Assembly (NCBI RefSeq): GCF_040215725.1
Contig: NZ_CP157970.1
Location: 169,370 to 233,369 of the forward strand
DNA from: Rhizobium sp. ZPR4
Lineage (GTDB): Bacteria; Pseudomonadota; Alphaproteobacteria; Rhizobiales; Rhizobiaceae
Length of the DNA stretch: 64,000 nt
Direction: 5' to 3'
Part shown: in pieces, positions 1-64,000 of the stretch
How the letters are laid out: each line of letters opens with the position of its first letter
Numbering within the stretch: position 1 is the first letter of the stretch
Notes under the pieces: generated by a model
Told to the model about the DNA's origin: nothing
The model's database searches: none
Seen by the model: the letters and a program-made list of their open reading frames with translations, nothing else
Position numbers and translations under genes: made by a program

Positions 1-453
1 AACTCGGTCGAGTAGCTGCAGGGCATGCTTCTTGGCAGACGCGACATCCTCTCGGCGGACGCGGACTGGAGCCTCGATTATGTTTTCCAGCACAGTCATG
101 TGCGGGAAGAGATTGAACTGCTGGAACACCATACCGATCTCAGCGCGTCGCTGACAAATGGCGGCGGCCGGAAGTTCGTAGAGCTTGTTACCTTCCAGGC
201 GATATCCGACGAAATTGCCGTCCACCAGCAACAGACCACCATTGATCTCTTCCAGGTGATTGATGCATCTCAGGAACGTGCTCTTGCCCGATCCTGATGG
301 GCCAATGATGCAGGCAACCGATCCTGCAGGGACCTGCAGGTCAACGCCCTTCAGAACTTCGAGTGCTCCAAATGATTTCCGGACGCCGGCCGCATGTACC
401 ATAACATTCTGCGCCACTCCGAATTTTGCCCGATGCGAAACATGTGCGTTCAT
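1..453 (-). CDS. Polar amino acid ABC transporter ATP-binding protein, partial (C-terminus beyond left edge)
   Basis: Cytoplasmic ATPase that would energise uptake with the permease and binding protein immediately upstream. The 151 visible residues contain a Walker A motif (GPSGSGKST) and a Q-loop region (FQQFNLFPHMTVLEN) typical of the HisP/GlnQ/GltL group. The signature motif, Walker B and H-loop lie beyond base 1, so the gene is cut by the window and not shown to be broken. The ATG (453-451) overlaps the permease stop in an ATGA arrangement, indicating translational coupling. An approximately 17-residue N-terminal extension precedes the usual start of the fold; a later Met (residue 18) is an alternative start. 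Substrate is unknown; family membership is secure. Confidence 0.9.
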   Translation of the reverse strand, partial: MNAHVSHRAKFGVAQNVMVHAAGVRKSFGALEVLKGVDLQVPAGSVACIIGPSGSGKSTFLRCINHLEEINGGLLLVDGNFVGYRLEGNKLYELPAAAICQRRAEIGMVFQQFNLFPHMTVLENIIEAPVRVRREDVASAKKHALQLLDRV

Positions 454-1397
454 GCTGCGAGCTCCTTATGACGAAAGTTGAAGGCAGATTTGACGAGTGT
501 ACCGAGGAAGGACTTCTTCTGGAGGGGTTGCTCATCACGCGAAAAGTGCAGCTCAAGGTGATACTGACCGAATGTCAAAATGGAAACGATGATCAGATAC
601 CAACAGGTCACCACCAACAGCAACGGCATCGTTTCGAACGTTCTCGCGTAAATTGACTGGGCAGAATACAGAAGCTCCTGCACGGCGACGACACTGACGA
701 GTGACGTCATTTTGAGTAGGTTGATCGCCTCGTTACCCGTCGGCGGGATGATGATCCGCATGGCCTGCGGAAGAACGATGCGTCGGGTCAGCTGGCTCGG
801 CGTCATCCCAAGGGAGATGGCAGCTTCCGTCTGGCCCTTTGCCACGGCCTTTAAACCGCCTCGGATGATCTCGGCCATATATCCGGATTCATGCAACGAT
901 AGGGCCACGACCGCGGCCGTTATCGGCGTCATCACGTCGTTCATCGATACAGAGAAAACCGTCCCGACGCCCGGAATCCAAAGGGTAACGGTCTTGAAGA
1001 TCAAGGACAGATTGTACCACAGAATGATCTGAACGAGCGCGGGAGCCCCGCGAAAGAGCCAAATGTAGGCGCGCGCCGGAACGGAGAGCAACTTGCTCGG
1101 AGACAGCATCATCAACGCGACAGCGGTTCCGAGGACCACTGCGCACCCCATGATCACGAGCGTCAACAGCAGCGTCGTCTTAACGCCGTTGATGATGACC
1201 GGGTCGAACATGTAATGACCAACAACCGGCCACTGCAGATTGGGATTTTCATAGAATGCGTACGCCACACCAGCCAGCCCCAACCCGACTAGGCTGATGG
1301 CTGCAACGCGAAACGGGTGTCGTAGGGGGACAACCTTCAGGCTGCCGGGGTCGATTTGCTCGGATGGCTGGGTACTCGTCACCTGGATAATAGACAT
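450..1397 (-). CDS. Polar amino acid ABC transporter permease (HisM/GlnP family)
   Basis: Inner-membrane permease subunit of 315 residues. About 50 N-terminal residues precede a predicted first helix (AAISLVGLGLAGVAYAF). The conserved block GVKTTLLLTLVIMG opens the HisM-type domain, and the EAA-like loop (EAAISLGMTPSQL) contacts the ATPase. Its length exceeds the usual 220-250 residues because of the N-terminal extension, a pattern seen in permeases that carry one extra helix. It lies between the binding protein and the ATPase in one minus-strand operon. The last bases overlap the ATPase start. The transported amino acid or opine-like solute cannot be read from the sequence. Confidence 0.93.
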   Translation of the reverse strand: MSIIQVTSTQPSEQIDPGSLKVVPLRHPFRVAAISLVGLGLAGVAYAFYENPNLQWPVVGHYMFDPVIINGVKTTLLLTLVIMGCAVVLGTAVALMMLSPSKLLSVPARAYIWLFRGAPALVQIILWYNLSLIFKTVTLWIPGVGTVFSVSMNDVMTPITAAVVALSLHESGYMAEIIRGGLKAVAKGQTEAAISLGMTPSQLTRRIVLPQAMRIIIPPTGNEAINLLKMTSLVSVVAVQELLYSAQSIYARTFETMPLLLVVTCWYLIIVSILTFGQYHLELHFSRDEQPLQKKSFLGTLVKSAFNFRHKELAA

Positions 1398-1469
1398 GAT
1401 GGTCGGTCCTTGTACGCAACGAACTGGTTGAATTAACCAGCCCGGTCGTGAATTTCAGCAAGGTTGCGA

Positions 1470-1494
1470 GTGCCTCTCCAGTTGATTGAGGCAC
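1470..1494 (-). other. Intercistronic hairpin between binding protein and permease genes
   Basis: Seven-base perfect arms (GTGCCTC and GAGGCAC) separated by 11 bases lie in the 110-bp gap after the binding-protein stop. There is no following T-run, so a full terminator is unlikely. Such hairpins after periplasmic binding-protein genes commonly stabilise the upstream mRNA and raise its expression relative to the permease; that role is inferred here. Confidence 0.45.
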
Positions 1495-1507
1495 CCGCTG
1501 GGCATTG

Positions 1508-2353
1508 TTACTTCGGGAGCTGATCGGCGCTCGAAATCACATCTGCCTTCTGAACGGCCGCAGGTCCCATCTGATACTTGTCGAGGACCTTGGCATATGA
1601 CCCATTGTCCATCAGGTGTTGGAGAACCTTCTGGAGCATCTCGGCCGTCTTGGGATCGTCCTTGGGAATGGCGATACCAAGTGGCAACGGGAAGTATTCG
1701 CCAGGAGCGACCACCATAGCACCCTTGGTGGTGCCGACGTAGTAGATTGCGGCGGTCGTATCGTCAAAATAACCATCCACGCGGCCAGACAGGACCGCCT
1801 GGATGATATTCTGCTGCTGCGGATAGAGAGACTTCTCGATCTCTGGCTTGCCGGCAGCCTTGCAGTCGGCGCTCAGTTTGTCCGCGGCAAAGTCGCCCGA
1901 GGATCCGTTATGCACTGCCACTTTGGCGCCGCACAGATCGTCCTTCGACTTGAAGCGCGAAACCTTGTCTGCCGGCGTCACAAGAACGATGCCGGACTTG
2001 AGGAACGTGACGAAGTTGACAATCTTCAGGCGTTCGGGGGTCGCAGTAAACGTGCTCCACGCGATCTTACCGCGGCCGGCCGTAATACTCGGAAAAATCG
2101 ACGGGAATGGCGTGGTAATGATATCCAGTTTTGCGCCGAGAGCCTCGGCTGCGGCTGTCGCCAGCTCGACGTCCAGGCCTGCGGGTTTCCCGTCCTTGTC
2201 GAGAAACTCGAAAGGAGCATAATCCATCGTGCTGAGGATGGTCAGCTTCCCGGTTGTGGCGACATCGTCGCTTTTCGGCAGATCGTCGGCCCACGCCGAG
2301 TTGGCCGCGATGATTCCTCCGAAAACGAGCGCACTGTAGATCATTTTTGACAT
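1508..2353 (-). CDS. Amino acid ABC transporter substrate-binding protein (SBP_bac_3 family)
   Basis: Periplasmic receptor of 281 residues for the adjacent transporter. The start at 2353 is chosen because it begins a clean signal peptide (MSKMIYSALVFGG, cleaved near ANSAWA-DD) and follows a GGGGAAG ribosome-binding site. A start at 2437 would add 28 unlikely residues. The SBP_bac_3 fold is indicated by YAPFEFLDKDGKPAGLDVEL near the N-terminus, a central basic and Ser-rich ligand region and the GYFDDTTA strand. It is the first gene of the operon and is followed by a hairpin. The ligand is not identifiable; the family also includes opine and histidine/glutamine binders. Confidence 0.92.
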   Translation of the reverse strand: MSKMIYSALVFGGIIAANSAWADDLPKSDDVATTGKLTILSTMDYAPFEFLDKDGKPAGLDVELATAAAEALGAKLDIITTPFPSIFPSITAGRGKIAWSTFTATPERLKIVNFVTFLKSGIVLVTPADKVSRFKSKDDLCGAKVAVHNGSSGDFAADKLSADCKAAGKPEIEKSLYPQQQNIIQAVLSGRVDGYFDDTTAAIYYVGTTKGAMVVAPGEYFPLPLGIAIPKDDPKTAEMLQKVLQHLMDNGSYAKVLDKYQMGPAAVQKADVISSADQLPK

Positions 2354-2634
2354 TTTCAGCTTCCCCTTTATTGGTTGCCTGAAAATAATCGCGCCGGTCA
2401 ATGAATTAGTCAAATCGATGTTTATCATACGAAACATGCATATTATTCATTATACCGTAGGTCATCAGGTCTACGGTTTCAGCTGCAGTTTCAGAGTTTT
2501 GAACTGACCGCTTACCCGTTTGAAATAGCATGGCATTGCCTGCGCGCCGGCCATTTCGCCCGGAAGGGCGCCGCCACCGACCGTCGCCGACAACAGCGAC
2601 CTAAGGCCAGAAACTGCATTCATTCAGCCGGCGG
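2354..2634. other. Intergenic DNA upstream of the transporter operon, no gene seen
   Basis: No reading frame with family resemblance is visible. The segment next to the binding-protein gene is AT-rich and should contain the operon promoter. No convincing operator symmetry was found. Confidence 0.5.
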
Positions 2635-2901
2635 CTAATGCAATCGAACCGCCGAGTGACGAAAGGTGCTTGGGCATGCGAACCACGTGTTGTAGTTTGC
2701 CGTGTATTCGTCTGGGAACGCATCTGCCAACCGGTAGACTAGGTTTCCTTGCGACAGTTCTTCAAGACCAGCGGCCAAGGCGGCGACCTGACGTTGCTCT
2801 CGCGCTGTCCTCTTCCGATCTTCGTCAGCTCGCACACATACTTCTTCGATCTCGTTGCGATGCGAGACCGCCGCTTCCTCCAGAAGCGGTGAACAAACCA
2901 T
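2635..2901 (-). pseudogene. Methyl-accepting chemotaxis protein remnant (HAMP-region fragment)
   Basis: About 70 residues match the second HAMP and linker region of rhizobial chemoreceptors: a helix rich in E, R and A, then the blocks LAAGLEELSQGNLVYRL and FPDEY, which in intact proteins run into the methylation and signalling domain. Here there is no membrane anchor before the fragment and no signalling domain after it; the frame ends soon after FPDEY in unrelated sequence. It is therefore a decayed piece. The flanks are unusually AT-rich, suggesting past rearrangement. Assignment rests on the HAMP consensus only. Confidence 0.6.
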
Positions 2902-3013
2902 GCTGACCGGGAAAATATCTTAATTAAAATTGCGTAAAGTTCAAATATATCTATATCATGCTGCAATACTATTGTGAATAGTATGATATATTATAAATAG
3001 ATAAATATGAATA

Positions 3014-3039
3014 TGGCCTCATAATTTCTTACGAGGCCA
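3014..3039 (-). terminator. Candidate terminator hairpin after the aminotransferase gene
   Basis: Seven-base perfect arms (TGGCCTC and GAGGCCA) with a 12-base AT-rich loop sit about 30 bp past the aminotransferase stop on its strand. The following DNA is AT-rich with only short T runs, so factor-independent termination is plausible but not strong. Confidence 0.45.
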
Positions 3040-3069
3040 ATCTGACAGGCTACTTTATTTTATTTATAA

Positions 3070-4233
3070 TCATTTATCACAAAGTAAATCTACTTCAGCT
3101 TTGGTCGCAACCATAACTGAGATAATCTCCTCGATCTCGTCCACGGTATTATAATAGTGAGGGGATATCCTGATAGCTTCGCTCCGAATGCTTGCAAAAA
3201 TCCCTTGAGCTGCCAATGCCGAGTGCATCGCCATCGCACCTATGCCAGGTTTCCTGAGGAGAACGATACCCGACCGCGATCTGCGTTCGAACTGATGTAC
3301 GGGTTCAATCCCATGACGCAGCGCGATTTCGCAGAGCTTTTCATTCAGGTCCAAGACCCGGTTCTCAATCCAATCGATGCCGAGTTCGTCGATCTGTGCA
3401 AGTCGCTCGGCTAGCCCCAGAATCCCGGATCCATTCGCGGTCCCCGGCTCGAACCGCCGTGCATCGGGCAAAAAGTCGAGTTGCCGATGAAACGCAAATG
3501 GGTCGTTAACACTTAGCCATCCCACGATCGTCGGGGTGATTTCCGCAAGCGCCCGCTCCGAGAAGGTAGCAAAACCAACCCCCCGTGGCCCCATGAGCCA
3601 TTTATGGGCACTTACAACAAGGACGTCGACACCGGCGGCCCCGACATCCAGATTGATCGCACCAATCGACTGCGTGCCATCAACGACGAGCAATGCGCCG
3701 AATTCTGAACACAAGGCTCCCAAAGTAGCTACGTCCGCTCGGAAACCGCTGAAAAACTGGACATGGCTCAGCGCGAGAACGCGGGTGCGGCTATCCATCG
3801 CCGACCTGATCTGATCCGGATCCAGGCGCCCTTCCTGTGAAGATATCAGGCGAACGTCGACGCCTTTCGAAGCCAGTTGAATCCAGCAAAGGTAGTTCGA
3901 GGGGAACTCCTGCGCGCAGACAACCAAGTTGTCTCCCTCACGCCAATCAATTCCGAGCGCCACCAGTGAGAGGCCATGGGAGGTATTTTGCACGTAGGCG
4001 ACGTTTTTCGATGACGAACCCACGAGCTTCGCCGCAAGCTCGCGGCCTCTGTCAAAGTAGGGTTTCGAAACCTCTTTTGCGTCGCGAAGTTGATCTGCAA
4101 TGATCTTATCGTAATGTTGACTGGCTATGCGAACGCGCGTTGGAACTGGCGTTACAGCTGCGTTGTCGACATAAATCTTATTTGCCAAATAAGTGATGTC
4201 GCTGCGCACATTGTTTAATTTTTGATCGTCCAT
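3070..4233 (-). CDS. PLP-dependent class V aminotransferase family protein
   Basis: 387-residue enzyme of the aminotransferase class V fold (cysteine desulfurase, isopenicillin-N epimerase and kynureninase relatives). The PLP-anchoring lysine is Lys211 in SAHKWLMGPRG, and the cofactor-binding Asp is Asp185 in LLVVDGTQS. There is no cysteine-bearing mobile loop of the kind expected in a dedicated desulfurase, so an aminotransferase, lyase or epimerase acting on an amino acid is more likely. It is divergent from a LysR regulator. The exporter beyond that regulator shares the same 21-bp operator-like sequence, suggesting a joint amino-acid-related function. The exact reaction is unknown. Confidence 0.87.
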   Translation of the reverse strand: MDDQKLNNVRSDITYLANKIYVDNAAVTPVPTRVRIASQHYDKIIADQLRDAKEVSKPYFDRGRELAAKLVGSSSKNVAYVQNTSHGLSLVALGIDWREGDNLVVCAQEFPSNYLCWIQLASKGVDVRLISSQEGRLDPDQIRSAMDSRTRVLALSHVQFFSGFRADVATLGALCSEFGALLVVDGTQSIGAINLDVGAAGVDVLVVSAHKWLMGPRGVGFATFSERALAEITPTIVGWLSVNDPFAFHRQLDFLPDARRFEPGTANGSGILGLAERLAQIDELGIDWIENRVLDLNEKLCEIALRHGIEPVHQFERRSRSGIVLLRKPGIGAMAMHSALAAQGIFASIRSEAIRISPHYYNTVDEIEEIISVMVATKAEVDLLCDK

Positions 4234-4330
4234 AGCTACAACTTTCGTTTTCCCAATCGGACTTGCACGTCTGATCGCTCGTCGATAGTAGATGCCGAAG
4301 GTGGATGAGGCAAATTCGATGTGCTAATTG

Positions 4331-4351
4331 AGAAAATGAATGCTGCTCATT
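4331..4351. promoter_or_regulatory. Operator-like site, copy 1 (LysR type), between aminotransferase and lysR
   Basis: These 21 bases are the exact reverse complement of 5461-5481. They contain ATGA-N7-TCAT, a partly symmetric T-N11-A site of the LysR class. The copy lies 17 bp before the lysR ATG, close to its ribosome-binding site, and about 98 bp before the aminotransferase ATG. It could therefore serve both divergent genes and allow autoregulation. Binding is inferred. Confidence 0.7.
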
Positions 4352-4367
4352 CCGCTTGGAGGATTTG

Positions 4368-5327
4368 ATGAACTTCAGCGCAATCGATCTCAACCTTCTT
4401 CGCGTATTTGACGTGCTGATGAGGGAAGGCAACGTAACCTTAGCGGCCGAGCGCCTGGGGCGCACGCAGTCGGCGGTAAGCCATTCACTCGGCAAGCTGA
4501 GGGAATTGTTCAAAGATAAACTATTCGTCCGTGACGGTGGTTCAATGAAACCGACGCCGCGTGCTATCGAATTGGCTGCCGAAATTTCAGACGCACTTGC
4601 CAGCATTAGAGCGACTATCGATCGCTATCAGCTCTTCGTGCCGAGTCAAACCAGGCGAGCTTTTCGGGTGGGCCTTATCGACTACCACGGAGCGCTGGTC
4701 ATCCCGGAACTGATCCGGCATTTCCGCGCAGAGGCCCCACACGCGACCCTCAATGTGATGCCAACCTCAAAGGAGGAGGTCGGGCGGCTCGTACTAACGA
4801 GAAAGCTCGATTGCGCGATTATTCTCAACTTCGACCAAGACGATCAGAATCTGCTGCTATCTGAGATTGGGCGAGACAACCTGATGTGTGCGATATGGAG
4901 TGGCAGCCAATTGCTGAGCCAACCTCTCACTCTCGAGCGCTACCTGGCTGCCACACACATTCAAATTTCCGCCGATGGAATGTCTGAAGGACTGGCCGAC
5001 AAGGCGCTTCGCGAATTGGGGCTCCAACGAAGCGTGGCTGCGAAGATACCCAGCTATCTCGTAATCCCGTGGGTCTTACGCGGATCCGACCTGATAACGC
5101 ATTGTGCGGATAGCATGCTCTTGAACCTTGATGACAAAAGCGAAGTTTGTTTGGTCGACCCTCCTATCACGCTTCCTGTCATGCCGATTTCGTTGATCAT
5201 CCACAAGCAAATGGCGACCGATCCGGCAACGACCTGGCTAAAGGGTCTGATCGAAGAGATCTATGCGGACCGACAAAAGCGCAAGGAAGCTGCTCGAACT
5301 GTCAGCCCTTTGGTCAGACGTGGCTAA
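4368..5327 (+). CDS. LysR-family transcriptional regulator
   Basis: 319-residue regulator with an N-terminal winged HTH (DLNLLRVFDVLMREGNV, then TQSAVSHSLGKLRELF) and a periplasmic-binding-like effector domain from about residue 90. The start at ATG 4368 is preferred: it follows TTGGAGGA, whereas the in-frame TTG at 4356 lies inside that ribosome-binding site. It is flanked by a divergent aminotransferase and a downstream exporter, each with a copy of the same 21-bp sequence in the promoter region. This makes it the likely regulator of both. Effector unknown. Confidence 0.92.
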   Translation: MNFSAIDLNLLRVFDVLMREGNVTLAAERLGRTQSAVSHSLGKLRELFKDKLFVRDGGSMKPTPRAIELAAEISDALASIRATIDRYQLFVPSQTRRAFRVGLIDYHGALVIPELIRHFRAEAPHATLNVMPTSKEEVGRLVLTRKLDCAIILNFDQDDQNLLLSEIGRDNLMCAIWSGSQLLSQPLTLERYLAATHIQISADGMSEGLADKALRELGLQRSVAAKIPSYLVIPWVLRGSDLITHCADSMLLNLDDKSEVCLVDPPITLPVMPISLIIHKQMATDPATTWLKGLIEEIYADRQKRKEAARTVSPLVRRG

Positions 5328-5460
5328 CAGAACCGACCGCCGGATGCTGTTTCGGCATCCCAGGCACCTCAGCTATCGACGGCCTTTATCGCACCGAGCC
5401 CGGCAGTGAGGATAGAACGCATGGTTGTCGGCAGCGCGCAATAGCGTGCGACCGCGCAAT

Positions 5461-5481
5461 AATGAGCAGCATTCATTTTCT
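5461..5481. promoter_or_regulatory. Operator-like site, copy 2 (LysR type), upstream of the EamA exporter
   Basis: Perfect 21-bp inverted copy of 4331-4351. Relative to the gene it would control, it has the same orientation as copy 1 relative to the aminotransferase, and it ends 108 bp before the ATG at 5590 (about 98 bp in the other case). The matching spacing supports a shared regulator and supports 5590 as the exporter start. Confidence 0.7.
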
Positions 5482-5589
5482 TTATGACCAAAGCGAATTT
5501 GCTTCATGTCTCGTGGCGATTTAGAGTTTTGCCATCATCGACCTGTGCGACCTTCTTCGGCCCACGACTTTCAGAATCGACCAGAGACC

Positions 5590-6513
5590 ATGAAACTAGA
5601 TCGAACAATTGGCACCAGCGTACTGCTACTGGTCACTTTCGCACTTTGTCGGGGCAGCGCGTATAGCCTCACAACCGTCGCCTTCACGGCTATGTCAAGT
5701 GGCACGGTAGCGTTTCTGCGTTTCGCGATTGGGGCAATAGCATTGCTTGCCTGGGCAGCGTTCTCGATACAAGGAGTTGGTTGGCTAGCTCGCGATTGGA
5801 AGCCAATTCTGGTTTTTGCTCTCATTGGGAATTCCATTCCGTTTGGTCTCATGACCCTTGGCCAGGAAACCGTCCCCAGCGGTCTCGCCTCAGTGATGAT
5901 GGCGCTTACACCGATGTTTTCCGCGTTGGTTGCCCACGTGTGCTTGCCTGATGAGAAGCTCACCTCCCGTGCAGTGGTTGGGTTGGCAATCGGCTTTGCC
6001 GGCGTGTTCGCGATTGTTTATGCCCGCGGGAAGATAAATCTGAATGCAGGCATGCTGTACGGCTTGGGTGCGTTGACGCTGGCAGCGATCTGCATCGCGG
6101 TTAATATCGTTTCGGTTCGCTTTTTTCGCCCCACAAATGAGCTTGGTACTGCTACTTTCAGCCTTGTCGTGGCAGCAATTACGCTCGCGCCCTTTATCAA
6201 TTTTTCCGATTTTGCCAGGCCTGTGCCGATGGAAGTCGTTTACGCCTGCGTTGCGCTCGGAACCGTCAGCACTGCATTGGGCTGGCTGTCTCTGTTGGCA
6301 TTGTCGAAGCGGGCAAATGCTGCGTTCTCGTCGACCGTCAACTATCTCATTCCGATCGTCGGAATGGCGATTGGGGCAATCTTCCTCAATGAGGACATCT
6401 ATTGGACGGATGGCGTCGCGCTTGCCTTGATTATCGGCGGTACGACACTCGTGAAATCTGGTCCCGCCCGGCCGGCAACAAGCAGGAAAGCTGCTGAAGA
6501 GCCTGCGGCCTGA
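5590..6513 (+). CDS. EamA/DMT-superfamily transporter (putative amino acid or metabolite exporter)
   Basis: Inner-membrane protein of 307 residues with about ten hydrophobic helices arranged as two EamA repeats, the standard length for the family. The first helix begins directly after MKLDRTIGTS, so the ATG at 5590 is chosen; starting at 5506 would prepend 28 polar residues. The second repeat carries the usual helix-ending pattern NYLIPIVGMAIGAIFLNE. Related proteins export amino acids or drugs, but specificity cannot be predicted. Its promoter carries the same operator-like sequence as the aminotransferase-lysR intergenic region, so co-regulation with that enzyme is likely. Confidence 0.9.
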   Translation: MKLDRTIGTSVLLLVTFALCRGSAYSLTTVAFTAMSSGTVAFLRFAIGAIALLAWAAFSIQGVGWLARDWKPILVFALIGNSIPFGLMTLGQETVPSGLASVMMALTPMFSALVAHVCLPDEKLTSRAVVGLAIGFAGVFAIVYARGKINLNAGMLYGLGALTLAAICIAVNIVSVRFFRPTNELGTATFSLVVAAITLAPFINFSDFARPVPMEVVYACVALGTVSTALGWLSLLALSKRANAAFSSTVNYLIPIVGMAIGAIFLNEDIYWTDGVALALIIGGTTLVKSGPARPATSRKAAEEPAA

Positions 6514-6653
6514 GGTTCGAGAATACAGTTTTAACGGTATCCGGCTCCCGGCCGGCGATTTGAGACTGCGCAAGTTCACATCTGATGGCACGAGAGACTT
6601 AACACTCTTTCACCGAGGATCATGCCCCTCCAACTTCAGGACTGGAGCATCAG

Positions 6654-9600
6654 TTGCCCATATCCAAAATACTGGTTGCCAACCGTTCCGAAATCGCCAT
6701 CCGCGTATTCCGCGCCGCCAACGAGCTTGGCATAAAAACGGTGGCCATCTGGGCCGAGGAAGACAAACTCGCGCTGCATCGCTTCAAGGCGGATGAGAGC
6801 TATCAGGTCGGCCGCGGTCCGCATCTTGCCCGCGATCTCGGGCCGATCGAGAGCTATCTGTCGATCGACGAGATCATCCGCGTTGCCAAGCTTTCCGGTG
6901 CCGATGCCATCCATCCGGGCTACGGCCTGCTGTCGGAAAGCCCGGAATTCGTCGATGCGTGCGATGCCGCCGGCATCATCTTCATCGGCCCGCGCGCCGA
7001 TACGATGCGTCAGCTCGGCAACAAGGTCGCGGCCCGCAATCTCGCAATCTCGGTCGGCGTGCCCGTCGTGCCGGCAACCGAGCCTTTGCCTGAAGATATG
7101 ACCGAAGTGGCCAAGATGGCGGCGGAGATCGGCTATCCGGTCATGCTCAAGGCATCCTGGGGCGGCGGCGGGCGCGGCATGCGCGTCATCCGCTCCGAGG
7201 CCGATCTCGCCAAGGAAGTGACGGAAGCCAAGCGTGAGGCGAAGGCTGCCTTCGGCAAGGACGAGGTCTATCTCGAAAAGCTCGTCGAGCGTGCCCGCCA
7301 CGTCGAAAGCCAGATTCTCGGCGACACGCATGGGAATGTCGTGCATCTGTTCGAGCGCGACTGTTCGGTCCAGCGCCGTAACCAGAAGGTCGTCGAGCGC
7401 GCACCGGCCCCCTATCTCAGCGACGCGCAGCGTCAGGAGCTGGCGTCCCATTCGCTGAAGATCGCCAAAGCGACGAATTATATCGGCGCCGGCACCGTCG
7501 AATATCTGATGGACGCCGATACCGGCAAATTCTACTTCATCGAAGTCAATCCACGCATCCAGGTCGAGCATACGGTGACCGAAGTCGTCACCGGCATCGA
7601 TATCGTCAAGGCGCAGATCCATATTCTCGACGGTTTTGCCATCGGTACGCCGGAATCGGGTGTTCCACGCCAAGAAGACATCCGTCTCAACGGCCATGCG
7701 CTGCAGTGCCGTGTGACGACGGAAGATCCGGAACATAACTTCATCCCGGATTACGGCCGCATCACCGCCTATCGCTCGGCCTCGGGCTTCGGCATCCGTC
7801 TCGACGGCGGCACCTCCTACACCGGTGCGATCATCACCCGTTATTACGATCCGCTGCTGGTGAAGGTGACGGCTTGGGCGCCGAACCCGCAGGAGGCGAT
7901 CGCCCGCATGTACCGTGCGCTGCGCGAATTCCGTATTCGCGGCGTGGCGACGAACCTCACCTTCCTCGAAGCGATCATCACGCACGAGAAATTCCGCGAC
8001 AACAGCTACACGACGCGCTTCATCGATTCGACGCCGGAACTGTTCCAGCAGGTCAAGCGCCAGGACCGCGCCACCAAGCTTCTGACCTATCTCGCTGACG
8101 TCACCGTCAACGGCCATCCGGAAACGCGCGGTCGTCCCGCGCCCTCGCCGAAGGTTGCCGAGCCGGTATTGCCCTATATCGACAGCAATATTCCCGATGG
8201 CACCAAGCAGCTGCTCGACAAGCTCGGCCCGCAGAAATTCGCCGAATGGATGCGCGGCGAAAAGCGCGTACTGATGACCGACACGACGATGCGTGACGGC
8301 CACCAATCGCTGCTGGCGACGCGCATGCGCACCTACGACATCGCCGGCGTCGCCGGCACCTATGCGCGCGCGCTGCCGCAACTGCTGTCGCTGGAATGCT
8401 GGGGCGGCGCCACTTTCGACGTCTCCATGCGCTTCCTGACGGAAGATCCGTGGGAGCGTCTGTCGCTGATCCGCGAGGGCGCGCCGAACCTGCTCCTGCA
8501 GATGCTTTTGCGCGGCGCCAACGGTGTCGGCTACACCAACTATCCCGACAATGTCGTGAAATACTTCGTCCGCCAGGCGGCCAAGGGCGGCATCGACCTC
8601 TTCCGCGTCTTCGATTGCCTGAACTGGGTCGAGAACATGCGCGTGTCGATGGATGCCGTTGCCGAAGAGAACAAGCTCTGCGAGGCGGCGATCTGCTATA
8701 CGGGCGATATCCTCAATTCCGCCCGCCCGAAATACGATCTGAAATATTATACCGATCTCGCCGTCGAGCTGGAAAAGGCCGGCGCCCATATCATCGCCCT
8801 GAAGGACATGGCGGGCCTCCTGAAGCCGGCGGCGGCCAAGGTGCTGTTCAAGGCGCTGCGCGAGGCGACCGGCCTGCCGATCCATTTCCATACGCATGAC
8901 ACGTCGGGCATTGCGGCCGCAACCGTGCTCGCGGCGATCGATGCCGGCGTCGATGCGGTCGATGCGGCGATGGATGCGCTGTCGGGCAATACCTCGCAGC
9001 CCTGCCTTGGCTCGATCGTCGAAGCCCTTAAAGGCTCCGAGCGCGATCCCGGCCTCGATCCCGAATGGATCCGCCGCATCTCCTTCTACTGGGAAGCCGT
9101 GCGCCACCAGTACGCCGCCTTCGAAAGCGATCTCAAGGGGCCGGCCTCGGAAGTCTATCTGCACGAAATGCCCGGCGGTCAGTTCACCAATCTCAAGGAA
9201 CAGGCCCGTTCGCTGGGCCTGGAAACCCGCTGGCACCAGGTGGCGCAGGCCTATGCCGACGCCAACCAGATGTTTGGCGATATCGTCAAGGTGACGCCGT
9301 CCTCCAAGGTTGTCGGCGATATGGCGCTGATGATGGTGAGCCAGGATCTGACGGTTGCCGATGTCGAAAACCCGGCCAAGGATATCGCCTTCCCGGATTC
9401 GGTCGTTTCCATGCTGAAGGGTGATCTCGGCCAGCCGCCGTTCGGATGGCCGGAGGCGCTGCAGAAGAAGGCGCTGAAGGGTGACAAGCCCTATGTCGTT
9501 CGCCCGGGCTCGCTGCTGGCTGAGGCCGATCTCGATGCGGAGCGTAAGGTCATCGAGACCAAGCTGGAGCGCAAGGTCGATGATTTCGAATTCGCCTCCT

Positions 9601-10112
9601 ACCTGATGTATCCGAAGGTCTTCACCGACTATGCGCTGGCAGCCGACACCTATGGTCCGGTCTCGGTGCTGCCGACGCCGGCCTATTTCTACGGCCTGAA
9701 GGAAGGCGACGAGCTCTTTGCCGAAATCGAGAGGGGCAAGACGCTCGTCATCGTCAACCAGGCGATGACGGCGACCGATGAGAAGGGCATGGTAACGGTG
9801 TTCTTCGAGCTCAACGGCCAGCCGCGCCGCATCAAGGTGCCGGATCGCGCCCATGGCGCGTCTGGCAGTGCTATCCGCCGCAAGGCCGAGACCGGCAATG
9901 CCGCGCATGTCGGCGCACCGATGCCAGGCGTCATCTCCACGGTCTTCGTTTCGCCCGGCCAGGCGATCAAGGCCGGCGATGTGCTCGTTTCCATCGAAGC
10001 CATGAAGATGGAGACGGCGCTGCACGCCGAAAAGGACGGCACGATCTCCGAGGTGCTGGTGCGCGCCGGCGACCAGATCGATGCCAAGGATCTACTGATC
10101 CTTTTTGCGTGA
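6654..10112 (+). CDS. pyc: Pyruvate carboxylase
   Basis: Biotin enzyme converting pyruvate, bicarbonate and ATP to oxaloacetate, the anaplerotic reaction of rhizobia. Its 1152 residues match the full-length alpha4-type family. The order is: biotin carboxylase domain (about 1-450, glycine-rich GGGGRGMR and the EVNPRIQVEHTVTE block); carboxyltransferase domain from about 540 (TTMRDGHQS, later FHTHDTSG with metal-binding histidines); central tetramerisation region; and C-terminal biotin carrier domain with Lys1118 in EAMKMET. It begins at TTG 6654 after GGAG, and the protein then opens with the expected ISKILVANRSEIAIR. Base use is more GC-rich and codon-biased than in neighbouring genes, typical of a housekeeping gene. 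A very long open frame on the other strand is a compositional shadow. Confidence 0.98.
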   Translation: MPISKILVANRSEIAIRVFRAANELGIKTVAIWAEEDKLALHRFKADESYQVGRGPHLARDLGPIESYLSIDEIIRVAKLSGADAIHPGYGLLSESPEFVDACDAAGIIFIGPRADTMRQLGNKVAARNLAISVGVPVVPATEPLPEDMTEVAKMAAEIGYPVMLKASWGGGGRGMRVIRSEADLAKEVTEAKREAKAAFGKDEVYLEKLVERARHVESQILGDTHGNVVHLFERDCSVQRRNQKVVERAPAPYLSDAQRQELASHSLKIAKATNYIGAGTVEYLMDADTGKFYFIEVNPRIQVEHTVTEVVTGIDIVKAQIHILDGFAIGTPESGVPRQEDIRLNGHALQCRVTTEDPEHNFIPDYGRITAYRSASGFGIRLDGGTSYTGAIITRYYDPLLVKVTAWAPNPQEAIARMYRALREFRIRGVATNLTFLEAIITHEKFRDNSYTTRFIDSTPELFQQVKRQDRATKLLTYLADVTVNGHPETRGRPAPSPKVAEPVLPYIDSNIPDGTKQLLDKLGPQKFAEWMRGEKRVLMTDTTMRDGHQSLLATRMRTYDIAGVAGTYARALPQLLSLECWGGATFDVSMRFLTEDPWERLSLIREGAPNLLLQMLLRGANGVGYTNYPDNVVKYFVRQAAKGGIDLFRVFDCLNWVENMRVSMDAVAEENKLCEAAICYTGDILNSARPKYDLKYYTDLAVELEKAGAHIIALKDMAGLLKPAAAKVLFKALREATGLPIHFHTHDTSGIAAATVLAAIDAGVDAVDAAMDALSGNTSQPCLGSIVEALKGSERDPGLDPEWIRRISFYWEAVRHQYAAFESDLKGPASEVYLHEMPGGQFTNLKEQARSLGLETRWHQVAQAYADANQMFGDIVKVTPSSKVVGDMALMMVSQDLTVADVENPAKDIAFPDSVVSMLKGDLGQPPFGWPEALQKKALKGDKPYVVRPGSLLAEADLDAERKVIETKLERKVDDFEFASYLMYPKVFTDYALAADTYGPVSVLPTPAYFYGLKEGDELFAEIERGKTLVIVNQAMTATDEKGMVTVFFELNGQPRRIKVPDRAHGASGSAIRRKAETGNAAHVGAPMPGVISTVFVSPGQAIKAGDVLVSIEAMKMETALHAEKDGTISEVLVRAGDQIDAKDLLILFA

Positions 10113-10141
10113 TGAACTAGAAAATTGCCAAGGAGGCATGA

Positions 10142-10363
10142 ATGTCTGGCAAACATACGAATTTGGACGACATCGAACGAAAGGCCACTGCCCCCGGATT
10201 TGGCGATATCTTCAGGCAAAAGCGTGTGTCGGTCGGCTACGGGATGGATGAGGTCGCGATCATCACCGGGCTGACGACAACGGAGATCCGTGCGGTGGAA
10301 TGTGGCGGCGACGTGAGCCCGCGAATTATGGCCCGCCTCAAAAGAGTGTTGAATCTATCATAG
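10142..10363 (+). CDS. Small helix-turn-helix (Xre-like) protein
   Basis: 73-residue protein with a very strong ribosome-binding site (AAGGAGG, 5 bases before ATG). It lies 29 bp after pyc and is probably cotranscribed with it. Residues about 33-70 fit an HTH fold (GYGMDEVAIITGLTTTEIRAVE, then a helix containing PRIMARLKRVL), similar to lambda-repressor-like domains that lack other modules. There are no membrane segments. It could be a DNA-binding regulator of pyc or a solitary HTH protein. The link to pyc is inferred only from spacing. Confidence 0.68.
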   Translation: MSGKHTNLDDIERKATAPGFGDIFRQKRVSVGYGMDEVAIITGLTTTEIRAVECGGDVSPRIMARLKRVLNLS

Positions 10364-10584
10364 TTGGTCCCACGCTTTGTCACTTGATGCGCAAAAATGC
10401 GCTTGCGAGCAGGTGGTGCAAAAGACCCGCTGGTTGTCAAGAGAGCTGATAGCGGTTCCGCCGGCGCTACTTGTTCGTCGGACACACATGGGAATCGTAA
10501 TTGCGCCCTCCGCGTTACGGCTACTCGCATAAGTCAGAAATATGAAGATTGACGCTTATTTACGTTCGGAGGTCATGAGGGCCC

Positions 10585-11331
10585 TTGGTTGATCCCCTAC
10601 TTTTCTTTGCCGGCATTTTGGCCGGAGGTATGAACGCCTTGGCAGGCGGAGGGTCCTTCGTCTCTCTGCCTGCCCTGATGGCCGTGGGAGTCCCGTCGGT
10701 TGCCGCAAATGCGACCAGCACATTCGCTCTATTTCCGGGAGGGTTGGCGAGCTGTTGGGTCTATAGATACGGTCTGGGAGATATCTGCGGCGTACCCCTT
10801 CGGCCGATTGCAATCGCGACATTTTTCGGAGGGTTGGCAGGGAGCGTCCTCCTCCTCTGGACACCCTCGTCGGTCTTTGAAGGAATCTTGCCCTGGCTGT
10901 TGCTTATCGCAACCATCATGCTCGCGATTGGACGAAGGATTGGGCCTGCATTGCGAAAGCGATTGCGAGTGAACCTCACCACGATCGTCGGGCTGCAATT
11001 TCTGCTGGGAATTTACGGCGGCTATTTCGGCGGCGCTGTCGGTTTGATGATGATGGCGGCATGGAGCATTTTGGACGACGCGGACATGAAGGCCCTGAAT
11101 CCGCCAAAGACGCTTATGGTCAGTGCAGCCAACGGAATTGCGGTCGTGGTGTTTGTCTTTGCGGGTGCAATTAGTTGGCGAGAGTGCGTGCCGTTGTTGC
11201 TCGGAGCCGCTGCCGGTGGATGGATTGGCGCCCAAATCGGACGCCGGCTGCCTGCGGCAGCGATCCGCTTGGGGACAATCCTGCTTGCGATACTGACGAC
11301 CGCAATTTTCTTCCTACGGGCATATGGTTGA
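10585..11331 (+). CDS. TauE/SafE-family permease (putative sulfite/organosulfonate exporter)
   Basis: Inner-membrane protein of 248 residues with about seven to eight hydrophobic segments. The conserved opening FFAGILAGGMNALAGGGSFVSLPAL and the internal repeat GIYGGYFGGAVGLMMMA define the TauE/SafE family. TTG at 10585 is the first possible codon in this frame after an upstream TGA, and GGAGG lies 12 bases before it. Family members move sulfite, sulfoacetate or other small anions, but the substrate here is unknown. It is followed convergently by the broken traR-like gene. Confidence 0.9.
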   Translation: MVDPLLFFAGILAGGMNALAGGGSFVSLPALMAVGVPSVAANATSTFALFPGGLASCWVYRYGLGDICGVPLRPIAIATFFGGLAGSVLLLWTPSSVFEGILPWLLLIATIMLAIGRRIGPALRKRLRVNLTTIVGLQFLLGIYGGYFGGAVGLMMMAAWSILDDADMKALNPPKTLMVSAANGIAVVVFVFAGAISWRECVPLLLGAAAGGWIGAQIGRRLPAAAIRLGTILLAILTTAIFFLRAYG

Positions 11332-11394
11332 ATATGTCATCCTAACGGGCGTGGACGCCGTTTATGGTAGCCCACCCAAAGCGGCCTATGGTCA

Positions 11395-11811
11395 TCATGC
11401 CCAGTCCCTTCGGAAGTCTCTGTCTATCTCGATCGTCGGCTTGTCGGATGCTAGGGTGAACATCGATAACGCGCCATGGGCGGTCTTGACCGGAATGGTG
11501 ATGCCGGATCGAATTCTGAAATCTGCCGCGTCTGCATAGAATGCCCGTTCTGGCGTGGAGAGGCGCGCCCCTTCCTTTTCCCCTGTTCAATTGAAAATAC
11601 GCTTTATAGATTTCGCGCGATTAACGACCGGATCGAGGTCCGTGTAGTTTCGCTCAAAGCGTACCGCCTGCCATTCTGGATCGTGGTTGGAGACTGCCAG
11701 CGTATGCCCATGTTGCAGGTTGAGATAAGCATAGCCGGCGAATCCAACCTGTTCGGCCAAATCGACAAGCGCGTCCTTCAGGATCTGTGAGTTCATGCCG
11801 AACCAATCCAA
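11395..11811 (-). pseudogene. traR-like LuxR-family quorum-sensing regulator, broken: in-frame TGA and no DNA-binding domain
   Basis: Residues 1-74 and, after a TGA at 11587-11589, a further 63 residues in the same frame give the autoinducer-binding domain of a TraR-type protein. Landmarks are GYAYLNLQ, DPEWQAV, LDPVVNRAKS, then [25 protein letters not shown] and MFTLAS. The TGA stands where TraR has the Trp of its F-x-W-S-G motif, so a single TGG to TGA change is the simplest cause. After about residue 138 the frame ends and no HTH domain follows before the convergent permease gene. The ligand-contacting Tyr of the NY motif is also His here. The product is presumably non-functional, at most a 74-residue fragment. 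Confidence 0.88.
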
Positions 11812-11973
11812 TTAGTCGGCTAAATAACAGATAATCGGATTTATGGAACCATCCTGACGATCCAGTGAAAGTTAGATCTCATTTCTGAGAGAAATTGGTA
11901 CACCGCTTTTGCGATGTTTATCCCTGCTGCTCAGCGCATCGACAACCAGCCAAGCCACCATCATGGCACAAGC

Positions 11974-12750
11974 CTAGGCGTCAAGAATGGCAACCGCACG
12001 CGTCCAGCCCGCGGATGCACCTTCGATCTTCACAGGAAAACAGGAAACCAGAAATCCCTTATCGGGCAACTGGTCGAGATTGGCCAATTTCTCAAGATGG
12101 CAATAGCCGATCTCGCGGCTCGCCTTGTGCCCTTCCCAGATGATCGTCGGATCCTGACTTTCGGCATAACGTTTGGCAGTGTGAATGAAAGGCGCATCCC
12201 AGCTCCAGGCGTCGGTGCCGGTAACGCGGATTCCCCGTTCCAGCAAATAAAGCGTCGCCTCCCGCCCTATGCCACAGCCCATTGCGACGTAGCCGGGTTC
12301 GCCATAGGCGGCACCGGCGGCAGTGTTCACCAGTACGATTTCGAGCGGGCTCAATTGATGCCCTATGCGTTTCAGCTCTGCCTCGACGTCGCTTGAAGTT
12401 ACCACGTAGCCATCAGGGAAGTGGCGGAAGTCGAGCTTTATACCCGGCTGAAGACACCATTCGAGCGGCACTTCGTCTATGGCGATCGCTTTCGAGCCAC
12501 CATCCATTGTCGAATGAAAGTGCCATGGAGCATCGAGGTGCGTGCCGTTATGCGTCGTCAAGGTGACCTCCTCGATTGCCCATTCCTGTCCGTCAGGCAG
12601 ATCAGAAGATTGAAGGCCCGGAAAGAACATCCGAACATCCTCGGCACCTTGGCTATGGTCACGGTATCGGATCAACGGCTTCATGACCGGCGGGTCCGCC
12701 AATGTGTGATTGTCGATAGCGACCGAAATATCGATAAGCCTTCTGACCAT
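11974..12750 (-). CDS. Cyclase family protein (metal-dependent hydrolase, KynB-like)
   Basis: 258-residue cytosolic enzyme of the cyclase/arylformamidase family (Pfam Cyclase). The metal-binding signature H-x-G-T-H-x-D-x-P-x-H is present at residues 67-77 (HNGTHLDAPWH). Members hydrolyse N-formylkynurenine, isatin or related amides or lactams. Its larger size than KynB (about 210) points to the isatin hydrolase/other-cyclase branch, so the substrate is not assigned. The gene starts 32 bp after the MarR stop on the same strand, so the two probably form an operon controlled by that repressor. No clear ribosome-binding site is seen, consistent with coupling to the upstream gene. Confidence 0.88.
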   Translation of the reverse strand: MVRRLIDISVAIDNHTLADPPVMKPLIRYRDHSQGAEDVRMFFPGLQSSDLPDGQEWAIEEVTLTTHNGTHLDAPWHFHSTMDGGSKAIAIDEVPLEWCLQPGIKLDFRHFPDGYVVTSSDVEAELKRIGHQLSPLEIVLVNTAAGAAYGEPGYVAMGCGIGREATLYLLERGIRVTGTDAWSWDAPFIHTAKRYAESQDPTIIWEGHKASREIGYCHLEKLANLDQLPDKGFLVSCFPVKIEGASAGWTRAVAILDA

Positions 12751-12782
12751 ATTCAGTTTGTCAATTCTACTCAGCTTTCAAT

Positions 12783-13259
12783 CTAGGCCCGCCTGTCATC
12801 GTCGATCTTGTCAACTTTGAATGCTAGATTGGCAATCCCCTCAAGGTACGCATGGATTGTATCAAGCTCTTCGTTCGAAAACCTGTCGGTTACATGATAA
12901 TACTGCGTTTGCAACTTTCGCAAATGATTGATGGGTTCGCGAGCGGCCTCCTCGTTAAGGGTGATACAGACGCCCCGGCGATCCCGCGGATTTGGTGCGC
13001 GCCGTATATAACCGGCTTTTTCCAATCGATCGAGCAACGCCGTTCCAGAACCAGACGTCAGCCCAAGGTAGGAGTTAATTTCCGTCGGGCTGATTGGTCT
13101 GGGGTCAAGCAAGAGCAGCGCAATGCAACTCAAATCCGTTGGATGTAGGTGCTGTTCGCGCGCAGTTTGGGCAAAAGCCTCCTCTATTTTGCGTGCCATT
13201 TTCTGTAACGCAGTTCCGACGCGCAGGAATTTTTCCTTTCGCTCGAAGATGTCGTGCAT
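12783..13259 (-). CDS. MarR-family transcriptional regulator
   Basis: 158-residue winged-helix dimer regulator. The MarR core is visible as LSCIALLLLDPRPISPTEINSYLGLTSGSGTALLDRLEKAGYI (summarised by position, about residues 46-88), followed by the wing PNPRDRRGVCITL. ATG 13259 is chosen because GAGGTG lies 7 bases before it; an in-frame TTG at 13286 lacks a site. It is divergent from the RND pump across a 150-bp region holding a perfect 8-bp inverted repeat, and it precedes the cyclase gene. The likely role is ligand-relieved repression of the pump and its own operon. Confidence 0.9.
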   Translation of the reverse strand: MHDIFERKEKFLRVGTALQKMARKIEEAFAQTAREQHLHPTDLSCIALLLLDPRPISPTEINSYLGLTSGSGTALLDRLEKAGYIRRAPNPRDRRGVCITLNEEAAREPINHLRKLQTQYYHVTDRFSNEELDTIHAYLEGIANLAFKVDKIDDDRRA

Positions 13260-13275
13260 CGCGTTCACCTCATTA

Positions 13276-13310
13276 TATCTTGACAATCAAGTTAATTTAT
13301 GATCAAGATA
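13276..13310. promoter_or_regulatory. Inverted repeat, candidate MarR operator
   Basis: TATCTTGA (13276-13283) and TCAAGATA (13303-13310) form perfect 8-bp arms 19 bp apart, with a further ATCAAG at 13287-13292 in direct repeat with 13302-13307. The site lies directly upstream of marR and before the RND genes, the expected place for autorepression. Binding is inferred. Confidence 0.6.
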
Positions 13311-13416
13311 CATGGCGCCGCAACTTTATGCAAGCGACCTCATTGGCATCTGCCTCACCGGTCGCAGCGGCACCTGGAAACTCATAGGCTTCGGCCTCAA
13401 AGGATCTCTGCGTAAT

Positions 13417-14586
13417 ATGCCCCGGTTGAGAACGACATATGCTGCCGCCACCTTATGCATGGTTATGCTCGGCGCATGTACGGAGCAGTCAGCATCCCAA
13501 AAGCCGCCCACGCCGGAGCCGAGTGTTGCTGTCGTCGAGGTGAAGCCAGAAAGGCTGCCCGTCGTTAGCGAGCTTCCGGGCCGGATATCGCCGATGATGA
13601 CCGCAGCGATCAGACCGCGCGTCACGGGAATTGTCCTTAAGCGGGTCTTTGAGCAAGGCTCTACGGTCAGGGTGGGTGACGTCCTTTATGTACTCGATCA
13701 GGAACCGTTCAAAGCCAAGGTGCGATCGGCGCAGGCGACACTCGATTCCGCCAACGCCGCGCAACAGCTCGCTTCCGTGAAGGCAGTCCGCCAGCAGGAG
13801 TTGCGCAAGAACAACGTGACCAGCGCCGAGGATGCGGAAAGCGCCGTGGCCGCCCTGTCGCAGAGCGATGCGGATGTCGAACGCGCCGAGGCGGATTTGC
13901 AGACAGCTCAACTCGACCTTCAATATACGGAGGTACGGTCTCCAATTTCCGGCCGCATCGGTCGTGCGCTTGTGACGGAAGGGGCTCTCGTTTCTCCGAC
14001 TTCCGATGTCATGGCTACCGTCGCGCAAATCGATCCGGTCTATGCCGACTTCAGTCAGCCTGCAGACAAGCTCATTGCATTGAAGAATGCTGTTGCCCAA
14101 GGGCAGTTGAATGCCGATCCCTCGCAAAATGTGCCGATGAAGCTCACTGCGGAATCGGGCAAGGTCTACACTCACGACGGCAAGCTGCTGTTCTCGGAGG
14201 CTTCGGTCAATTCTGCAACCGGACAGGTGATCCTGCGCGGCGAGTTCCCCAATCCCAGCATGGATCTGCTACCGGGTATGTATGTCCGGGGAAGAATCGA
14301 GCAAGCGTCTCTCAACAAGGCGCTCGCGGTTCCCCAACAGGCCGTCCAGCACAACACCGCGGGCAAGGCACAACTCTTTGTGGTTGACGGCGAAAACAAA
14401 ATTGAAGTGCGCGACGTGACGGTCGGCTGGGCCGTCGATGGGCGCTGGGTGATCATCAATGGACTGAACGGAGGCGAGGAGGTCGTGGTCGAAGGCTTCC
14501 AGAAGATCACACCAGGCGCAAAAGTAAAGACTGCACCTTGGGTCGCCCCCCAAATGTCACGAGGCTTGCAGCAGGCGAAGGGGTAA
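13417..14586 (+). CDS. RND efflux periplasmic adaptor (membrane fusion) lipoprotein, AcrA/MexA family
   Basis: 389-residue adaptor linking the RND pump to an outer-membrane channel. ATG 13417 gives a short signal peptide with a lipobox (VMLGAC), the usual lipoprotein start of AcrA/MexA. An upstream ATG at 13312 would hide the signal behind 35 residues and has no evident ribosome-binding site. The family order is visible: beta-barrel entry (VSELPGRISPMMTAAIRPRVTG), lipoyl half (VLYVLDQEPFKAKV), alpha-hairpin (about 80-150), and membrane-proximal domain. It is followed 3 bp later by the RND gene. No outer-membrane factor gene lies nearby, so a TolC-like protein elsewhere must complete the pump. 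Confidence 0.94.
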   Translation: MPRLRTTYAAATLCMVMLGACTEQSASQKPPTPEPSVAVVEVKPERLPVVSELPGRISPMMTAAIRPRVTGIVLKRVFEQGSTVRVGDVLYVLDQEPFKAKVRSAQATLDSANAAQQLASVKAVRQQELRKNNVTSAEDAESAVAALSQSDADVERAEADLQTAQLDLQYTEVRSPISGRIGRALVTEGALVSPTSDVMATVAQIDPVYADFSQPADKLIALKNAVAQGQLNADPSQNVPMKLTAESGKVYTHDGKLLFSEASVNSATGQVILRGEFPNPSMDLLPGMYVRGRIEQASLNKALAVPQQAVQHNTAGKAQLFVVDGENKIEVRDVTVGWAVDGRWVIINGLNGGEEVVVEGFQKITPGAKVKTAPWVAPQMSRGLQQAKG

Positions 14587-14589
14587 TCC

Positions 14590-17500
14590 ATGCCGTCATT
14601 TTTTATCGACCGCCCCATCTTCGCGTGGGTGATCGCGATTGCGATCATGCTTGGTGGCGCGATCTCCGTCGCCTTGTTGCCGATCTCGCAGTATCCACGT
14701 GTCGCCCCGCCTCAGATCAAGATCTCGGCGACATATCCCGGCGCTTCCCCCGCGGACACCTATGAGGGCGTCACCCGGCTGATCGAGGAGGAGCTGAACG
14801 GCATACCGGGTATGCTGTACTACGAGTCGACCTCCGACGCGGCGGGCGCGATCAGCATCACCACGACATTCAAACCCGGTTCCGACGCCGAGGCTGCCGC
14901 TGTCGAAGTGCAAAACCGCGTGCGCAGGGTCGAATCCCGACTGCCATCCGCCATCGTCCAGCAAGGCATTAACGTGGAGGCCGCCGGCGGCGGTACACTG
15001 CTGCTCGTCGCCCTCACTTCGAAAACCGGTGCGACCGACGGCCTCACGCTCGGCGACTATATGAGCCGCAACGTCGTCAACGAACTCCGGCGCGTTCCGG
15101 GCGTCGCCAATGCGCAGCTCTTCGGCAGCGAGCGCGCCATGCGCATCTGGGTCGATCCGGACAAATTGCTAGGCTTCAACCTAACACCGGTCGATATCAC
15201 CAATGCCGTCAGAGAGCAGAACGCTCAAGTCGCGGCCGGGCGAATTGGCGCAGCACCCAGCCCGGACCAGCGCACCACAACCTCGTTGCTGATAAAGGGG
15301 CAGCTCGCAACGCCGGACGCATTCGGCGATATCGTGCTGAGGGCGCAACCTGACGGTTCGACCGTCCGGCTTCGCGATGTCGCCCGAATCGAGGTCGGCG
15401 CGGAAAACTACAATACATCGACGCGGATCAACGGAAGACCGGCGGCCGGAGTGTCGATCGAACTGGCGGCAGGCGCCAACGCATTGACCACAGCACAGGC
15501 CATCCGCGAGCGCATGAATGATCTTGCAACGTCGTTCCCGCAGGACATCGAATATTCCATTCCCTACGACACAACTCCGTTCATCACGATCTCGATCGAA
15601 AAAGTCCTATACACGCTGCTGGAAGCGGTTGTGCTCGTCTTCGTCGTGATGTTCCTGTTTCTCCAGAATATCCGCTACACGCTCATCCCGACCCTCGTCG
15701 TGCCCATAGCCTTGCTCGGTGCTTGCGGCATCATGCTTGTCCTCGGCTTTTCGATCAATGTGCTCACGATGTTCGGCATGGTGCTTGCGATCGGCATCCT
15801 AGTCGACGATGCAATCGTCGTCGTCGAAAACGTCGAGCGCATCATGGCGGAGGAAGGCCTTTCGCCCAAAGAAGCGACGCGAAAGGCAATGAGCCAGATT
15901 ACCGGAGCGGTCATCGGTATCACGCTGGTTTTGACCTCGGTTTTCATCCCGATGGCCTTCTTCCCCGGTGCGGTCGGCGTTATCTACCAGCAATTCTCAC
16001 TGACGATGGTCGCCGCCATCCTGTTTTCCGCTTTTCTTGCTCTCTCGTTGACGCCGGCACTCTGCGCCACCATTCTCAAGCCCGTGGAGAAGGGCCATGC
16101 GCATACCAAGAAAGGCTTCTTCGGTTGGTTTAATCGGTCTTTCGATACAGGCTCCCGCCAGTATGCGGGCTTCGTTGGCAAGCTTGTGCGAAGCAGCGGG
16201 CGTGTGATGGTGGTTTACTTGCTGGTGGCAGGTGTGACGGCCTATCTCTTCCTCCGCCTGCCATCCGACTTTCTGCCCATCGAGGACCAGGGCACCTTGC
16301 TGGCACAGGTTCAAGCCCCGGCAGACGCCACGTCCGCAAGAACGGCGGAATCCATTCAGCAGGTCGAGCAGATCGTCATGGCTAGTCCGGCGGTCAATCG
16401 CGTTGTGACAATCAATGGATATAGCTTCGCTGGCGCCGGGGAGAATGCTGGCTTGGGATTCATCACACTCAAGAACTGGAGCGAACGCTCCGCCGAACAG
16501 GCGTCGCCTCTTCTGGCTCGAGCTCTCACCGGAGGCTTCCAGATAATCAAGGACGCTATCGCCTATGCGGTAACGCCGCCGTCAATTCCCGGGCTGGGCA
16601 CGACCAACGGTTTCACCTTCAGACTCCAGGATCGGTCCAACAAGGGGGTGGAAGCGCTGAACGCCGCCCGCGATCAGGTACTCGCCGAGGCGAGAAAGAG
16701 CTCCATTCTTTCCGGCGTTCGCGTCGACGGCCTTGCCGACGCGCCGCAGATGGTGCTGAATATCGACCGCGAGAAGGCGAATACCTACGGGGTGACCTAT
16801 GAGGACATCAACCGGACGATCGCGGTCAATCTTGGCTCCTCTTACGTCAACGATTTCCCCAATACCGGGCGCATGCAGCGCGTCACTGTGCAGGCGGACG
16901 CCGACAAGCGAGGCGATATCCGGAACGTCCTGAACATGGGCGTACGCAATACCAATGGCGAGATGGTTCCCATTTCCGCTTTTGCCAGATACGAATGGAC
17001 GAAGGGCCCGACCCAGTTGGTTGGTTACAACGGCTTCCCGACCATTCGCATCAGCGGACAGGCGGCCCCCGGTCGTTCCTCGGGCGATGCCATTGCCGAA
17101 ATGGAGCGGATCGCCTCGGGCCTGCCCGCCGGCTTCGGATATGAGTGGACCGGGCAGACCCTGCAGGAAATCCAATCCGGTTCGCAGGTGCCGATGCTTC
17201 TCGGCCTTTCATGCCTGCTGGTTTTCCTGTGCCTGGCGGCACTCTATGAAAGCTGGTCCATCCCGATCTCGGTCATGATGGTTGTCCCGCTGGGCATCGT
17301 CGGCTCCGTCGCCGCCGTGACGCTACGAGACATGCCCAATGATGTCTACTTCAAGGTGGGCTTGATCACGGTCATGGGCCTCTCGGCGAAGAACGCAATT
17401 CTGATCATCGAATTTGCCAAGGATTTGAGAGCGTCCGGAAAGAGCCTGATCGATGCGACCATCGAGGCGGCCTATCTGCGCCTGCGCCCCATCCTGATGA

Positions 17501-17715
17501 CCTCTTTCGCTTTCATTCTAGGTGTTGTCCCGCTAGTCGTGGCCAGCGGTGCGGGATCGGCAAGCCAGCGCGCGATTGGCACTGGCGTAATGGGAGGGAT
17601 GATAACGGCCACCGTATTGGCAGTGTTCTTCGTGCCCGTTTTCTTCGTATTCGTCATGAAGCTGGTGCAGCCCCGCCCAATTGAAAAGCAGACAGTGGAA
17701 GCGAGCATGCCTTAG
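14590..17715 (+). CDS. RND multidrug efflux transporter permease, AcrB/MexB (HAE1) family
   Basis: Proton-driven inner-membrane trimer subunit of 1041 residues, the standard HAE1 length. It opens with FFIDRPIFAWVIAIAIMLGG. Large periplasmic loops follow TM1 and TM7, and the TM4 proton-relay region is present as GILVDDAIVVVENVERIM, containing the paired Asp residues. The second half repeats the fold (GLSAKNAILIIEFAKDL). It is cotranscribed with the adaptor (stop TAA, ATG 3 bp on) and divergent from marR. The substrate range is unknown; plant phenolics or antibiotics are common for rhizobial homologues, but this is inference. Confidence 0.96.
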   Translation: MPSFFIDRPIFAWVIAIAIMLGGAISVALLPISQYPRVAPPQIKISATYPGASPADTYEGVTRLIEEELNGIPGMLYYESTSDAAGAISITTTFKPGSDAEAAAVEVQNRVRRVESRLPSAIVQQGINVEAAGGGTLLLVALTSKTGATDGLTLGDYMSRNVVNELRRVPGVANAQLFGSERAMRIWVDPDKLLGFNLTPVDITNAVREQNAQVAAGRIGAAPSPDQRTTTSLLIKGQLATPDAFGDIVLRAQPDGSTVRLRDVARIEVGAENYNTSTRINGRPAAGVSIELAAGANALTTAQAIRERMNDLATSFPQDIEYSIPYDTTPFITISIEKVLYTLLEAVVLVFVVMFLFLQNIRYTLIPTLVVPIALLGACGIMLVLGFSINVLTMFGMVLAIGILVDDAIVVVENVERIMAEEGLSPKEATRKAMSQITGAVIGITLVLTSVFIPMAFFPGAVGVIYQQFSLTMVAAILFSAFLALSLTPALCATILKPVEKGHAHTKKGFFGWFNRSFDTGSRQYAGFVGKLVRSSGRVMVVYLLVAGVTAYLFLRLPSDFLPIEDQGTLLAQVQAPADATSARTAESIQQVEQIVMASPAVNRVVTINGYSFAGAGENAGLGFITLKNWSERSAEQASPLLARALTGGFQIIKDAIAYAVTPPSIPGLGTTNGFTFRLQDRSNKGVEALNAARDQVLAEARKSSILSGVRVDGLADAPQMVLNIDREKANTYGVTYEDINRTIAVNLGSSYVNDFPNTGRMQRVTVQADADKRGDIRNVLNMGVRNTNGEMVPISAFARYEWTKGPTQLVGYNGFPTIRISGQAAPGRSSGDAIAEMERIASGLPAGFGYEWTGQTLQEIQSGSQVPMLLGLSCLLVFLCLAALYESWSIPISVMMVVPLGIVGSVAAVTLRDMPNDVYFKVGLITVMGLSAKNAILIIEFAKDLRASGKSLIDATIEAAYLRLRPILMTSFAFILGVVPLVVASGAGSASQRAIGTGVMGGMITATVLAVFFVPVFFVFVMKLVQPRPIEKQTVEASMP

Positions 17716-17800
17716 CACGCTTGCTTCCTGCATTTGCAATGGAATTCAGCTGACATCGGGCTGGCGGCTAAATGCTTGGCGCACAGCATGATGGCCGTCG

Positions 17801-18176
17801 CCACCTATTGCCGGCAATGGCGGCCCCAAAGGCTCCGTGCTGGGCGGTGCCGAGTTGGCGGCCTCCTCCTATTCCCAACACCCCGACGAGGCAATCGATT
17901 TTGTGTATTGGGTGGCGAGTTCCGACGTCCAGAAATGCCTCTACGCCGCATCCGGCGGCCTGGGAGGATAATGCCGTCAACGCTGCAGCAGCGGATTTCT
18001 GTAGCGCAACGCGGGCAACTTACAATGTCGGTGGAGTACGCCCGAGACACGATGGCTATATAGGCTTTCAGCAGGAGGCGTCTGACCGCGTCAACGCCGG
18101 AATAGTCGGCAACGAGGCAGCATCGGCCGTCATTGCCGGTCTCAACGCACTTTTCCGAAAAAGCTTCAGAGATTAA
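17801..18176 (+). pseudogene. Sugar ABC transporter substrate-binding protein remnant (C-terminal part, frameshifted)
   Basis: Two adjacent frames together resemble the C-terminal third of a multiple-sugar binding protein. The first (17801-17971) contains VLGGAELAASSYS, EAIDFVYWVAS and CLYAASGGL and runs into a stop. The second (from about 17962 to 18176) continues with AWEDNAVNAAAADF, VRPRHDGYIGFQQEASD and VIAGLNALFRKS. A frameshift near 17965 separates them, and the N-terminal two-thirds and signal peptide are absent. It fills most of the gap between the RND gene and the next regulator. No partner transporter genes are adjacent. Confidence 0.78.
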
Positions 18177-18277
18177 TTGCCACCATCGACGGTGCCGAAA
18201 TCAAAACTAGTCACGCCAACGTGCGCCGCAATGAAGACCTCTCCGTGACATTTCTGTAGGACACGCAGCACCAAGGG

Positions 18278-19198
18278 TTAGGCAGCATCAGGTGCGAGAG
18301 TGTCGCGCTTCCACGTCTTCAAAAGCACCTCAATGAACTTTTCGGCGGCGGGCGACAGCGGGGCGCCACGCCGCCGGACAATCCCGATGGTACGGGTTAC
18401 CACCGGATCGATGATTGGGCGTGAGACCAAGTAGGGGTGTTCTTCTTGGGGCGTCGCCAATCGGGGCAGAACGGAGATGCCGAGCCCTGCTTCGACGAGA
18501 CCAAGCGACGTGTTGAGATGAGTGACCTCATAGAACCAGTTCAACCGAAGATTATGTTTCGCAAGAGCGCCGTCCAAAAGCGCCCGATTACCGCTTGAGC
18601 GGTCGACGACTACTAGAGGATAGCCATCGAGTTGCCCCCAATTCAACTGATCATGGGCTGCGAGAGGGTGATCCTTGCGCATGGCAAGCACGAATGGGTC
18701 ATCGATCAAGGGTTCGAAGGAAAGATCCGGGTCCGAATTTCCCATCAGATTGATACCAAACTCGACCTCCCCGCGCGCCACCGCCTGTAGCCCCTCATTG
18801 GCTGTTAGATCGCGGATACGCAGCCTGATATGGGGATAATCTGCACCAAACTGCCTGATGACCGTCGGAAGAAAATAGAATGCTGCGGTCGGAACACATG
18901 CCATCGTGATCAATCCGCGCCGCTGTGCGCCCCCGTCCTTTAGGGCAAACAGGGAACCATCGAACTCCTCGAGCATCCGCCTCACCAGCGGAAGTAGCTC
19001 TTGCCCCGTCGCCGTGGCAGCTACGTGTCTGGTCGTCCGATCCAGCAAAGGCGCACCAATCGACTGTTCGAGCTTCTGAATTCGCCGCGTGAGAGCCGGC
19101 TGCGAAATATTGAGAGCCTCAGCAGCTCGATGAAAGCTTTCAAGGTCTACGACAGCTTGAAAAGCACGGAGGTCCAGCATTTCGCAATTGATGCTCAT
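18278..19198 (-). CDS. LysR-family transcriptional regulator
   Basis: 306-residue regulator with N-terminal HTH (LRAFQAVVDLESFHRAAEALN, then SQPALTRRIQKLE) and an effector domain from about residue 92 (GLITMACVPTAAFYFLP). It is divergent from the PrpF-like isomerase gene, and the 107-bp intergenic region contains four TATTGC/GCAATA half-sites. It is most likely the activator of the isomerase-transporter operon, with a substrate or intermediate of that pathway as effector. The effector is not identified. Confidence 0.93.
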   Translation of the reverse strand: MSINCEMLDLRAFQAVVDLESFHRAAEALNISQPALTRRIQKLEQSIGAPLLDRTTRHVAATATGQELLPLVRRMLEEFDGSLFALKDGGAQRRGLITMACVPTAAFYFLPTVIRQFGADYPHIRLRIRDLTANEGLQAVARGEVEFGINLMGNSDPDLSFEPLIDDPFVLAMRKDHPLAAHDQLNWGQLDGYPLVVVDRSSGNRALLDGALAKHNLRLNWFYEVTHLNTSLGLVEAGLGISVLPRLATPQEEHPYLVSRPIIDPVVTRTIGIVRRRGAPLSPAAEKFIEVLLKTWKRDTLAPDAA

Positions 19199-19201
19199 AT
19201 C

Positions 19202-19291
19202 GCAATAATCCCCTCAAATATTGCATTTAACAAATAGGCCTCCGTTCCGCATATTGCAATAAGCAAACGAATTAATCCGAATTTCGCAATA
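19202..19291. promoter_or_regulatory. Cluster of TATTGC/GCAATA half-sites between lysR and the isomerase operon
   Basis: GCAATA at 19202-19207 faces TATTGC at 19219-19224 with 11 bp between. A perfect 10-bp palindrome TATTGCAATA lies at 19252-19261, and another GCAATA at 19286-19291. Repeated, partly symmetric half-sites across a divergent LysR promoter are typical of recognition and activation sites. Assignment to this regulator is inference. Confidence 0.62.
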
Positions 19292-19305
19292 TTCGAGGGC
19301 ATGTA

Positions 19306-20388
19306 ATGAACGATCTGATACGCATACCTTGCGTCCTTATGCGCGGTGGCACTTCGCGAGGCCCGTTCTTTCTGGCATCTGATTTGCCTGCTGATCAAGC
19401 CCGTCGCGACGCAGCGCTGCTGTCCATCATGGGATCAGGGCATCCGCTGCAGATTGATGGAATCGGAGGAGGAAACCCCGTGACGTCGAAAGTTGCGATC
19501 ATTGGTCCGCCTAGCGTTCCCGGAGCGGACGTAGACTATCTGTTTGCGCAGGTACGAACCGATAGGCAGATCGTGGATTACTCGCCGAATTGTGGCAATA
19601 TGCTTGCAGCGGTCGGTCCGTTCGCAATCGAGGCCGGTCTTGTCAAAGCTTCCGATTTCGACACGCTCGTGCGCATTCATAACGTAAACACGGGAAAAAT
19701 AATCGAAGCGAAGGTTCCGACCCGAAAAGGTGAGGTAATCTATCTTGGCGACGCGTCGATTGATGGCGTGCCGGGCCTAGCTGCTCCGATTGCCCTCACC
19801 TTCCTGGATGCGGCCGGAGCCAAGACAGGAAAGCTGTTTCCCACCGGCAACCCCTCGGACTTCATCGGAGGCATCGAAGTTACGGCGATCGACTGCGCCA
19901 TTCCGATGGTCCTTGTTCGCGCCGAAGACATGGGCCTGACCGGCTATGAAGACGCCGCGTCGCTATCGGCAAACGGCGAGCTGATCGATCGGCTCGCCTC
20001 CATCCGTGTCGAAGCAGGCCATTTGATGGGCATGGGTAACGTGTCCGACATGGTTATCCCAAAGCCCGTTCTGATTTCGCCGGCTCGGAATAACGGGACT
20101 TTGTCGGTGAGATACTTCATGCCCAACAACTGCCATCCGGCCCTCGCGACCACAGGCGCAGTTGGGATTGCCACTGCCGTCACCACTGCAGGGACGGTAG
20201 CATCACAGGTCGTCGGCGAGGAAATGCTGCCGACGCTGGTTCGTATCGAACACCCCAGCGGACGCATCGACGTACAGTTGGAAACGCGAAACGGATCGAC
20301 CGTCGCGGGCCTGGTCAGGACCGCAAGAAGACTTTTCGAAGGCTATGCCTTCGCCAAGCCGAACGAGCGTGTGGAACACGCTGCATAA
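19306..20388 (+). CDS. PrpF-family protein, 4-oxalomesaconate tautomerase-like (GalD-like) isomerase
   Basis: 360-residue cytosolic isomerase of the PrpF fold (diaminopimelate-epimerase-like). Family blocks are visible: RIPCVLMRGGTSRGPFFL at the N-terminus, IDGIGGGNPVTSKVAII, VDYLFAQV, NCGNMLAAVGPFA and FPTGNP. PrpF isomerises methylaconitate, whereas GalD tautomerises 4-oxalomesaconate in gallate breakdown. The VDYLFAQV and NCGN spacing recalls GalD, but the following genes encode a transporter and not a gallate pathway, so the substrate remains open. It is the first gene of an operon with a NitT/TauT-type transporter and is divergent from a LysR regulator. Confidence 0.87.
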   Translation: MNDLIRIPCVLMRGGTSRGPFFLASDLPADQARRDAALLSIMGSGHPLQIDGIGGGNPVTSKVAIIGPPSVPGADVDYLFAQVRTDRQIVDYSPNCGNMLAAVGPFAIEAGLVKASDFDTLVRIHNVNTGKIIEAKVPTRKGEVIYLGDASIDGVPGLAAPIALTFLDAAGAKTGKLFPTGNPSDFIGGIEVTAIDCAIPMVLVRAEDMGLTGYEDAASLSANGELIDRLASIRVEAGHLMGMGNVSDMVIPKPVLISPARNNGTLSVRYFMPNNCHPALATTGAVGIATAVTTAGTVASQVVGEEMLPTLVRIEHPSGRIDVQLETRNGSTVAGLVRTARRLFEGYAFAKPNERVEHAA

Positions 20389-20429
20389 CCCGCTTCGGCG
20401 ATGATCGGAGCAAATAGGGAGGAAAACTC

Positions 20430-21431
20430 GTGCGTACGTACATCTTAGCGGTAGTCACCGCGCTATCTCTAGCCACCACAGCACATGCCGATTCTGTTCG
20501 CATGAGCGTGGGTTCCTACAATCTAAACAACCTACCCTTCCCTGTCGCTGAGAGACTCGGCTTCTATAAGGAGGAGGGCCTGGACGTCACGACTGAGAAC
20601 TTCGCGCAAGGAGGGTCAAAAGTGCTTCAGGCTCTCGTCGCCAGATCGACGGATATCGCGGTCGGTTTCTACGACCATACGATCCAGATGCAGTCGCAGG
20701 GCAAGCATGTCGTTGGTTTCGTTCAGCTGGCAAGGAATTCAGGTCTTGTTCTCGCGGGAAAGAACGATAGCGATTTCGACCCGGCGAAACCGGAAACAAT
20801 CAAGGGAAAGAATGTCGGCATCACCTCGCCTGGTTCTTCGTCTGACTTCTTCATCCGCTATTATCTCAAGCAGCACGGCCTGAGTGACAATGACGTTTCG
20901 ATTATCGGCGTCGGCTCTGGAGCCGCGGCTGTTGCGGCCCTGCAGCAGGGTAAGATTGACCTCCTGGTCAACTACGACCCCGCCGCCACGATCGTGGTCG
21001 AGCGTGGCCTCGGCAAAATCCTCATTGATGCGAGAAGCGACGAAGGTGCCAAGGCGGTCTACGGGGGCATCTACCCGACATCCGTTCTCTATGCCAACCA
21101 GGATTTCATCAAAGAACACCCTGAGATAATCCAGAAAGTCACCAATGCGACAGTGAAGGCACTCCATTGGATGAAGGAGCACTCCGCCGAGGAGATCGTC
21201 GCCCAGCTTCCCGACGATTTTGTCTCGGGTGACAAGCAGACCTACATCAAGGCGGTGGAAAGCGCGAAGGCGATATTCTCCGAGGATGGCCGATTCACTC
21301 CTGCCGACCTCGACGTTCCTCTCTCTGTCCTCAAGAGCTTCAATGAAAGCGTCGGCAAAGCCACGATTGATCTCAATACGACCTACACCAACAAGTTCGT
21401 CGAGGCCGCTGGCCGCCGTGTTGAAAACTAA
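20430..21431 (+). CDS. ABC transporter substrate-binding protein (NitT/TauT/SsuA family)
   Basis: 333-residue periplasmic receptor starting at GTG 20430 after AGGGAGG. The signal peptide MRTYILAVVTALSLATTAHA is followed by the NMT1/THI5-like fold: PFPVAERLGFYKEEGLDV near the start, ALVARSTDIAVGFYDHT, and VGITSPGSSSDFFIRYYL. Related proteins bind sulfonates, nitrate, pyrimidines or aromatic acids. It is 41 bp after the isomerase gene and 10 bp before the ATPase gene, so the operon probably imports the compound acted on by the isomerase pathway. Confidence 0.92.
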   Translation: MRTYILAVVTALSLATTAHADSVRMSVGSYNLNNLPFPVAERLGFYKEEGLDVTTENFAQGGSKVLQALVARSTDIAVGFYDHTIQMQSQGKHVVGFVQLARNSGLVLAGKNDSDFDPAKPETIKGKNVGITSPGSSSDFFIRYYLKQHGLSDNDVSIIGVGSGAAAVAALQQGKIDLLVNYDPAATIVVERGLGKILIDARSDEGAKAVYGGIYPTSVLYANQDFIKEHPEIIQKVTNATVKALHWMKEHSAEEIVAQLPDDFVSGDKQTYIKAVESAKAIFSEDGRFTPADLDVPLSVLKSFNESVGKATIDLNTTYTNKFVEAAGRRVEN

Positions 21432-21441
21432 GGGATTAAAT

Positions 21442-22263
21442 ATGTCAAACGCAGCAAGGAAGATAGAGGCGGTGTCTCAGCCCACCCTTTCTCCCATGGT
21501 CACCATTGAAAAAGTCACCATGGCGTTCGGAGCTTTTGTCGCAGTCGAAAACGTCAATCTGACGGTTGGTAACGGCGAGTTCCTTTCCATTGTCGGCCCT
21601 ACGGGTTGCGGCAAGTCCACCATTCTCAATGCGATCGCAGGCCTCCTAAAACCTGCAGAGGGTAAAGTCTGTATCGACGGGGCGCCCGTAAAGGACGTCC
21701 AAAACAATATCGGATATCTATTCCAGCAGGACGCGTTGTTGCCATGGAAGACGGCTTACCAGAATGTTGAGTTGGGACTGATGTTTCGTGGCGTGGCGGC
21801 AGAAGAGCGTCACCCCAAGGTAATCGCCTGGCTGGAAAAAGTTGGACTAAAGGGTTTCGAGAACCGCTTCCCACACCAACTGTCAGGAGGCCAGCGCAAG
21901 CGCGTGCAAATGGCTCAGGCGCTTATCACCGAACCCAAGGTCATCCTCATGGACGAGCCTTTCTCAGCGTTGGATATACACACACGGCATTTGATGCAGA
22001 ATGAACTGCTGAAACTTTGGCAAGAGGATAGGCGTGCCGTGGTCATGATCACACACGATCTCGAGGAAGCAATTGCGCTCGGGGATCGCGTGATAGTTCT
22101 GGCTGCTGGCCCACGCAGCCGCGTCATCGAGAGCTTCGGTGTCGATCTAGAACGTCCGAGAGACGTGGCGGAGATCAAACTCGATCCGAAATTCATGTCC
22201 CTCTACCGCGATATCTGGGCGTCCCTGAGGGGCGAAGTGGAGAAAAGCTATGCAAGCCATTAA
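21442..22263 (+). CDS. ABC transporter ATP-binding protein (NitT/TauT/SsuB family)
   Basis: 273-residue ATPase. ATG 21442 follows AGGGA and opens a protein that reaches Walker A GPTGCGKST at the usual distance; the signature is LSGGQRKRVQMAQAL and Walker B is VILMDEPFSALD. The SsuB/TauB-type Q-loop reads YLFQQDALLPWKT. Upstream codons in this frame lie inside the binding-protein gene and are not used. Its 3' end overlaps the permease start by 14 bp, indicating translational coupling. Confidence 0.94.
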   Translation: MSNAARKIEAVSQPTLSPMVTIEKVTMAFGAFVAVENVNLTVGNGEFLSIVGPTGCGKSTILNAIAGLLKPAEGKVCIDGAPVKDVQNNIGYLFQQDALLPWKTAYQNVELGLMFRGVAAEERHPKVIAWLEKVGLKGFENRFPHQLSGGQRKRVQMAQALITEPKVILMDEPFSALDIHTRHLMQNELLKLWQEDRRAVVMITHDLEEAIALGDRVIVLAAGPRSRVIESFGVDLERPRDVAEIKLDPKFMSLYRDIWASLRGEVEKSYASH

Positions 22264-23026
22264 CGTCCGTCTAATCCAAATCATGCTTTTGGCCGTAATT
22301 CTCGGCACTTGGCAATTTGGTGTGACATACGGGGTGATCGATCGGTTCTTCTTCCCGGCGCCATACGATATCGTCAATCAGGTAGTCAGCTGGGTTGTCG
22401 AACCGAGCTTTTACAAACATGTCGGCATTACTCTGAGCGAGACAGTTCTCGGCTATATCATTGGCACGGGTCTCGGCGTCGCGGCCGGAGTCTGGCTCGG
22501 ACTGAGCCCCTCGATAGCGCGCATCCTCGATCCGTTCATCAAGGCTGTCAACGCCATCCCACGCGTTGTGCTTGCTCCGATCTTCGTTCTGTGGCTCGGC
22601 CTCGGACTGTGGTCCAAGGTTGCTCTCGCGGTCACATTAGTGTTTTTCGTGACGTTCTTCAATGCGCTGCAGGGCGTGCGTGAAGTCAACCCGGTCGTGC
22701 TGTCCAACACACGTATTCTCGGTGCGAGACGGTCCGATCTTCTTCGTCACGTATACTTCCCAGCAGCAGCAACTTGGATTCTCTCCTCGCTCCGCACCTC
22801 TGTTGGCTTCGCAGTCGTCGGCGCAATCATCGGCGAGTACCTTGGCGCATCCGCCGGCCTTGGCTATTTGATCGCCCGCTCGGAAGGTAACTTCGACGCG
22901 GTAGGCGTTTTCAGCGGCATTGTCATCCTCGCTGTGTTCGTTCTGATCATCGACCTGTTTCTCGATGTCGCCGAAAAGCGTCTAATCACATGGAAGCCGC
23001 GAGCTGGAGAAGAACGGCCGGCTTAG
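22250..23026 (+). CDS. ABC transporter permease (NitT/TauT/SsuC family)
   Basis: 258-residue inner-membrane permease with about six helices, the normal size for SsuC/TauC proteins. The EAA-type loop is seen in RILGARRSDLLRHVYFPAA. It overlaps the ATPase gene by 14 bp and ends the operon; a GC-rich hairpin with a T-run follows 25 bp after the stop. It works with the preceding binding protein and ATPase. Confidence 0.94.
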   Translation: MQAINVRLIQIMLLAVILGTWQFGVTYGVIDRFFFPAPYDIVNQVVSWVVEPSFYKHVGITLSETVLGYIIGTGLGVAAGVWLGLSPSIARILDPFIKAVNAIPRVVLAPIFVLWLGLGLWSKVALAVTLVFFVTFFNALQGVREVNPVVLSNTRILGARRSDLLRHVYFPAAATWILSSLRTSVGFAVVGAIIGEYLGASAGLGYLIARSEGNFDAVGVFSGIVILAVFVLIIDLFLDVAEKRLITWKPRAGEERPA

Positions 23027-23050
23027 CCGGCTATCGCGATTATAATGCAG

Positions 23051-23079
23051 GAGGGCGGCCCATCAGCCGCTCTTTTTTT
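23051..23079 (+). terminator. Rho-independent terminator of the isomerase-transporter operon
   Basis: A stem formed by GAG(G)GCGGC and GCCGCTC, with one bulged G and a short CCATCA loop, is followed by seven T residues, 25 bp after the permease stop. This is the clearest intrinsic terminator in the window. Confidence 0.82.
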
Positions 23080-23332
23080 AACACCTCACTGATCAACTAG
23101 GCGTGGAGGGAAGGGGTTTTAGGCTCCGGCTTGCTAGGTTTTTTTGAAATTCATGGTTCATCTCTTTGGCTGATGGGTTGTTGTCCTGATGGACAGTTCC
23201 CCAAGAACACGGCGATGAAAGGCAGCTTATCCCCCCACAAGGGAGTCGCTGCAGGCGGCGAATGGAACGGGCAGGCGGACAAGACAAAGCTCCGCGCTGT
23301 GTATCCGGTCCATACTCAAGGCCACGACCCAC

Positions 23333-23974
23333 CTACGGGATGCATTGGATTTCTGCTTTACACCCCACATGCCGGAGGCGGGCCCCCGACACGGCATTGA
23401 TGAGGGAAGGCGAAAGGTCTGCCGGAATGCGACGGGACCGCGAGAGTCGTTCTGCGTAGGACGCGAAACGTGCGAGGATCTCTTTCAGGCTGGGTCTGTC
23501 GTGATAGTAAAGCGCCGCGATCCGCTTATATGCGCGCTCGTAGAGCAGGAATGTATGGGGGTTGGAGAGACGGAATGCCGGATTGCGGCTCATGTCGGGA
23601 TCGTCAAGTTTCAGGAAGCGCCGGTCCTTATGTGCGCGATACGCGTCCGCGCCGATGAAGCCTTGCACGTCCGGTTGCTCCGGCAGGCAATAGACGTCGT
23701 AGTAATGCCGGAGGAAATTGACAGGGACGCGTGATCGTAGGCTCAGGAGCTAAGAGTCCTGTCGCTGTTGGACGCAACCGTATCGAAGCCGGCTTCGAGC
23801 AACACGCCGTCTTTGAGCGCCGACGACGTACCGGTCGTCTCCGGAAAATAGAGGCGGATACAGATGTGCCGAAGTGGTCGGAAAATGCAGCGCGAGCTTG
23901 ACGCTGTCGAATGGGTACCAGATCTCCCCATCCAGCGACACGAGCGGGCTGACCTTCTCGCCGAGCCTGGCCAA
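23333..23974 (-). pseudogene. Nucleotidyltransferase AbiEii/AbiGii-type toxin gene remnant (stop, frameshift and deletion)
   Basis: Pieces in three frames line up with an AbiEii-family protein. They are: SLDGEIWYPFDSVKLALHF and SGDDRYVVGA (to about 23810); then ALKDGVLLEAGFDTVASNSD and LSS*AYDHA with TGA where the family has Trp; then, after an apparent deletion, NFLRHYYDVYCLPEQPDVQ, FIGADAYRAHKDRRF and IAALYYHDRPSLKEI. The nucleotide-binding N-terminal part is not recognisable. Intact members are type IV toxins that are paired with an AbiEi antitoxin, and no antitoxin gene is visible here. The gene is clearly dead; the family call rests on the C-terminal block. Confidence 0.72.
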
Positions 23975-24367
23975 TAGCCGCGGTGTCGGATACTACTGCC
24001 TTTCGCCGGATTGACGGGTTCATCCGTTTCATCGTCGACGATGGCAAACTGCTAATCCCTGTTTAGATCGCGTCCGGTAAGCCGCGCCCGCTGGATGCTT
24101 TCCCCATTCAGCGAGCTGATCGGATACCTCCACAGAGCCGCTCCCGTGCCGATTGTCGAGCTTGGCATTGCTTACTTCCGTCCGCCTCGCATTGAACGAT
24201 ACAGGAGTATCGGTTTCCAGATGTCCCGGCCGATCCGGGGAGATCGGCCGGATATGATCGGCTGTTTCGGCAGGCCGTTATGGGAACGTGGCTAGACCGG
24301 AAGGGAGGGATGTTCCGGCAGATTGTTAACTCCCGCAATCGGCATCACCGAGGTTGCCGAATGCGCT
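23975..24367. other. Region without an intact gene, probably decayed DNA
   Basis: No reading frame here resembles a known family. It lies between the toxin remnant and the repeat protein and may contain further decayed toxin-gene sequence, but no block could be aligned with confidence. Confidence 0.4.
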
Positions 24368-24844
24368 TTATCGATGAGATCCGCTGCCGCTACCGCGACC
24401 GCCGGCTCCAGAGGCACTGCCGCTGGCTTGCGATGCTGCGCTGCTTGCCTGGGAAGCTGCACTACGCGCACTTTCCCGAGCCTGCGAAGCTGCGCTGCTT
24501 GCTTGCGAGGCTGCGTTGCTCACACTGTCATGAGCCTGCGATGCTGCACTCTTTGCCTGCGAGGCTGCGTTGCTCGCATTGTCATGAGCCTGCGATGCCG
24601 CACTCTTTGCCTGCGAAGCTGCACTGCGTGCGCTATCACGAGTCTGCGACGCCTCGCTCTTTGCTTGCGCAGCCCGGCTTTGAGCATCTGTGTATTGTGT
24701 TGAGGCTGCCTGCTTGACCTCCTGCGTATACTGGGCATCCACGTCCTTCGGACGCTTGTGCTGATGGTCGTTAGCCATGGCCTGCGAGCCGACGAAGCTG
24801 AGAATTATACCAGCGATGAGGATATTTCTGTCTGTTGCTCTCAT
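24368..24844 (-). CDS. Secreted low-complexity Ala/Ser/Gln repeat protein
   Basis: 158-residue protein with an N-terminal signal peptide (RNILIAGIILSFVGSQAMA), a short charged region, and then about 100 residues of degenerate repeats built on AASQA(K/H/S/R)xxAS. The repeats have a roughly 11-residue period (33 bp), giving long amphipathic helix potential. The tail is Gly/Ser-rich. ATG 24844 follows AGGAGGC and is strongly preferred over the upstream in-frame codon at 25003. No enzyme domain is present. The composition recalls LEA-like or apolipoprotein-like helical repeats in envelope stress proteins, but no function can be assigned. Confidence 0.75.
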   Translation of the reverse strand: MRATDRNILIAGIILSFVGSQAMANDHQHKRPKDVDAQYTQEVKQAASTQYTDAQSRAAQAKSEASQTRDSARSAASQAKSAASQAHDNASNAASQAKSAASQAHDSVSNAASQASSAASQARESARSAASQASSAASQASGSASGAGGRGSGSGSHR

Positions 24845-25227
24845 TGGAGCCTCCTGTTTCTGGAATATGTCGCCAATGCGAATATTGACTTCTACTCTCT
24901 GATTGCTGCAGCGTGTTGCCGCGCGAGAATTCATGACAGCCTTCGGCGCTGCGAAGGGTTTTCTTTTGTTAAGAGATGTTTCATCGCGCCACAAAGAAGC
25001 CACATGCGTTGCAGCAAATAGCGACGCCGGTAGCCGATCATATAGCTCGGCTAGGGATCAGATGTCCGGTTGACGCAGATGATAAGAATTCTAGAGATGT
25101 CGACAGTTCAGGGTACGAGCACGAGAGCCATGCGCTGAGATCGTACGAAGCCTCGGCGTAACCTGCCCGAGTGCGATGGCAGTCGAAACGCGACCCACTT
25201 AGCCAGGTTTGCAACCCTATGGAAACA
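24845..25227. other. Intergenic DNA, no gene seen
   Basis: The 383 bp between the repeat-protein start and the end of the TetR gene hold no frame with family resemblance. The promoter of the repeat-protein gene should be here, but no clear elements were picked out. Confidence 0.5.
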
Positions 25228-25905
25228 TTAGGAATCAGCGGCTACGCCGCAACCTCTCAGGAAAAAGTCGACCGAGCGACGCTCATTTTCAAGCAACTCT
25301 TCCGTCGCATCCGTATTGCCTGCCAGCGCACGGCGAACGACTGGCGCATGAATGAGTGAGAAGAACTGCTCGGCGAGAAAATCGAGATCGCCTTTTACGC
25401 CGCCTTCGGCCAAAACGGATTTCAGCATTTGCTGCGAAGGCTTGCGTCCGGCCTCCTCCACGATTCTCGCCAGTTCCGGAAAGCGTGTAGCCTCTTTGTG
25501 AATGAGAAAATAAAGTGCCAGAACGTCCGGCTCGAGAAAAGTCTTAACCATCCTCTCCGTCAGTTTGACAAGACGTTCCCGAAGCGACAGCCCACCTGCG
25601 ATATACGTGCTCGTGTGTGCCTGCTTCTCCTTTACAAACTTCAGGATGACGGCTTCAAAGAGGTCGGCCTTCGTTGCAAAGCGGGTGTACATGGTCCTCT
25701 TCGAACACTGCGCAACCCCGGCGACGTCGTCCGTACTCGTTCCCTCGTAGCCGTGCAGGAGAAAAAGTTGCTGCGCGGCAGCGACGATATCATCTGTGAG
25801 CTGAGCTTCACTTCCCTTGGGCGGGCGTCCGCGCGGACGCGGCGGCGTGATTTTCTTTAGCGAAGCAGGTTCCTCTCGCTTTGTCCGTGCTGTTAGTGCC
25901 GACAT
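25228..25905 (-). CDS. TetR/AcrR-family transcriptional regulator
   Basis: 225-residue one-component repressor. A basic, Pro-rich start (PRPRGRPPKG) leads to the TetR HTH (IVAAAQQLFLLHGYEGTSTDDVAGVAQCSKRTMYTRFATKADLFEAV, about residues 38-85, given by position), then an all-helical ligand domain. The start at ATG 25905 follows GGGAG; an upstream in-frame ATG at 25923 lacks a good site. It lies about 120 bp after the MFS gene on the same strand and probably represses the pump operon. Confidence 0.92.
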   Translation of the reverse strand: MSALTARTKREEPASLKKITPPRPRGRPPKGSEAQLTDDIVAAAQQLFLLHGYEGTSTDDVAGVAQCSKRTMYTRFATKADLFEAVILKFVKEKQAHTSTYIAGGLSLRERLVKLTERMVKTFLEPDVLALYFLIHKEATRFPELARIVEEAGRKPSQQMLKSVLAEGGVKGDLDFLAEQFFSLIHAPVVRRALAGNTDATEELLENERRSVDFFLRGCGVAADS

Positions 25906-26024
25906 TCCGCTCCCTTTCTTCATGTACGAATATAGGACCTACCCGTCCCGCACCGCAATAGGTTGAACCGCCGCAGGTGGTTGAGTTCGCATACAGATGA
26001 CCCGCGGCAACTGATGAAGCCACA

Positions 26025-27587
26025 TCAGTGCATTGCTACGGCTGGTCCCTTTGGGATCGGCTTCAGAATCGACACCAGGGGAATGACCAAAATGAGCGAG
26101 ACGAAGTAAAAGTAGAACATATCGTTGAAAGCCATCACCGTCGCTTGGCGGATGATCGTTTGAAACAGGTTTCCGATGACCTGTTGCGCACCGGCCGGAT
26201 CTGTGCCCGCCGCGCGCAGGCGATCCTGCATGGTAATCGAGTTGGCGGTGACTGCTTCGAACAATCTTTGTGTATGGAATGAGATCTGGCGCTCTTGAAG
26301 ACTGGCAATGATGGCGAGACCGATGGACCCGCCGAGATTGCGGGCGGCGCTATAAAGTCCCGCCGCGTCCTGGACCACATCCTTAGGCACCGACCGCGTT
26401 GCGGCTTGATTGAGGAAAATGAGGGAGAAAGCCTGCCCAAATCCGCGCAATACCTGCGAAATGTAGAAATCGCTGCCGTCCGCTGCTGCGGTCAACGTCG
26501 TGTCGATATAGCAACTGGTTGCGTAGCAGAGCAGGCCGAAAACGATGGCGATGCGCAGATCGAGATTTCTCACCAGCACGGGAATGAACGGCATTACAAG
26601 AAACATCGGAATGCCACTAAGAAGCACGACCGTTCCCGACTGGAGAGCGTTATAGCCTGTAACGTTCGAAAGGAACTGCGGAATAAGGTAGGCAACACCG
26701 TAAAGGGCGGCCCCTGTTACCAGCGCCGTTATGAACACGCTTCCGAACGAGCGCTGGAAAAGAATGTCGAGGCGAATGACCGGGCGCTTTGAATAGAGTT
26801 GGCCAAGCACGAGCAGCACAAGACCAATCAACGTGAGCACCGTCAACATGACGATGAATTGAGATTCGAACCATTGTTGGCTTTGCCCATCTTCCAAGAC
26901 GATCGTCAGGCACCCAAGGAAGACCGATAATCCGACAATACCGATCCAGTCAGCCTCTCTCAGCAATTCCTCCGTCATCTTGGCTGCCGGCAAGCCGAGA
27001 GTGAGCAGCACGAGCAAACCAATGCCGACGGGAAGGTTGAGAAAGAAGGCGTAGTGCCAGCTCGCGTTTTCCGTCAGCCAACCGCCGACCAATGGGCCTG
27101 CGACTGGCCCCATGACCGCGGTCAAGCCGAAGAATGCCATGCCGATCGGTTGCTGGGAGGGTGGCAGTCTGGTGGAGACGATTGTCATTGCGGTAGGGAT
27201 CATCGCTCCCCCTGTGAACCCCTGCCCCACGCGTCCGAAGATCATCATGCCGAGCGAGGTGGAGAAGCCGCATAGCATTGAGAAGCTGACGAAAAGCATC
27301 GTCATTATGATCAGAAATCTGCGCAATCCGAGAAGGTTGGCCAACCAACCGCTCAACGGGATCATGATGATCTCGGCTACGAGGTAGGAGGTTGCGATCC
27401 ATGTCCCCTCGGTACCGCTCGCCCCGATTTCACCTTGTATTTGCGGAAGTGCCGAATTTGTAATGGAGATGTCGAGCGCCGCCATGAAGGCTCCGATGAT
27501 GCCCGCGGCCACAGCGAGCCATGCAGCTGCATCGGCCTTTTCCGGCATTTCGACAGGGCCGGCCCCGACCGTTGCGGCTCTGCTCAC
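26025..27587 (-). CDS. DHA2-family MFS drug:proton antiporter (EmrB/QacA type)
   Basis: 520-residue inner-membrane transporter with about 14 hydrophobic helices, the DHA2 length. Landmarks are the helix-1 motif FMAALDISITNSALPQI, the loop W-I-A-T-S-Y-L, motif A-like LANLLGLRRFLI, and GFTGGAMIPTAMTI. The start overlaps the stop of the upstream adaptor gene (ATGA), so adaptor and pump are coupled as in EmrAB. The pump would expel hydrophobic compounds through a TolC-type channel. The substrate is unknown. Confidence 0.95.
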   Translation of the reverse strand: MSRAATVGAGPVEMPEKADAAAWLAVAAGIIGAFMAALDISITNSALPQIQGEIGASGTEGTWIATSYLVAEIIMIPLSGWLANLLGLRRFLIIMTMLFVSFSMLCGFSTSLGMMIFGRVGQGFTGGAMIPTAMTIVSTRLPPSQQPIGMAFFGLTAVMGPVAGPLVGGWLTENASWHYAFFLNLPVGIGLLVLLTLGLPAAKMTEELLREADWIGIVGLSVFLGCLTIVLEDGQSQQWFESQFIVMLTVLTLIGLVLLVLGQLYSKRPVIRLDILFQRSFGSVFITALVTGAALYGVAYLIPQFLSNVTGYNALQSGTVVLLSGIPMFLVMPFIPVLVRNLDLRIAIVFGLLCYATSCYIDTTLTAAADGSDFYISQVLRGFGQAFSLIFLNQAATRSVPKDVVQDAAGLYSAARNLGGSIGLAIIASLQERQISFHTQRLFEAVTANSITMQDRLRAAGTDPAGAQQVIGNLFQTIIRQATVMAFNDMFYFYFVSLILVIPLVSILKPIPKGPAVAMH

Positions 27588-28783
27588 TTCGTCACCTTCG
27601 AATCTGTTTCCTGCTCGGCCAGTCTGCTTTGCTCCTTGCGTGCGCCGCGCGTATCTACATCCACCGTCACGGACAGTCCGGGAACGAGGATCTCGCGGGC
27701 CTCCGAACCGGCCTCCACTTTGATACGCACCGGAACGCGCTGGACGATCTTGGTGAAGTTGCCCGTCGCGTTCTCCGCTGGGATGAGGGCGAACTGGGCT
27801 CCGGTCCCCGGCGCAAAGCTCTCGACGGTCCCGTGCAGGCTGGTCGAGCTTATCGCGTCGATGCTGATCATCGCGGGCTGACCGACGCGCATCAACTCAA
27901 TCTGCGTCTCCTTGAAATTGGCCTCGAGATACAGGTCTTCGACGGGCACGAGGGTCATGAGCCGCGTGCCGGCCTGGACGTATTGGCCGACGGTGACCGT
28001 CTTGTCACCGACGGTCCCTGCTATCGGAGCGATGACGATTGTGGCGTCGAGATCGAGTTTGGCTGAGGCGAGCTGGGCCTCAGACTGCTTCACCGCTGCC
28101 TCTGATTGCTTGACGGCGGCATCGGCGGTATTAATCGCCTCCTTTGAAGAGGCAAGCGAGGCTTCGGCGATATTGACCTGAGCGTTCGCCTGATCGCGCT
28201 GGCTGATATAGTTGGCAACCTGTTCGCTCGACGTCGCACCGCTCTTGCCAAGTGACTGATAGCGATCCACCTGGCTCTGCGCGAATTTTGCCTGGGTATG
28301 AGCCGATGCGAGTTGAGCCTCGGCCTGCCCAACCGCCGAAACCTGGCGCTTCGCCTCGGCGATCGCGCGGACGAGGTCGGCCTTGGAGGCTTCGAGGGCG
28401 GCTTCGGCCTGATTGACCTTGGCTTCGTAGTCCTGCGACCTGATCTTCAATAGCTTATCGCCCGCCGAGACCTTCTGGTTCGACGTCACATAGACCGTTT
28501 CGACATAGCCCTGCACTTTCGGAGCAATGGCGGTCTGGTCTGCCTGAAGGAATGCATCGTTCGTGGACTGTATGAAGCGGCCTTCCGTCCAATAGCGCCA
28601 GAACCAGCCGCTACAGACAACCAGCACCACGAGCAGTACGATCGCGAGCACACGGTGAATCAGCCTTCTGTCCGCAGGAGGCCGCGTCTGCGGTGCTGCC
28701 ATTTCGATTGCTTCATTCGGCTTATCCCGAGCGTCGTTCGCTCGTCCGTCCACCAACGCGACGTTCTGTCCAACTCCGGCCAC
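27584..28783 (-). CDS. EmrA/HlyD-family membrane fusion protein
   Basis: 399-residue periplasmic adaptor for the MFS pump. One N-terminal helix (VLAIVLLVVLVVCSGWFW) is followed by the lipoyl half (DQTAIAPKVQGYVETVYV), a long Ala/Gln/Lys-rich coiled-coil region (about 110-240) and the beta-barrel segment (TIVIAPIAGTVGDKTVTVGQYV). It begins at GTG 28783 after AGGAG, with a roughly 35-residue cytoplasmic tail. It is divergent from the two-component genes across 92 bp, so the two units may share control. Confidence 0.93.
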   Translation of the reverse strand: MAGVGQNVALVDGRANDARDKPNEAIEMAAPQTRPPADRRLIHRVLAIVLLVVLVVCSGWFWRYWTEGRFIQSTNDAFLQADQTAIAPKVQGYVETVYVTSNQKVSAGDKLLKIRSQDYEAKVNQAEAALEASKADLVRAIAEAKRQVSAVGQAEAQLASAHTQAKFAQSQVDRYQSLGKSGATSSEQVANYISQRDQANAQVNIAEASLASSKEAINTADAAVKQSEAAVKQSEAQLASAKLDLDATIVIAPIAGTVGDKTVTVGQYVQAGTRLMTLVPVEDLYLEANFKETQIELMRVGQPAMISIDAISSTSLHGTVESFAPGTGAQFALIPAENATGNFTKIVQRVPVRIKVEAGSEAREILVPGLSVTVDVDTRGARKEQSRLAEQETDSKVTK

Positions 28784-28875
28784 TAAAATTCTCCTGGGTA
28801 GCTTTTAAAAAGGTACTGCATAGTTTATATATTTATTCAGTTATTGCTAGCGAAAAACTTCAGGGGGGTGTTTTC

Positions 28876-29610
28876 GTGCTCCAACAGACAGCGTCTCATG
28901 GCCAAGTTTGCCTCCTCATCGTCGAGGACGACCGTGATATAGCGCGCATGTTAGTGGCGATCTTTGAGGGGGCAGGCTATCGTGCATCCACCGCACGATC
29001 CGGTCTCGAAATGGATCGCGCCTTGCTCATCCAAGAGTTTGATCTCATTATTTTAGATGCGATGCTTCCAGGGGAAGACGGCTTCAGCATATGCCGCAGA
29101 CTTCGCGATACGCTGACGACACCAATTCTCATGCTGACGGCTCTTGACGAGGATATCGACAGGATCCTGGGACTAGAGCTCGGTGCCGACGACTATGTCA
29201 CAAAGCCGTTCAATTCCCGCGAACTTCTCGCCAGGGTCAAAGCTCTGATCCGCAGATCATCTTATGGTCCTTCGATGCAGACCTTTTCGGGCTCAATGAG
29301 CTTTTTAGGATGGCAGGTCGACGCGGTAAAGCGTCAACTGCGAGATCCCGAAGGCGTCGAGGTGACGATGACAACAACCGAGTTTGATATCCTGCTCGCC
29401 TTTTGCAGCAATGCGGGTCAGATCATGACCCGTGAACAACTTCTCTCTTTGACATATGCGGGTTCTGCCGGCCCTGCCCAGCGCAGCGTTGATGTTCACG
29501 TCAGCAGGGTTCGCCAGAAAATCGAACCCAATGTTCGCGAACCGAGCTTGATAAAAACGGTCCGCTTGGGCGGTTACGTATTTACGCCGGCAGTGGAGAA
29601 GACTCCATGA
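28876..29610 (+). CDS. OmpR/PhoB-family response regulator
   Basis: 244-residue two-domain regulator. The receiver domain has the acidic pair in VEDDRD, phospho-acceptor Asp61 (LIILDAMLPG) and Lys110 (YVTKPF). The C-terminal winged helix includes VTMTTTEFDILLAF and DVHVSRVRQKIE. GTG 28876 follows AGGGGGG and starts the receiver at the normal distance; codons upstream in frame lie in the emrA promoter. It overlaps the kinase gene (ATGA). With the kinase it probably senses an envelope or drug signal and may control the divergent pump, which is inferred from position. Confidence 0.94.
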   Translation: MLQQTASHGQVCLLIVEDDRDIARMLVAIFEGAGYRASTARSGLEMDRALLIQEFDLIILDAMLPGEDGFSICRRLRDTLTTPILMLTALDEDIDRILGLELGADDYVTKPFNSRELLARVKALIRRSSYGPSMQTFSGSMSFLGWQVDAVKRQLRDPEGVEVTMTTTEFDILLAFCSNAGQIMTREQLLSLTYAGSAGPAQRSVDVHVSRVRQKIEPNVREPSLIKTVRLGGYVFTPAVEKTP

Positions 29611-30983
29611 CACGGAACATGCTCTGGCCGTCCTCGATCAAGAACCAGATCTTCTTGCTGTCGGCACTTCCAATCGTCGTGCTGACGATCCTAGCCGTGT
29701 TCGCCAAATCTTTTTCCGATGTTGAGCAAGCCCGGCGCGAGTGGGCAAGTTTTACGTCCGGCCAGCTGATAATGCTGGCTGAGGGCGTTCGTCGCGCCGA
29801 ATCTCAGCCGGACCTGGACAATGCATTGCAGGCGGTGATGAGGGCCGGTTTTACGGGAGAACTTGTCAATACGTCCAGACCGGTCCATGTTCCGAATATG
29901 GACCAACAGGAAGAGCTTCGCGAGCATCTGACAACGATGCTCGCGAAGCTGGTCGCAGAAGCGAATCCTATCGACGCAGAGCTGCGAACCTCCGAAGTTT
30001 CCCTTGCGATCACCGGTTCACGCCTGCTTGTATTCAGGAACATCAGACTTCGAGACCCTTCCGCCTACGGGGTCAATCTAGCCAACGACGTCATTTGGGT
30101 CAGCCTGTTCGTCTTGCCCGCACTCGGACTATCGCTCTACCTTAGTCTTTTGATTATTCGCCCCCTCATTCGCTTTACCCAAATGGCGCGCAGAGTTAGC
30201 GACGATGACGATGTTCCGAACCTTTTCATGACCGGCCAAACCAGCGAACTGCGAAGTCTCGCCGAGCCTTTCAGTGCATTGGCCGCCAAAGTGAAAACAA
30301 TTATCGAGGGCCGGTCGCAGATGCTGAGGGCAATGGGACATGACCTGCGAACACCACTTACTAGGCTTCGCATGCGGGTTGAATGTTGTCCTGACGGCGA
30401 GCTTCAACGGCAGATGCTCGGTGATATCGAAGCGGTCACCAACATGATCGATGAAAACATGAGCTATCTCAGGAACGCGACGTCCGACGTTGGGCTTACG
30501 CGCAAGTCTGATCTGACAAGCCTTATTCAAACTGTCGTTGCGGGGTTTTCCGATATGGGCATTTCCATCGCCTTTTCCGGTCCGTCAAGGTTGCCTCTCA
30601 CCTGCAAACCAAGATTGCTGGCTCGCGCGGTTTCAAATCTCATAGACAATGCGTCTCGTTATGCAAAGGAAATCGAGGTGGCACTTGATCATGCGTCGAA
30701 CGGCGAAGTGACGATCTGCGTGAACGACAACGGACCAGGGCTCCCCAATGATATGAAACTGAAAGTCATGGAAGGTTTCTTCACTGCAAGCCAAGGTGGC
30801 TCGGTGCGCCAGCATGGCGGCGTCGGGCTTGGTCTTGCAATTGCTCATGGCATTGCCGAACGGCACGGTGGGGCGTTGAGCTTGCATGATCAATCATCCG
30901 GCGGGCTGAGCGCAAGGTTGACCATCAGGTCACTCGACGAGCTTCCACAAAAGTCGCCCCCATGGACAGCAATGCGCTTGTGA
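29607..30983 (+). CDS. Sensor histidine kinase, EnvZ-like architecture
   Basis: 458-residue inner-membrane kinase. TM1 is at about residues 13-33, followed by a roughly 130-residue periplasmic sensor region without a recognised domain, TM2 at about 163-184, a HAMP linker, and a dimerisation domain with His245 in MGHDLRTPLTRLRMR. The ATPase follows: N box LIDNASRYA, G1 VNDNGPGLP, G2 GGVGLGLAIAHG. It is translationally coupled to the response regulator gene. The periplasmic domain suggests detection of an extracellular chemical. Confidence 0.94.
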   Translation: MTRNMLWPSSIKNQIFLLSALPIVVLTILAVFAKSFSDVEQARREWASFTSGQLIMLAEGVRRAESQPDLDNALQAVMRAGFTGELVNTSRPVHVPNMDQQEELREHLTTMLAKLVAEANPIDAELRTSEVSLAITGSRLLVFRNIRLRDPSAYGVNLANDVIWVSLFVLPALGLSLYLSLLIIRPLIRFTQMARRVSDDDDVPNLFMTGQTSELRSLAEPFSALAAKVKTIIEGRSQMLRAMGHDLRTPLTRLRMRVECCPDGELQRQMLGDIEAVTNMIDENMSYLRNATSDVGLTRKSDLTSLIQTVVAGFSDMGISIAFSGPSRLPLTCKPRLLARAVSNLIDNASRYAKEIEVALDHASNGEVTICVNDNGPGLPNDMKLKVMEGFFTASQGGSVRQHGGVGLGLAIAHGIAERHGGALSLHDQSSGGLSARLTIRSLDELPQKSPPWTAMRL

Positions 30984-31071
30984 TTGGCGCTCGCGGAGTA
31001 TTCATCCAAAATCTTTCGAACAAAAGTAAGCATCCGGTGACTACCGCGGTTGGCGCTGATGGTGTCCAGCT

Positions 31072-31347
31072 TCAGCGGCCTGACTGAAGTTCCGCGATAG
31101 CTTTGGCAGCCTTGTCGCAGCGCTCTGCAAGTTCTGGGTATGAGAGCTCCATGTGCTGGGTCGCGATCTTGAAGAGATACTGCGCGATGGCGTCAACTGA
31201 GGCGGTTTGGTTGGTCAGCATGCCAAAGACGGTATCGGCATAGGCATCATATTCGTCTTGCGCTTCAGGAATGTCCGACACCCCGATGGGGTCCCATTCT
31301 GTGAGCAATATTTTCCGAATGATAGCTCGGTTGGCTTTGTGATCCAT
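31072..31347 (-). CDS. Small uncharacterised protein, probable IS66 passenger gene
   Basis: 91-residue soluble protein starting at ATG 31347, 8 bp after the tnpC stop, with an AGGATC ribosome-binding site. Notable blocks are ILLTEWDPIG and AQDEYDAYAD, followed by a helical region. It resembles a family of short uncharacterised proteins with a W-D-P-I-G motif. Because it lies between tnpC and the left IS66 end, it travels with that element; its function there is unknown. In-frame codons upstream (to 31398) overlap tnpC and are not favoured. Confidence 0.65.
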   Translation of the reverse strand: MDHKANRAIIRKILLTEWDPIGVSDIPEAQDEYDAYADTVFGMLTNQTASVDAIAQYLFKIATQHMELSYPELAERCDKAAKAIAELQSGR

Positions 31348-31355
31348 CGTTGATC

Positions 31356-31496
31356 CTATGCCGCAACGGCTGCTGTTTGCGTCGGTTTCCAGTTCCACGG
31401 CAGCAACTGCTCCAGCCTGCTGATCGGCGTGTCGGCAATGTTGGCGAGAACGTCGGCGAGCCAGGCCTGTGGATCGATGTCATTGAGCTTCGCGGT
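31356..31496 (-). pseudogene. IS66 transposase TnpC, 3' fragment
   Basis: The last 46 codons of tnpC: KLNDIDPQAWLADVLANIAD, then RLEQLLPWNW and a TAG stop. It is separated from the rest of the gene by the 4.3-kb RIT insertion. Restoring the junction recreates the family sequence LIMTA-KLND. Not translated as part of an active transposase. Confidence 0.9.
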
Positions 31497-31522
31497 TTAT
31501 GCCGACCGGCGAACTATGCCGA
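31495..31522. repeat. RIT left terminal inverted repeat
   Basis: 28 bp exactly inverted at 35754-35781. It contains two direct copies of TATGCCGA with a 17-bp period. The element proper starts at 31496 or 31497 since one T is shared with the target. A related degenerate motif, GGCATAGTTC, recurs further inside the left end near 31590. Confidence 0.88.
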
Positions 31523-31610
31523 ACGCCTCTTCTGATGGGGACGGTCCACCGCACGTTCCCGGCCAGTTCAGCCGGGAGCTGGTAGTTGACACTCGGCATA
31601 GTTCTCATGC

Positions 31611-32612
31611 TCAGAGGGCGTTCAGGAATTCCAGAAGCCGGTCGTTTGGTCGAAATCGCTCGGCCTTGGCGCGTTCGTACGGCTTCAGCTTTGCGAGTGC
31701 AGATTCCTTCAGTTCAAGATGTGCATGTAGATAGGTCAGCGTCGTTTCCATCGCCTCATGACCCAGCCACAGGGCGATGACGGAGCAATCGACGCCCGCC
31801 TGTAGCAACTCCATGGCAGCGCTGTGCCGCAAGACATGAGGCGACACTCGCTTCGAGCGAAGGGAGGGGCAGTGTTCGCGCGCTTTGGCAACATATTTGT
31901 TCAGCAGTGCCTGCACGCCGTCAGCGCTGAGCTTGCCACCGTGCATGTTCGGAAAGAGCGCCGTTGCGCTTCGCTTTCTGGGCTCCTTGAGCCAGTGACG
32001 AAGGGCTTGCTGTGCGACCTTCGTGAGGGGCGTACTTCGCTCTTTGCGGCCCTTGCCAACGCACTGCACATGCGCACCCCGGCCGAGTATGACCGAGTCT
32101 CGGTCGAGGTTGACAATCTCCGATACCCGCAACCCCGTTTGCGCGGCCAGCAAGAGCAAAGTGTAATCGCGACGTCCCAGCCATGTGCTTCGATCCGTAC
32201 AGTCCAGAATCGCTTCAATCTCGGGCCTAGTGAGAAACTGAAGCTGCCGCTTGTCGCATCGCTTGCTGGGGATCGCGAGCACACGCTGAATATGGGCGCT
32301 ATGTGCCGGCTCCTCGAACGCTGCATACCGGAAGAAGGATCGGATGGCTGTGAGGCGGAGATTCCGGGTCCTCACCGAGGCAGATCTCTTCGTCTCAAGG
32401 TCCTCCAGGAATGCGGTGATGAAAGGGGCGTCCAAATCCCGCAATGTCAATTGAGATGGGGATCTCGCAAGGCGCGTCTGTGCGAACGCAAAGAGGAGCC
32501 TGAAGGTGTCGCGATAGGAGGCGATGGTGTTGGAACTTACACCTCGATGCTTCATAAGCCGATCTGTGAACCACCGCTCGATCAGCACGGCCAAGTCGTT
32601 CGTGCGTCTCAT
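31611..32612 (-). CDS. ritC: Tyrosine recombinase, third gene of RIT trio
   Basis: 333-residue site-specific recombinase. The N-terminal SAM-like core-binding domain (about 1-110) is followed by the catalytic domain with Arg in TGLRVSEIVNL, the H-x-x-R box HVLRHSAAMELL, His in LGHEAMETT and the nucleophile Tyr in TYLHAHLELKE. ATG 32612 overlaps the ritB TGA (ATGA), so it is translationally coupled; earlier in-frame codons lie inside ritB. It appears intact. Confidence 0.92.
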   Translation of the reverse strand: MRRTNDLAVLIERWFTDRLMKHRGVSSNTIASYRDTFRLLFAFAQTRLARSPSQLTLRDLDAPFITAFLEDLETKRSASVRTRNLRLTAIRSFFRYAAFEEPAHSAHIQRVLAIPSKRCDKRQLQFLTRPEIEAILDCTDRSTWLGRRDYTLLLLAAQTGLRVSEIVNLDRDSVILGRGAHVQCVGKGRKERSTPLTKVAQQALRHWLKEPRKRSATALFPNMHGGKLSADGVQALLNKYVAKAREHCPSLRSKRVSPHVLRHSAAMELLQAGVDCSVIALWLGHEAMETTLTYLHAHLELKESALAKLKPYERAKAERFRPNDRLLEFLNAL

Positions 32613-33532
32613 GACCGAGCCTCCCAACGCTTATCCAATCGCCGGACCGCATGGTTCATCAGTTCCGGCACGGCGGACAGGTACCAGTAGGTGTCGCGAA
32701 CGTTAGCATGACCGAGAAAGGTCGAGAGAACCGGCAGTTCGCGTTCCACATCTTCGCCGGTGCGATACCAGTTGATCAGGGTCTGGACGGCAAAACGATG
32801 TCTTAGATCGTGTATTCGTGGCCCGTCGCGCTGCCCGTCCTGCCGCAAACCGACTTGGCGGGATAGTTGCCAGAACACGCGGTGCACGTATTGATGCAGC
32901 AATCTGCCGCCCTGTTCGGCAACGAAGAAATAGGGACTGCGCTGCTTACCGAGGTGTGCATCGCGTCGGACGGCATAGTCTGAGAGGACGGCGATCGTCG
33001 TGGCATGCAGCGGCACCAGCCGTGACTTGCCGAACTTTGTCTCTCGAATGGTGAGGATGCCCTGCTCGAGATCGACGTCGGTCCGGAGCAGGCCGAGCGC
33101 TTCGGAATGGCGCAGACCGGTCACCGCTATTAATCCGAACAGGCAGTTATATGTCCATCGCCGAAGGGCGCCGGCCGGCGGCAGCGACAGGGCCGCCGCC
33201 AGAAGCGCCTGAATCTCGACTTCACTATAGATGTAGGGCTTTGTGCGCCGTGCCGGCGGTACAGCGTCGCTTGGTGGTACTTCCGTCAGAGGATCGAAAT
33301 GAGCCAGGTGCTGGGCAAAGCAGCGCACGTCAACCAGGCGGACGGACCAACTCGGCTGCCGGCCCATTGAGGTGACCCACTCCATTGCAAGGTCTGTCGT
33401 GATGGTCTCGGCGCCGCGGGCTTCCATGAAAGCGACGAACTCCGACAATCGTTTTGCCGGACCGTCATATTTGTATCCCAGCCCTTGGCGCATACCGACG
33501 TAGCGCTCAAGCGCGGTGCGAAGCCGGCTCAT
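32609..33532 (-). CDS. ritB: Tyrosine recombinase, second gene of RIT trio
   Basis: 307-residue recombinase. The opening is typical of the RitB type (RYVGMRQGLGYKYDGPAKRL). The catalytic residues are Arg in TGLRHSEALGLL, the box HDLRHRFAVQTL, His in LGHANVRDTYWYL and the Tyr of that last motif. Start and stop overlap ritA and ritC respectively, both as ATGA. It appears intact. Confidence 0.93.
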   Translation of the reverse strand: MSRLRTALERYVGMRQGLGYKYDGPAKRLSEFVAFMEARGAETITTDLAMEWVTSMGRQPSWSVRLVDVRCFAQHLAHFDPLTEVPPSDAVPPARRTKPYIYSEVEIQALLAAALSLPPAGALRRWTYNCLFGLIAVTGLRHSEALGLLRTDVDLEQGILTIRETKFGKSRLVPLHATTIAVLSDYAVRRDAHLGKQRSPYFFVAEQGGRLLHQYVHRVFWQLSRQVGLRQDGQRDGPRIHDLRHRFAVQTLINWYRTGEDVERELPVLSTFLGHANVRDTYWYLSAVPELMNHAVRRLDKRWEARS

Positions 33533-33812
33533 TGCACACCTCCCGGCCAGGGCAGGCTCAGTTCACGCAGCTTCTCGATATCGAGCTTGGCATAGATCCT
33601 TGTACTGTCGATGCTTCGATGGCGGAGCAGCTGGCCGATCTCGGCAAAGCTGGCGCCTGACCGCAAAAGGTCGGTCGCAAGGCTGTGGCGGAAAAGATGG
33701 GCGCCATGATGCGCATAGCCGTCAATGCCTGCCCGTTCGAGTGCCTGCTTCGCGATCATCGTGATGGCGCAGCCGGAGGCAAAACCCACGTGCGGCGCGG
33801 TACATTCTATTT
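33529..33812 (-). pseudogene. ritA: ritA 3' fragment (first RIT recombinase, catalytic C-terminus)
   Basis: About 90 residues with the C-terminal catalytic motifs of a tyrosine recombinase: HLFRHSLATDLL, LRHRSIDST and the Tyr in RIYAKLD. It begins within APHVGFASG and ends overlapping ritB. The IS30-family element separates it from the 5' part, and the segment carrying the first catalytic Arg is missing, so the split was accompanied by a loss of roughly 60-70 codons. Confidence 0.85.
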
Positions 33813-34900
33813 CCAAGTGCGACATGTCAGTAATTTCAATGGCTTCACTTTGGAGATTTTGGCATGTCGCTTTGCTATCAGCAGCTCACCCTCGCCGATC
33901 GTCGCCGTCTTTATCATCTCAGAGAGCGAAAAGTGCCGATTGGTGAGATCGCCCGCCAGCTTGGACGTCACCGCTCGACGATCTACCGTGAGCTCACGCG
34001 CAATACTTTCCATGACGGGGAGTTTCCCGAGTACACCGGCTATTTCGATACGATCGCCGATGATATCGCCAAGGAGCGGCGTCGCAGACTGCGCAAGCTC
34101 AGGCGGCATCCAAGATTGCGCGAGCTGGTCATTGATCGCCTGAAGGCCTATTGGTCACCGGAGCAGATTGCCGGTCGTCTTGCCGAAGATGGCGCAAACG
34201 CTGTTCGCATTTGCCCGGAGACGATTTATCGGTTTGTCTACTGCAAGGAGGATTACGGTCTGGGCCTCTATCGCTACCTGCCGGAGGCACGCCGCAAGCG
34301 TCGCCCTCGAGGCTCTCGCCGGCCGCGAGGCAACGTCTTCCCGGCCGATTGCAGGATATCCCAAAGGCCTGATTTTATTGGTAATAGAACCGAGTTCGGG
34401 CATTGGGAAGGCGACCTGCTGATCTTCAAGCGGGAGCTTGGACCGACCAACGTCACCTCGCTGGTTGAACGCAAGAGCCGCTATACGGTCATGCTCAAGA
34501 ACAACAGCCGCCACTCCCGACCGATCATGGATAAGATCGTTCATGCCTTCTCGCCGTTGCCAGCGCTGGCGCGGTGCAGCTTTACCTTCGATCGCGGCAC
34601 GGAGTTCAGCGGCTTCAGGGCTTTGGAGGAAGGGATCGGCGCCAGGAGCTGGTTCTGCGACCCCAGCGCGCCATGGCAGAAAGGCGCCGTCGAGAACACA
34701 AACAAACGCATCCGACGCTTCATGCCTGGGGACACGGATCTTACCAACGTCACCCAGCAACAGCTGACCGAGTTAGCGCATCATCTAAACTCGCAGCCGC
34801 GCAAATGCCTCGGATACCGCACCCCCGCCGAAGCCTTTGCTGCCTATTTGCGTGAAGGTAGCTAATGCCCTACCCTCCAAAACGGCCATGATGCACTTGG
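33813..34900 (+). mobile_element. IS30-family insertion sequence, intact, inserted in ritA
   Basis: About 1.09 kb with one full-length transposase gene. The proposed ends are CCAAGTGC (33813) and its inverted copy GCACTTGG (34893-34900), with CATG four bases further inside on both sides. Flanking bases do not form an obvious target duplication, which fits the accompanying loss of ritA sequence. End positions are judged by eye and could shift by a few bases. Confidence 0.78.
33864..34865 (+). CDS. IS30-family transposase
   Basis: 333-residue DDE transposase. An N-terminal HTH region (LTLADRRRLYHLRERKVPIG, then ARQLGRHRSTIYREL) is followed by a catalytic domain with Asp in GHWEGDLL, Asp in TFDRGTEFSG and Glu in GAVENTNKRIRRFMP. 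This is the IS30-type D-D-E arrangement and the length is normal. No stop or frameshift is seen, so this copy may be active. It is oriented opposite to the rit genes. Confidence 0.95.
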   Translation: MSLCYQQLTLADRRRLYHLRERKVPIGEIARQLGRHRSTIYRELTRNTFHDGEFPEYTGYFDTIADDIAKERRRRLRKLRRHPRLRELVIDRLKAYWSPEQIAGRLAEDGANAVRICPETIYRFVYCKEDYGLGLYRYLPEARRKRRPRGSRRPRGNVFPADCRISQRPDFIGNRTEFGHWEGDLLIFKRELGPTNVTSLVERKSRYTVMLKNNSRHSRPIMDKIVHAFSPLPALARCSFTFDRGTEFSGFRALEEGIGARSWFCDPSAPWQKGAVENTNKRIRRFMPGDTDLTNVTQQQLTELAHHLNSQPRKCLGYRTPAEAFAAYLREGS

Positions 34901-35655
34901 GTTAGCTTCTCCAGATGACCCATTGCCGTCGTCCGATCACAGGCATCCAGAACCTTCTGGACCTTCTCTGGCGGTAGGAATGTTGGAAGGCCGGCAAGTC
35001 GCCAGCGTCGGATGGACGGCACACAGTCGGCCAGCGCCGTCGCGATTAAGCCCTTCACATGCAAATAGCGCAGGAAGGCACGTACCGCCCCGCACATTGC
35101 TTTGCCACTATCGGCGGAGCCATCGAGCGCATGTCGCTCGATATAACCGATGACAATCTCAGGCGTGAACGCCGAAAACCCATCTGTGCCGGCCGGGCAG
35201 ACCTCCTGCAGAAAACGATACGCAAGCAGCTTGTGGCTGCCCACCGTCGAAGCAGCGAGCCCCCTCTCATTCGAGAGATAAACGGCGAATATATCGATAA
35301 TCTGCTCGTGTTCCGTGCGCTCAATCGGTCGAGCCGCTGATATCAAGCCTTCTTCTCGCAGTGAGGAAAGCAAGCGTCGCAGCGCGGATCGGTCCCCGGG
35401 ATCCGGCCTCCAATGTCTCAAACGATGCTCGAGAAACCGCTCAACATCGACCTCACCTAAATCACGGCGGTCGCACCCGTTGCCAACATGCCAGTCCATC
35501 AGGTCTCGAAACAGGCTCAGTGAACGCCAGGTGCTATGCTGACCCAAGCCCTCCTTCGACAATTTGGCGGCGTAAACGCGCGCAAACTCTTGATATGGAC
35601 CGTGGATCAGCTTCCGATAGAGTGCGCTACGCTTCAAATAGTCATCTGCATTCAT
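34901..35655 (-). pseudogene. ritA: ritA 5' fragment (first RIT recombinase, N-terminal part)
   Basis: About 250 codons of the core-binding domain of RitA, beginning at ATG 35655 after GGAGAGG. It runs to DACDRTTAMG, where the catalytic domain should begin, then through a few foreign residues into the IS30 end. With the 3' fragment it accounts for most of ritA except about 60-70 codons including the first catalytic Arg. The open frame continues into IS DNA to a stop at 34870. Confidence 0.85.
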
Positions 35656-35753
35656 GTGTCCTCTCCTTCGCGTCAATTGCGACGGAGAGACCCTACGTTA
35701 TGCCGATCGGGCTACCGCTATATGATAGAAAACGTTGGCAAAAACTTGCCTAA

Positions 35754-35781
35754 TCGGCATAGTTCGCCGGTCGGCATAAAC
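35754..35781. repeat. RIT right terminal inverted repeat
   Basis: Exact inverted copy of 31495-31522. It is followed outward by the 32-bp palindrome, which has no counterpart at the left end. A related degenerate copy (TTATGCCGATCGGGC) lies further inside near 35698. Confidence 0.88.
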
Positions 35782-35811
35782 TGCCTTATGCCGCGCGCGG
35801 CATAAGGCAGT
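35780..35811. repeat. 32-bp perfect palindrome at the outer right end of the RIT element
   Basis: The half-site ACTGCCTTATGCCGCG is followed directly by its exact complement without a spacer. It carries the TTATGCCG core of the terminal repeats twice in opposite directions. It abuts the IS66 target directly, so it could be a recombinase core site or hairpin formed at the element end. This is seen in the sequence; its role is inferred. Confidence 0.9.
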
Positions 35812-37236
35812 CATGATCAGCGTAGCCATGAAGGCGGCACGATCGGCACCACGATCCGATCCGGCGAAGAGCCATGACTTCCTGCCGAGAGCAAAGCCTC
35901 TGAGCGCGCGTTCAGCGGCATTATTCGTTATACAAATCCTGCCGTCATCGAGGAATGAAGTGAAGCCGTTCCGGCGCTTCAGCATGTAGTCGATCGGCTC
36001 AGATACAGCAGAACTGCGCGACAGTTTTGCCCGCTCGGCTTGGAGCCAGTCATGCAGTTCTTGGACGAGCGGCTGGCTGTCTTGGCGGCGGCGCTCCAGG
36101 CGCTGCTCGGCGGCAAGACCGTTGATCTCCCGTTCGATATCGAACAGGGCATCTATCCGTTTGACGGCCTCCAGCGCCATTGGTGAGATCGGCGCGGCTT
36201 TGCTGTCACGTTTGGCGTTCGTGGCGATATCGGCCAGCACGAAGAACTTGCGCCGCGAATGTGCCCAGCAGAGTGCTTGGCGCAGAGGCGCGGGATCGCG
36301 ATGTTCTTTGAACAGCGGGTTATAGCCGCCATAGGCATCCGCCTGCAGAATGCCGGTGAAGGACTTCAGATGTCGCTCTGGATGCTCTTGCCGTCGATCC
36401 CGAGAGGCATAGTAGAGGGCAGCGGGCGGTGACTGTCCACCGAACGGCCGATCGTCCCGGACATAGGTCCAGATGCGGCCCGTGTCGGTCTTGCCTCTCG
36501 CCAGGATTGGCACTGTCGTGTCGTCGCAATGCAGCCGTTCAGCGGCCAGAACATGCGCCTCGATCAGCGAATGGATTGGCTTGAGCGACGCGGCACAAGC
36601 GCCGACTTGGTCGGCCAGCGTCGACAGGCTGAGGTCGATCCCCTCTCGGGCATAGCGCTCGCTCTGGCGATTGAGCGGCTGGTGTTGGGCGAATTTCTCG
36701 AACAAGATCATTGCCAGCAGGTTCGGGCCGGCAAAGCCTCGTGGCGTCACATAGAAGGGCGCTGGCGGCTGGGTGATCTTCTCGCATTCGCGGCAGGAGA
36801 ACTTCTCCCGCACGGTCTGAATGACTTTCCACTGACGAGGAATGACCTCCAGGGTCTCGGTGACATCCTCGCCGAGCTTCGACAGCTTTGCTGAGCCGCA
36901 GCAGGGGCAACTGGCTGGGGCGGCGATAACGACACGTTCGCGCGGCAGATGTTCAGGAAAGGGCTTGCGTGACGGGCGCTTGCGCTCGAAGGCCCTGACG
37001 GTCGAGTTTTTGGCAACGATCTCCGCCGTGAGCTCGTCTTCGCCGGCATCAGCTTCGAGTTCTTCGAGTTGCAGTTCCATCTGTTCGAGAAGCCGCGCCT
37101 TGCGCTCAGAGCGGCTGCCGTAAAGCTCGCGGCGCACCTTCTCGATCTCCAGCTTCAACCGCGCGATTAGCGCCTCGGAATGCGATACGAGTGCCTTCGC
37201 GCTGGCGGCTGCTCGGCCTGCTAGGGATTGATGCAC
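35812..37236 (-). pseudogene. IS66 transposase TnpC, main part, truncated at both ends
   Basis: About 475 codons of tnpC: a leucine-rich helical start, basic linker, zinc-finger pair (CPCCGS, CRECEK), and the DDE-type catalytic region with HCDDTTVP, LQADAYGGYN, CWAHSRRKF and NNAAERALRG. The first residues of the family are lacking: GTG 37236 is the first codon after a TAG at 37243-37245. The C-terminus is cut by the RIT insertion after LIMTA, with some RIT-derived residues before the frame stops at 35698. No tnpA or tnpB accompanies it. Confidence 0.9.
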
Positions 37237-37332
37237 GAGGTGCTAGAGATACCTGCGTGAATGTTACATTGCTGGAAGATTTCGATTTCCATATCATCAA
37301 TCGGGTACCGTCCGCAAGCATAGGAGAATGCT

Positions 37333-38304
37333 TTGTCTTTTTCGATTTCCGTAGCAACGACTGGTGGACCCGAGGTTCTGAAAAGGGTGGAGATTAGCCA
37401 ACGAGATCCAGGTCCCGGCGAGGTCTGGATCTCGCACGAGGCGATCGGAGTCAACTACCTCGACGTCATGCAGAGAAAGGGAACCGCACCCCTAGCTATC
37501 CCCGGCGGTATAGGATTGGAGGCGGCTGGCTTTGTTACCAAAGTCGGGGTGGATGTCCCCGACATATCGGTCGGAGATCGTGTCGGCTATGTCCTTGGAG
37601 CAGCGGGAGCTTATTCGACCGGACGTATCTATCCGGCTCAGAGGCTCGTGAAGCTTCCCGAGAATGTGAGTTTCGATGCTGCCGCGACGGTGCTTTTCAA
37701 AGGCATCACAGCCCAGTACCTCATCAAGTCAACCTATTCCGTCGGTGCGGGAACGGTGGTTCTCGTCTACGGCGCAGCAGGCGCGGTCGGACAGATCCTT
37801 GTACCTTGGGCCAAGCATCTTGGAGCCTTCGTGATCGGCGTCGTCTCCAAGGAGTCTAGTCTCGAGCTAGCGAAATCGGCTGGATGCGATGAAGTCCTAG
37901 TGTGGAGCGCGGATCTGGCCGGCGAGGTTGCTAGGGTTACGTACGGAACGAAGGCGCATGTCGTCTACGATGGTGTGGGTCGAGACACTTTCTCCGCATC
38001 GCTGGACTGCCTGCGCCCGCGCGGGCTTCTGGCCTCAATCGGGGCATCGAGCGGAGTTCCCTCTGCCGTAGAGATGTCAACGCTTAATACCAAGGGATCT
38101 CTCTTCATTACCCGCCCTGGGCTCGCAGCTCATGCTTCGGATATTGTCGAGTACAAAGCAAGGGCGCAGGATGTTCTAAGCGCTCTTTCTCAAGGCATCA
38201 TTCCAGCAAGAACGTCGAAAACCTTCGCCCTTACCGACGCGGCGGAGGCTCACCGCGTCCTCGAAGAAGGAAGGGCTGGTGGAGCGATCGTTCTTACGCC
38301 TTGA
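37333..38304 (+). CDS. Zinc-independent quinone oxidoreductase (MDR superfamily)
   Basis: 323-residue NADPH-dependent reductase of the Qor group. Visible blocks are the N-terminal GroES-like fold with GVNYLDVMQRKG, GIGLEAAGFVTKVG, the hinge DAAATVLFKGITAQYL, and the nucleotide-binding motif VYGAAGAVGQIL. Catalytic zinc ligands of alcohol dehydrogenases are absent. TTG 37333 follows AGGAG, 6 bases away; the nearby ATG at 37328 is in another frame that stops at once. It converges on a LysR gene, overlapping its last 11 bases. Confidence 0.92.
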   Translation: MSFSISVATTGGPEVLKRVEISQRDPGPGEVWISHEAIGVNYLDVMQRKGTAPLAIPGGIGLEAAGFVTKVGVDVPDISVGDRVGYVLGAAGAYSTGRIYPAQRLVKLPENVSFDAAATVLFKGITAQYLIKSTYSVGAGTVVLVYGAAGAVGQILVPWAKHLGAFVIGVVSKESSLELAKSAGCDEVLVWSADLAGEVARVTYGTKAHVVYDGVGRDTFSASLDCLRPRGLLASIGASSGVPSAVEMSTLNTKGSLFITRPGLAAHASDIVEYKARAQDVLSALSQGIIPARTSKTFALTDAAEAHRVLEEGRAGGAIVLTP

Positions 38305-39229
38305 TAGTGAATTTGCGCCAGGGAGGGGCGCCGCGAAACATCGCGGTGATCCAGTTGCAAAAGGCTGCTACATGAGCTGGCGCGTAGAGTTTCGAGGGCC
38401 GCAAGAGATATATGCCGCTCTCTTGGTCAAACCTCCAATCCGGAAGGACCCTAACGAGCTCCCCCCTGGCCATTTCCTCGGCCACTAGCCACTCGCCGGC
38501 CCCAAGAATGCCAAGTCCAGCCTTGGCAACCTCGGTCAATGCGGGACTATCATTGGAAGTCATAACGCCCCGCGCGTGGACAACTTCCCTTCGGTCGCCA
38601 TTGAACAGATGCCATTCTGGAAACGTCGCGAAACCGTTGAACTGAAGGCAGTTGTGAGAGCCCAGTTCGGCGGGGGCGTTGGGGTTTCCATGGCGCGCAA
38701 TATAGCTCGGCGCCGCGCACAAAATCCGCTCGTGATCCGCCAATTTCTTGGCAATCAGCTGGCTATCACTCAACGCTCCGATCCGTACCGCCACGTCGAT
38801 CCTATTATCTATCAGGTCGAGAAACTGTTCGCCGAAATGAACGTCCAATTCGACCTGCGGATAGCTAAGAAGAAAATCCGGCAGGAGCGGCGCGATCCAC
38901 TTCCGCCCCATTGCCGCCGGCAGCGCAAGCCGGAGTCTGCCTTTCGGTTCTGCCGCCCCCTCCGAAGCTGCCTGCTCCGCATCCGCAATGAGCTGTTGTG
39001 CCGCCAGCACTTCCGATGCAAGTTTCTCGCCTGCCTCGGTCAATTTCACCTGCCTTGTCGTCCGCTCCACGAGCCGGACGCCAAGTCTTTCTTCAAGCGC
39101 TACAATTCGTTTGGAGATTACAGAAGCGTGTTTGTTTATCAGCCGGCCAGCTCCCACGAAGGAGCCCTTTCGCGAAAGAGCAAGTAAAGCCGATAACTCA
39201 TCTATTTGTGTACTGACAAAACTGTCCAT
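38294..39229 (-). CDS. LysR-family transcriptional regulator
   Basis: 311-residue regulator, C-terminal end convergent with the oxidoreductase gene. The HTH is at the N-terminus (LSALLALSRKGSFVGAGRLIN, then SVISKRIVALEERLG), followed by an effector domain of the CrgA/PA-type subgroup (RLRLALPAAMGRKWIAPLLP). ATG 39229 is preferred after GGAAGG; an ATG at 39247 lacks a site. The gene is not divergent from a target, so what it controls is unclear. Confidence 0.9.
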   Translation of the reverse strand: MDSFVSTQIDELSALLALSRKGSFVGAGRLINKHASVISKRIVALEERLGVRLVERTTRQVKLTEAGEKLASEVLAAQQLIADAEQAASEGAAEPKGRLRLALPAAMGRKWIAPLLPDFLLSYPQVELDVHFGEQFLDLIDNRIDVAVRIGALSDSQLIAKKLADHERILCAAPSYIARHGNPNAPAELGSHNCLQFNGFATFPEWHLFNGDRREVVHARGVMTSNDSPALTEVAKAGLGILGAGEWLVAEEMARGELVRVLPDWRFDQESGIYLLRPSKLYAPAHVAAFCNWITAMFRGAPPWRKFTIKA

Positions 39230-39850
39230 CCTTGCCTTCCTGCTCATGCGTAAGTCAAAACAATGTAATCGGTAGCAGTGCTCCGAGCGCTTTCCCATCA
39301 TCGAACAATTTGTCGTGCGGCCGTCGTCAGTCGAAGCGGCTGTTAACTCTGGCTGCTTGAGAGACACAATGGCAAGCGAAACTAACAATCGAAGCCACGA
39401 GTAGATGCTCGTTGGTCAAATCGAGAAAAGGAGCATGAATCGGTAACTACTTGGATGCATCTAGAAATGTTAATCCGCTGCTATGTAACAAACTGAACAC
39501 ATCTCCGGAACTGGCGCTTGACGGCTGGCACCCAAATTTTTATGGCCCGCGGGTGGCGGCGGTCTCATCCGACGCCGCGAAGCTACAGGCTTAAAGGTTC
39601 GTTCAACGCCCAAATCATTGCCTAATTTGACCACATTGTAGCTGACCTCGTATTCGTTCAAAATCTGGATGCTCTACGATGAGCTTGCATCTGAGATGCT
39701 TAACGACTTATCAATCGCTAATATGGTCGCGCACCTCGATGCGCAATTCGGATGAGGGTATCCTCACATTGGATGAACGTTACTCTGTTTACGGCAAATT
39801 TTACACGACGTGTCTGTAGACCGATAGACATCGAACTTGCTCAAGCAAAA
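39230..39850. other. Intergenic DNA, no gene recognised
   Basis: About 620 bp of lower GC content with scattered short frames, none of which resembles a family. It contains the promoter region of the LysR gene at its left. It probably contains the rearrangement point that removed the 5' part of the following lactonase gene. Confidence 0.45.
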
Positions 39851-40320
39851 ATGCTGGCCTGAGCTACGTTGTCTTTCATCCCAAGCTACCGCTCGCCTAT
39901 GTGCTGAACGAACTCGACTCGACAGTTACGACCTATGATTTTGACGACGCCACCGGCAGAATGACGCTCTGTGACAGCGCGTCTGCCCTGCCGCGGAGCT
40001 ATGTTGGCAATAACCGCTCCTCCGAGATCGAGATCAACAGGGACGGGCGCTTTCTTTACGCCTCCAACCGCGGGCACGATTCCATCGTCGTCTTCGGTGT
40101 CGGCGCAGACGGTGCGCTTGCCGTCATAGGATGGGAGCCATCGCAAGGCCGTACACCGCACTTCTTTGCGCTCGATTCGGACGAACGGTATTTGTATGCG
40201 GCAAACGAAGACAGTGATTGCATTGTCCAGTTTCGTTGCAACGACGGAGATTTAACTCCAATCGGCGAGATCATGCCCGTCGGCAGCCCGACAACCATCG
40301 TTTTCCGAGACATGCCGTAG
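39851..40320 (+). pseudogene. 6-phosphogluconolactonase-like (lactonase family beta-propeller), 5'-truncated
   Basis: About 155 codons match the C-terminal half of YbhE-type lactonases: SYVVFHPKLPLAYVLNELDS, then YVGNNRSSEIEINRDGRFLY (positions only), TPHFFALDSDERYLYAANED, and the end GSPTTIVF. Intact proteins have about 340-390 residues and seven blades; the first three or so are missing and no start with a ribosome-binding site precedes the fragment. The remaining frame is open, so truncation is the visible defect. It may have belonged to a sugar-acid pathway now lost. Confidence 0.82.
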
Positions 40321-40444
40321 TCTTGGGGACGATATGGCGCGCCTTCACGCATACCGGCAATGAGCCGGAGGTTTCCGATCGATCCAGAAGCTGTTTCCGA
40401 CACACGTCCTTGGAAGTAATGACCCGAATTTTGTTCGCTTTGCC

Positions 40445-41146
40445 TCAGCGGGCCAGCGTCCGCCTGACCGCAGCGATGCCGCGGCGCAGGAACGGATCGG
40501 AATGGATGTAGAAAAATTGGACGCCCTGCTCGAACCAGACGGGAAGTTCGTCTGCCGTCACAAGAGTGCCCGCCACCTTTCCGGCTGAACGAATCTTTCG
40601 AACCGCCTCGCCGACCTTCTCGCGGACTTCTACCGGGCGCGCTTCACCGAAGGGCGGCGCCGGCGGGAAACCCATGTTCTGGGAAAGATCCCCCGGGCCG
40701 ATGAAAAAGACATCCACCCCTTCAACCGCCAGCATTTCCTCGAGCTTGTCGATCGCATCGACGGTTTCGATCATTGCCACCAAGAGGCGCTTCTCATGAT
40801 CCGACGGAAGGGCGTAGCGAACGGCATCGACAATGGCGCGCAATTGATCGGCGTTCTCCACCATGGGCATCATGATGCCGTCGACGCCCGCGTTCAGGTA
40901 GCGGATGATGATCGGACGCTCGTGGGAATGCGGCCGGACGATCGCGCTGCCGCCGACGGAGCGAACGATCTGCGAGGTTTCGCGGACATCCTCGAAGCTC
41001 CATGTACCGTGCTCGCAATCGACGAACACCGAGTCGGCGCCAAGCTCGATCAGGCGGGCTGCCAGCCCTGAGGAGCAATGATGTGGCGTGAACATGGTTA
41101 CGGGTTCGCCGGCCTGAAGGCTGGCGCGCAGTTTTGCTCCATTCAT
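40445..41146 (-). CDS. HpcH/HpaI-family aldolase
   Basis: 233-residue metal-dependent class II aldolase of the HpaI/2-dehydro-3-deoxy-glucarate aldolase fold. Landmarks are SVFVDCEHGTWSFEDV, RPHSHERPIIIRYLNAGVDGIMMPMVE (positions about 66-92), and the glycine-rich FIGPGDLSQNMG. Members cleave 4-hydroxy-2-oxo acids to pyruvate plus an aldehyde. GGAGG precedes the ATG. It is the last gene of the hyuA-hyuB-SDR-aldolase series, separated from the SDR by 15 bp, so it probably performs the final carbon-carbon cleavage of the pathway. Substrate unknown. Confidence 0.9.
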   Translation of the reverse strand: MNGAKLRASLQAGEPVTMFTPHHCSSGLAARLIELGADSVFVDCEHGTWSFEDVRETSQIVRSVGGSAIVRPHSHERPIIIRYLNAGVDGIMMPMVENADQLRAIVDAVRYALPSDHEKRLLVAMIETVDAIDKLEEMLAVEGVDVFFIGPGDLSQNMGFPPAPPFGEARPVEVREKVGEAVRKIRSAGKVAGTLVTADELPVWFEQGVQFFYIHSDPFLRRGIAAVRRTLAR

Positions 41147-41161
41147 GGTGTTTCCTCCTGA

Positions 41162-41965
41162 TTAGCTTTTCGGTAGATCCGGCGTGTCGGCGGGCGCTCC
41201 CACCCATCGCGCAATTTCGATGTCGGCAGATGTGTCACGCATGAATGTCGGACAAATATGCAGCTCCGGAATCACGGCCCCTTTTTCCAGGCTGGCGCAC
41301 AGCGCGATCGCGCGTGCGACATCGTGCGGATCGAGCATGACCGCGCGTTCGCTATCGAGCGGCGGGCGGGCTCGATTGTTCATGATCGGCGTGTTCGTCT
41401 CACCGGGAAGGACGGTCGTCGCCCGAATGCCCTGGTTGCGGTAGGTGTTATGAAGGAAGGTCATGAAGTTCTTCACGCCCGCCTTCGCGGCACCATAGGC
41501 GGCACCGCCAAGAAGATTGGGATTGAGCACCGCCAGCGACGACACGGTGATGATAGTTCCCTCGCCTTTGGCAATCATGTCCGGGAGCACTGCCTGGGTC
41601 AGATTGAAAACGGCCGTCAGATTGACATTGACGGTCGAGTTCCATTCCTCCTCGCTCAAGAACCGGGCGTTCAGCACCTTGCTGGCGCTTCCGGCATTAT
41701 TGACGAGAATATCGACCGGGCCGACCTCTTCCGTCACCCATTTGACGGCCGCGGAGATCTCGTCCCGTGACGCGATGTCGAGCGCTCTCGGGAAAGCTTT
41801 GCCGCCTGCGGCGGCGATTTGCTCGGCAACCTCGCGCAGCGGATCGAGCCGGCGTCCGGTCAGGACCACACTGGCGCCATCCTTTGCGAGCAGAAGTGCT
41901 GCTTCCTTGCCAATTCCGGTCCCGGCTCCGGTTACGAGAGCGATCTTCCCATCAAGCAAATCCAT
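41162..41965 (-). CDS. Short-chain dehydrogenase/reductase (classical SDR)
   Basis: 267-residue NAD(P)-dependent oxidoreductase. The cofactor motif is TGAGTGIG (12-19), the structural motif NNAG (89-92), the catalytic Ser about 142-143, Tyr157 and Lys161 (Y-G-A-A-K). A cofactor strand ending in TGRR suggests a preference for NADP, though that is weak evidence. The ATG follows TAGGAGA, 11 bp after the hyuB stop, so it is cotranscribed. It may oxidise a hydroxyl intermediate ahead of the aldolase step. Confidence 0.93.
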   Translation of the reverse strand: MDLLDGKIALVTGAGTGIGKEAALLLAKDGASVVLTGRRLDPLREVAEQIAAAGGKAFPRALDIASRDEISAAVKWVTEEVGPVDILVNNAGSASKVLNARFLSEEEWNSTVNVNLTAVFNLTQAVLPDMIAKGEGTIITVSSLAVLNPNLLGGAAYGAAKAGVKNFMTFLHNTYRNQGIRATTVLPGETNTPIMNNRARPPLDSERAVMLDPHDVARAIALCASLEKGAVIPELHICPTFMRDTSADIEIARWVGAPADTPDLPKS

Positions 41966-41976
41966 TTCGAAATCTC

Positions 41977-43653
41977 CTATTCTGCGGCGACGGCACTGGC
42001 GCCCTTATAGCCGTAGACGGTCTTCGCTGCCTGTGGCGTAATCAAGCCCTGCGCGAGATCCTGTTCAACAAACTCGGCCGCGCGCTCGCTTGCTGGCCCC
42101 CAGCCGCCGCCGCCGGGAGTTTCGACTTCGAGCCGTTCGCCCGTCTTGAGAACGACCTTGCCCTTGGGAAACTGTGGCTTGCCTTCCTTCATGACCTTGC
42201 CGGCAGTTCCGCTCTGCCCTTCGACGACGCCGAAGCAGGGATGACGCACACGCTCGGATGCGAGATAGATGTTCATCGGCGATTTGCCGAGGTTACGAAG
42301 AACGACGCGCTGCCCCAGACCTCCGCGATGCTTGCCGGCGCCGCCGGAGTCGGCGATGAGCTCCTTGCGCTCGGTGAGCGCGGGAACGGCGATCTCGAAC
42401 ATCTCGATTGCGGTGACCTTGCAGTTCGACGGGAAGCTCAGTGTGTCGAGGCCATCGAATTCCGCGCGGGCGCCCTGGCCGCCATGGAAATTCTGAACAG
42501 AGCCATATTGCGTGCCATCGTCGCGGCGGCCGACGCAGTTCGCCGCCCAGATCGGCGCGCCGCCGCTGTCACCCATAACCTTGTCGGGAACCACCCGCTG
42601 CAAAGCTTTGAAGATCAGCGACGGGATGGCGTGGCCGATCAGGTTGCGCGAATTGCCGGCCGTCCATTGTTCGGGATTGAGAATCGATCCGAGCGGGGCG
42701 TCGTCGGTGATCGGTGTGATGCAGCCTTCGTTGTTCGGCGTATCCGGATCAAGAAGGCACTTCAGCGCATAGACGGAATGAGCGTAGCGGTAATTGGTGC
42801 GGCAATTGATGGAATGCAGCACCTGTGCCGATGTTCCGGCATAATCGACGTGGATGGAATCGTCGTTTACGACCACCGTCGCCTTGAGCTTGATGTCGAC
42901 GTCGTAGCCATCGAGAAGCATTTCCGCCGGATAGCTGCCGTTCGGCCACTCGCGAATGGCCTTGCGTGTCTGCGCTTCGGAGCGCGTGTGGATGGCACTC
43001 GCCAGACCATCGACATCGTCGAGACCGTATTCGTCGAGAAACTTGACGAGCTCGCGTCCCATAACATTGTTCGCGGCGATCATGGATTCGAGATCGCCAC
43101 GCACTTCGGTCGGAAGGCGCACCGATGCCTCGATAATGTCGAACACGTCCTTGTTTGGCACACCGGCCTTCAGCAGTTTCACGATCGGAAAACGGATGCC
43201 TTCCTCGAAGATGTCGCTGGCCTCGGAGTGGAGCGGCGCTCCGCCGATGTCCGGGAGATGGGCGATGGAACCTGCGTACGCGACGACCTTTCCATTCTTG
43301 AAGATGGGCGTGATCATGGTCACGTCCGGAAGATGTCCGGTTCCGATCTCGGGATCGTTGGTCGCGAGCACATCGCCTTCTTCCAGCGTCTCGGCGGGAA
43401 ACTTCGGCAGAAAAAACTTCTGCGCGGCTGCGGGCAGCGACGTGATGAAAACCGGGATCGACCAGGTGCATTGGGCCAGCGCCCGCCCCTTGCTGTCGAG
43501 AAGAACGGTCACATAATCGTGGTTCTCGCGCACGATCGGCGAGAATGCCGTCTTGCCGAGCACGTTGTCAGCCTGGTCCGCGATGAAGATCAGGCGGTTC
43601 CACATGACCTGCAGATTGATAGGATCGTTGAAGTCAGTGATGGGCTTCGACAT
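41977..43653 (-). CDS. Hydantoinase B/5-oxoprolinase family protein (HyuB-type)
   Basis: 558-residue subunit of an ATP-dependent amidohydrolase or carboxylase. Family blocks include FSPIVRENHDYVTVLLD, VLATNDPEIGTGHLPDVTMI, GGAPLHSEASDIFEEGIRFP, VDYAGTSAQV and the C-terminal glycine-rich SGGAGKHRGGLGQR and TPGGGGWGP. It acts with the HyuA subunit encoded just upstream; its ribosome-binding site overlaps the hyuA stop. Known pairs act on N-methylhydantoin, 5-oxoproline, acetophenone or acetone, so the substrate cannot be fixed from sequence. Confidence 0.94.
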   Translation of the reverse strand: MSKPITDFNDPINLQVMWNRLIFIADQADNVLGKTAFSPIVRENHDYVTVLLDSKGRALAQCTWSIPVFITSLPAAAQKFFLPKFPAETLEEGDVLATNDPEIGTGHLPDVTMITPIFKNGKVVAYAGSIAHLPDIGGAPLHSEASDIFEEGIRFPIVKLLKAGVPNKDVFDIIEASVRLPTEVRGDLESMIAANNVMGRELVKFLDEYGLDDVDGLASAIHTRSEAQTRKAIREWPNGSYPAEMLLDGYDVDIKLKATVVVNDDSIHVDYAGTSAQVLHSINCRTNYRYAHSVYALKCLLDPDTPNNEGCITPITDDAPLGSILNPEQWTAGNSRNLIGHAIPSLIFKALQRVVPDKVMGDSGGAPIWAANCVGRRDDGTQYGSVQNFHGGQGARAEFDGLDTLSFPSNCKVTAIEMFEIAVPALTERKELIADSGGAGKHRGGLGQRVVLRNLGKSPMNIYLASERVRHPCFGVVEGQSGTAGKVMKEGKPQFPKGKVVLKTGERLEVETPGGGGWGPASERAAEFVEQDLAQGLITPQAAKTVYGYKGASAVAAE

Positions 43654-43664
43654 CGGATATTTCC

Positions 43665-45728
43665 TCAGAGAATGTTGATCACGAGATTGCCGCTGGCATC
43701 GACATGGAAGACGCCGCTCGGCCCGACGACCGCTGTCGATTCACGCTGCTCGACGATGGCCGGTCCCTTGATCTCGTTGTTCACCGGAAGCCTGTAATGG
43801 TCGAATACCGGGGTCTCCGCATAGACGCCCAGCTCCTGGAAAAAGACCTGACGGCTGCCCTTCCTGGCTTCAGCGAGCTGCGTCTGGTGCGGACGGGTTA
43901 CCTGGTCCTTCTCACCGCTTGCCCGCAGACGCCAGGTGATGACCTCGACGGAAGCGGCAACGGTTCGGCCGAACAATTCGCGATAGAGCTTGAAGAAGTT
44001 GTCGGTGAGTTTCTTCAGGAACTCGTCCCTGGGCAGCTTGCGATCCGGCAAGGTAACCGTGATCTCATGGCCCTGTCCGACATGGCGCATGTCGACGGTA
44101 AACCGGTTCGTGATCGTTTCCTTCGCGACACCCGCGGCCGAGACGACTTCCCCGCCCTGGGCGGCCAACTCGTCCAGGATCCGGTTCATCTCGTCACTAT
44201 CCCAGGAATTTATCGGCATCGGGTGGCTCATGGAAAGATCGACCGCCACCGGAGCGATCAGGAGACCGATCGCCGAGCTGACACCCGCGCCGGTCGGGCA
44301 GATGATTCGCTTGATTCCGAGCTTGCGGGCAATTCCATAGGCATGGACCGGTCCTGCGCCGCCGAACGCCACCATCGGCAGCGAACGTGGGTCAACGCCA
44401 AGATCGGTGGCATGCATCGCAGCCGCCTTGCTCATGGATTCGTTGACGAGATCATGGATACCCCAAGCACAACGCTCAACCGAAACACCAAGCGAGGTGG
44501 CGAGCCTGTCCATCGCCTCGTGGGCGGCCTCCCTGGAGACCTTGAAGGAACCACCGACGAAGGAACCGGTGCCCATATAGCCAAGCAGGATGTCGGCGTC
44601 CGTCACGGTCGGCTGGGTGCCGCCGCGTTGATAGGCTGCTGGCCCCGGCACGGCACCGGCCGAATGCGGGCCAACATCGAGCAGGCCGAGAGGGTTTTTC
44701 GCTGCGATCGATCCGCCGCCCGCGCCGATCTCGATCATCTGGATCGACTGAATCTTCAGCGGAAAGCCGGACCCCTTGCGGAAGCGCTGGTAGTGGGCGA
44801 CTTCGAGATCGGTGCCGACATTGGGCTCCCCGTTCGGGATCAGGCAGAGCTTGGCCGTCGTGCCGCCCATGTCGAAGGACAAAACGCTGGTCTCGCCGGC
44901 CACACGCCCGAATTCGGCGGCTGCGACCGCACCGGCGGCCGGCCCCGACTCGATCAGCCGAACCGGCAGTTCGGCAGCGCGGCGGCTGGGAACAAGACCA
45001 CCTGAGGAAGTCATCCAAAGAACCTGACGATCGATTCCTTGCCGCCCAAACTCTCGCTCGAGGTGGGCGACGTGTCCGGCCATCTGCGGACGCGTATAGG
45101 CATTGACGACCGTGGTCGACGCCCGGTCGAACTCGCGCATTTCCGGGCAAACCTCGGACGAAATCGACACGAATATGTCCGGATTCTCCTCACGAAGAAG
45201 AGCTGCCACGCGCTTCTCGTGCTGCGGATACTTGTAGGCGTGCAGCAGGCAAACCGCGACCGAACGGATACCTTTCTCGCGAAGGCGACCGGCGATCTCA
45301 CGGACGCTCTCATCGCTGAACTTCGTCATTACCTCGCCGTCGGCGGCGATACGCTCTTCGGCACCGAAGCTGTTTGCACGGCTGACGAGAGGATCCGGAT
45401 ACTTGATGTTCAGATCATAGAGATCGTATCGGCCCTCGTTGCGGATGCGAAGCATGTCCTGAAAGCCGTCCGTCGTGACGAAACCCGTCTCGACGCCTTT
45501 GCGTTCGAGAACGGCATTGGTAACGACAGTCGTAGCACCGAGAACTTGCAGACGATCCTTGTCGATGGATACGGCGTGTAATTCCAGCAGTTCCGAAACG
45601 CCGGCAACCACAGCTTCAGCCGGATTGTGAGGAGTGCTCAATACCTTATGAAGATGCAGTTCACCGCGGTCGTCGAGCAGCGCGAAGTCGGTGAAAGTAC
45701 CGCCAGTGTCGAAGGCCAGTTTTGCCAT
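43665..45728 (-). CDS. Hydantoinase A/5-oxoprolinase family protein (HyuA-type)
   Basis: 687-residue ATP-binding subunit of the actin/Hsp70-type fold. The phosphate-binding motif DTGGTFTD is at residues 7-14, followed by LGATTVVTNAVLERKG, GPAAGAVAAAEFGR, SFDMGGTTAKLCLI and AFGGAGPVHAYGIA. ATG 45728 follows GAGGAAA and starts the fold at the correct place; codons upstream to 45920 lie in the promoter region. A 46-bp sequence shared with the ABC transporter operon lies 104-149 bp upstream. It forms the catalytic complex with the downstream HyuB protein. Confidence 0.95.
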   Translation of the reverse strand: MAKLAFDTGGTFTDFALLDDRGELHLHKVLSTPHNPAEAVVAGVSELLELHAVSIDKDRLQVLGATTVVTNAVLERKGVETGFVTTDGFQDMLRIRNEGRYDLYDLNIKYPDPLVSRANSFGAEERIAADGEVMTKFSDESVREIAGRLREKGIRSVAVCLLHAYKYPQHEKRVAALLREENPDIFVSISSEVCPEMREFDRASTTVVNAYTRPQMAGHVAHLEREFGRQGIDRQVLWMTSSGGLVPSRRAAELPVRLIESGPAAGAVAAAEFGRVAGETSVLSFDMGGTTAKLCLIPNGEPNVGTDLEVAHYQRFRKGSGFPLKIQSIQMIEIGAGGGSIAAKNPLGLLDVGPHSAGAVPGPAAYQRGGTQPTVTDADILLGYMGTGSFVGGSFKVSREAAHEAMDRLATSLGVSVERCAWGIHDLVNESMSKAAAMHATDLGVDPRSLPMVAFGGAGPVHAYGIARKLGIKRIICPTGAGVSSAIGLLIAPVAVDLSMSHPMPINSWDSDEMNRILDELAAQGGEVVSAAGVAKETITNRFTVDMRHVGQGHEITVTLPDRKLPRDEFLKKLTDNFFKLYRELFGRTVAASVEVITWRLRASGEKDQVTRPHQTQLAEARKGSRQVFFQELGVYAETPVFDHYRLPVNNEIKGPAIVEQRESTAVVGPSGVFHVDASGNLVINIL

Positions 45729-45831
45729 GTTTTCCTCAAAGCAGAAGCACGGCGCCAAATGCGCCCGTTTACGACGAGCCCGAAAGGTCGAACCCTTTAT
45801 CTTCCATGAGGTTATTGGACAGCGGCGGCGC

Positions 45832-45877
45832 TTGGCCAACACAACTACAATCTGCCGCCATAGGGTTTGCTTATGGC
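45832..45877. promoter_or_regulatory. Shared 46-bp regulatory sequence, copy A, upstream of hyuA
   Basis: Forty of 46 bases match 53065-53110, without gaps. It begins with TTGGCCAACACAACT and ends with an inverted repeat GCCATA-N9-TATGGC (45857-45877) that also fits T-N11-A. Its near edge is 104 bp from the hyuA ATG. It is probably bound by the LysR regulator encoded just upstream; binding is inferred. Confidence 0.78.
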
Positions 45878-45955
45878 GAATATCACCAAGCCAAGAGCGA
45901 GCATGCGCTGGCGTGATCAAGCTCGCCTGAGGAAACCAGCATCAGAACCAGATCA

Positions 45956-46894
45956 TCAAACGGGGCGGATACCCGGATGTTGACTGCCGGTCATCTGTCC
46001 AACGATTTCGAGCAGGACCGCTCTGGCGGCAAGAGCCGGTTCCGACAGGGGAAGATGATCCGAAATGCACAATGAAACTGTGGCATCGATGACTGGCCGG
46101 GTGAGCGCGCGTACCTGTGCACCGGCGAATGAGGGCGTCGCCGTCACGACGGAAGCCGGAAGAATGGTCGATCCCAGGCCGTCGAGGACGGCCGCGCTGA
46201 GCGCGGGCACCGATTCAATTTCGGAAATGACGTCCGGGGTCGCTCTCGCCCGGGCCAAAGCATCGTCAATGAGACGGCGCAGCAGGTGGTTCTTGCTTGG
46301 GAGCAGAAGAGGCATCTCACTCAACGCCCCGACAGGCAGTGCATCGCCCTTACCACCAGGTAGCGGAGTATCGGGTGGAGAAACCAAAAACATCTCCTCC
46401 TTGAACAGCGGCTGGAGTGTGACGCCCTTGATCGGATCGGACGCATAGATCAATGCCATGTCCATCTTGCCGGTCATGATCAGCTCGCTGAGGATCTGGC
46501 CGAAGCTGTCGTTGATGTGCAAAATGATCTGCGGGTGCCTGCTCTTCATCTCCCGTAGCAGCGGTAAGGAGAGGGAACTGGATGTCGAATAGGTCGCAAG
46601 CCCGATGGAGACCCGGCCGGCTACCGAAGTTGCTGCCTGATTGATGTCAATCTGGGCCTGGTCAAGTTGCTTCAGCATAAGCTGGGCATGACGATATAGA
46701 ATGAGGCCCGCCTCGGTGGGCGTTATTCCGACATTGCTGCGAATCAGGAGCTTGTGCTTGAAATGGGTTTCGAGCGACGCGATCTGCTGCGACAATGCGG
46801 GTTGGGCCGTTCGCAGGATTGCGGCTGCGCGCGATACGCTGCCGGTATCGATGATCTTTACAAAGCTTCGCAACTTTCGGAAGTCTACACTCAT
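45956..46894 (-). CDS. LysR-family transcriptional regulator (NAC/CbbR-like subgroup)
   Basis: 312-residue regulator with an HTH at 4-62 (LRSFVKIIDTGSVSRAAAIL, then AQPALSQQIASLE) and effector domain from about residue 92 (GRVSIGLATYSTSSSLSLPLL). The sequence around the HTH resembles the NAC-like group. It lies directly upstream of hyuA in the same direction, with copy A of the shared 46-bp sequence between them. This makes it the likely common regulator of the hyu genes and the liv-type transporter. Effector unknown. Confidence 0.92.
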   Translation of the reverse strand: MSVDFRKLRSFVKIIDTGSVSRAAAILRTAQPALSQQIASLETHFKHKLLIRSNVGITPTEAGLILYRHAQLMLKQLDQAQIDINQAATSVAGRVSIGLATYSTSSSLSLPLLREMKSRHPQIILHINDSFGQILSELIMTGKMDMALIYASDPIKGVTLQPLFKEEMFLVSPPDTPLPGGKGDALPVGALSEMPLLLPSKNHLLRRLIDDALARARATPDVISEIESVPALSAAVLDGLGSTILPASVVTATPSFAGAQVRALTRPVIDATVSLCISDHLPLSEPALAARAVLLEIVGQMTGSQHPGIRPV

Positions 46895-46926
46895 GGTTCC
46901 ACGCTCTTTTCGTGGAGCCTAATCTC

Positions 46927-46961
46927 TCGGGAAGGAAGGATGCAAGCCTCTCCCTTCCCGA
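46927..46961 (-). terminator. Hairpin between aminotransferase and lysR genes
   Basis: Nine-base perfect arms (TCGGGAAGG and CCTTCCCGA) with a 17-base loop lie 16 bp after the aminotransferase stop. No T-run follows, so termination is possible but unproven; it could also stabilise the transcript. Confidence 0.45.
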
Positions 46962-46976
46962 TGCAGTAGAATGAAA

Positions 46977-48185
46977 TTATTGCAACGACCGGACGGCACT
47001 CTCGATGCGGTCGCAGGCCTGCCGGATCGCATCCATGGAGGTGGCGATCGAAAGACGGAAATACGGCGACAGACCGTAGGCCGCACCCTGCAGGGCAGCA
47101 ACGCCGACGCCATCGAGCAGGTAGAGAACGAAGTCGAGATCGCTTTCAATCACCTTGCCGTCCGGGGTCTTCCTGCCAATCACTCCGGCGCAGTTCGGAA
47201 AGAGATAGAAGGCGCCATCCGGCAGCCGGCAGGAAAGACCGGGGATCGCATTGAGGCGGCCGCAAGCATAGTCGCGCCGCTCCTTATAGATCTTCACGCT
47301 ATCGCGGACGAAAGCCTGATCGGCAGAGAGCGCAAATGCGGCGGCGGCCTGGCTGATCGACGACGGGCACGACGACATCTGCGATTGCAGCTTGTTGATT
47401 GCGGCGATCAATAGTGCCGGCCCCGCCGCATAGCCGATGCGCCAGCCCGTCATCGCATAGGACTTCGACACGCCGTTGGTCAGAAGCACGCGGTCCTTCA
47501 ATGCCGGGACGGCTGCCACCAGTGTCGTCATCGGCTCGTCGCGAAACCAGACCTGATCGTAGATATCGTCCGAAAGAACGAACACATGCGGATGTCTGAG
47601 GAGCACGTCGCCAAGCGCCTCCAATTCCTTGCGGCTATAGGCGGCGCCTGTGGGATTTGATGGCGCATTCAGGATGAGCCACAGCGTCTTGGGGGTAATC
47701 GCCGCCTCGAGCGCCTCTGGCGTCAACTTGAACCCCTGTTCCTGCGGGCATTCGACGATCACCGGCTTGCCGTCATTGGCGATGACCATGTCGGGATAGG
47801 ATACCCAGTATGGGGCGGGAATGATGACTTCGGCGTTGTTCTCCACGCTCGCCATCAACGCCAGGAAGAGAATCTGCTTGGCGCCGCCGCCAACGCAGAT
47901 CTCGTTGTCGGCATAGCTTAGCGACAAGCGGCGCTCGAAGTCTCCGATGATCGCCTTGCGAAGGGCCGGCGTACCGTTGACGGCAGTGTATTTGGTCTCA
48001 CCCCGCTCGATCGCGGCATGTGCGGCCGCCTTCACATTTTCCGGCGTGTCGAAATCGGGTTCGCCAACCGTCATGTCGACGATGTCCTTGCCGGCCGCCT
48101 TTAACTCACGCGCTCTAGCGGATGCGGCAGTGCTCGGCGAAACCTTGATGCGCGCCACGCGCGACGCGGCCACGAAATTGCTCAT
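46977..48185 (-). CDS. Class I/II PLP-dependent aminotransferase (aspartate aminotransferase-like)
   Basis: 402-residue fold-type I enzyme. Family landmarks are VGEPDFDTPENVKAAA, the SNPTGA segment (LILNAPSNPTGAAYS), the Tyr region LSDDIYDQV, and the PLP lysine in TNGVSKSYAMTGWRIGYAAG; the carboxylate-binding Arg lies in FRLSIATS. ATG 48185 follows GAGGAA. It sits between the transporter operon and the LysR gene on the same strand, and probably removes an amino group in the pathway served by the transporter. Specificity (aspartate, aromatic or other) cannot be decided. Confidence 0.93.
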   Translation of the reverse strand: MSNFVAASRVARIKVSPSTAASARARELKAAGKDIVDMTVGEPDFDTPENVKAAAHAAIERGETKYTAVNGTPALRKAIIGDFERRLSLSYADNEICVGGGAKQILFLALMASVENNAEVIIPAPYWVSYPDMVIANDGKPVIVECPQEQGFKLTPEALEAAITPKTLWLILNAPSNPTGAAYSRKELEALGDVLLRHPHVFVLSDDIYDQVWFRDEPMTTLVAAVPALKDRVLLTNGVSKSYAMTGWRIGYAAGPALLIAAINKLQSQMSSCPSSISQAAAAFALSADQAFVRDSVKIYKERRDYACGRLNAIPGLSCRLPDGAFYLFPNCAGVIGRKTPDGKVIESDLDFVLYLLDGVGVAALQGAAYGLSPYFRLSIATSMDAIRQACDRIESAVRSLQ

Positions 48186-48230
48186 GGATAGTTCCTCGGT
48201 GATGTTCACCCCTGCGGGGCGGTTGACTTG

Positions 48231-48333
48231 GAGCAATTCCAGGAAACGCGCCTAGCGGTTTTCCGTCCGGAATTGCGTATAGACAAAAGGCGAGGGCGTT
48301 TTCGCGATTTGAAGAAAAGCGGAAACGCTCTAG
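48231..48333. repeat. RIME-type rhizobial intergenic palindromic repeat
   Basis: About 103 bp with two imperfect palindromes: GCAATTCC...GGAATTGC in the first half, and GGCGTTT...AAACGCTC in the second, with the conserved CGGTTTTCCGTCCGGAATTG core. This is the layout of the Rhizobium-specific intergenic mosaic element. It fills the gap between livF-like and aminotransferase genes, and its terminal CTCTAG supplies the stop codon region of the ATPase gene. It would form strong RNA hairpins at the operon end. Confidence 0.82.
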
Positions 48334-49073
48334 TGTGCAGCTTCGACCTCGCCGCGCATCTTTCCGGTCAGGAAGAGTTCGCCCAGCTCCTCGTGAGTGA
48401 TGTCCTTGGGCAAGCCATCCCAAATCACCTTGCCGAGGCGCAGGATGACGGCGCGCTGCGCCACCTCCATCGCCTTCTTGGTGTTCTGTTCGACAAGCAG
48501 AATGGTCATTCCGGCCGCGTGAAGCCGCAGGAGTTCGTCGAAGACGACGCCGATCGCCGCTGGGGACAGACCGACCGACGGCTCGTCGACCAGGAGTACC
48601 TTCGGCCGCTGGAGGACGGCCATCGCGACCTCCAGAAGCTGTTGCTCGCCGCCGGACATGTTTCCGGCCAACGTCGTCCGTCGTGTCTTGAGGATCGGGA
48701 AAAGCTCGTAGACATAATCCCTGTCGGCCTTCACTTTTGCGTCGCGAAGCGTGTAGGCCGCCATCTGCAGATTCTCGTCGATGGTCATCAGCGGAAAGTT
48801 GCAGCGTCCCTGGGGCACGAAGGATATGCCCTCCCCCAGGATCGCCCGCGACTTGTAACCGGCAATATTCTTGTCGTGCCAGCCGATACTCCCGCCCTTG
48901 ATCGTCGTCATGCCGTAAAGGGTCTTGAGCAGCGTCGACTTGCCGGCGCCGTTTGGCCCCATGAGTGCCACGAATTGACCGGAGGGCACGTCCAGGTCGA
49001 CGCCATTGAGGATATCCAGGTTGCCGTAGCCGGCCCGAAGGCCCTGGATCGAAAGGTTGGAATTAGCCGCCAA
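48330..49073 (-). CDS. Branched-chain amino acid-type ABC transporter ATP-binding protein (LivF-like)
   Basis: 247-residue ATPase. Walker A is GPNGAGKST, the LivF-type Q-loop reads FVPQGRCNFPLMT, the signature is MSGGEQQLLEVAMAV and Walker B is VLLVDEPSVGL. It starts at TTG 49073, inside the end of livG (11-bp overlap), after a strong GGGAGG. The last gene of the transporter operon, its stop lies in the RIME repeat. Confidence 0.94.
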   Translation of the reverse strand: MAANSNLSIQGLRAGYGNLDILNGVDLDVPSGQFVALMGPNGAGKSTLLKTLYGMTTIKGGSIGWHDKNIAGYKSRAILGEGISFVPQGRCNFPLMTIDENLQMAAYTLRDAKVKADRDYVYELFPILKTRRTTLAGNMSGGEQQLLEVAMAVLQRPKVLLVDEPSVGLSPAAIGVVFDELLRLHAAGMTILLVEQNTKKAMEVAQRAVILRLGKVIWDGLPKDITHEELGELFLTGKMRGEVEAAH

Positions 49074-49836
49074 GGTAAGCCTCCCTCACACGCTGGTCCT
49101 GAATGATGTCGTGCGGCAGTCCTTCGACGAGCTTTATGCCCTGGTCCAAGACGATCACGCGCTGGCATATGCTGGTCACGACGTCGATATTGTGCTCGAT
49201 CACCAGAAAACTGACGCCGAGGCTCCTGTTTGCATAGAGGATGGTCTCAACGACCCGCTCGATGATTTTTGGGTTGATGCCCGCCATCGGCTCATCGAGG
49301 AGGATGAGCTTCGGCTCCGGCATCAACATCGAGGCAAACTGGATCAGCTTCTGCTGGCCGCCCGACAGGTTGCCAGCCGGTTGGTGCCGCACATCCCACA
49401 GACCGGCCATCTTGATGAGATCGTGCGCACGCTCCCGCAACGCGGCGACACGGTTCCTCGACTTCCCGCCGAGGCTGAACGTCGACAACAGCGAGGGAAA
49501 GGTGAACATCTGTCCGGCGATGATCAGGTTCTCCTCGACGTCCAGAGACCGGAAGGTAACGGTCTTCTGGAAGGAGCGGAGCATCCGGCCTTCCCGGGCG
49601 ATCCTGTTCAGCGACCAGCCGGTAATGTCCTGCCCATCGAGAATAACGGTCCCCGAATCCGGCCGCGCAAGACCCGTGGAGCAATCGAAGAACGTCGACT
49701 TGCCCGATCCGTTCGGACCGATGAGGCCGGCAATCTCGCCACGCTCGATATGCATGGTCACGTCGTTGACCGCCTTCACCGCACCGTAGGACTTGCTGAG
49801 ATTGTTGATCTGCAGAATGGGAAGATGGGATGTCAT
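49063..49836 (-). CDS. Branched-chain amino acid-type ABC transporter ATP-binding protein (LivG-like)
   Basis: 257-residue ATPase with Walker A GPNGSGKST, the LivG hallmark RSFQKTVTFRSLDVEENL, signature LSGGQQKLIQFASML, Walker B LILLDEPMAGINP and the C-terminal VREAYLGG. ATG 49836 overlaps the livM stop (ATGA) after GGAGGTG. The open frame extends far upstream but that part runs across the permease gene in another frame and is not translated. Confidence 0.95.
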   Translation of the reverse strand: MTSHLPILQINNLSKSYGAVKAVNDVTMHIERGEIAGLIGPNGSGKSTFFDCSTGLARPDSGTVILDGQDITGWSLNRIAREGRMLRSFQKTVTFRSLDVEENLIIAGQMFTFPSLLSTFSLGGKSRNRVAALRERAHDLIKMAGLWDVRHQPAGNLSGGQQKLIQFASMLMPEPKLILLDEPMAGINPKIIERVVETILYANRSLGVSFLVIEHNIDVVTSICQRVIVLDQGIKLVEGLPHDIIQDQRVREAYLGG

Positions 49837-50819
49837 TTCACACCTCCGATCATGCCCCAGAAGCGGTTTATCAGTGGAGCAAAGCCCTTCTTGAACCAGA
49901 AGACGAGCACCAGCAGGCAGAGACCGTAAGCGATCATTCTCAGCTCCGGCGTGATCCGAAGCGCCTCGGTCAGGCCGACGAAGAGCAGACTTCCAATGAT
50001 CGTGCCGGAAATCGTCCCCGCGCCACCACCAAGTACGATGATGAGAACGGTGGTGGAATAATACATCTGGAACGTCAGGGGGCTGACGACCGTGAGATAG
50101 TAGGCGTACAGACTGCCACCGGCGCCGGCAAAGGCTGCACTGACCATGAAGACGATCAGCTTGTAGCGCCATGTCGGAATGCCGACGGATTCGGCAAGCG
50201 TCTCGTTTTCGCGGATCGCGACCATGTTCCGTCCCGCCGGCGATCTGACAATTGCCCAGACCAGCACGGTTGCGAGAGCCCCGACGGCCAGTGCGAGATA
50301 GTAGAAGTTGGTCGTGCCGGAAACAGTGAACGACCATGGGCCGAGGGCGAAGTAGGGCTTCGGAATGCTGGAAAGGCCCATATCGCCACGCGTCAACGAA
50401 ATCCAGTTCTTCGCAATCGCCTGCCCGATGATGACGAAACCCAACGTGCACATGACGAAGGAGGTGGAGCGCAAACGAAGCGCCGGAATTCCCAAAGGCA
50501 TGGCCAGGCCGCCGGCAATGGCCGCCGCCGCCAGCAGATTGACGTAGAAGGGTGTGCCGTAATGCACGGCGAGCAGGCCCGACGCATAGGCACCGATGCC
50601 GAAGAACGCGGCTTGCGCAAGCGAGAGCAGACCGGTGTAGCCGATAAGAAGGTTCAGCCCGTGCGCAGGGAGCATGAAAATCAAGGCGATGATGAGCGCA
50701 TGGGTCATATAGCGGCTGCCGACGTAGGGCGCCGCCAGAGCAACGGTGATCAGCAACATCGCAAGCGGGATGCGAAGATCGCGCCGCCGTGGCTGTGATG
50801 TCGTTTCGATGAGTGACAT
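49833..50819 (-). CDS. Branched-chain amino acid-type ABC transporter permease (LivM-like)
   Basis: 328-residue inner-membrane permease with eight to nine helices and the family block HGLNLLIGYTGLLSLAQAAFFGIGAYASG. The central GDMGLSSIPKP and VRSPAGRNMVAIRENETLAESVGI segments match LivM. GAGG precedes the ATG. It overlaps livG by 4 bp and follows livH by 37 bp. Confidence 0.95.
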   Translation of the reverse strand: MSLIETTSQPRRRDLRIPLAMLLITVALAAPYVGSRYMTHALIIALIFMLPAHGLNLLIGYTGLLSLAQAAFFGIGAYASGLLAVHYGTPFYVNLLAAAAIAGGLAMPLGIPALRLRSTSFVMCTLGFVIIGQAIAKNWISLTRGDMGLSSIPKPYFALGPWSFTVSGTTNFYYLALAVGALATVLVWAIVRSPAGRNMVAIRENETLAESVGIPTWRYKLIVFMVSAAFAGAGGSLYAYYLTVVSPLTFQMYYSTTVLIIVLGGGAGTISGTIIGSLLFVGLTEALRITPELRMIAYGLCLLVLVFWFKKGFAPLINRFWGMIGGVK

Positions 50820-50856
50820 ATCATGTCCTCTGAGTTCGAGAGGGACAGCGGAGCGT

Positions 50857-51729
50857 CTAGAAGCGCGCCTGCGTCGAAAAAAGACCGTGGGGCCGCCACA
50901 TCAGCATCAGGATCAGGGTCGCAAAGCCGACGGTATCGCGGAACTGGAGGCCGATGTAGGTCGCCACCAGGCTTTCAGCGATGCCGAGGATCATCGCGGC
51001 AAAGAAGGTGCCGCGGACATTGCCGAGACCGCCCATGATGATGATCGGGAGGGTCTTGAACGTAATCAGCTCGCCCATGCCGCCATAGACACTGACGTTG
51101 ACCGGCGCGGTGAGCACTCCGGAAAGCGCTGCCAGTGCCGCACCTAGTATGAAGGTCCGCAGCACCACCTGGGAGACGTCGATTCCGACTATTTCGCAGC
51201 ATTCGACATTTTGCGAGACGGCCCGCATCGCCTTGCCCATGCGGCTATAGGTCACCATCAGCTCAAGGCCGATAAAGACAAGAATCGTGACCACGAGGAT
51301 CAGGATGCGTTGCTGCGCCAGGCTGAAGCCGAGGATCGAGACCGGCTCGATATAGCCGCCGGAGAAAAACTTGTATCCGCCGCCGAAGACCAGGATGACC
51401 GTATTTTGAAGCACGAGTGAAATACCGAGCGTGGTAAGCACCCCGGCCTCGGCGGGGGCGCCAACCATGCGCTGCATCACGAAACGGCCAACCAGATAAG
51501 CGACGAAAATCGTGGAGAGGACGCCGACCACGATCGAGGCCTCGTAGGAGAGGCCGAGATAGTCGATGGCGAACCACGCGCCGAAAGTGCCCAGCATATA
51601 GTATTCGCCATGGGCAAAATTGATTGCGCGCAAGACGCCAAAAATCATGGTCATGCCGACGGCGACGATCGCATAGACGGAACCGGTCACGATACCGTTG
51701 ACAACCTGCTCTATAACGGTCGAGAACAT
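50857..51729 (-). CDS. Branched-chain amino acid-type ABC transporter permease (LivH-like)
   Basis: 290-residue permease with about eight helices. The opening NGIVTGSVYAIVAVGMTMIFGVLRAINFAHGEYYMLG (positions about 11-47) is the LivH signature, and the GKAMRAVSQNVECCEIVGIDV loop is the coupling region. It lies 23 bp downstream of the binding-protein gene, with GGAGT before the ATG. It pairs with LivM to form the channel. Confidence 0.95.
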   Translation of the reverse strand: MFSTVIEQVVNGIVTGSVYAIVAVGMTMIFGVLRAINFAHGEYYMLGTFGAWFAIDYLGLSYEASIVVGVLSTIFVAYLVGRFVMQRMVGAPAEAGVLTTLGISLVLQNTVILVFGGGYKFFSGGYIEPVSILGFSLAQQRILILVVTILVFIGLELMVTYSRMGKAMRAVSQNVECCEIVGIDVSQVVLRTFILGAALAALSGVLTAPVNVSVYGGMGELITFKTLPIIIMGGLGNVRGTFFAAMILGIAESLVATYIGLQFRDTVGFATLILMLMWRPHGLFSTQARF

Positions 51730-51752
51730 GGTGATACTCCTCGCGACCGAGC

Positions 51753-52946
51753 TTATTGGGTCGGGTATTTGATGTCTGCGGTATAGGCACCCTTGATGTT
51801 CGGCTTGCCGTTTTCGATCTGCAACAGGATCATGGGCAGGCGCGCTTGATTGTGATCGTCGAAGGTCACATCACCCACAGGACTCTTGTATTTGATCTTG
51901 GAGAGCGCATCACGAACCTTCTGCTGATCGGTGCTACCGGCCTCGTGGATCGCTTCCGCCAGAAGATGCACGGTGTCCCAGTGAACATAGGCGTGGTTGT
52001 TCGGCGCCTGATTGTAGGTCTTCGTGAAATTCGTCACGAATGCCTTGCTTTCCGGGGAATCCCATGCAGGAAGCCAGGCTGCGGCTTCGACTGCGCCTTC
52101 GAGGGCCGTCGGTGCCGCCTCGATGGTCTTTGCCGTATTGAACTCACCATTGCCGATCAGGGTCACTTTTCCCGCCAGTCCGAGCTCGACCATCTGCCGC
52201 GCCACGATCGGCGTCGTGTCGGCCAGGCCGTACATGATGATCGCCTGCGCGCCATTGTCGCGAATCTTCGACAGCACGCTGCGGAAGTCGACCTCGCCTT
52301 CCTTGTAATAGTCCTCGCTGAGAATCTCGCCCTTGAATTCGGGGAGGTATTTCTTGGTGAATTCGATCGCCGAGCGACCATAATCCGTATCGACGGACAG
52401 TACGGCAAACTTGGTGAAGCCGCGCTGTTCAGCCGCGTATTTCGCAACGATCAAAGCTCGGTTTTCATCAGTCGGATAATTGCGGAACGTCCATTTGTAC
52501 CCGCCCACGCCCGCCTGGTAGGTGATTTTCGGATTTGAAGAAGCCGCGTTCAAAAGAAGGACGCCTGCATCCTCGACGACCGGCTGCATGGCGAGCGTGA
52601 CGGAGCTCGAAACGTCGCCGATGATGAACGAGACCTCGTCCTCATCGATGAGCCGCCTCGTCGCCGACACACCTTCAACCGGCGTACCCTGGCTATCAGC
52701 GGAGAATATCTCGATCTTGTGGCCATCGACGCCGCCGGCCTTGTTTATCTCATCGACGGCGAGTTGGGCGCCCTGCATGGAAAAAGCCCCATAGCGCGCG
52801 TTCGGGCCGCTCATCGGCGCAACGATGCCGAGCTTGATGGTATCTTCGGAAGCCACAGCCGGCGCCGAGATGGCCGGAGCCAAGGCCAGCAGCGGCAAAA
52901 GTGCCGTGGAGATACAAAGAGTTCTGCGAGTCAGAGAATAAATCAT
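51753..52946 (-). CDS. Branched-chain amino acid-type ABC transporter substrate-binding protein (LivK-like)
   Basis: 397-residue periplasmic receptor (Peripla_BP_6). The signal peptide ends in SAPAVAS; the mature protein opens with IKLGIVAPMSGPNARYG and contains the ligand-hinge blocks NAASSNPKITYQ and YGLADTTPIVARQMVE. ATG 52946 follows GGAGCGG; an in-frame start at 52973 is less likely. It is first in the operon and about 120 bp below copy B of the shared 46-bp sequence. Binding proteins of this family bind amides, aromatic acids and urea as well as branched-chain amino acids, so the ligand may be the hydantoinase substrate. Confidence 0.94.
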   Translation of the reverse strand: MIYSLTRRTLCISTALLPLLALAPAISAPAVASEDTIKLGIVAPMSGPNARYGAFSMQGAQLAVDEINKAGGVDGHKIEIFSADSQGTPVEGVSATRRLIDEDEVSFIIGDVSSSVTLAMQPVVEDAGVLLLNAASSNPKITYQAGVGGYKWTFRNYPTDENRALIVAKYAAEQRGFTKFAVLSVDTDYGRSAIEFTKKYLPEFKGEILSEDYYKEGEVDFRSVLSKIRDNGAQAIIMYGLADTTPIVARQMVELGLAGKVTLIGNGEFNTAKTIEAAPTALEGAVEAAAWLPAWDSPESKAFVTNFTKTYNQAPNNHAYVHWDTVHLLAEAIHEAGSTDQQKVRDALSKIKYKSPVGDVTFDDHNQARLPMILLQIENGKPNIKGAYTADIKYPTQ

Positions 52947-53064
52947 GTTCCGCTCCGTTTTAGGTACCTTCAATCGGTCCTTTTGGGCCGATTCTGCCGC
53001 TTGTGCGGTTCTTTAGGCGTCAGCCTCAGGCTAACCGCGTCAGAGTAAGTTCATGGGTTGGATT

Positions 53065-53110
53065 TTGGCCAACACAACTCCATTCTGCCGCTATAGCGTT
53101 TCGTTATGGC
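53065..53110. promoter_or_regulatory. Shared 46-bp regulatory sequence, copy B, upstream of the LivK-like gene
   Basis: Forty of 46 positions are identical to 45832-45877 and in the same orientation relative to the downstream gene. It starts with TTGGCCAACACAACT and ends with GCTATA-N9-TATGGC (53090-53110), also T-N11-A. Its near edge is about 119 bp from the ATG at 52946. It links the transporter operon to the hyu operon. Confidence 0.78.
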
Positions 53111-53327
53111 CGTTGCCCACAAGGCGCGATATCATAAGGAGCGCGCCAATTGAGCGAGAGGGGCTTGGTTTACCTGAACAATTGCCCTTCGACCGGACTC
53201 CCATGGCGAACCGATTTCTTCACCAAATATCGCAAATATCAGCTCTTAACAGGATTCGAACCATGGGCCTTATCTCTGAACAAGAAATAGCAAATGAATC
53301 GGTGTTAATTGGTCCGTGGCTCTCCCG

Positions 53328-54650
53328 TCAGTTTTTGTTCTGGTATGCTTTGGGAAACACTATGTCTTGATCCACGATTACATTAAACTTATAACCGGGT
53401 CTGATTTCGAGCGTCGGCTGGACATCCATGTTCCGCTGGATCGTCCGGTCGGCAACGCGCCCGAAAGTTTCGGCGAAATTCCGCCGCGCCGCATCGGATG
53501 CGGTATCCTGTGTCGCAAGCGTCGAACTCTGCGGCACGGCCATATCGATACCCGTGCCGATCAGCGCAATCAGCACCGCCGATCCGAACGTCTTGAGATA
53601 GTGATTGTTCACCTTATCGGCAAAACCTCCATACCCCTGCGCATCCGTTCCCGCCATACCGCCGATTTGCAGCGTCGAGCCGTTCGGGAAGATGATATCG
53701 GTCCAGACGACAAGCACGCGCCTCTGGCCAAAGGACACTTTGCTGTCATATCGGCCGAAGAGTTTCGTCCCCTGCGGGATCAGCAGACGATGGCCGGTCG
53801 CGCTGTCATAAACGTTCTGGCTGACCTGTGCGCTGATCCGGCCGGGAAGGTCCGAATTAATGCCTGATATGAGCGTCGCTGGAATGACCGAACCGCGCTT
53901 CAATTCGAAGGGCGATCGTTGTGGCACGACACCATTGGGAAGGTATCCGAGATTCTTAAGATCGGCGTTGAAGAAATCCTCCTTGGAGCGCTGCCCGTTC
54001 GGATCGACATTCTGACCGCCGAGACCGGCACGCAAGGCCGCAGTATAGAGATCGGACGGGGTTCCCGCCGTTGTCGATGTCGTCGTTGCCGCCTTAGCCG
54101 CCGTCGCGTCGTCGGTTCCCGAGCGCGCTTCCAGCTTGCCGCGATCGATGGCGAGCGGGGCATCATAGGCGGAATCTCTCGCCTGCAATCGGGCCATGCG
54201 CTGACGATACCGCTCGCGCAGATATTGTTCCTGGCTTTCGCGTTCGAGACGCGCCCGCCATACCTCTTCCGGCTCCAGCTCCTGCCAGCGCAGTTGTTGC
54301 TCACCTTGTCCTGGCTGAGGCGCGAAGGGATTGGTCCTCTTCTTCGCGTCCCGGTTCGTCTCGACAGGCGTTGGCTGGAACGTTGTCTGCTGCTGCGGCT
54401 CGCCAATGATGCCGTTCGTCACGCCGCGCTTGATCTGGTCGGCAAAAGTCGAGGCGGAATTTCCCGAACTCGTCTCCAGGCCGGAATCCTTCCCGAAATA
54501 CAGTCCGCGGGAAGTGAGCCCATAGAAAATGACGCCAAGGAAGGTGATGAGCAACACGATCACCGCGATGATTGGCAGGCGATTGATCCGCCGAATGCCT
54601 CTGTCAGCTTCATCGTTCGCGGTTCCACCGAGCTTGAGGGATTGTACCAT
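53328..54650 (-). CDS. trbI: Conjugal transfer protein TrbI (VirB10-like)
   Basis: 440-residue protein spanning the cell envelope in the mating-pair-formation type IV secretion system. A single N-terminal helix (IIAVIVLLITFLGVIFYGL) is followed by a charged, Gln/Arg-rich periplasmic linker and the C-terminal TrbI/VirB10 domain (GSVIPATLISGINSDLPG, LLIPQGTKLFGRYDSKVSFGQ, GMAGTDAQGYGGFADKVNNHY). The size equals that of Ti-plasmid TrbI. It is the last gene of the operon; beyond it lies the transporter promoter region. Confidence 0.96.
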   Translation of the reverse strand: MVQSLKLGGTANDEADRGIRRINRLPIIAVIVLLITFLGVIFYGLTSRGLYFGKDSGLETSSGNSASTFADQIKRGVTNGIIGEPQQQTTFQPTPVETNRDAKKRTNPFAPQPGQGEQQLRWQELEPEEVWRARLERESQEQYLRERYRQRMARLQARDSAYDAPLAIDRGKLEARSGTDDATAAKAATTTSTTAGTPSDLYTAALRAGLGGQNVDPNGQRSKEDFFNADLKNLGYLPNGVVPQRSPFELKRGSVIPATLISGINSDLPGRISAQVSQNVYDSATGHRLLIPQGTKLFGRYDSKVSFGQRRVLVVWTDIIFPNGSTLQIGGMAGTDAQGYGGFADKVNNHYLKTFGSAVLIALIGTGIDMAVPQSSTLATQDTASDAARRNFAETFGRVADRTIQRNMDVQPTLEIRPGYKFNVIVDQDIVFPKAYQNKN

Positions 54651-54661
54651 CGCCCCCTCCC

Positions 54662-55126
54662 TCAGCCACGTCGCATCAGCGAGAGCGCACTCGCCGGCGT
54701 CGCCCCGTTCGCAGTGACGGTGTACGCCCTGCCGAGTTCGACGCTCTCCGTCGAAAGACGCGCCAGAACCTGGCCATCGAACGGCATGATCACATAGCCG
54801 AGCGCGATGACTTTCGTGCCGCTATCCGTCTTCTGGTCGGTAATGACGGCATAGCCCCATCTCTTGAGCGCCGCCTCAAGTGCCTGCCCGAAGGGTGAGC
54901 TATCCGCCTTGAGAGCTATCGTCGCCTTTCCCGGTCCGATCTGTTCGGCAAGACGGCTGACCATGTCGCCGGCGATGGCGCTTGCCGCCGGGGGTGAGAT
55001 TTCCAGCGGTGCCGCGCTGCCGACGAGGCCGCCAGTCCCCGTCGACTCGCATGCGGAAAGCAGGATGGCGAGGGCGCAGGCTGCGGCAACGCTGAGGATT
55101 GGGCGGGGTCGAGAGATTCGCATCAC
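54662..55126 (-). CDS. trbH: Conjugal transfer lipoprotein TrbH
   Basis: 154-residue lipoprotein with signal sequence ending in the lipobox LLSAC (about residues 21-25), then a Gly/Pro/Ala-rich segment and a small folded domain ([24 protein letters not shown]). The position between trbG and trbI matches the Ti/Sym plasmid order. It overlaps the trbG start of stop/start DNA by 4 bp. It probably assists the outer-membrane part of the transfer channel; its precise role is not established in the family. Confidence 0.9.
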
Positions 55127-55989
55127 CGCCCTCCCCTGCTGATCGTCACCTTTTCCTGTTTCCAGCCGACGCCGGAGACGAGAACCGCGCGATCGATATT
55201 GTAATCGACCACCATCATATTGTTCTTCAGGCGATAGTTGACGATGCGGTTCTGTCCGCCGGAGACAACGAACAGAACCGGCACATCCTGGCCGGAGATC
55301 GAGCGCGGAAACTGGATGTAGGTTTTGAGGCCATCGGAATAGACCCGCGTTGGCCGCCAGCCGGCACGCCCCGAAACGGAATAGCTGAAACTCAACTGTT
55401 CAGCGGGAACGCCGGCGCCCGGGATCGTGCTTGCCTCCAGCCGGGCATTGACGTCTGCGAGCTTTGCAGAAACATTCTCCGGATATTCGAAGCCGACACG
55501 GGCCATATATTGGGTCGCATGCGACTTGAGCTGGATATGGTAGGTGCGCCGAGATGTCGTCACGACCATCGAGGTGACAAGAGCTGGCTCCGAAGGTTTG
55601 ACGATCAGATGGATCGCTTGGCCGCCTGGCGCTCCTGATGTCGCGGGCTCGACCTTCCAGCGCACCGTGTCACCGACCAGCACGTCGCGAACCACCTCCC
55701 CGCCTTGCAGTTCAATATCGCAGACCTGAAGCGGTGAGCAGACGACCGACGGCTGCACTTCGCCATAGAGAAAGATCACCTTGCCGTCCGCTCCCTTGGT
55801 GACGAGACCGCGCGATCCGCGCCACTGGCTGGAAATCCCCATGCCTTTCGCCTCATTGGCGGTAACGCCGTCGGCCGCAAGCGCTTGGGAAGAGAGGAAG
55901 ACCGAAGACGGCACGATCGCGGTGACGATGGCGCCGGCAGTCAGCGAGGCCCGTAGAATTCTGTGTCGGATGTTCATGTGCGGGGCCAT
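55123..55989 (-). CDS. trbG: Conjugal transfer protein TrbG (VirB9-like)
   Basis: 288-residue periplasmic protein with a signal peptide ([22 protein letters not shown]) and the VirB9/CagX domain: [52 protein letters not shown] and TYIQFPRSI near the C-terminus. It forms the outer-membrane core complex with TrbI. Start choice is uncertain: TTG 55998 overlaps the trbF stop, ATG 55989 and ATG 55977 follow. ATG 55989 is taken here. Confidence 0.94.
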
Positions 55990-55994
55990 GCCTT

Positions 55995-56678
55995 TCAAAG
56001 CTGTGCGGTCCAGTCGAAATCGCGGAGATAGAGACCGATGGGGTTCAGACGGATGACGCCCTCGTCCTGGGGTGGCGTTAGCGTCACGGTAGCGATGCCG
56101 CGAAAACGGCGCACGGCCGTCTCCTTGCCGCGCCGGTCGCGCTCGAACTCTGTCCAGTCCATCTGGTAGGACTGGTTCGAGAGCGCGACGATGTTGTTGA
56201 CCTCGACCGCGACAGTTGCCGTCGTCGCCTTTTCGAACGGTGAGTTCGAGCGAAACCAGGCATTGACCTTCTCGGTCGCGGGATCGGACGTCCGAAGAAG
56301 GGCGTAGGTCCGGTCGATATACTGCTTCTGCACGACCGCATCCGGCGTGACGGACCTGAAGTTTGAGACGAAGCTGCCAAGGGTTGCGCGCACCACGCGC
56401 GGATCGGCGTATTCGATCTGCTGCGGGAAACCGGCATTGACTGATGTGCCGAGCTTATCGACCTCGACGATATAGGGAACGAGCTTGACCTCAGTGCTCT
56501 GATAGAGCGCATAACCGAAACCGATCACCGCCATGGCCATGCCGGTGATACCGACGATGCGCCAGGCCGCTGCTGCCTTCACATAGGAGCCATAGCGCTC
56601 GTTCCATTCGTTGCGTGCGGCCAAATAAGGATTGTCAGGCGGATTAGGTCCGGCCATGGCTTGAGAGCCTCCAGTCAT
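55995..56678 (-). CDS. trbF: Conjugal transfer protein TrbF (VirB8-like)
   Basis: 227-residue bitopic inner-membrane protein: short cytoplasmic N-terminus ([21 protein letters not shown]), one helix ([19 protein letters not shown]) and a periplasmic VirB8-type domain ([32 protein letters not shown]). ATG 56678 overlaps the trbL stop (ATGA). It is part of the inner-membrane scaffold of the transfer apparatus. Confidence 0.95.
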
Positions 56679-57862
56679 TTGTTCTCGTTGATCGGCGGAG
56701 GTGGGGGCGGCGTGGGGCGGCCGGATTGTTGCTCGAGCTTGGCGTTGGCAAGCCCCAGAAGCGAACCAGCATAGGCGCCAGGAGAACCGATCGCCTTTTC
56801 TTTTGCAGCCGAACCGACGGCGCCGGTCGCCCCGCCAATGCCTGCCTCCATGCCGCGCAGAGCCGCACTGCCAAGCGACGATCCCCCTGCCCTTGCGGCA
56901 CTTGCGGCCTGGAAACCTCTTGTCGCAGCGCCTGCGGTGAGGAAGGCGGCTCCCGCCGCGAAGGACGCAGCCTGCCCACCGTGGCGGATCGCTTCCATCC
57001 CGGCCCCGACCGATGCGCCCTGCACGACGCCCTGCAGGATCGGCGGCACATACATGGCGATCACGAAAACCACGACGGAGATGCCGGCGATGGCGAGTGT
57101 GGTGATGAACTGTTCGGAAGTTGCCGTCGGCGCTTCGGCGAGGCCCAGCAAAATGTCGGAGCCGATCTTGGCGATCATCACCAGCGCCATCAGCTTCATG
57201 CCGACGGAGAAGGCGTAGACCAGATATTTGACGGCAAAGTCCTTGGTGTAGGACGATCCGCCGAGGCCAAGCATGATCATGCCGGCGAGCAGGCCGACAT
57301 ACATCTCGACCATGACGGCGACGAAGATGGCTGCGACCAGGCTGAAGGAGATGACGACCACGACCATGGCGAAGACTGCGGCGATCGCGAGCGCATTATC
57401 CTCGAATAGGCCGAACTTCGCCTGTTCGGACATCTTGGTTGCGACACGGATACCGGCATCAAAAATATTGGCGGGTGATGCCGAGCCGCCGCCGGCGCCG
57501 ATCTGAAAGAGACTGTCGACCACGGCCTTGGCGAAGGAGGGACCCTGATCGAGGATGAAGGCGAAGAGGCCGATGAACATGATCCGCCGGACGAGTTCGG
57601 CGAACCAGCTATCGAGCGAAGCGGCATTGATTGCCAGCCACACGGCGGCAATGCCGACCTCGATGCCGGCGAGAACCCAGAACAGTGATCGCGCCGCGTT
57701 CATGACAGTCGTCTCCCAGCCTTTCGCGGCGGTGACGACGGAGTTCTCCAGCGTCGTAAGCACCTCGCCTTGTTGTGCGAAGGCGGGCGCACTCGCCAAC
57801 AGGGCAAGACCGATTGCGATGATGGCAGGTTCCATCTTCCGGCAGGAGCGAACACTTACCAT
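56675..57862 (-). CDS. trbL: Conjugal transfer protein TrbL (VirB6-like)
   Basis: 395-residue polytopic membrane protein with about six helices and a Gly/Ala-rich C-terminal tail ending in a proline run. A cleavable signal-like start ([17 protein letters not shown]) precedes the TrbL/VirB6 region ([38 protein letters not shown]). ATG 57862 overlaps the trbK stop and follows GGAGATG; the frame upstream runs over trbK in another frame and is not used. Confidence 0.94.
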
Positions 57863-58077
57863 CGTGGTTTCATCTCCTGTCCGCCACGGATGTTCTGATC
57901 CGGATCGCCGCCGAAGAATTTTCCCCAATATTCCCGGCGCTCGGTATCTGAGGCAGGCCGCGAGGCGGCGCCCGGTTCCGAGATGGGCGTAGGATCGGGC
58001 TGAGCAATGATCCAGGTGATGACGCCGGCCCCGATAATCGTGGCCCAGGCGATCGCGATGACGAGGCGCGGGCTCAC
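57856..58077 (-). CDS. trbK: Entry-exclusion protein TrbK
   Basis: 73-residue small protein starting at GTG 58077, which overlaps the trbJ stop (GTGA). One N-terminal hydrophobic segment (LVIAIAWATIIGAGVITWII) is followed by a polar tail including EYWGKFFGGD. The position between trbJ and trbL and the size match TrbK, which blocks entry of a second related plasmid. Sequence similarity within the family is low, so the call leans on gene order. Confidence 0.87.
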   Translation of the reverse strand: MSPRLVIAIAWATIIGAGVITWIIAQPDPTPISEPGAASRPASDTERREYWGKFFGGDPDQNIRGGQEMKPRW

Positions 58078-58883
58078 CAGCGGGGCTCCATCGTCTGACC
58101 GCCGCGGATGTCACGCTCCGTTGCGCTGAAGAACTGTTCGCGGCGCGCCTGCGCCAGATCCTTTTGCGCCTGTTCCGATTGGAACCATGTCCCCATCATG
58201 GTCATCTGCTGGGAGACGAGACCCCTGAGCTTTTGCATCTGTGCCACCTGCTGGGCAGCAATCTCGTGCCCGACCTGCAGTGCTTTCATTTGCCCATCGG
58301 CTGATTCCGACATCGAGCGAAGCGACGACATCGTGCTCTCTTCGCTGGAAAACTGGTCGGCGGTCAGATTTGCCGCCTTCAGCGTGCCGGCGATCGTGTC
58401 GCGGTTGGTGTCGGACCAATTCCGGTAGGTCGTCGAAAAGCTCGCCCCAGCAGGCAGAGTGCTCTTCATCTCGGAAAAGCTCTGGAAACGCTGCTTGAGC
58501 ACGTCGTCGATATTGCCCATGGAGAAGGCGACGCCTTGACCCTGCGCGACGACATTCTGGAGGTTCTTCAGGTCGCTCTCGACCTGACCCCAGACATGGT
58601 CGGGCAGCTGAGCAGTGTTCTGCAGCATGTTCTTATAGATGTTGAGCTGGTTCTGGATCTGCTCGGCAAGCTGGGAGATCTGAGTAATCTGGTTATTCAC
58701 CTGCTCGGCGGATTTGCCGACAAGGGAAATCAGTTCTGCGTTGTTGGCAAGCTGTGTCCATTCGGTCGCCTGCCCGGTCACACCACCGGCCTGGGCTGGC
58801 ATTGGGAAAGCCATCGACAGGATAATGGTCATGACTGTCATAGCCCGCGCCGCCTCACGCGGTCGGGAAGAGTGTACAGGCAT
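58074..58883 (-). CDS. trbJ: Conjugal transfer protein TrbJ (VirB5-like)
   Basis: 269-residue secreted protein with signal peptide (TVMTIILSMAFPMPAQA) and long helical, Gln-rich mature part containing the TrbJ blocks LANNAELISLVGKSAEQV and NQLNIYKNMLQNTAQLP. VirB5-type proteins sit at the pilus tip. ATG 58883 follows an AAGGGGG site within the end of trbE (29-bp overlap). The end (GGQTMEPRW) is nearly repeated at the end of TrbK (GGQEMKPRW), a small local duplication. Confidence 0.94.
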   Translation of the reverse strand: MPVHSSRPREAARAMTVMTIILSMAFPMPAQAGGVTGQATEWTQLANNAELISLVGKSAEQVNNQITQISQLAEQIQNQLNIYKNMLQNTAQLPDHVWGQVESDLKNLQNVVAQGQGVAFSMGNIDDVLKQRFQSFSEMKSTLPAGASFSTTYRNWSDTNRDTIAGTLKAANLTADQFSSEESTMSSLRSMSESADGQMKALQVGHEIAAQQVAQMQKLRGLVSQQMTMMGTWFQSEQAQKDLAQARREQFFSATERDIRGGQTMEPRW

Positions 58884-61323
58884 CGGCGATCCCCCTTTGC
58901 TGGAGCCAGTGGAGAGGCCAGCCGGCCCCGTGTTCGGAATGAAGAACGCGAATGCGTTTGAGGTCTTCTTTGCCGGACGCCCCGACGAAGGAGAGAGCGA
59001 CAGGGCCGAGTGCCATATTGAACAGCCGGCGGCCTTCCGGTGAGGCGACGTAATATTCGCGTTTTGGAATAGCCGTGGCGACGATCTCGATCTGCCGTTC
59101 GTTGAAGCCGATGCGTTCGTAGAACTCGCGTGTGCCGGGCTCGCGGGCCGCCCCGTTCGGCAGGCAAATTTTTGTGGGACAGGACTCCTTCAGGACGTCG
59201 ATGATGCCGGAGCGCTCCGCATCGGATATCGACTGTGTCGCCAGCACCACGGCGCAGTTTGCCTTGCGCAGTACCTTCAGCCATTCGCGGATCTTGTCGC
59301 GGAAGATCGGATGGCCAAGCATTAACCAGGCTTCGTCGAGGATAATCAGGCTGGGTGCGCCCGTCAGGCGTTTTTCGATCCGGCGAAAAAGATAGGTAAG
59401 CACGGGAACGAGATTGCGCTCGCCCATGTTCATCAGCTCTTCGATCTCGAAACACTGGAAGGCGCCGAGCGCCAGACCGTCCTTCTCGGCATCGAGCAAC
59501 TGTCCCATCGGGCCATCGACGGTATAGTGATGCAGCGCATCCTTGATTTCCCTCATTTGGACGCCCGAAACGAAATCGGAGAGCGAACGGCCACGCGATT
59601 CCGCCATGAGCGCGACCTGCCTCGATATGGCGTTGCGATAGTCGGGTGTGATCGTCACACCCTGCAGCGCCACGAGCGTCTCGATCCACTCAGACGCCCA
59701 GGCACGATCGCCATCGGTCGCAAGTTCGGCGAGTGGGCAGAAAGCGAGACCTACACTTTCTCCCTTCCCGGACGTGCTGGTGTCGCCGCCAATCTCGTAA
59801 TGGTCGCCACCAACGCCAAGCGTCAGCGGCAGCATCGAGCCGCCCTTGTCGAAGGCGAAGACCTGTGCATCCTCGTAGCGGCGGAATTGCGCGGCAATCA
59901 GCGCCAGCAGTGTCGACTTACCCGAACCTGTGGGACCAAAGATCAGCGTGTGGCCGACGTCGTCGACATGCAGGTTCAGCCGGAATGGCGTCGAGCCGCT
60001 GGCAACCTGCATCAGCGGCGGCGAGCCCGGCGGATAGAACGGGCAAGGCGCTGCCGGATTTCCCGACCAGACGGAATTGAGCGGGATCAGGTCCGCCAGA
60101 TTGCGGGTGTTGATCAGCGGCTCGCGTATATTGGCGTAAGAGACGCCCGGCAGGCTGCCGAGAAAGGCGTCGGTCGCATTCAGCGTCTCGATCCGTGCGC
60201 CAAATCCGTCGGCCTGGATCAGGCGACGGACCGCCTCGCACTTCTCTTGGCAGCGGCTTTGGTCTTCGTCGAAGATGACGACGACCGGCGTGTAGTAGCC
60301 ATAGGCCACCAGCTGCGATGAGGCTTCGGCAATGGCATCTTCGGTTTCAGTCACCATCATCATGGCGTCCTGGTCGACCGACCGCGACTGCGTCTGGAAG
60401 AGTTGATCGAAGAAGGGTCTCACCTTTTGCTGCCATTTCTTGCGGGTGCGCTCCAGCCTCGCCCTCGCCTCCTCCGCATCGAGAAAGACAAAGCGCGACG
60501 ACCAGCGATAGGTGAGCGGCATCAGGTCGAGACTGTTGAGGATGCCGGGCCAGCTTTCGGCCGGTAGCCCGTCAATTGCGACGACACCGAGAAACCGGTT
60601 CTCGACCAGAGGTGTGAGCCCATGCTGCAGCTCCGCAGTCACCAGCCAGTCGAGATACATCGGGATTTCCGGCAGACGGACCGGATGGTTCTCGCCGGTG
60701 ATGCAGAAGCGGATGAACTGGAAAAGCTCGTCATAGCGGGCAACACGGAAACCGCCGCGCTCCAGCGTCTCTCGCGTCAGCATCCGGCGGATCGACACGA
60801 CGTTCATGAGATATTGCTCGACCTCGCGAATCGAGATCAGAAACGTCTCCAGCGCCCGGTCGGCATAGGTGGCGGAACGGCTGGCAGTATCCGAATAGAC
60901 ATAGCGTGTCAGCCCAGAGCGTCGCGGTTCCGGCGGTCTCCAGGTCAGGATTAGTGCGTGCCGGGTCTCGAAATGGCCGCTTTCCCTTTGGAAATGCGCC
61001 CGCCGTTCAGCGTCGATCGCTCGCGTGACCGGGTCAGGGAAGTGGCAATCATCATTGGCCGGATAGTCGCCTGTGGGCACCCTGACGGCTTCAACCTGTA
61101 TCATCCAGCCCGAACCGAGGCGTGACAGGACCGCGTTGATCTGCCGAGACACGTCGTTGCGCTCGGCGTCGGTCGAACTTTCGCTGTCCGGCCCGGCAAA
61201 ATACCAGCCGGCCATGAGCGAACCGTCCTTGAGCAGGATCACGCCGTTGTCGACCAACCCGGCATAGGGCACGAGATCGGCAAACGACGGTCCCGTGTGG
61301 CGGAAAGATTTGAGGGCTACCAT
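58855..61323 (-). CDS. trbE: Conjugal transfer ATPase TrbE (VirB4-like)
   Basis: 822-residue cytoplasmic-face ATPase powering pilus assembly and transfer. The N-terminal CagE/TrbE region (LVPYAGLVDNGVILLKDGSLMAGW) leads to a central Walker A (FGPTGSGKSTLLA) and a C-terminal Walker B region (SLIILDEAWLMLG) with a following ATQSISD sensor. ATG 61323 is chosen, just after the trbD stop; an in-frame upstream codon at 61398 lies within trbD. Length agrees with Ti-plasmid TrbE. Confidence 0.96.
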   Translation of the reverse strand: MVALKSFRHTGPSFADLVPYAGLVDNGVILLKDGSLMAGWYFAGPDSESSTDAERNDVSRQINAVLSRLGSGWMIQVEAVRVPTGDYPANDDCHFPDPVTRAIDAERRAHFQRESGHFETRHALILTWRPPEPRRSGLTRYVYSDTASRSATYADRALETFLISIREVEQYLMNVVSIRRMLTRETLERGGFRVARYDELFQFIRFCITGENHPVRLPEIPMYLDWLVTAELQHGLTPLVENRFLGVVAIDGLPAESWPGILNSLDLMPLTYRWSSRFVFLDAEEARARLERTRKKWQQKVRPFFDQLFQTQSRSVDQDAMMMVTETEDAIAEASSQLVAYGYYTPVVVIFDEDQSRCQEKCEAVRRLIQADGFGARIETLNATDAFLGSLPGVSYANIREPLINTRNLADLIPLNSVWSGNPAAPCPFYPPGSPPLMQVASGSTPFRLNLHVDDVGHTLIFGPTGSGKSTLLALIAAQFRRYEDAQVFAFDKGGSMLPLTLGVGGDHYEIGGDTSTSGKGESVGLAFCPLAELATDGDRAWASEWIETLVALQGVTITPDYRNAISRQVALMAESRGRSLSDFVSGVQMREIKDALHHYTVDGPMGQLLDAEKDGLALGAFQCFEIEELMNMGERNLVPVLTYLFRRIEKRLTGAPSLIILDEAWLMLGHPIFRDKIREWLKVLRKANCAVVLATQSISDAERSGIIDVLKESCPTKICLPNGAAREPGTREFYERIGFNERQIEIVATAIPKREYYVASPEGRRLFNMALGPVALSFVGASGKEDLKRIRVLHSEHGAGWPLHWLQQRGIADACTLFPTA

Positions 61324-61333
61324 CTGAAGAGCC

Positions 61334-61633
61334 TCAGAATCTGCGCCAGGGTGCCGAAGTGGCACGGTAGAACGACCTGTAGGAGACGTGCCGGACATAG
61401 ACGCGCCGCATGAGAGGATCGGCCTTGGCCATCATGCGGAGTGCGGCCACAGCTATGAGCCAGACGGCGATGCCGAACAGCGTGGCATACCAGGTCAGCA
61501 CCACGAAGATCAGGATGATCGCGGCAAGGGCCGTGAGCAGCACCAGTTCGCGGTCCGCGCCCATCAGCAGGTTCGGACGTGACAGCGCCCTGTGCACGCG
61601 CGAACGGGAGAGGTTGGAGCCGACCTCAGCCAT
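61334..61633 (-). CDS. trbD: Conjugal transfer protein TrbD (VirB3-like)
   Basis: 99-residue inner-membrane protein with two close hydrophobic segments ([16 protein letters not shown] and [17 protein letters not shown]). It opens with [20 protein letters not shown], the family signature. ATG 61633 overlaps the trbC end. The gene order trbC-trbD-trbE is conserved. Confidence 0.94.
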
Positions 61634-62030
61634 GAGCCTCCTCCCCTTCCGCGCGAAGCGTTGCCGTGGGTTTGAAGATGTCCGGTTCGGACTGTGTCGC
61701 CGCCTCCCCAATCGACGCGCCTGTCGCACCGAACAGGGCGACGATCTGAGTGGCTCCCAGGAGAACCCCGCCAACGAGGGCGACATAGCAAAGCCTTCGA
61801 GCGAAATCGTTCAGTTCGCCGCCGAAGATCAGCATGGCGCCGGCGATCGCCACGGCGGCCAGAGCGATGAAGCCGGCGACAGGACCGGTGATGGACTGTT
61901 GGATCTGCTGTAGTGGCGATTCCCACGGCAGCCCACCACCGCCGGATGATGCAAGCGCCGGCTCAGCGAGGATTAGAGAAATGACAGCTAGTGCCACGCT
62001 GGCGAAAATAATCTGTGTCCTACGCGACAT
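61626..62030 (-). CDS. trbC: Conjugal transfer pilin TrbC (VirB2-like)
   Basis: 134-residue prepilin. A signal peptide (ending EPALAS) is followed by a Gly-rich stretch, [20 protein letters not shown], and two helices ([34 protein letters not shown]). In this family the processed peptide is cyclised to form the pilus. ATG 62030 follows GAGGACAG; an earlier ATG at 62042 is possible. It overlaps trbB by 11 bp. Confidence 0.94.
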
Positions 62031-62991
62031 GGCTGTCCTCATCGATTTGAGCGTAATGTTCGGTCCGGTAGTGCGAGTTGCTGAAGCCCTCGACGTGAAT
62101 GATCTCGCGGACCCGCCTCCCCTGCCCTGTCCGTTCGATGGAGACGACGAGATCAACCGCTTCTCCGATCACGTCCTGCATCGGCTGCTGGCTGGCTTCT
62201 GCGGTCAGCTGCTCCAGCCGGCGCAAAGCCGACATCGCGGTATTGGAGTGAATGGTGGTGACACCGCCCGGGTGGCCTGTATTCCAGGCCTTGAGCAGTG
62301 TAAGGGCGGCACCGTCACGGACCTCGCCGACGATGATGCGATCAGGCCTGAGACGCATCGTGCTCTTCAAGAGCCGGGGCATATCGACTGTATCGGTGGT
62401 GTGCAGGCACACTGCGTTTTCCGCCGCGCATTGGATCTCGGCGGTGTCCTCAAGAATGACCATGCGATCATCCGGCGCCGCCGCAACGATCTCGGCGATG
62501 ACGGCATTTGCAAGCGTCGTCTTGCCAGACCCGGTTCCGCCAGAAATGACGATGTTCAGGCGCGAAGCAATCGCGGTGCGTAGTACCGAGGCCTGGGCTT
62601 CGGTCATCACCTTCGACTTCACATAGTCGTCGAGTGGAATAAGCCGTGATGCCCGTCTCCGGATCGTAAAAGTAGGAGCCGATACCACAGGCGGCAACAA
62701 CCCCTCGAACCGATGTCCCCCGATCGGGAGTTCGCCGGAAATGATCGGTTGCTCGTCGTCGGCTTCCGATTGCAGCGCATGGGCGACACTGCCGATGACG
62801 ACTTCGGCGGCGGCAGCACTCATCGCGCCGGCCGGGGCGACGCCATGCCCCAACCGTTCAATGAACAGTCTGCCGTCCGGATTGAGCATGATCTCGACAA
62901 CCATTGCGTCGTCGAGTGCAGCACAAAGCTGGTCGCCGAGCGCGTCCTGGAGTTTGCGGACAAGACGGGGATGGGAACGGAGCTGGGTCAC
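62020..62991 (-). CDS. trbB: Conjugal transfer ATPase TrbB (VirB11-like)
   Basis: 323-residue hexameric traffic ATPase. Walker A is GGTGSGKTT (151-159), followed by the Asp box region [15 protein letters not shown], the Walker B block [26 protein letters not shown] and the His box TTIHSN. It starts at GTG 62991, overlapping the traI stop (GTGA), which ties transfer-gene translation to signal-synthase translation. Confidence 0.97.
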
Positions 62992-63626
62992 GCCGCGCTC
63001 CTGATTGTATTGCCGACTTTCCCCGCCGAAATTGGTTGGTAGCCTGTCGGACGAACCTGCTCGAAGCTCGTGTGATCGGCTGGAAGGATGCCGGCCACGG
63101 CGGTAGTGTTGCCGATTTCGACAGGAGCTCCGAGTCGCCGCATCGGCCAGCCGGCCCGGTTCAGGATACGCTCGAAGCGCAGATCGGTCGCGGTGACGAT
63201 CTCATCGAACCCGTTCGCCATCGACCACTCGATGATGCCGGCGAACATCGTTAGCGTGACGAGGTGGAGTTGTCCCCCTCCCCTTCCCGCTGGCAACGAC
63301 GTGTCGACGCAGAAGCGGGAGCTCTCGATCATTGCTGCGTGAGCACCGAGCGAGCCGTTCTCCAGCAACTGGCGGAAGGTTTGCTCCAGCATGGTGGGAC
63401 CTGACGCTGGCAGCAGACGTGCGCAGCCAACGACCTTCTGGCCGGCTGCGATCGCCAGAATGTAGGTTGGAAGAAGGTCGTCATATTGATCCCGCTCACC
63501 CGCTTTGGTGATGGCAACATCCCATTCCAGACGGTCGCCGAACACGGCGGCCCGAAGACGGTGCATCTGGTTCAGGTACTCGAGGTTGCTTGCGTGGTGG
63601 TCGGCCGAGACGCTTAGAATCTGCAT
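62988..63626 (-). CDS. traI: N-acyl-homoserine-lactone synthase TraI (LuxI family)
   Basis: 212-residue cytosolic enzyme making an acyl-homoserine lactone from S-adenosylmethionine and acyl-ACP. The conserved LuxI residues are present: Arg24, Phe29, Trp35, Asp46, Asp49, Arg70, Glu101 and Arg104 (the last two in ESSRFCVD). It heads the trb operon, with two TraR-type binding sites upstream, so it should form a positive feedback loop with a TraR protein. The only traR-like gene in this window (11.4-11.8 kb) is broken, so an active regulator must lie elsewhere. The TraI product is probably a 3-oxo-C8-type signal, by family. Confidence 0.96.
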   Translation of the reverse strand: MQILSVSADHHASNLEYLNQMHRLRAAVFGDRLEWDVAITKAGERDQYDDLLPTYILAIAAGQKVVGCARLLPASGPTMLEQTFRQLLENGSLGAHAAMIESSRFCVDTSLPAGRGGGQLHLVTLTMFAGIIEWSMANGFDEIVTATDLRFERILNRAGWPMRRLGAPVEIGNTTAVAGILPADHTSFEQVRPTGYQPISAGKVGNTIRSAA

Positions 63627-63684
63627 TGTGTTCTCCGCATGAACTGGTCAGGCGAAGGAAAATCATCTCGTTTTGTGCGTGGCT

Positions 63685-63702
63685 ACGTGCAGATTTGCAT
63701 CG
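63685..63702. promoter_or_regulatory. tra box 1 (TraR-binding site), proximal to traI
   Basis: 18 bp matching the Ti-plasmid tra box consensus at about 13 of 18 positions, with the core GTGCAGAT-TTGCA conserved. It lies 59-76 bp before the traI ATG, where TraR activates the traI-trb promoter. Confidence 0.78.
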
Positions 63703-63773
63703 ACTGATTCTACCGAGTCGGGGTGAAGTTCGGTGTGCAGGGGCATAATCAGCGATGGAAGACGCGCGATTTC

Positions 63774-63791
63774 ATGTGCAAATCTGCAGTT
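63774..63791. promoter_or_regulatory. tra box 2 (TraR-binding site), distal, toward repABC
   Basis: 18 bp beginning ATGTGCAAATCTGCA, matching the tra box consensus at about 15 of 18 positions. It begins 89 bp from the start of box 1. In Ti plasmids paired boxes between traI and repABC drive both operons, raising copy number with quorum; the same layout is inferred here. Confidence 0.8.
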
Positions 63792-63880
63792 GGGCGCGAC
63801 TGGTCAAGCAACCGGGAATCGAGCTAATACTCGGAAAGTCTTCAGCAATATTGGCTGTCGCTAGATTTCGGCGAACGCGC

Positions 63881-63897
63881 GTTAACGTGCCGTTAAC
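63881..63897. promoter_or_regulatory. TTAA-N7-TTAA site (CtrA-type box) in the presumed repABC promoter region
   Basis: GTTAACG-TGC-CGTTAAC is a perfect 17-bp interrupted palindrome that contains TTAA-N7-TTAAC, the full CtrA recognition sequence of alphaproteobacteria. It is about 90 bp past tra box 2, on the side facing the presumed repABC operon. A role in cell-cycle control of plasmid replication is inferred. It is one base too long for the usual 16-bp RepB centromere palindrome. Confidence 0.6.
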
Positions 63898-63939
63898 CAA
63901 AAAGCTCTTGCTCGCCAACCAGAATCGACGCTTATTGTT

Positions 63940-63959
63940 ACCGGCGGAACTTTGCCGGT
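63940..63959. promoter_or_regulatory. Inverted repeat near the right edge
   Basis: ACCGGC and GCCGGT separated by 8 bp. It lies in the leader or promoter region expected for repABC and could be an operator (for example for RepA/RepB) or an RNA hairpin. The window ends 41 bp later, so context is missing. Confidence 0.4.
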
Positions 63960-64000
63960 TCTGCGAAAAATACCGCCACTGGCAAGAAATGGGTTTTGAG

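Follow-up and report, generated by a model that had tools for sequence, protein, structure and literature searches.

Paired 46-bp candidate LysR-type sites before the transporter and hydantoinase operons of a rhizobial gene cluster

Genes of the locus

The window, that is, the whole stretch of 64,000 nucleotides of Rhizobium sp. ZPR4 DNA analysed here, carries the following genes, in order of transcription:

51753..52946, minus strand: livK-like periplasmic binding protein (Pfam Peripla_BP_6), with which the transporter operon begins
48330..51729, minus strand: livH, livM, livG and livF, the remainder of a branched-chain-amino-acid-type ABC transporter (open reading frames; annotation of homologous clusters)
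46977..48185, minus strand: aminotransferase (NCBIfam NF004769, aspartate transaminase)
45956..46894, minus strand: NAC-like LysR-type regulator, proposed ligand of both sites described below (NF008410)
43665..45728, minus strand: HyuA, ATP-dependent hydantoinase/lactamase-type subunit (Pfam Hydantoinase_A)
41977..43653, minus strand: HyuB subunit (Pfam Hydantoinase_B)
41162..41965, minus strand: short-chain dehydrogenase/reductase, SDR (domain search)
40445..41146, minus strand: HpcH/HpaI-type aldolase (domain search and solved relatives)

With the transporter and aminotransferase genes upstream of it, lysR closes the transporter operon. The initial annotation had placed it next to the first of two similar blocks, and its position (45956-46894) stands; to this we add that it is co-directional with hyuA and divergent from neither site. 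A promoter of its own is possible in the 82-bp gap that follows the aminotransferase gene.

By sequence, the best solved relative of HyuA is N-methylhydantoinase. HyuB carries the Asp-His-Asp-His metal site of the HyuAB lactamase/hydantoinase family (D46/H107/D110/H132), with the His-Asp (+3) and His-His (+25) spacings of CapB 99/102/124, as read from the motif and not from an alignment with CapB. The substrate is probably a cyclic amide, of lactam or hydantoin type; it is fixed neither by solved relatives nor by the literature searched. In its two subunits and its ligand spacing the enzyme resembles members of the ATP-dependent lactamase family, among them CapAB, the Pseudomonas jessenii caprolactamase (available text of PMC8453981). 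Caprolactamase identity itself was ruled out, with scores of 516.9 bits (NF050156, CapA) and 219.8 bits (NF050157, CapB) against cut-offs of 1000 each. A HyuAB (hydantoinase/oxoprolinase A and B) pair near LysR and import genes is also found on the Agrobacterium Ti plasmid pTiEU6, a likeness by description; its authors suggest lactam-ring opening, and the available part of their paper (PMC6733357) describes no operator.

Two 46-bp blocks and their promoters

Segments 45832-45877 and 53065-53110 are identical at 40 of 46 positions without gaps and are oriented alike with respect to their own genes, which reproduces what the initial annotation had reported. They lie 103 bp from the hyuA ATG and 118 bp from that of livK (earlier estimates, about 104 and 119 bp) and 7.2 kb from each other. 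Also borne out were the claims that each block ends in an inverted repeat (45857-45877 and 53090-53110) fitting T-N11-A, the LysR-type promoter pattern, and that the flanks are unlike: comparison revealed no likeness outside the 46 bp. Elsewhere in the window, the best match to either copy reaches 26 of 46. A 46-letter IUPAC pattern allowing up to three mismatches found just the two blocks in the window, where shuffles led us to expect none, and no further copy in the whole genome of 7,736,088 bases. When further regulon members were sought across the genome with CATAAN7CTATNGCNGCAGA (up to two mismatches), only both blocks matched with none and four places with two, and the relaxed search stayed below its backwards control (6 versus 11 matches). 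The genome holds no strong site besides these two.

The promoter parts that we assign are as follows:

45857..45877, minus strand: hyuA, palindrome GCCATA-N9-TATGGC, putative primary recognition site for LysR, with its ATA-N9-TAT core spanning 45860-45874 and a centre predicted at about -63
45839..45853, minus strand: hyuA, AGA-N9-TGT, proposed as a secondary, putatively activating pair of half-sites centred 21 bp downstream of the palindrome's midpoint
45834..45839, minus strand: hyuA, -35-like hexamer TTGGCC (position by analogy)
45811..45816, minus strand: hyuA, -10-like hexamer AATAAC, 17 nt after TTGGCC (often CCTAAC in orthologues)
45751..45795, minus strand: two stem-loops in the predicted hyuA leader
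53090..53110, minus strand: livK, putative primary LysR recognition palindrome GCCATA-N9-TATAGC
53072..53086, minus strand: livK, proposed secondary half-site pair AGA-N9-TGT
53067..53072, minus strand: livK, -35-like hexamer TTGGCC
53044..53049, minus strand: livK, -10-like hexamer CTTACT (often CCTACT in Rhizobiaceae)

Each 46-bp block probably combines a LysR activator site with a -35 region. The palindrome centre is predicted at about -63 provided that TTGGCC is the -35 element and the hexamer 17 nt further on the -10; the -35 assignment is uncertain because 14 of 58 livK copies carry TTCC-type letters in place of the window's TTGGCC. The palindrome is in keeping with CTATA-n9-TATAG, the LysR consensus (available text of PMC5002191), and its predicted position agrees with the region around -65, the usual binding place of activating LysR proteins (available text of PMC4834489). 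Further resemblances to LysR-type activator sites (T-N11-A; CTATA-n9-TATAG) are the 9-nt spacer of a palindrome predicted near -65, the conserved letters between palindrome and -35 region, and the nearby regulator gene. Unlike such sites, here two near-copies serve two operons, conservation is high in the secondary part too, and lysR lies co-directionally inside a target operon.

Our main reading, to which we assign a probability of roughly 0.85, is that the blocks are activator sites overlapping the -35 elements of two sigma70-type promoters, at which the NAC-like LysR would activate both operons together. The first promoter would drive livKHMGF-aminotransferase-lysR and the second hyuA-hyuB-SDR-aldolase. 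LysR made from the first transcript, probably a tetramer, would set one dimer on GCCATA-N9-TATGGC at about -63 and the second on the AGA-N9-TGT pair at about -42, beside the -35 hexamer, and would thereby activate uptake and catabolism jointly. Self-reinforcing activation (positive feedback) is to be expected, because lysR ends an operon whose promoter carries one of the sites. What we observe is the sequence, its conservation, the fixed spacing to the -10-like element and the co-occurrence of sites and regulator; we infer LysR binding, the tetramer geometry, the direction of control, the inducer and the cyclic-amide nature of the substrate. The layout is a point against: LysR genes are usually divergent and autorepressed (available text of PMC4834489), and here lysR is co-directional with its targets. 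The overlap of the block with the -35-like hexamer would also suit a repressor operator, with LysR repressing both operons until the substrate appears, yet the primary site, predicted at about -63, is at the usual position for LysR activation (same source), and we consider repression very improbable.

Joint activation would make an 11-gene cluster of many root-associated bacteria a single regulon, open to testing through its two defined promoters. A ready reporter is offered by the sites as well, since a compound that induces a livK or hyuA fusion via LysR is probably the nutrient or near it.

Conservation of the site pair

Homologous loci (L033-L118, 86 in all) were reduced to 85 by dropping L044, which is the same record as L034. 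The livK-lysR-hyuA order is found in 57 of them; the other 28 (L088, L090-L092, L094 and L096-L118) were analysed apart. Together with the window, the 57 records make 58 rows, with 54 distinct livK and 53 distinct hyuA segments, and these rows are not independent because many are close relatives. All 57 distinct records, which span Rhizobium to Bradyrhizobium and Bosea, carry the site pair before livK and hyuA. Mean information within the block is 1.53 (livK) and 1.62 (hyuA) bits per column, compared with 0.26 and 0.20 bits over the 15 upstream columns and 0.56 and 0.47 bits over the 15 downstream ones; it climbs again around -10, to 1.14 and 0.80 bits. The ATA and TAT of the hyuA palindrome are invariant in 58/58 aligned rows, and conserved columns in the secondary-site region are 24-27, 32-34 and 36-38 of the block. 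These 58 loci with two sites each form a natural data set on the limits of variation of primary and secondary LysR sites.

The same association was seen across 148 congeneric genomes. Exactly two sites are present in every genome with an orthologue of the LysR (21/21). Among the 127 genomes without it, 125 have no site, two have one orphan site each and none has two; these two orphans are the only sites outside a cluster in the genus. A lack of the motif in homologous clusters had been named in advance as a possible refutation; our results show that it is present, as a pair in 57/57 records with the livK-lysR-hyuA order and alongside the LysR in 21/21 genomes. The same two counts support the initial interpretation that uptake and catabolism would form one regulon.

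Could the sites be bound mainly by a different regulator, be it a paralogous LysR or some global factor, the clustered lysR being a bystander? A 46%-identical LysR paralogue is encoded in the same genome (C3:134874-135794), paralogues of 42-48% identity are widespread in the genus, and T-N11-A is shared across the LysR family (available text of PMC5002191). However, the site pairs occur only in the 21 orthologue-bearing genomes of the 148 and not with a paralogue alone, and some paralogues (for example L012-L015) are accompanied, close to their own genes, by candidate sites that resemble these but are distinct from them, albeit with low scores. We judge this explanation quite improbable.

The 40 of 46 letters common to both copies could also suggest that the second is a recent duplication, or that both are a repeat element devoid of regulatory meaning. 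This is contradicted by the recurrence of two copies in each of the 21 cluster-bearing congeneric genomes and at both promoters in 57/57 records. Moreover, copies within a genome show no clear excess of identity (mean 36.2/46, versus 35.5/46 for unlike copies across genomes), whereas each window copy matches its own orthologues more closely (means 39.2/46 for livK and 40.9/46 for hyuA), copy-specific letters being kept. The flanks are unrelated, and no scattered copies exist in the genome at up to three mismatches. On the two-copy genome count, the orthologue identities and the recurrence in 21 genomes we reject a recent duplication or repeat element as extremely improbable, and the earlier preference for selection on the site is supported.

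NAC-likeness of the regulator and divergent loci

The LysR narrowly passes the NCBIfam NAC model NF008410 (320.3 bits, cut-off 309), a model that is broad, because homologues L005, L006 and L012 pass it too. Its identity with E. coli Nac is 38% over 296 aa, and the helix-turn-helix letters AQPALSQQ are the same in both proteins. The ATA-N9-TAT core and the predicted -63 position resemble NAC sites; the available parts of the literature searched yielded no published NAC consensus. These likenesses to the Nac of enteric bacteria, together with the amino nitrogen that the pathway probably releases, speak for a true NAC that relays nitrogen limitation without a substrate inducer. The nac gene is under a sigma54/NtrC promoter, the sigma54 pattern being TGGCACN5TTGCW. 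In contrast, no sigma54-type match with up to two mismatches was found in the gaps that precede livK, lysR and hyuA, so that neither lysR nor livK shows a promoter of that kind. Furthermore, just two strong genomic sites point to a private two-site regulon, unlike that of a global regulator, and the identity to E. coli Nac is only 38%. We consider a true NAC unlikely.

Among the loci analysed apart, matrix scores were read against a letter-shuffled 20-kb maximum of -12.9. L088, with lysR before livK, has weaker candidates at both promoters (15.0 at hyuA, -6.5 at livK), and L090, where hyuA lies 35 bp after livF, has one at livK only (-9.7). In four fused operons (L091, L092, L096 and L098; livF-hyuA gap 30-40 bp) no site was found before hyuA; before livK, all four show a T-N11-A candidate in the same aligned position, with scores (-14.1 to -42.1) no better than chance maxima. 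L092, L094 and L098 have no match above the shuffled maximum in the fetched locus. The candidates kept in these rearranged clusters speak for the main reading; the low livK scores of the fused operons and the three loci devoid of a match above chance speak against it.

At distant NAC-like lysR loci, a related layout lies beside lysR in 14/28, the top matrix match being elsewhere in the other 14. Adding columns 22-46 lifts the distant top matches from 8 to 14 of 28, and columns 22-46 alone give 0/28. We propose tentatively, at a little short of even odds, that the 46-bp site follows a grammar common to proteobacterial and actinobacterial LysR regulators of the NAC-like type (ATA-N9-TAT, a second pair 21 bp downstream, then the -35), which rhizobia would have recruited into a two-operon positive-feedback switch for a cyclic-amide nutrient. 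The second pair is AGA-N9-TNT in several proteobacterial examples. If true, sites of NAC-like LysR regulators could be read straight from genomes.

An Rfam search of 45500-53400 with E values of up to 1 gave a single match, to a snoRNA and due to chance. In an alignment of 19 hyuA leaders hand-picked from 51, both sides of pairs are changed in orthologues in the first of the two stem-loops.

Two copies of one site and their conservation

The initial annotation had described a 46-bp operator-like sequence shared by the hydantoinase and transporter operons, and this repeat was borne out: the two copies are identical at 40 of 46 positions, the runner-up match elsewhere in the window reaching 26 of 46. 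With a 46-letter consensus and up to three mismatches, only these two copies were recovered, both within the window (0 expected) and across the whole 7.7-Mb genome.

45832-45877: hyuA copy of the site, gene sense GCCATAAGCAAACCCTATGGCGGCAGATTGTAGTTGTGTTGGCCAA, ending 103 bp before the start codon
53065-53110: livK copy of the site, gene sense GCCATAACGAAACGCTATAGCGGCAGAATGGAGTTGTGTTGGCCAA, ending 118 bp before the start codon
45956-46894, minus strand: lysR, encoding a NAC-like LysR-type regulator

Two routes led to the related loci: regional DNA similarity, which matched 738 plasmid records of which six were used, and searches with the LysR protein, retaining the best 80 of 116; the motif alone was not a selection criterion. 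Removal of one duplicate record left 57 loci with the livK-lysR-hyuA order; these are not 57 independent events, since many are closely related. The motif had been expected in homologous clusters, and indeed both sites are present in 57/57 loci, with at least 30 of 46 letters. Record titles name Rhizobium, Sinorhizobium, Agrobacterium, Neorhizobium, Shinella, Microvirga, Bosea and Bradyrhizobium, together with a Methylobacteriaceae bin and an Amaricoccus bin.

Over 58 rows (57 loci and the window), the block carries on average 1.53 (livK) and 1.62 (hyuA) bits per column, compared with 0.26 and 0.20 in the 15 columns upstream and 0.56 and 0.47 in the 15 columns downstream. Information rises to 1.14 (livK) and 0.80 (hyuA) at a -10-like hexamer region 17 nt past TTGGCC, the -35-like hexamer of the block, and drops to 0.25 and 0.33 beyond it. 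Letters A4, T5, T16-A17-T18, C21-G22, C24-A25-G26-A27, T37 and T40 are invariant in both copies. The livK and hyuA copies of a same genome share on average 36.2 of 46 letters and unlike copies from different genomes 35.5, while the window copies share 39.2 (livK) and 40.9 (hyuA) with their own orthologues, above the same-genome figure; positions 9, 14, 28 and 31 hold copy-specific letters. These comparisons support the earlier proposal of selection on the site and, at the level of sequence, speak for two old, selection-maintained sites rather than a recent duplication.

Co-occurrence with the regulator

A 42-letter pattern (up to three mismatches) was found in 23 of 148 congeneric genomes, 21 of which have exactly two sites, on the same strand and about 7.0-7.2 kb apart. 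The LysR orthologue (at least 81% identical) occurs in the same 21 genomes, and the 127 genomes without it have no site (125) or a single one (2). In these searches, presence and absence of the predicted site agree with those of the regulator. In the sole same-species genome (G829) neither site nor orthologue was found, and the cluster is therefore accessory.

Orphan livK-type sites lie at 6512-6557 of locus L129 and 4915-4960 of L130, in congeneric genomes without the orthologue. No cluster genes surround them in the fetched stretches (16 and 20 kb, respectively), and each site hence looks like the remnant of a lost cluster; the L129 stretch has one other ABC-transporter ATPase (28.5-29.7% match). 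A LysR paralogue of 46% identity, with one TAA within the matched stretch, is also found in the ZPR4 genome (G000:C3:134874-135794), and similar paralogues are present in many congeneric genomes.

Transcription units, rearranged clusters and distant loci

The minus-strand cluster reads livK-H-M-G-F, aminotransferase, lysR, hyuA, hyuB, short-chain dehydrogenase and HpcH/HpaI-type aldolase. In related loci, gaps inside both gene blocks are short (medians from -11 to 79 bp; the longest single gap is 367 bp), whereas the site-bearing lysR-hyuA gap measures 112-1454 bp (median 162, 51 loci). The cluster therefore probably comprises two transcription units with one site at the head of each, lysR closing the first. 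An inverted repeat, CGGGAAGG..CCTTCCCG, lies between the aminotransferase gene and lysR (46895-46976) and could lower or separate lysR transcription. Upstream, conjugation genes (53328-61398, minus strand; TrbI, CagX, VirB8, TrbL and TrbE Pfam families) stop 217 bp before the livK site, so that transcription from trb could run on into the transporter operon.

Rearranged clusters serve as natural tests. Matrix scores were compared with those of 100 letter-shuffled 20-kb stretches (maximum -12.9, median -33.4). L088 (Aquimixticola), with lysR ahead of livK, has candidate sites before hyuA (15.0) and livK (-6.5); L090, with a livF-hyuA gap of 35 bp, has one before livK only (-9.7). In four fused operons (L091, L092, L096 and L098; Variovorax, Polaromonas; livF-hyuA gap 30-40 bp) neither of the two best matches lies before hyuA. 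Their livK upstream DNA was fetched separately and 700 bp scanned: in 4/4 the top match is oriented in gene sense and lies 151-166 bp ahead of the matched start; it has the T-N11-A letters as well as a -35 region of GTATTGG/CCTATTGG/ATATTGG type. As none of their scores (-14.1, -38.4, -38.8 and -42.1) exceeds the shuffled maximum, these candidates are no more than suggestive. All six rearranged loci are compatible with one site per transcription unit but do not prove it.

Among 28 distant loci (LysR 46-61% identical), the best place of the 46-column matrix in the whole locus falls within the 280 bp before lysR in 14, always oriented away from it (for example ACCATAAGCTGTGCCTATACGACCAGAGCGATCTCGTCTTGGCCTC in L097 and GTCATAAGCGCTGCCTATCAACCCAGAACGAACTCGTCTTATGGCG in L117); over 100 trials with column-permuted matrices, the mean count was 0.78 and the highest 4. 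Palindrome columns alone gave 8/28 (permuted maximum 5) and columns 22-46 alone 0/28 (permuted maximum 3); the secondary part thus contributes only in combination with the primary one. The shared grammar is looser in actinobacterial examples, where GAT replaces TAT and AGA is absent. The site layout may be general.

Regulator, pathway and leaders

NAC's own site is ATA-N9-TAT near -64. Provided that TTGGCC is the -35 hexamer, the ATA-N9-TAT of the block is centred at about -63. The centre of a second pair, AGA-N9-TGT, lies two helical turns (21 bp) further downstream. LysR activators are described as usually tetrameric and typically using a T-N11-A palindrome near -65 plus a secondary site up to the -35 box (PMC4834489); a survey gives CTATA-n9-TATAG as the extended site (PMC5002191). 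The LysR would activate both transcription units and, transcribed from the livK operon, would be under positive feedback. It scores above the NCBIfam NAC cut-off (320.3 vs 309 bits) and shares 38% identity with E. coli Nac, both having the helix-turn-helix letters AQPALSQQ. A search of the gaps gave no sigma54-type promoter, which makes a true NAC physiology doubtful.

Searches of open-licence literature listed no paper whose title, abstract or retrieved passages describe the cluster or its sites. HyuA and HyuB group with ATP-dependent lactamases and hydantoinases: by sequence, N-methylhydantoinase is the best solved relative of HyuA, and HyuB has the Asp-His-Asp-His metal-site spacing of CapB (PMC8453981). 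Both fall far under the caprolactamase cut-offs. A sensible reaction order would be cyclic-amide ring opening, then transamination and finally aldol cleavage; three clusters (L076, L079 and L080) have no aminotransferase between livF and lysR, and the transamination step may therefore be dispensable or encoded elsewhere.

Both leaders contain hairpins. That of livK (AACCGC-N4-6-GCGG; 52996-53010, minus strand) is near-invariant in 38 Rhizobiaceae leaders, and covariation is uninformative because the sequence hardly varies. The hyuA stem-loop (GGGTTCG..CGGGCTC; 45751-45795, minus strand), shortly past the predicted start, matches no Rfam family. In 19 hand-picked leaders 95.3% of cells are paired, with two-sided changes in 6/10 pairs, a pairing reached by 0-1 of 500 shuffles (slid controls were also compared). 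On 35 leaders 6 pairs are left, with 30-35 rows paired, and the stem-loop is broken in four R. etli/phaseoli-type leaders.
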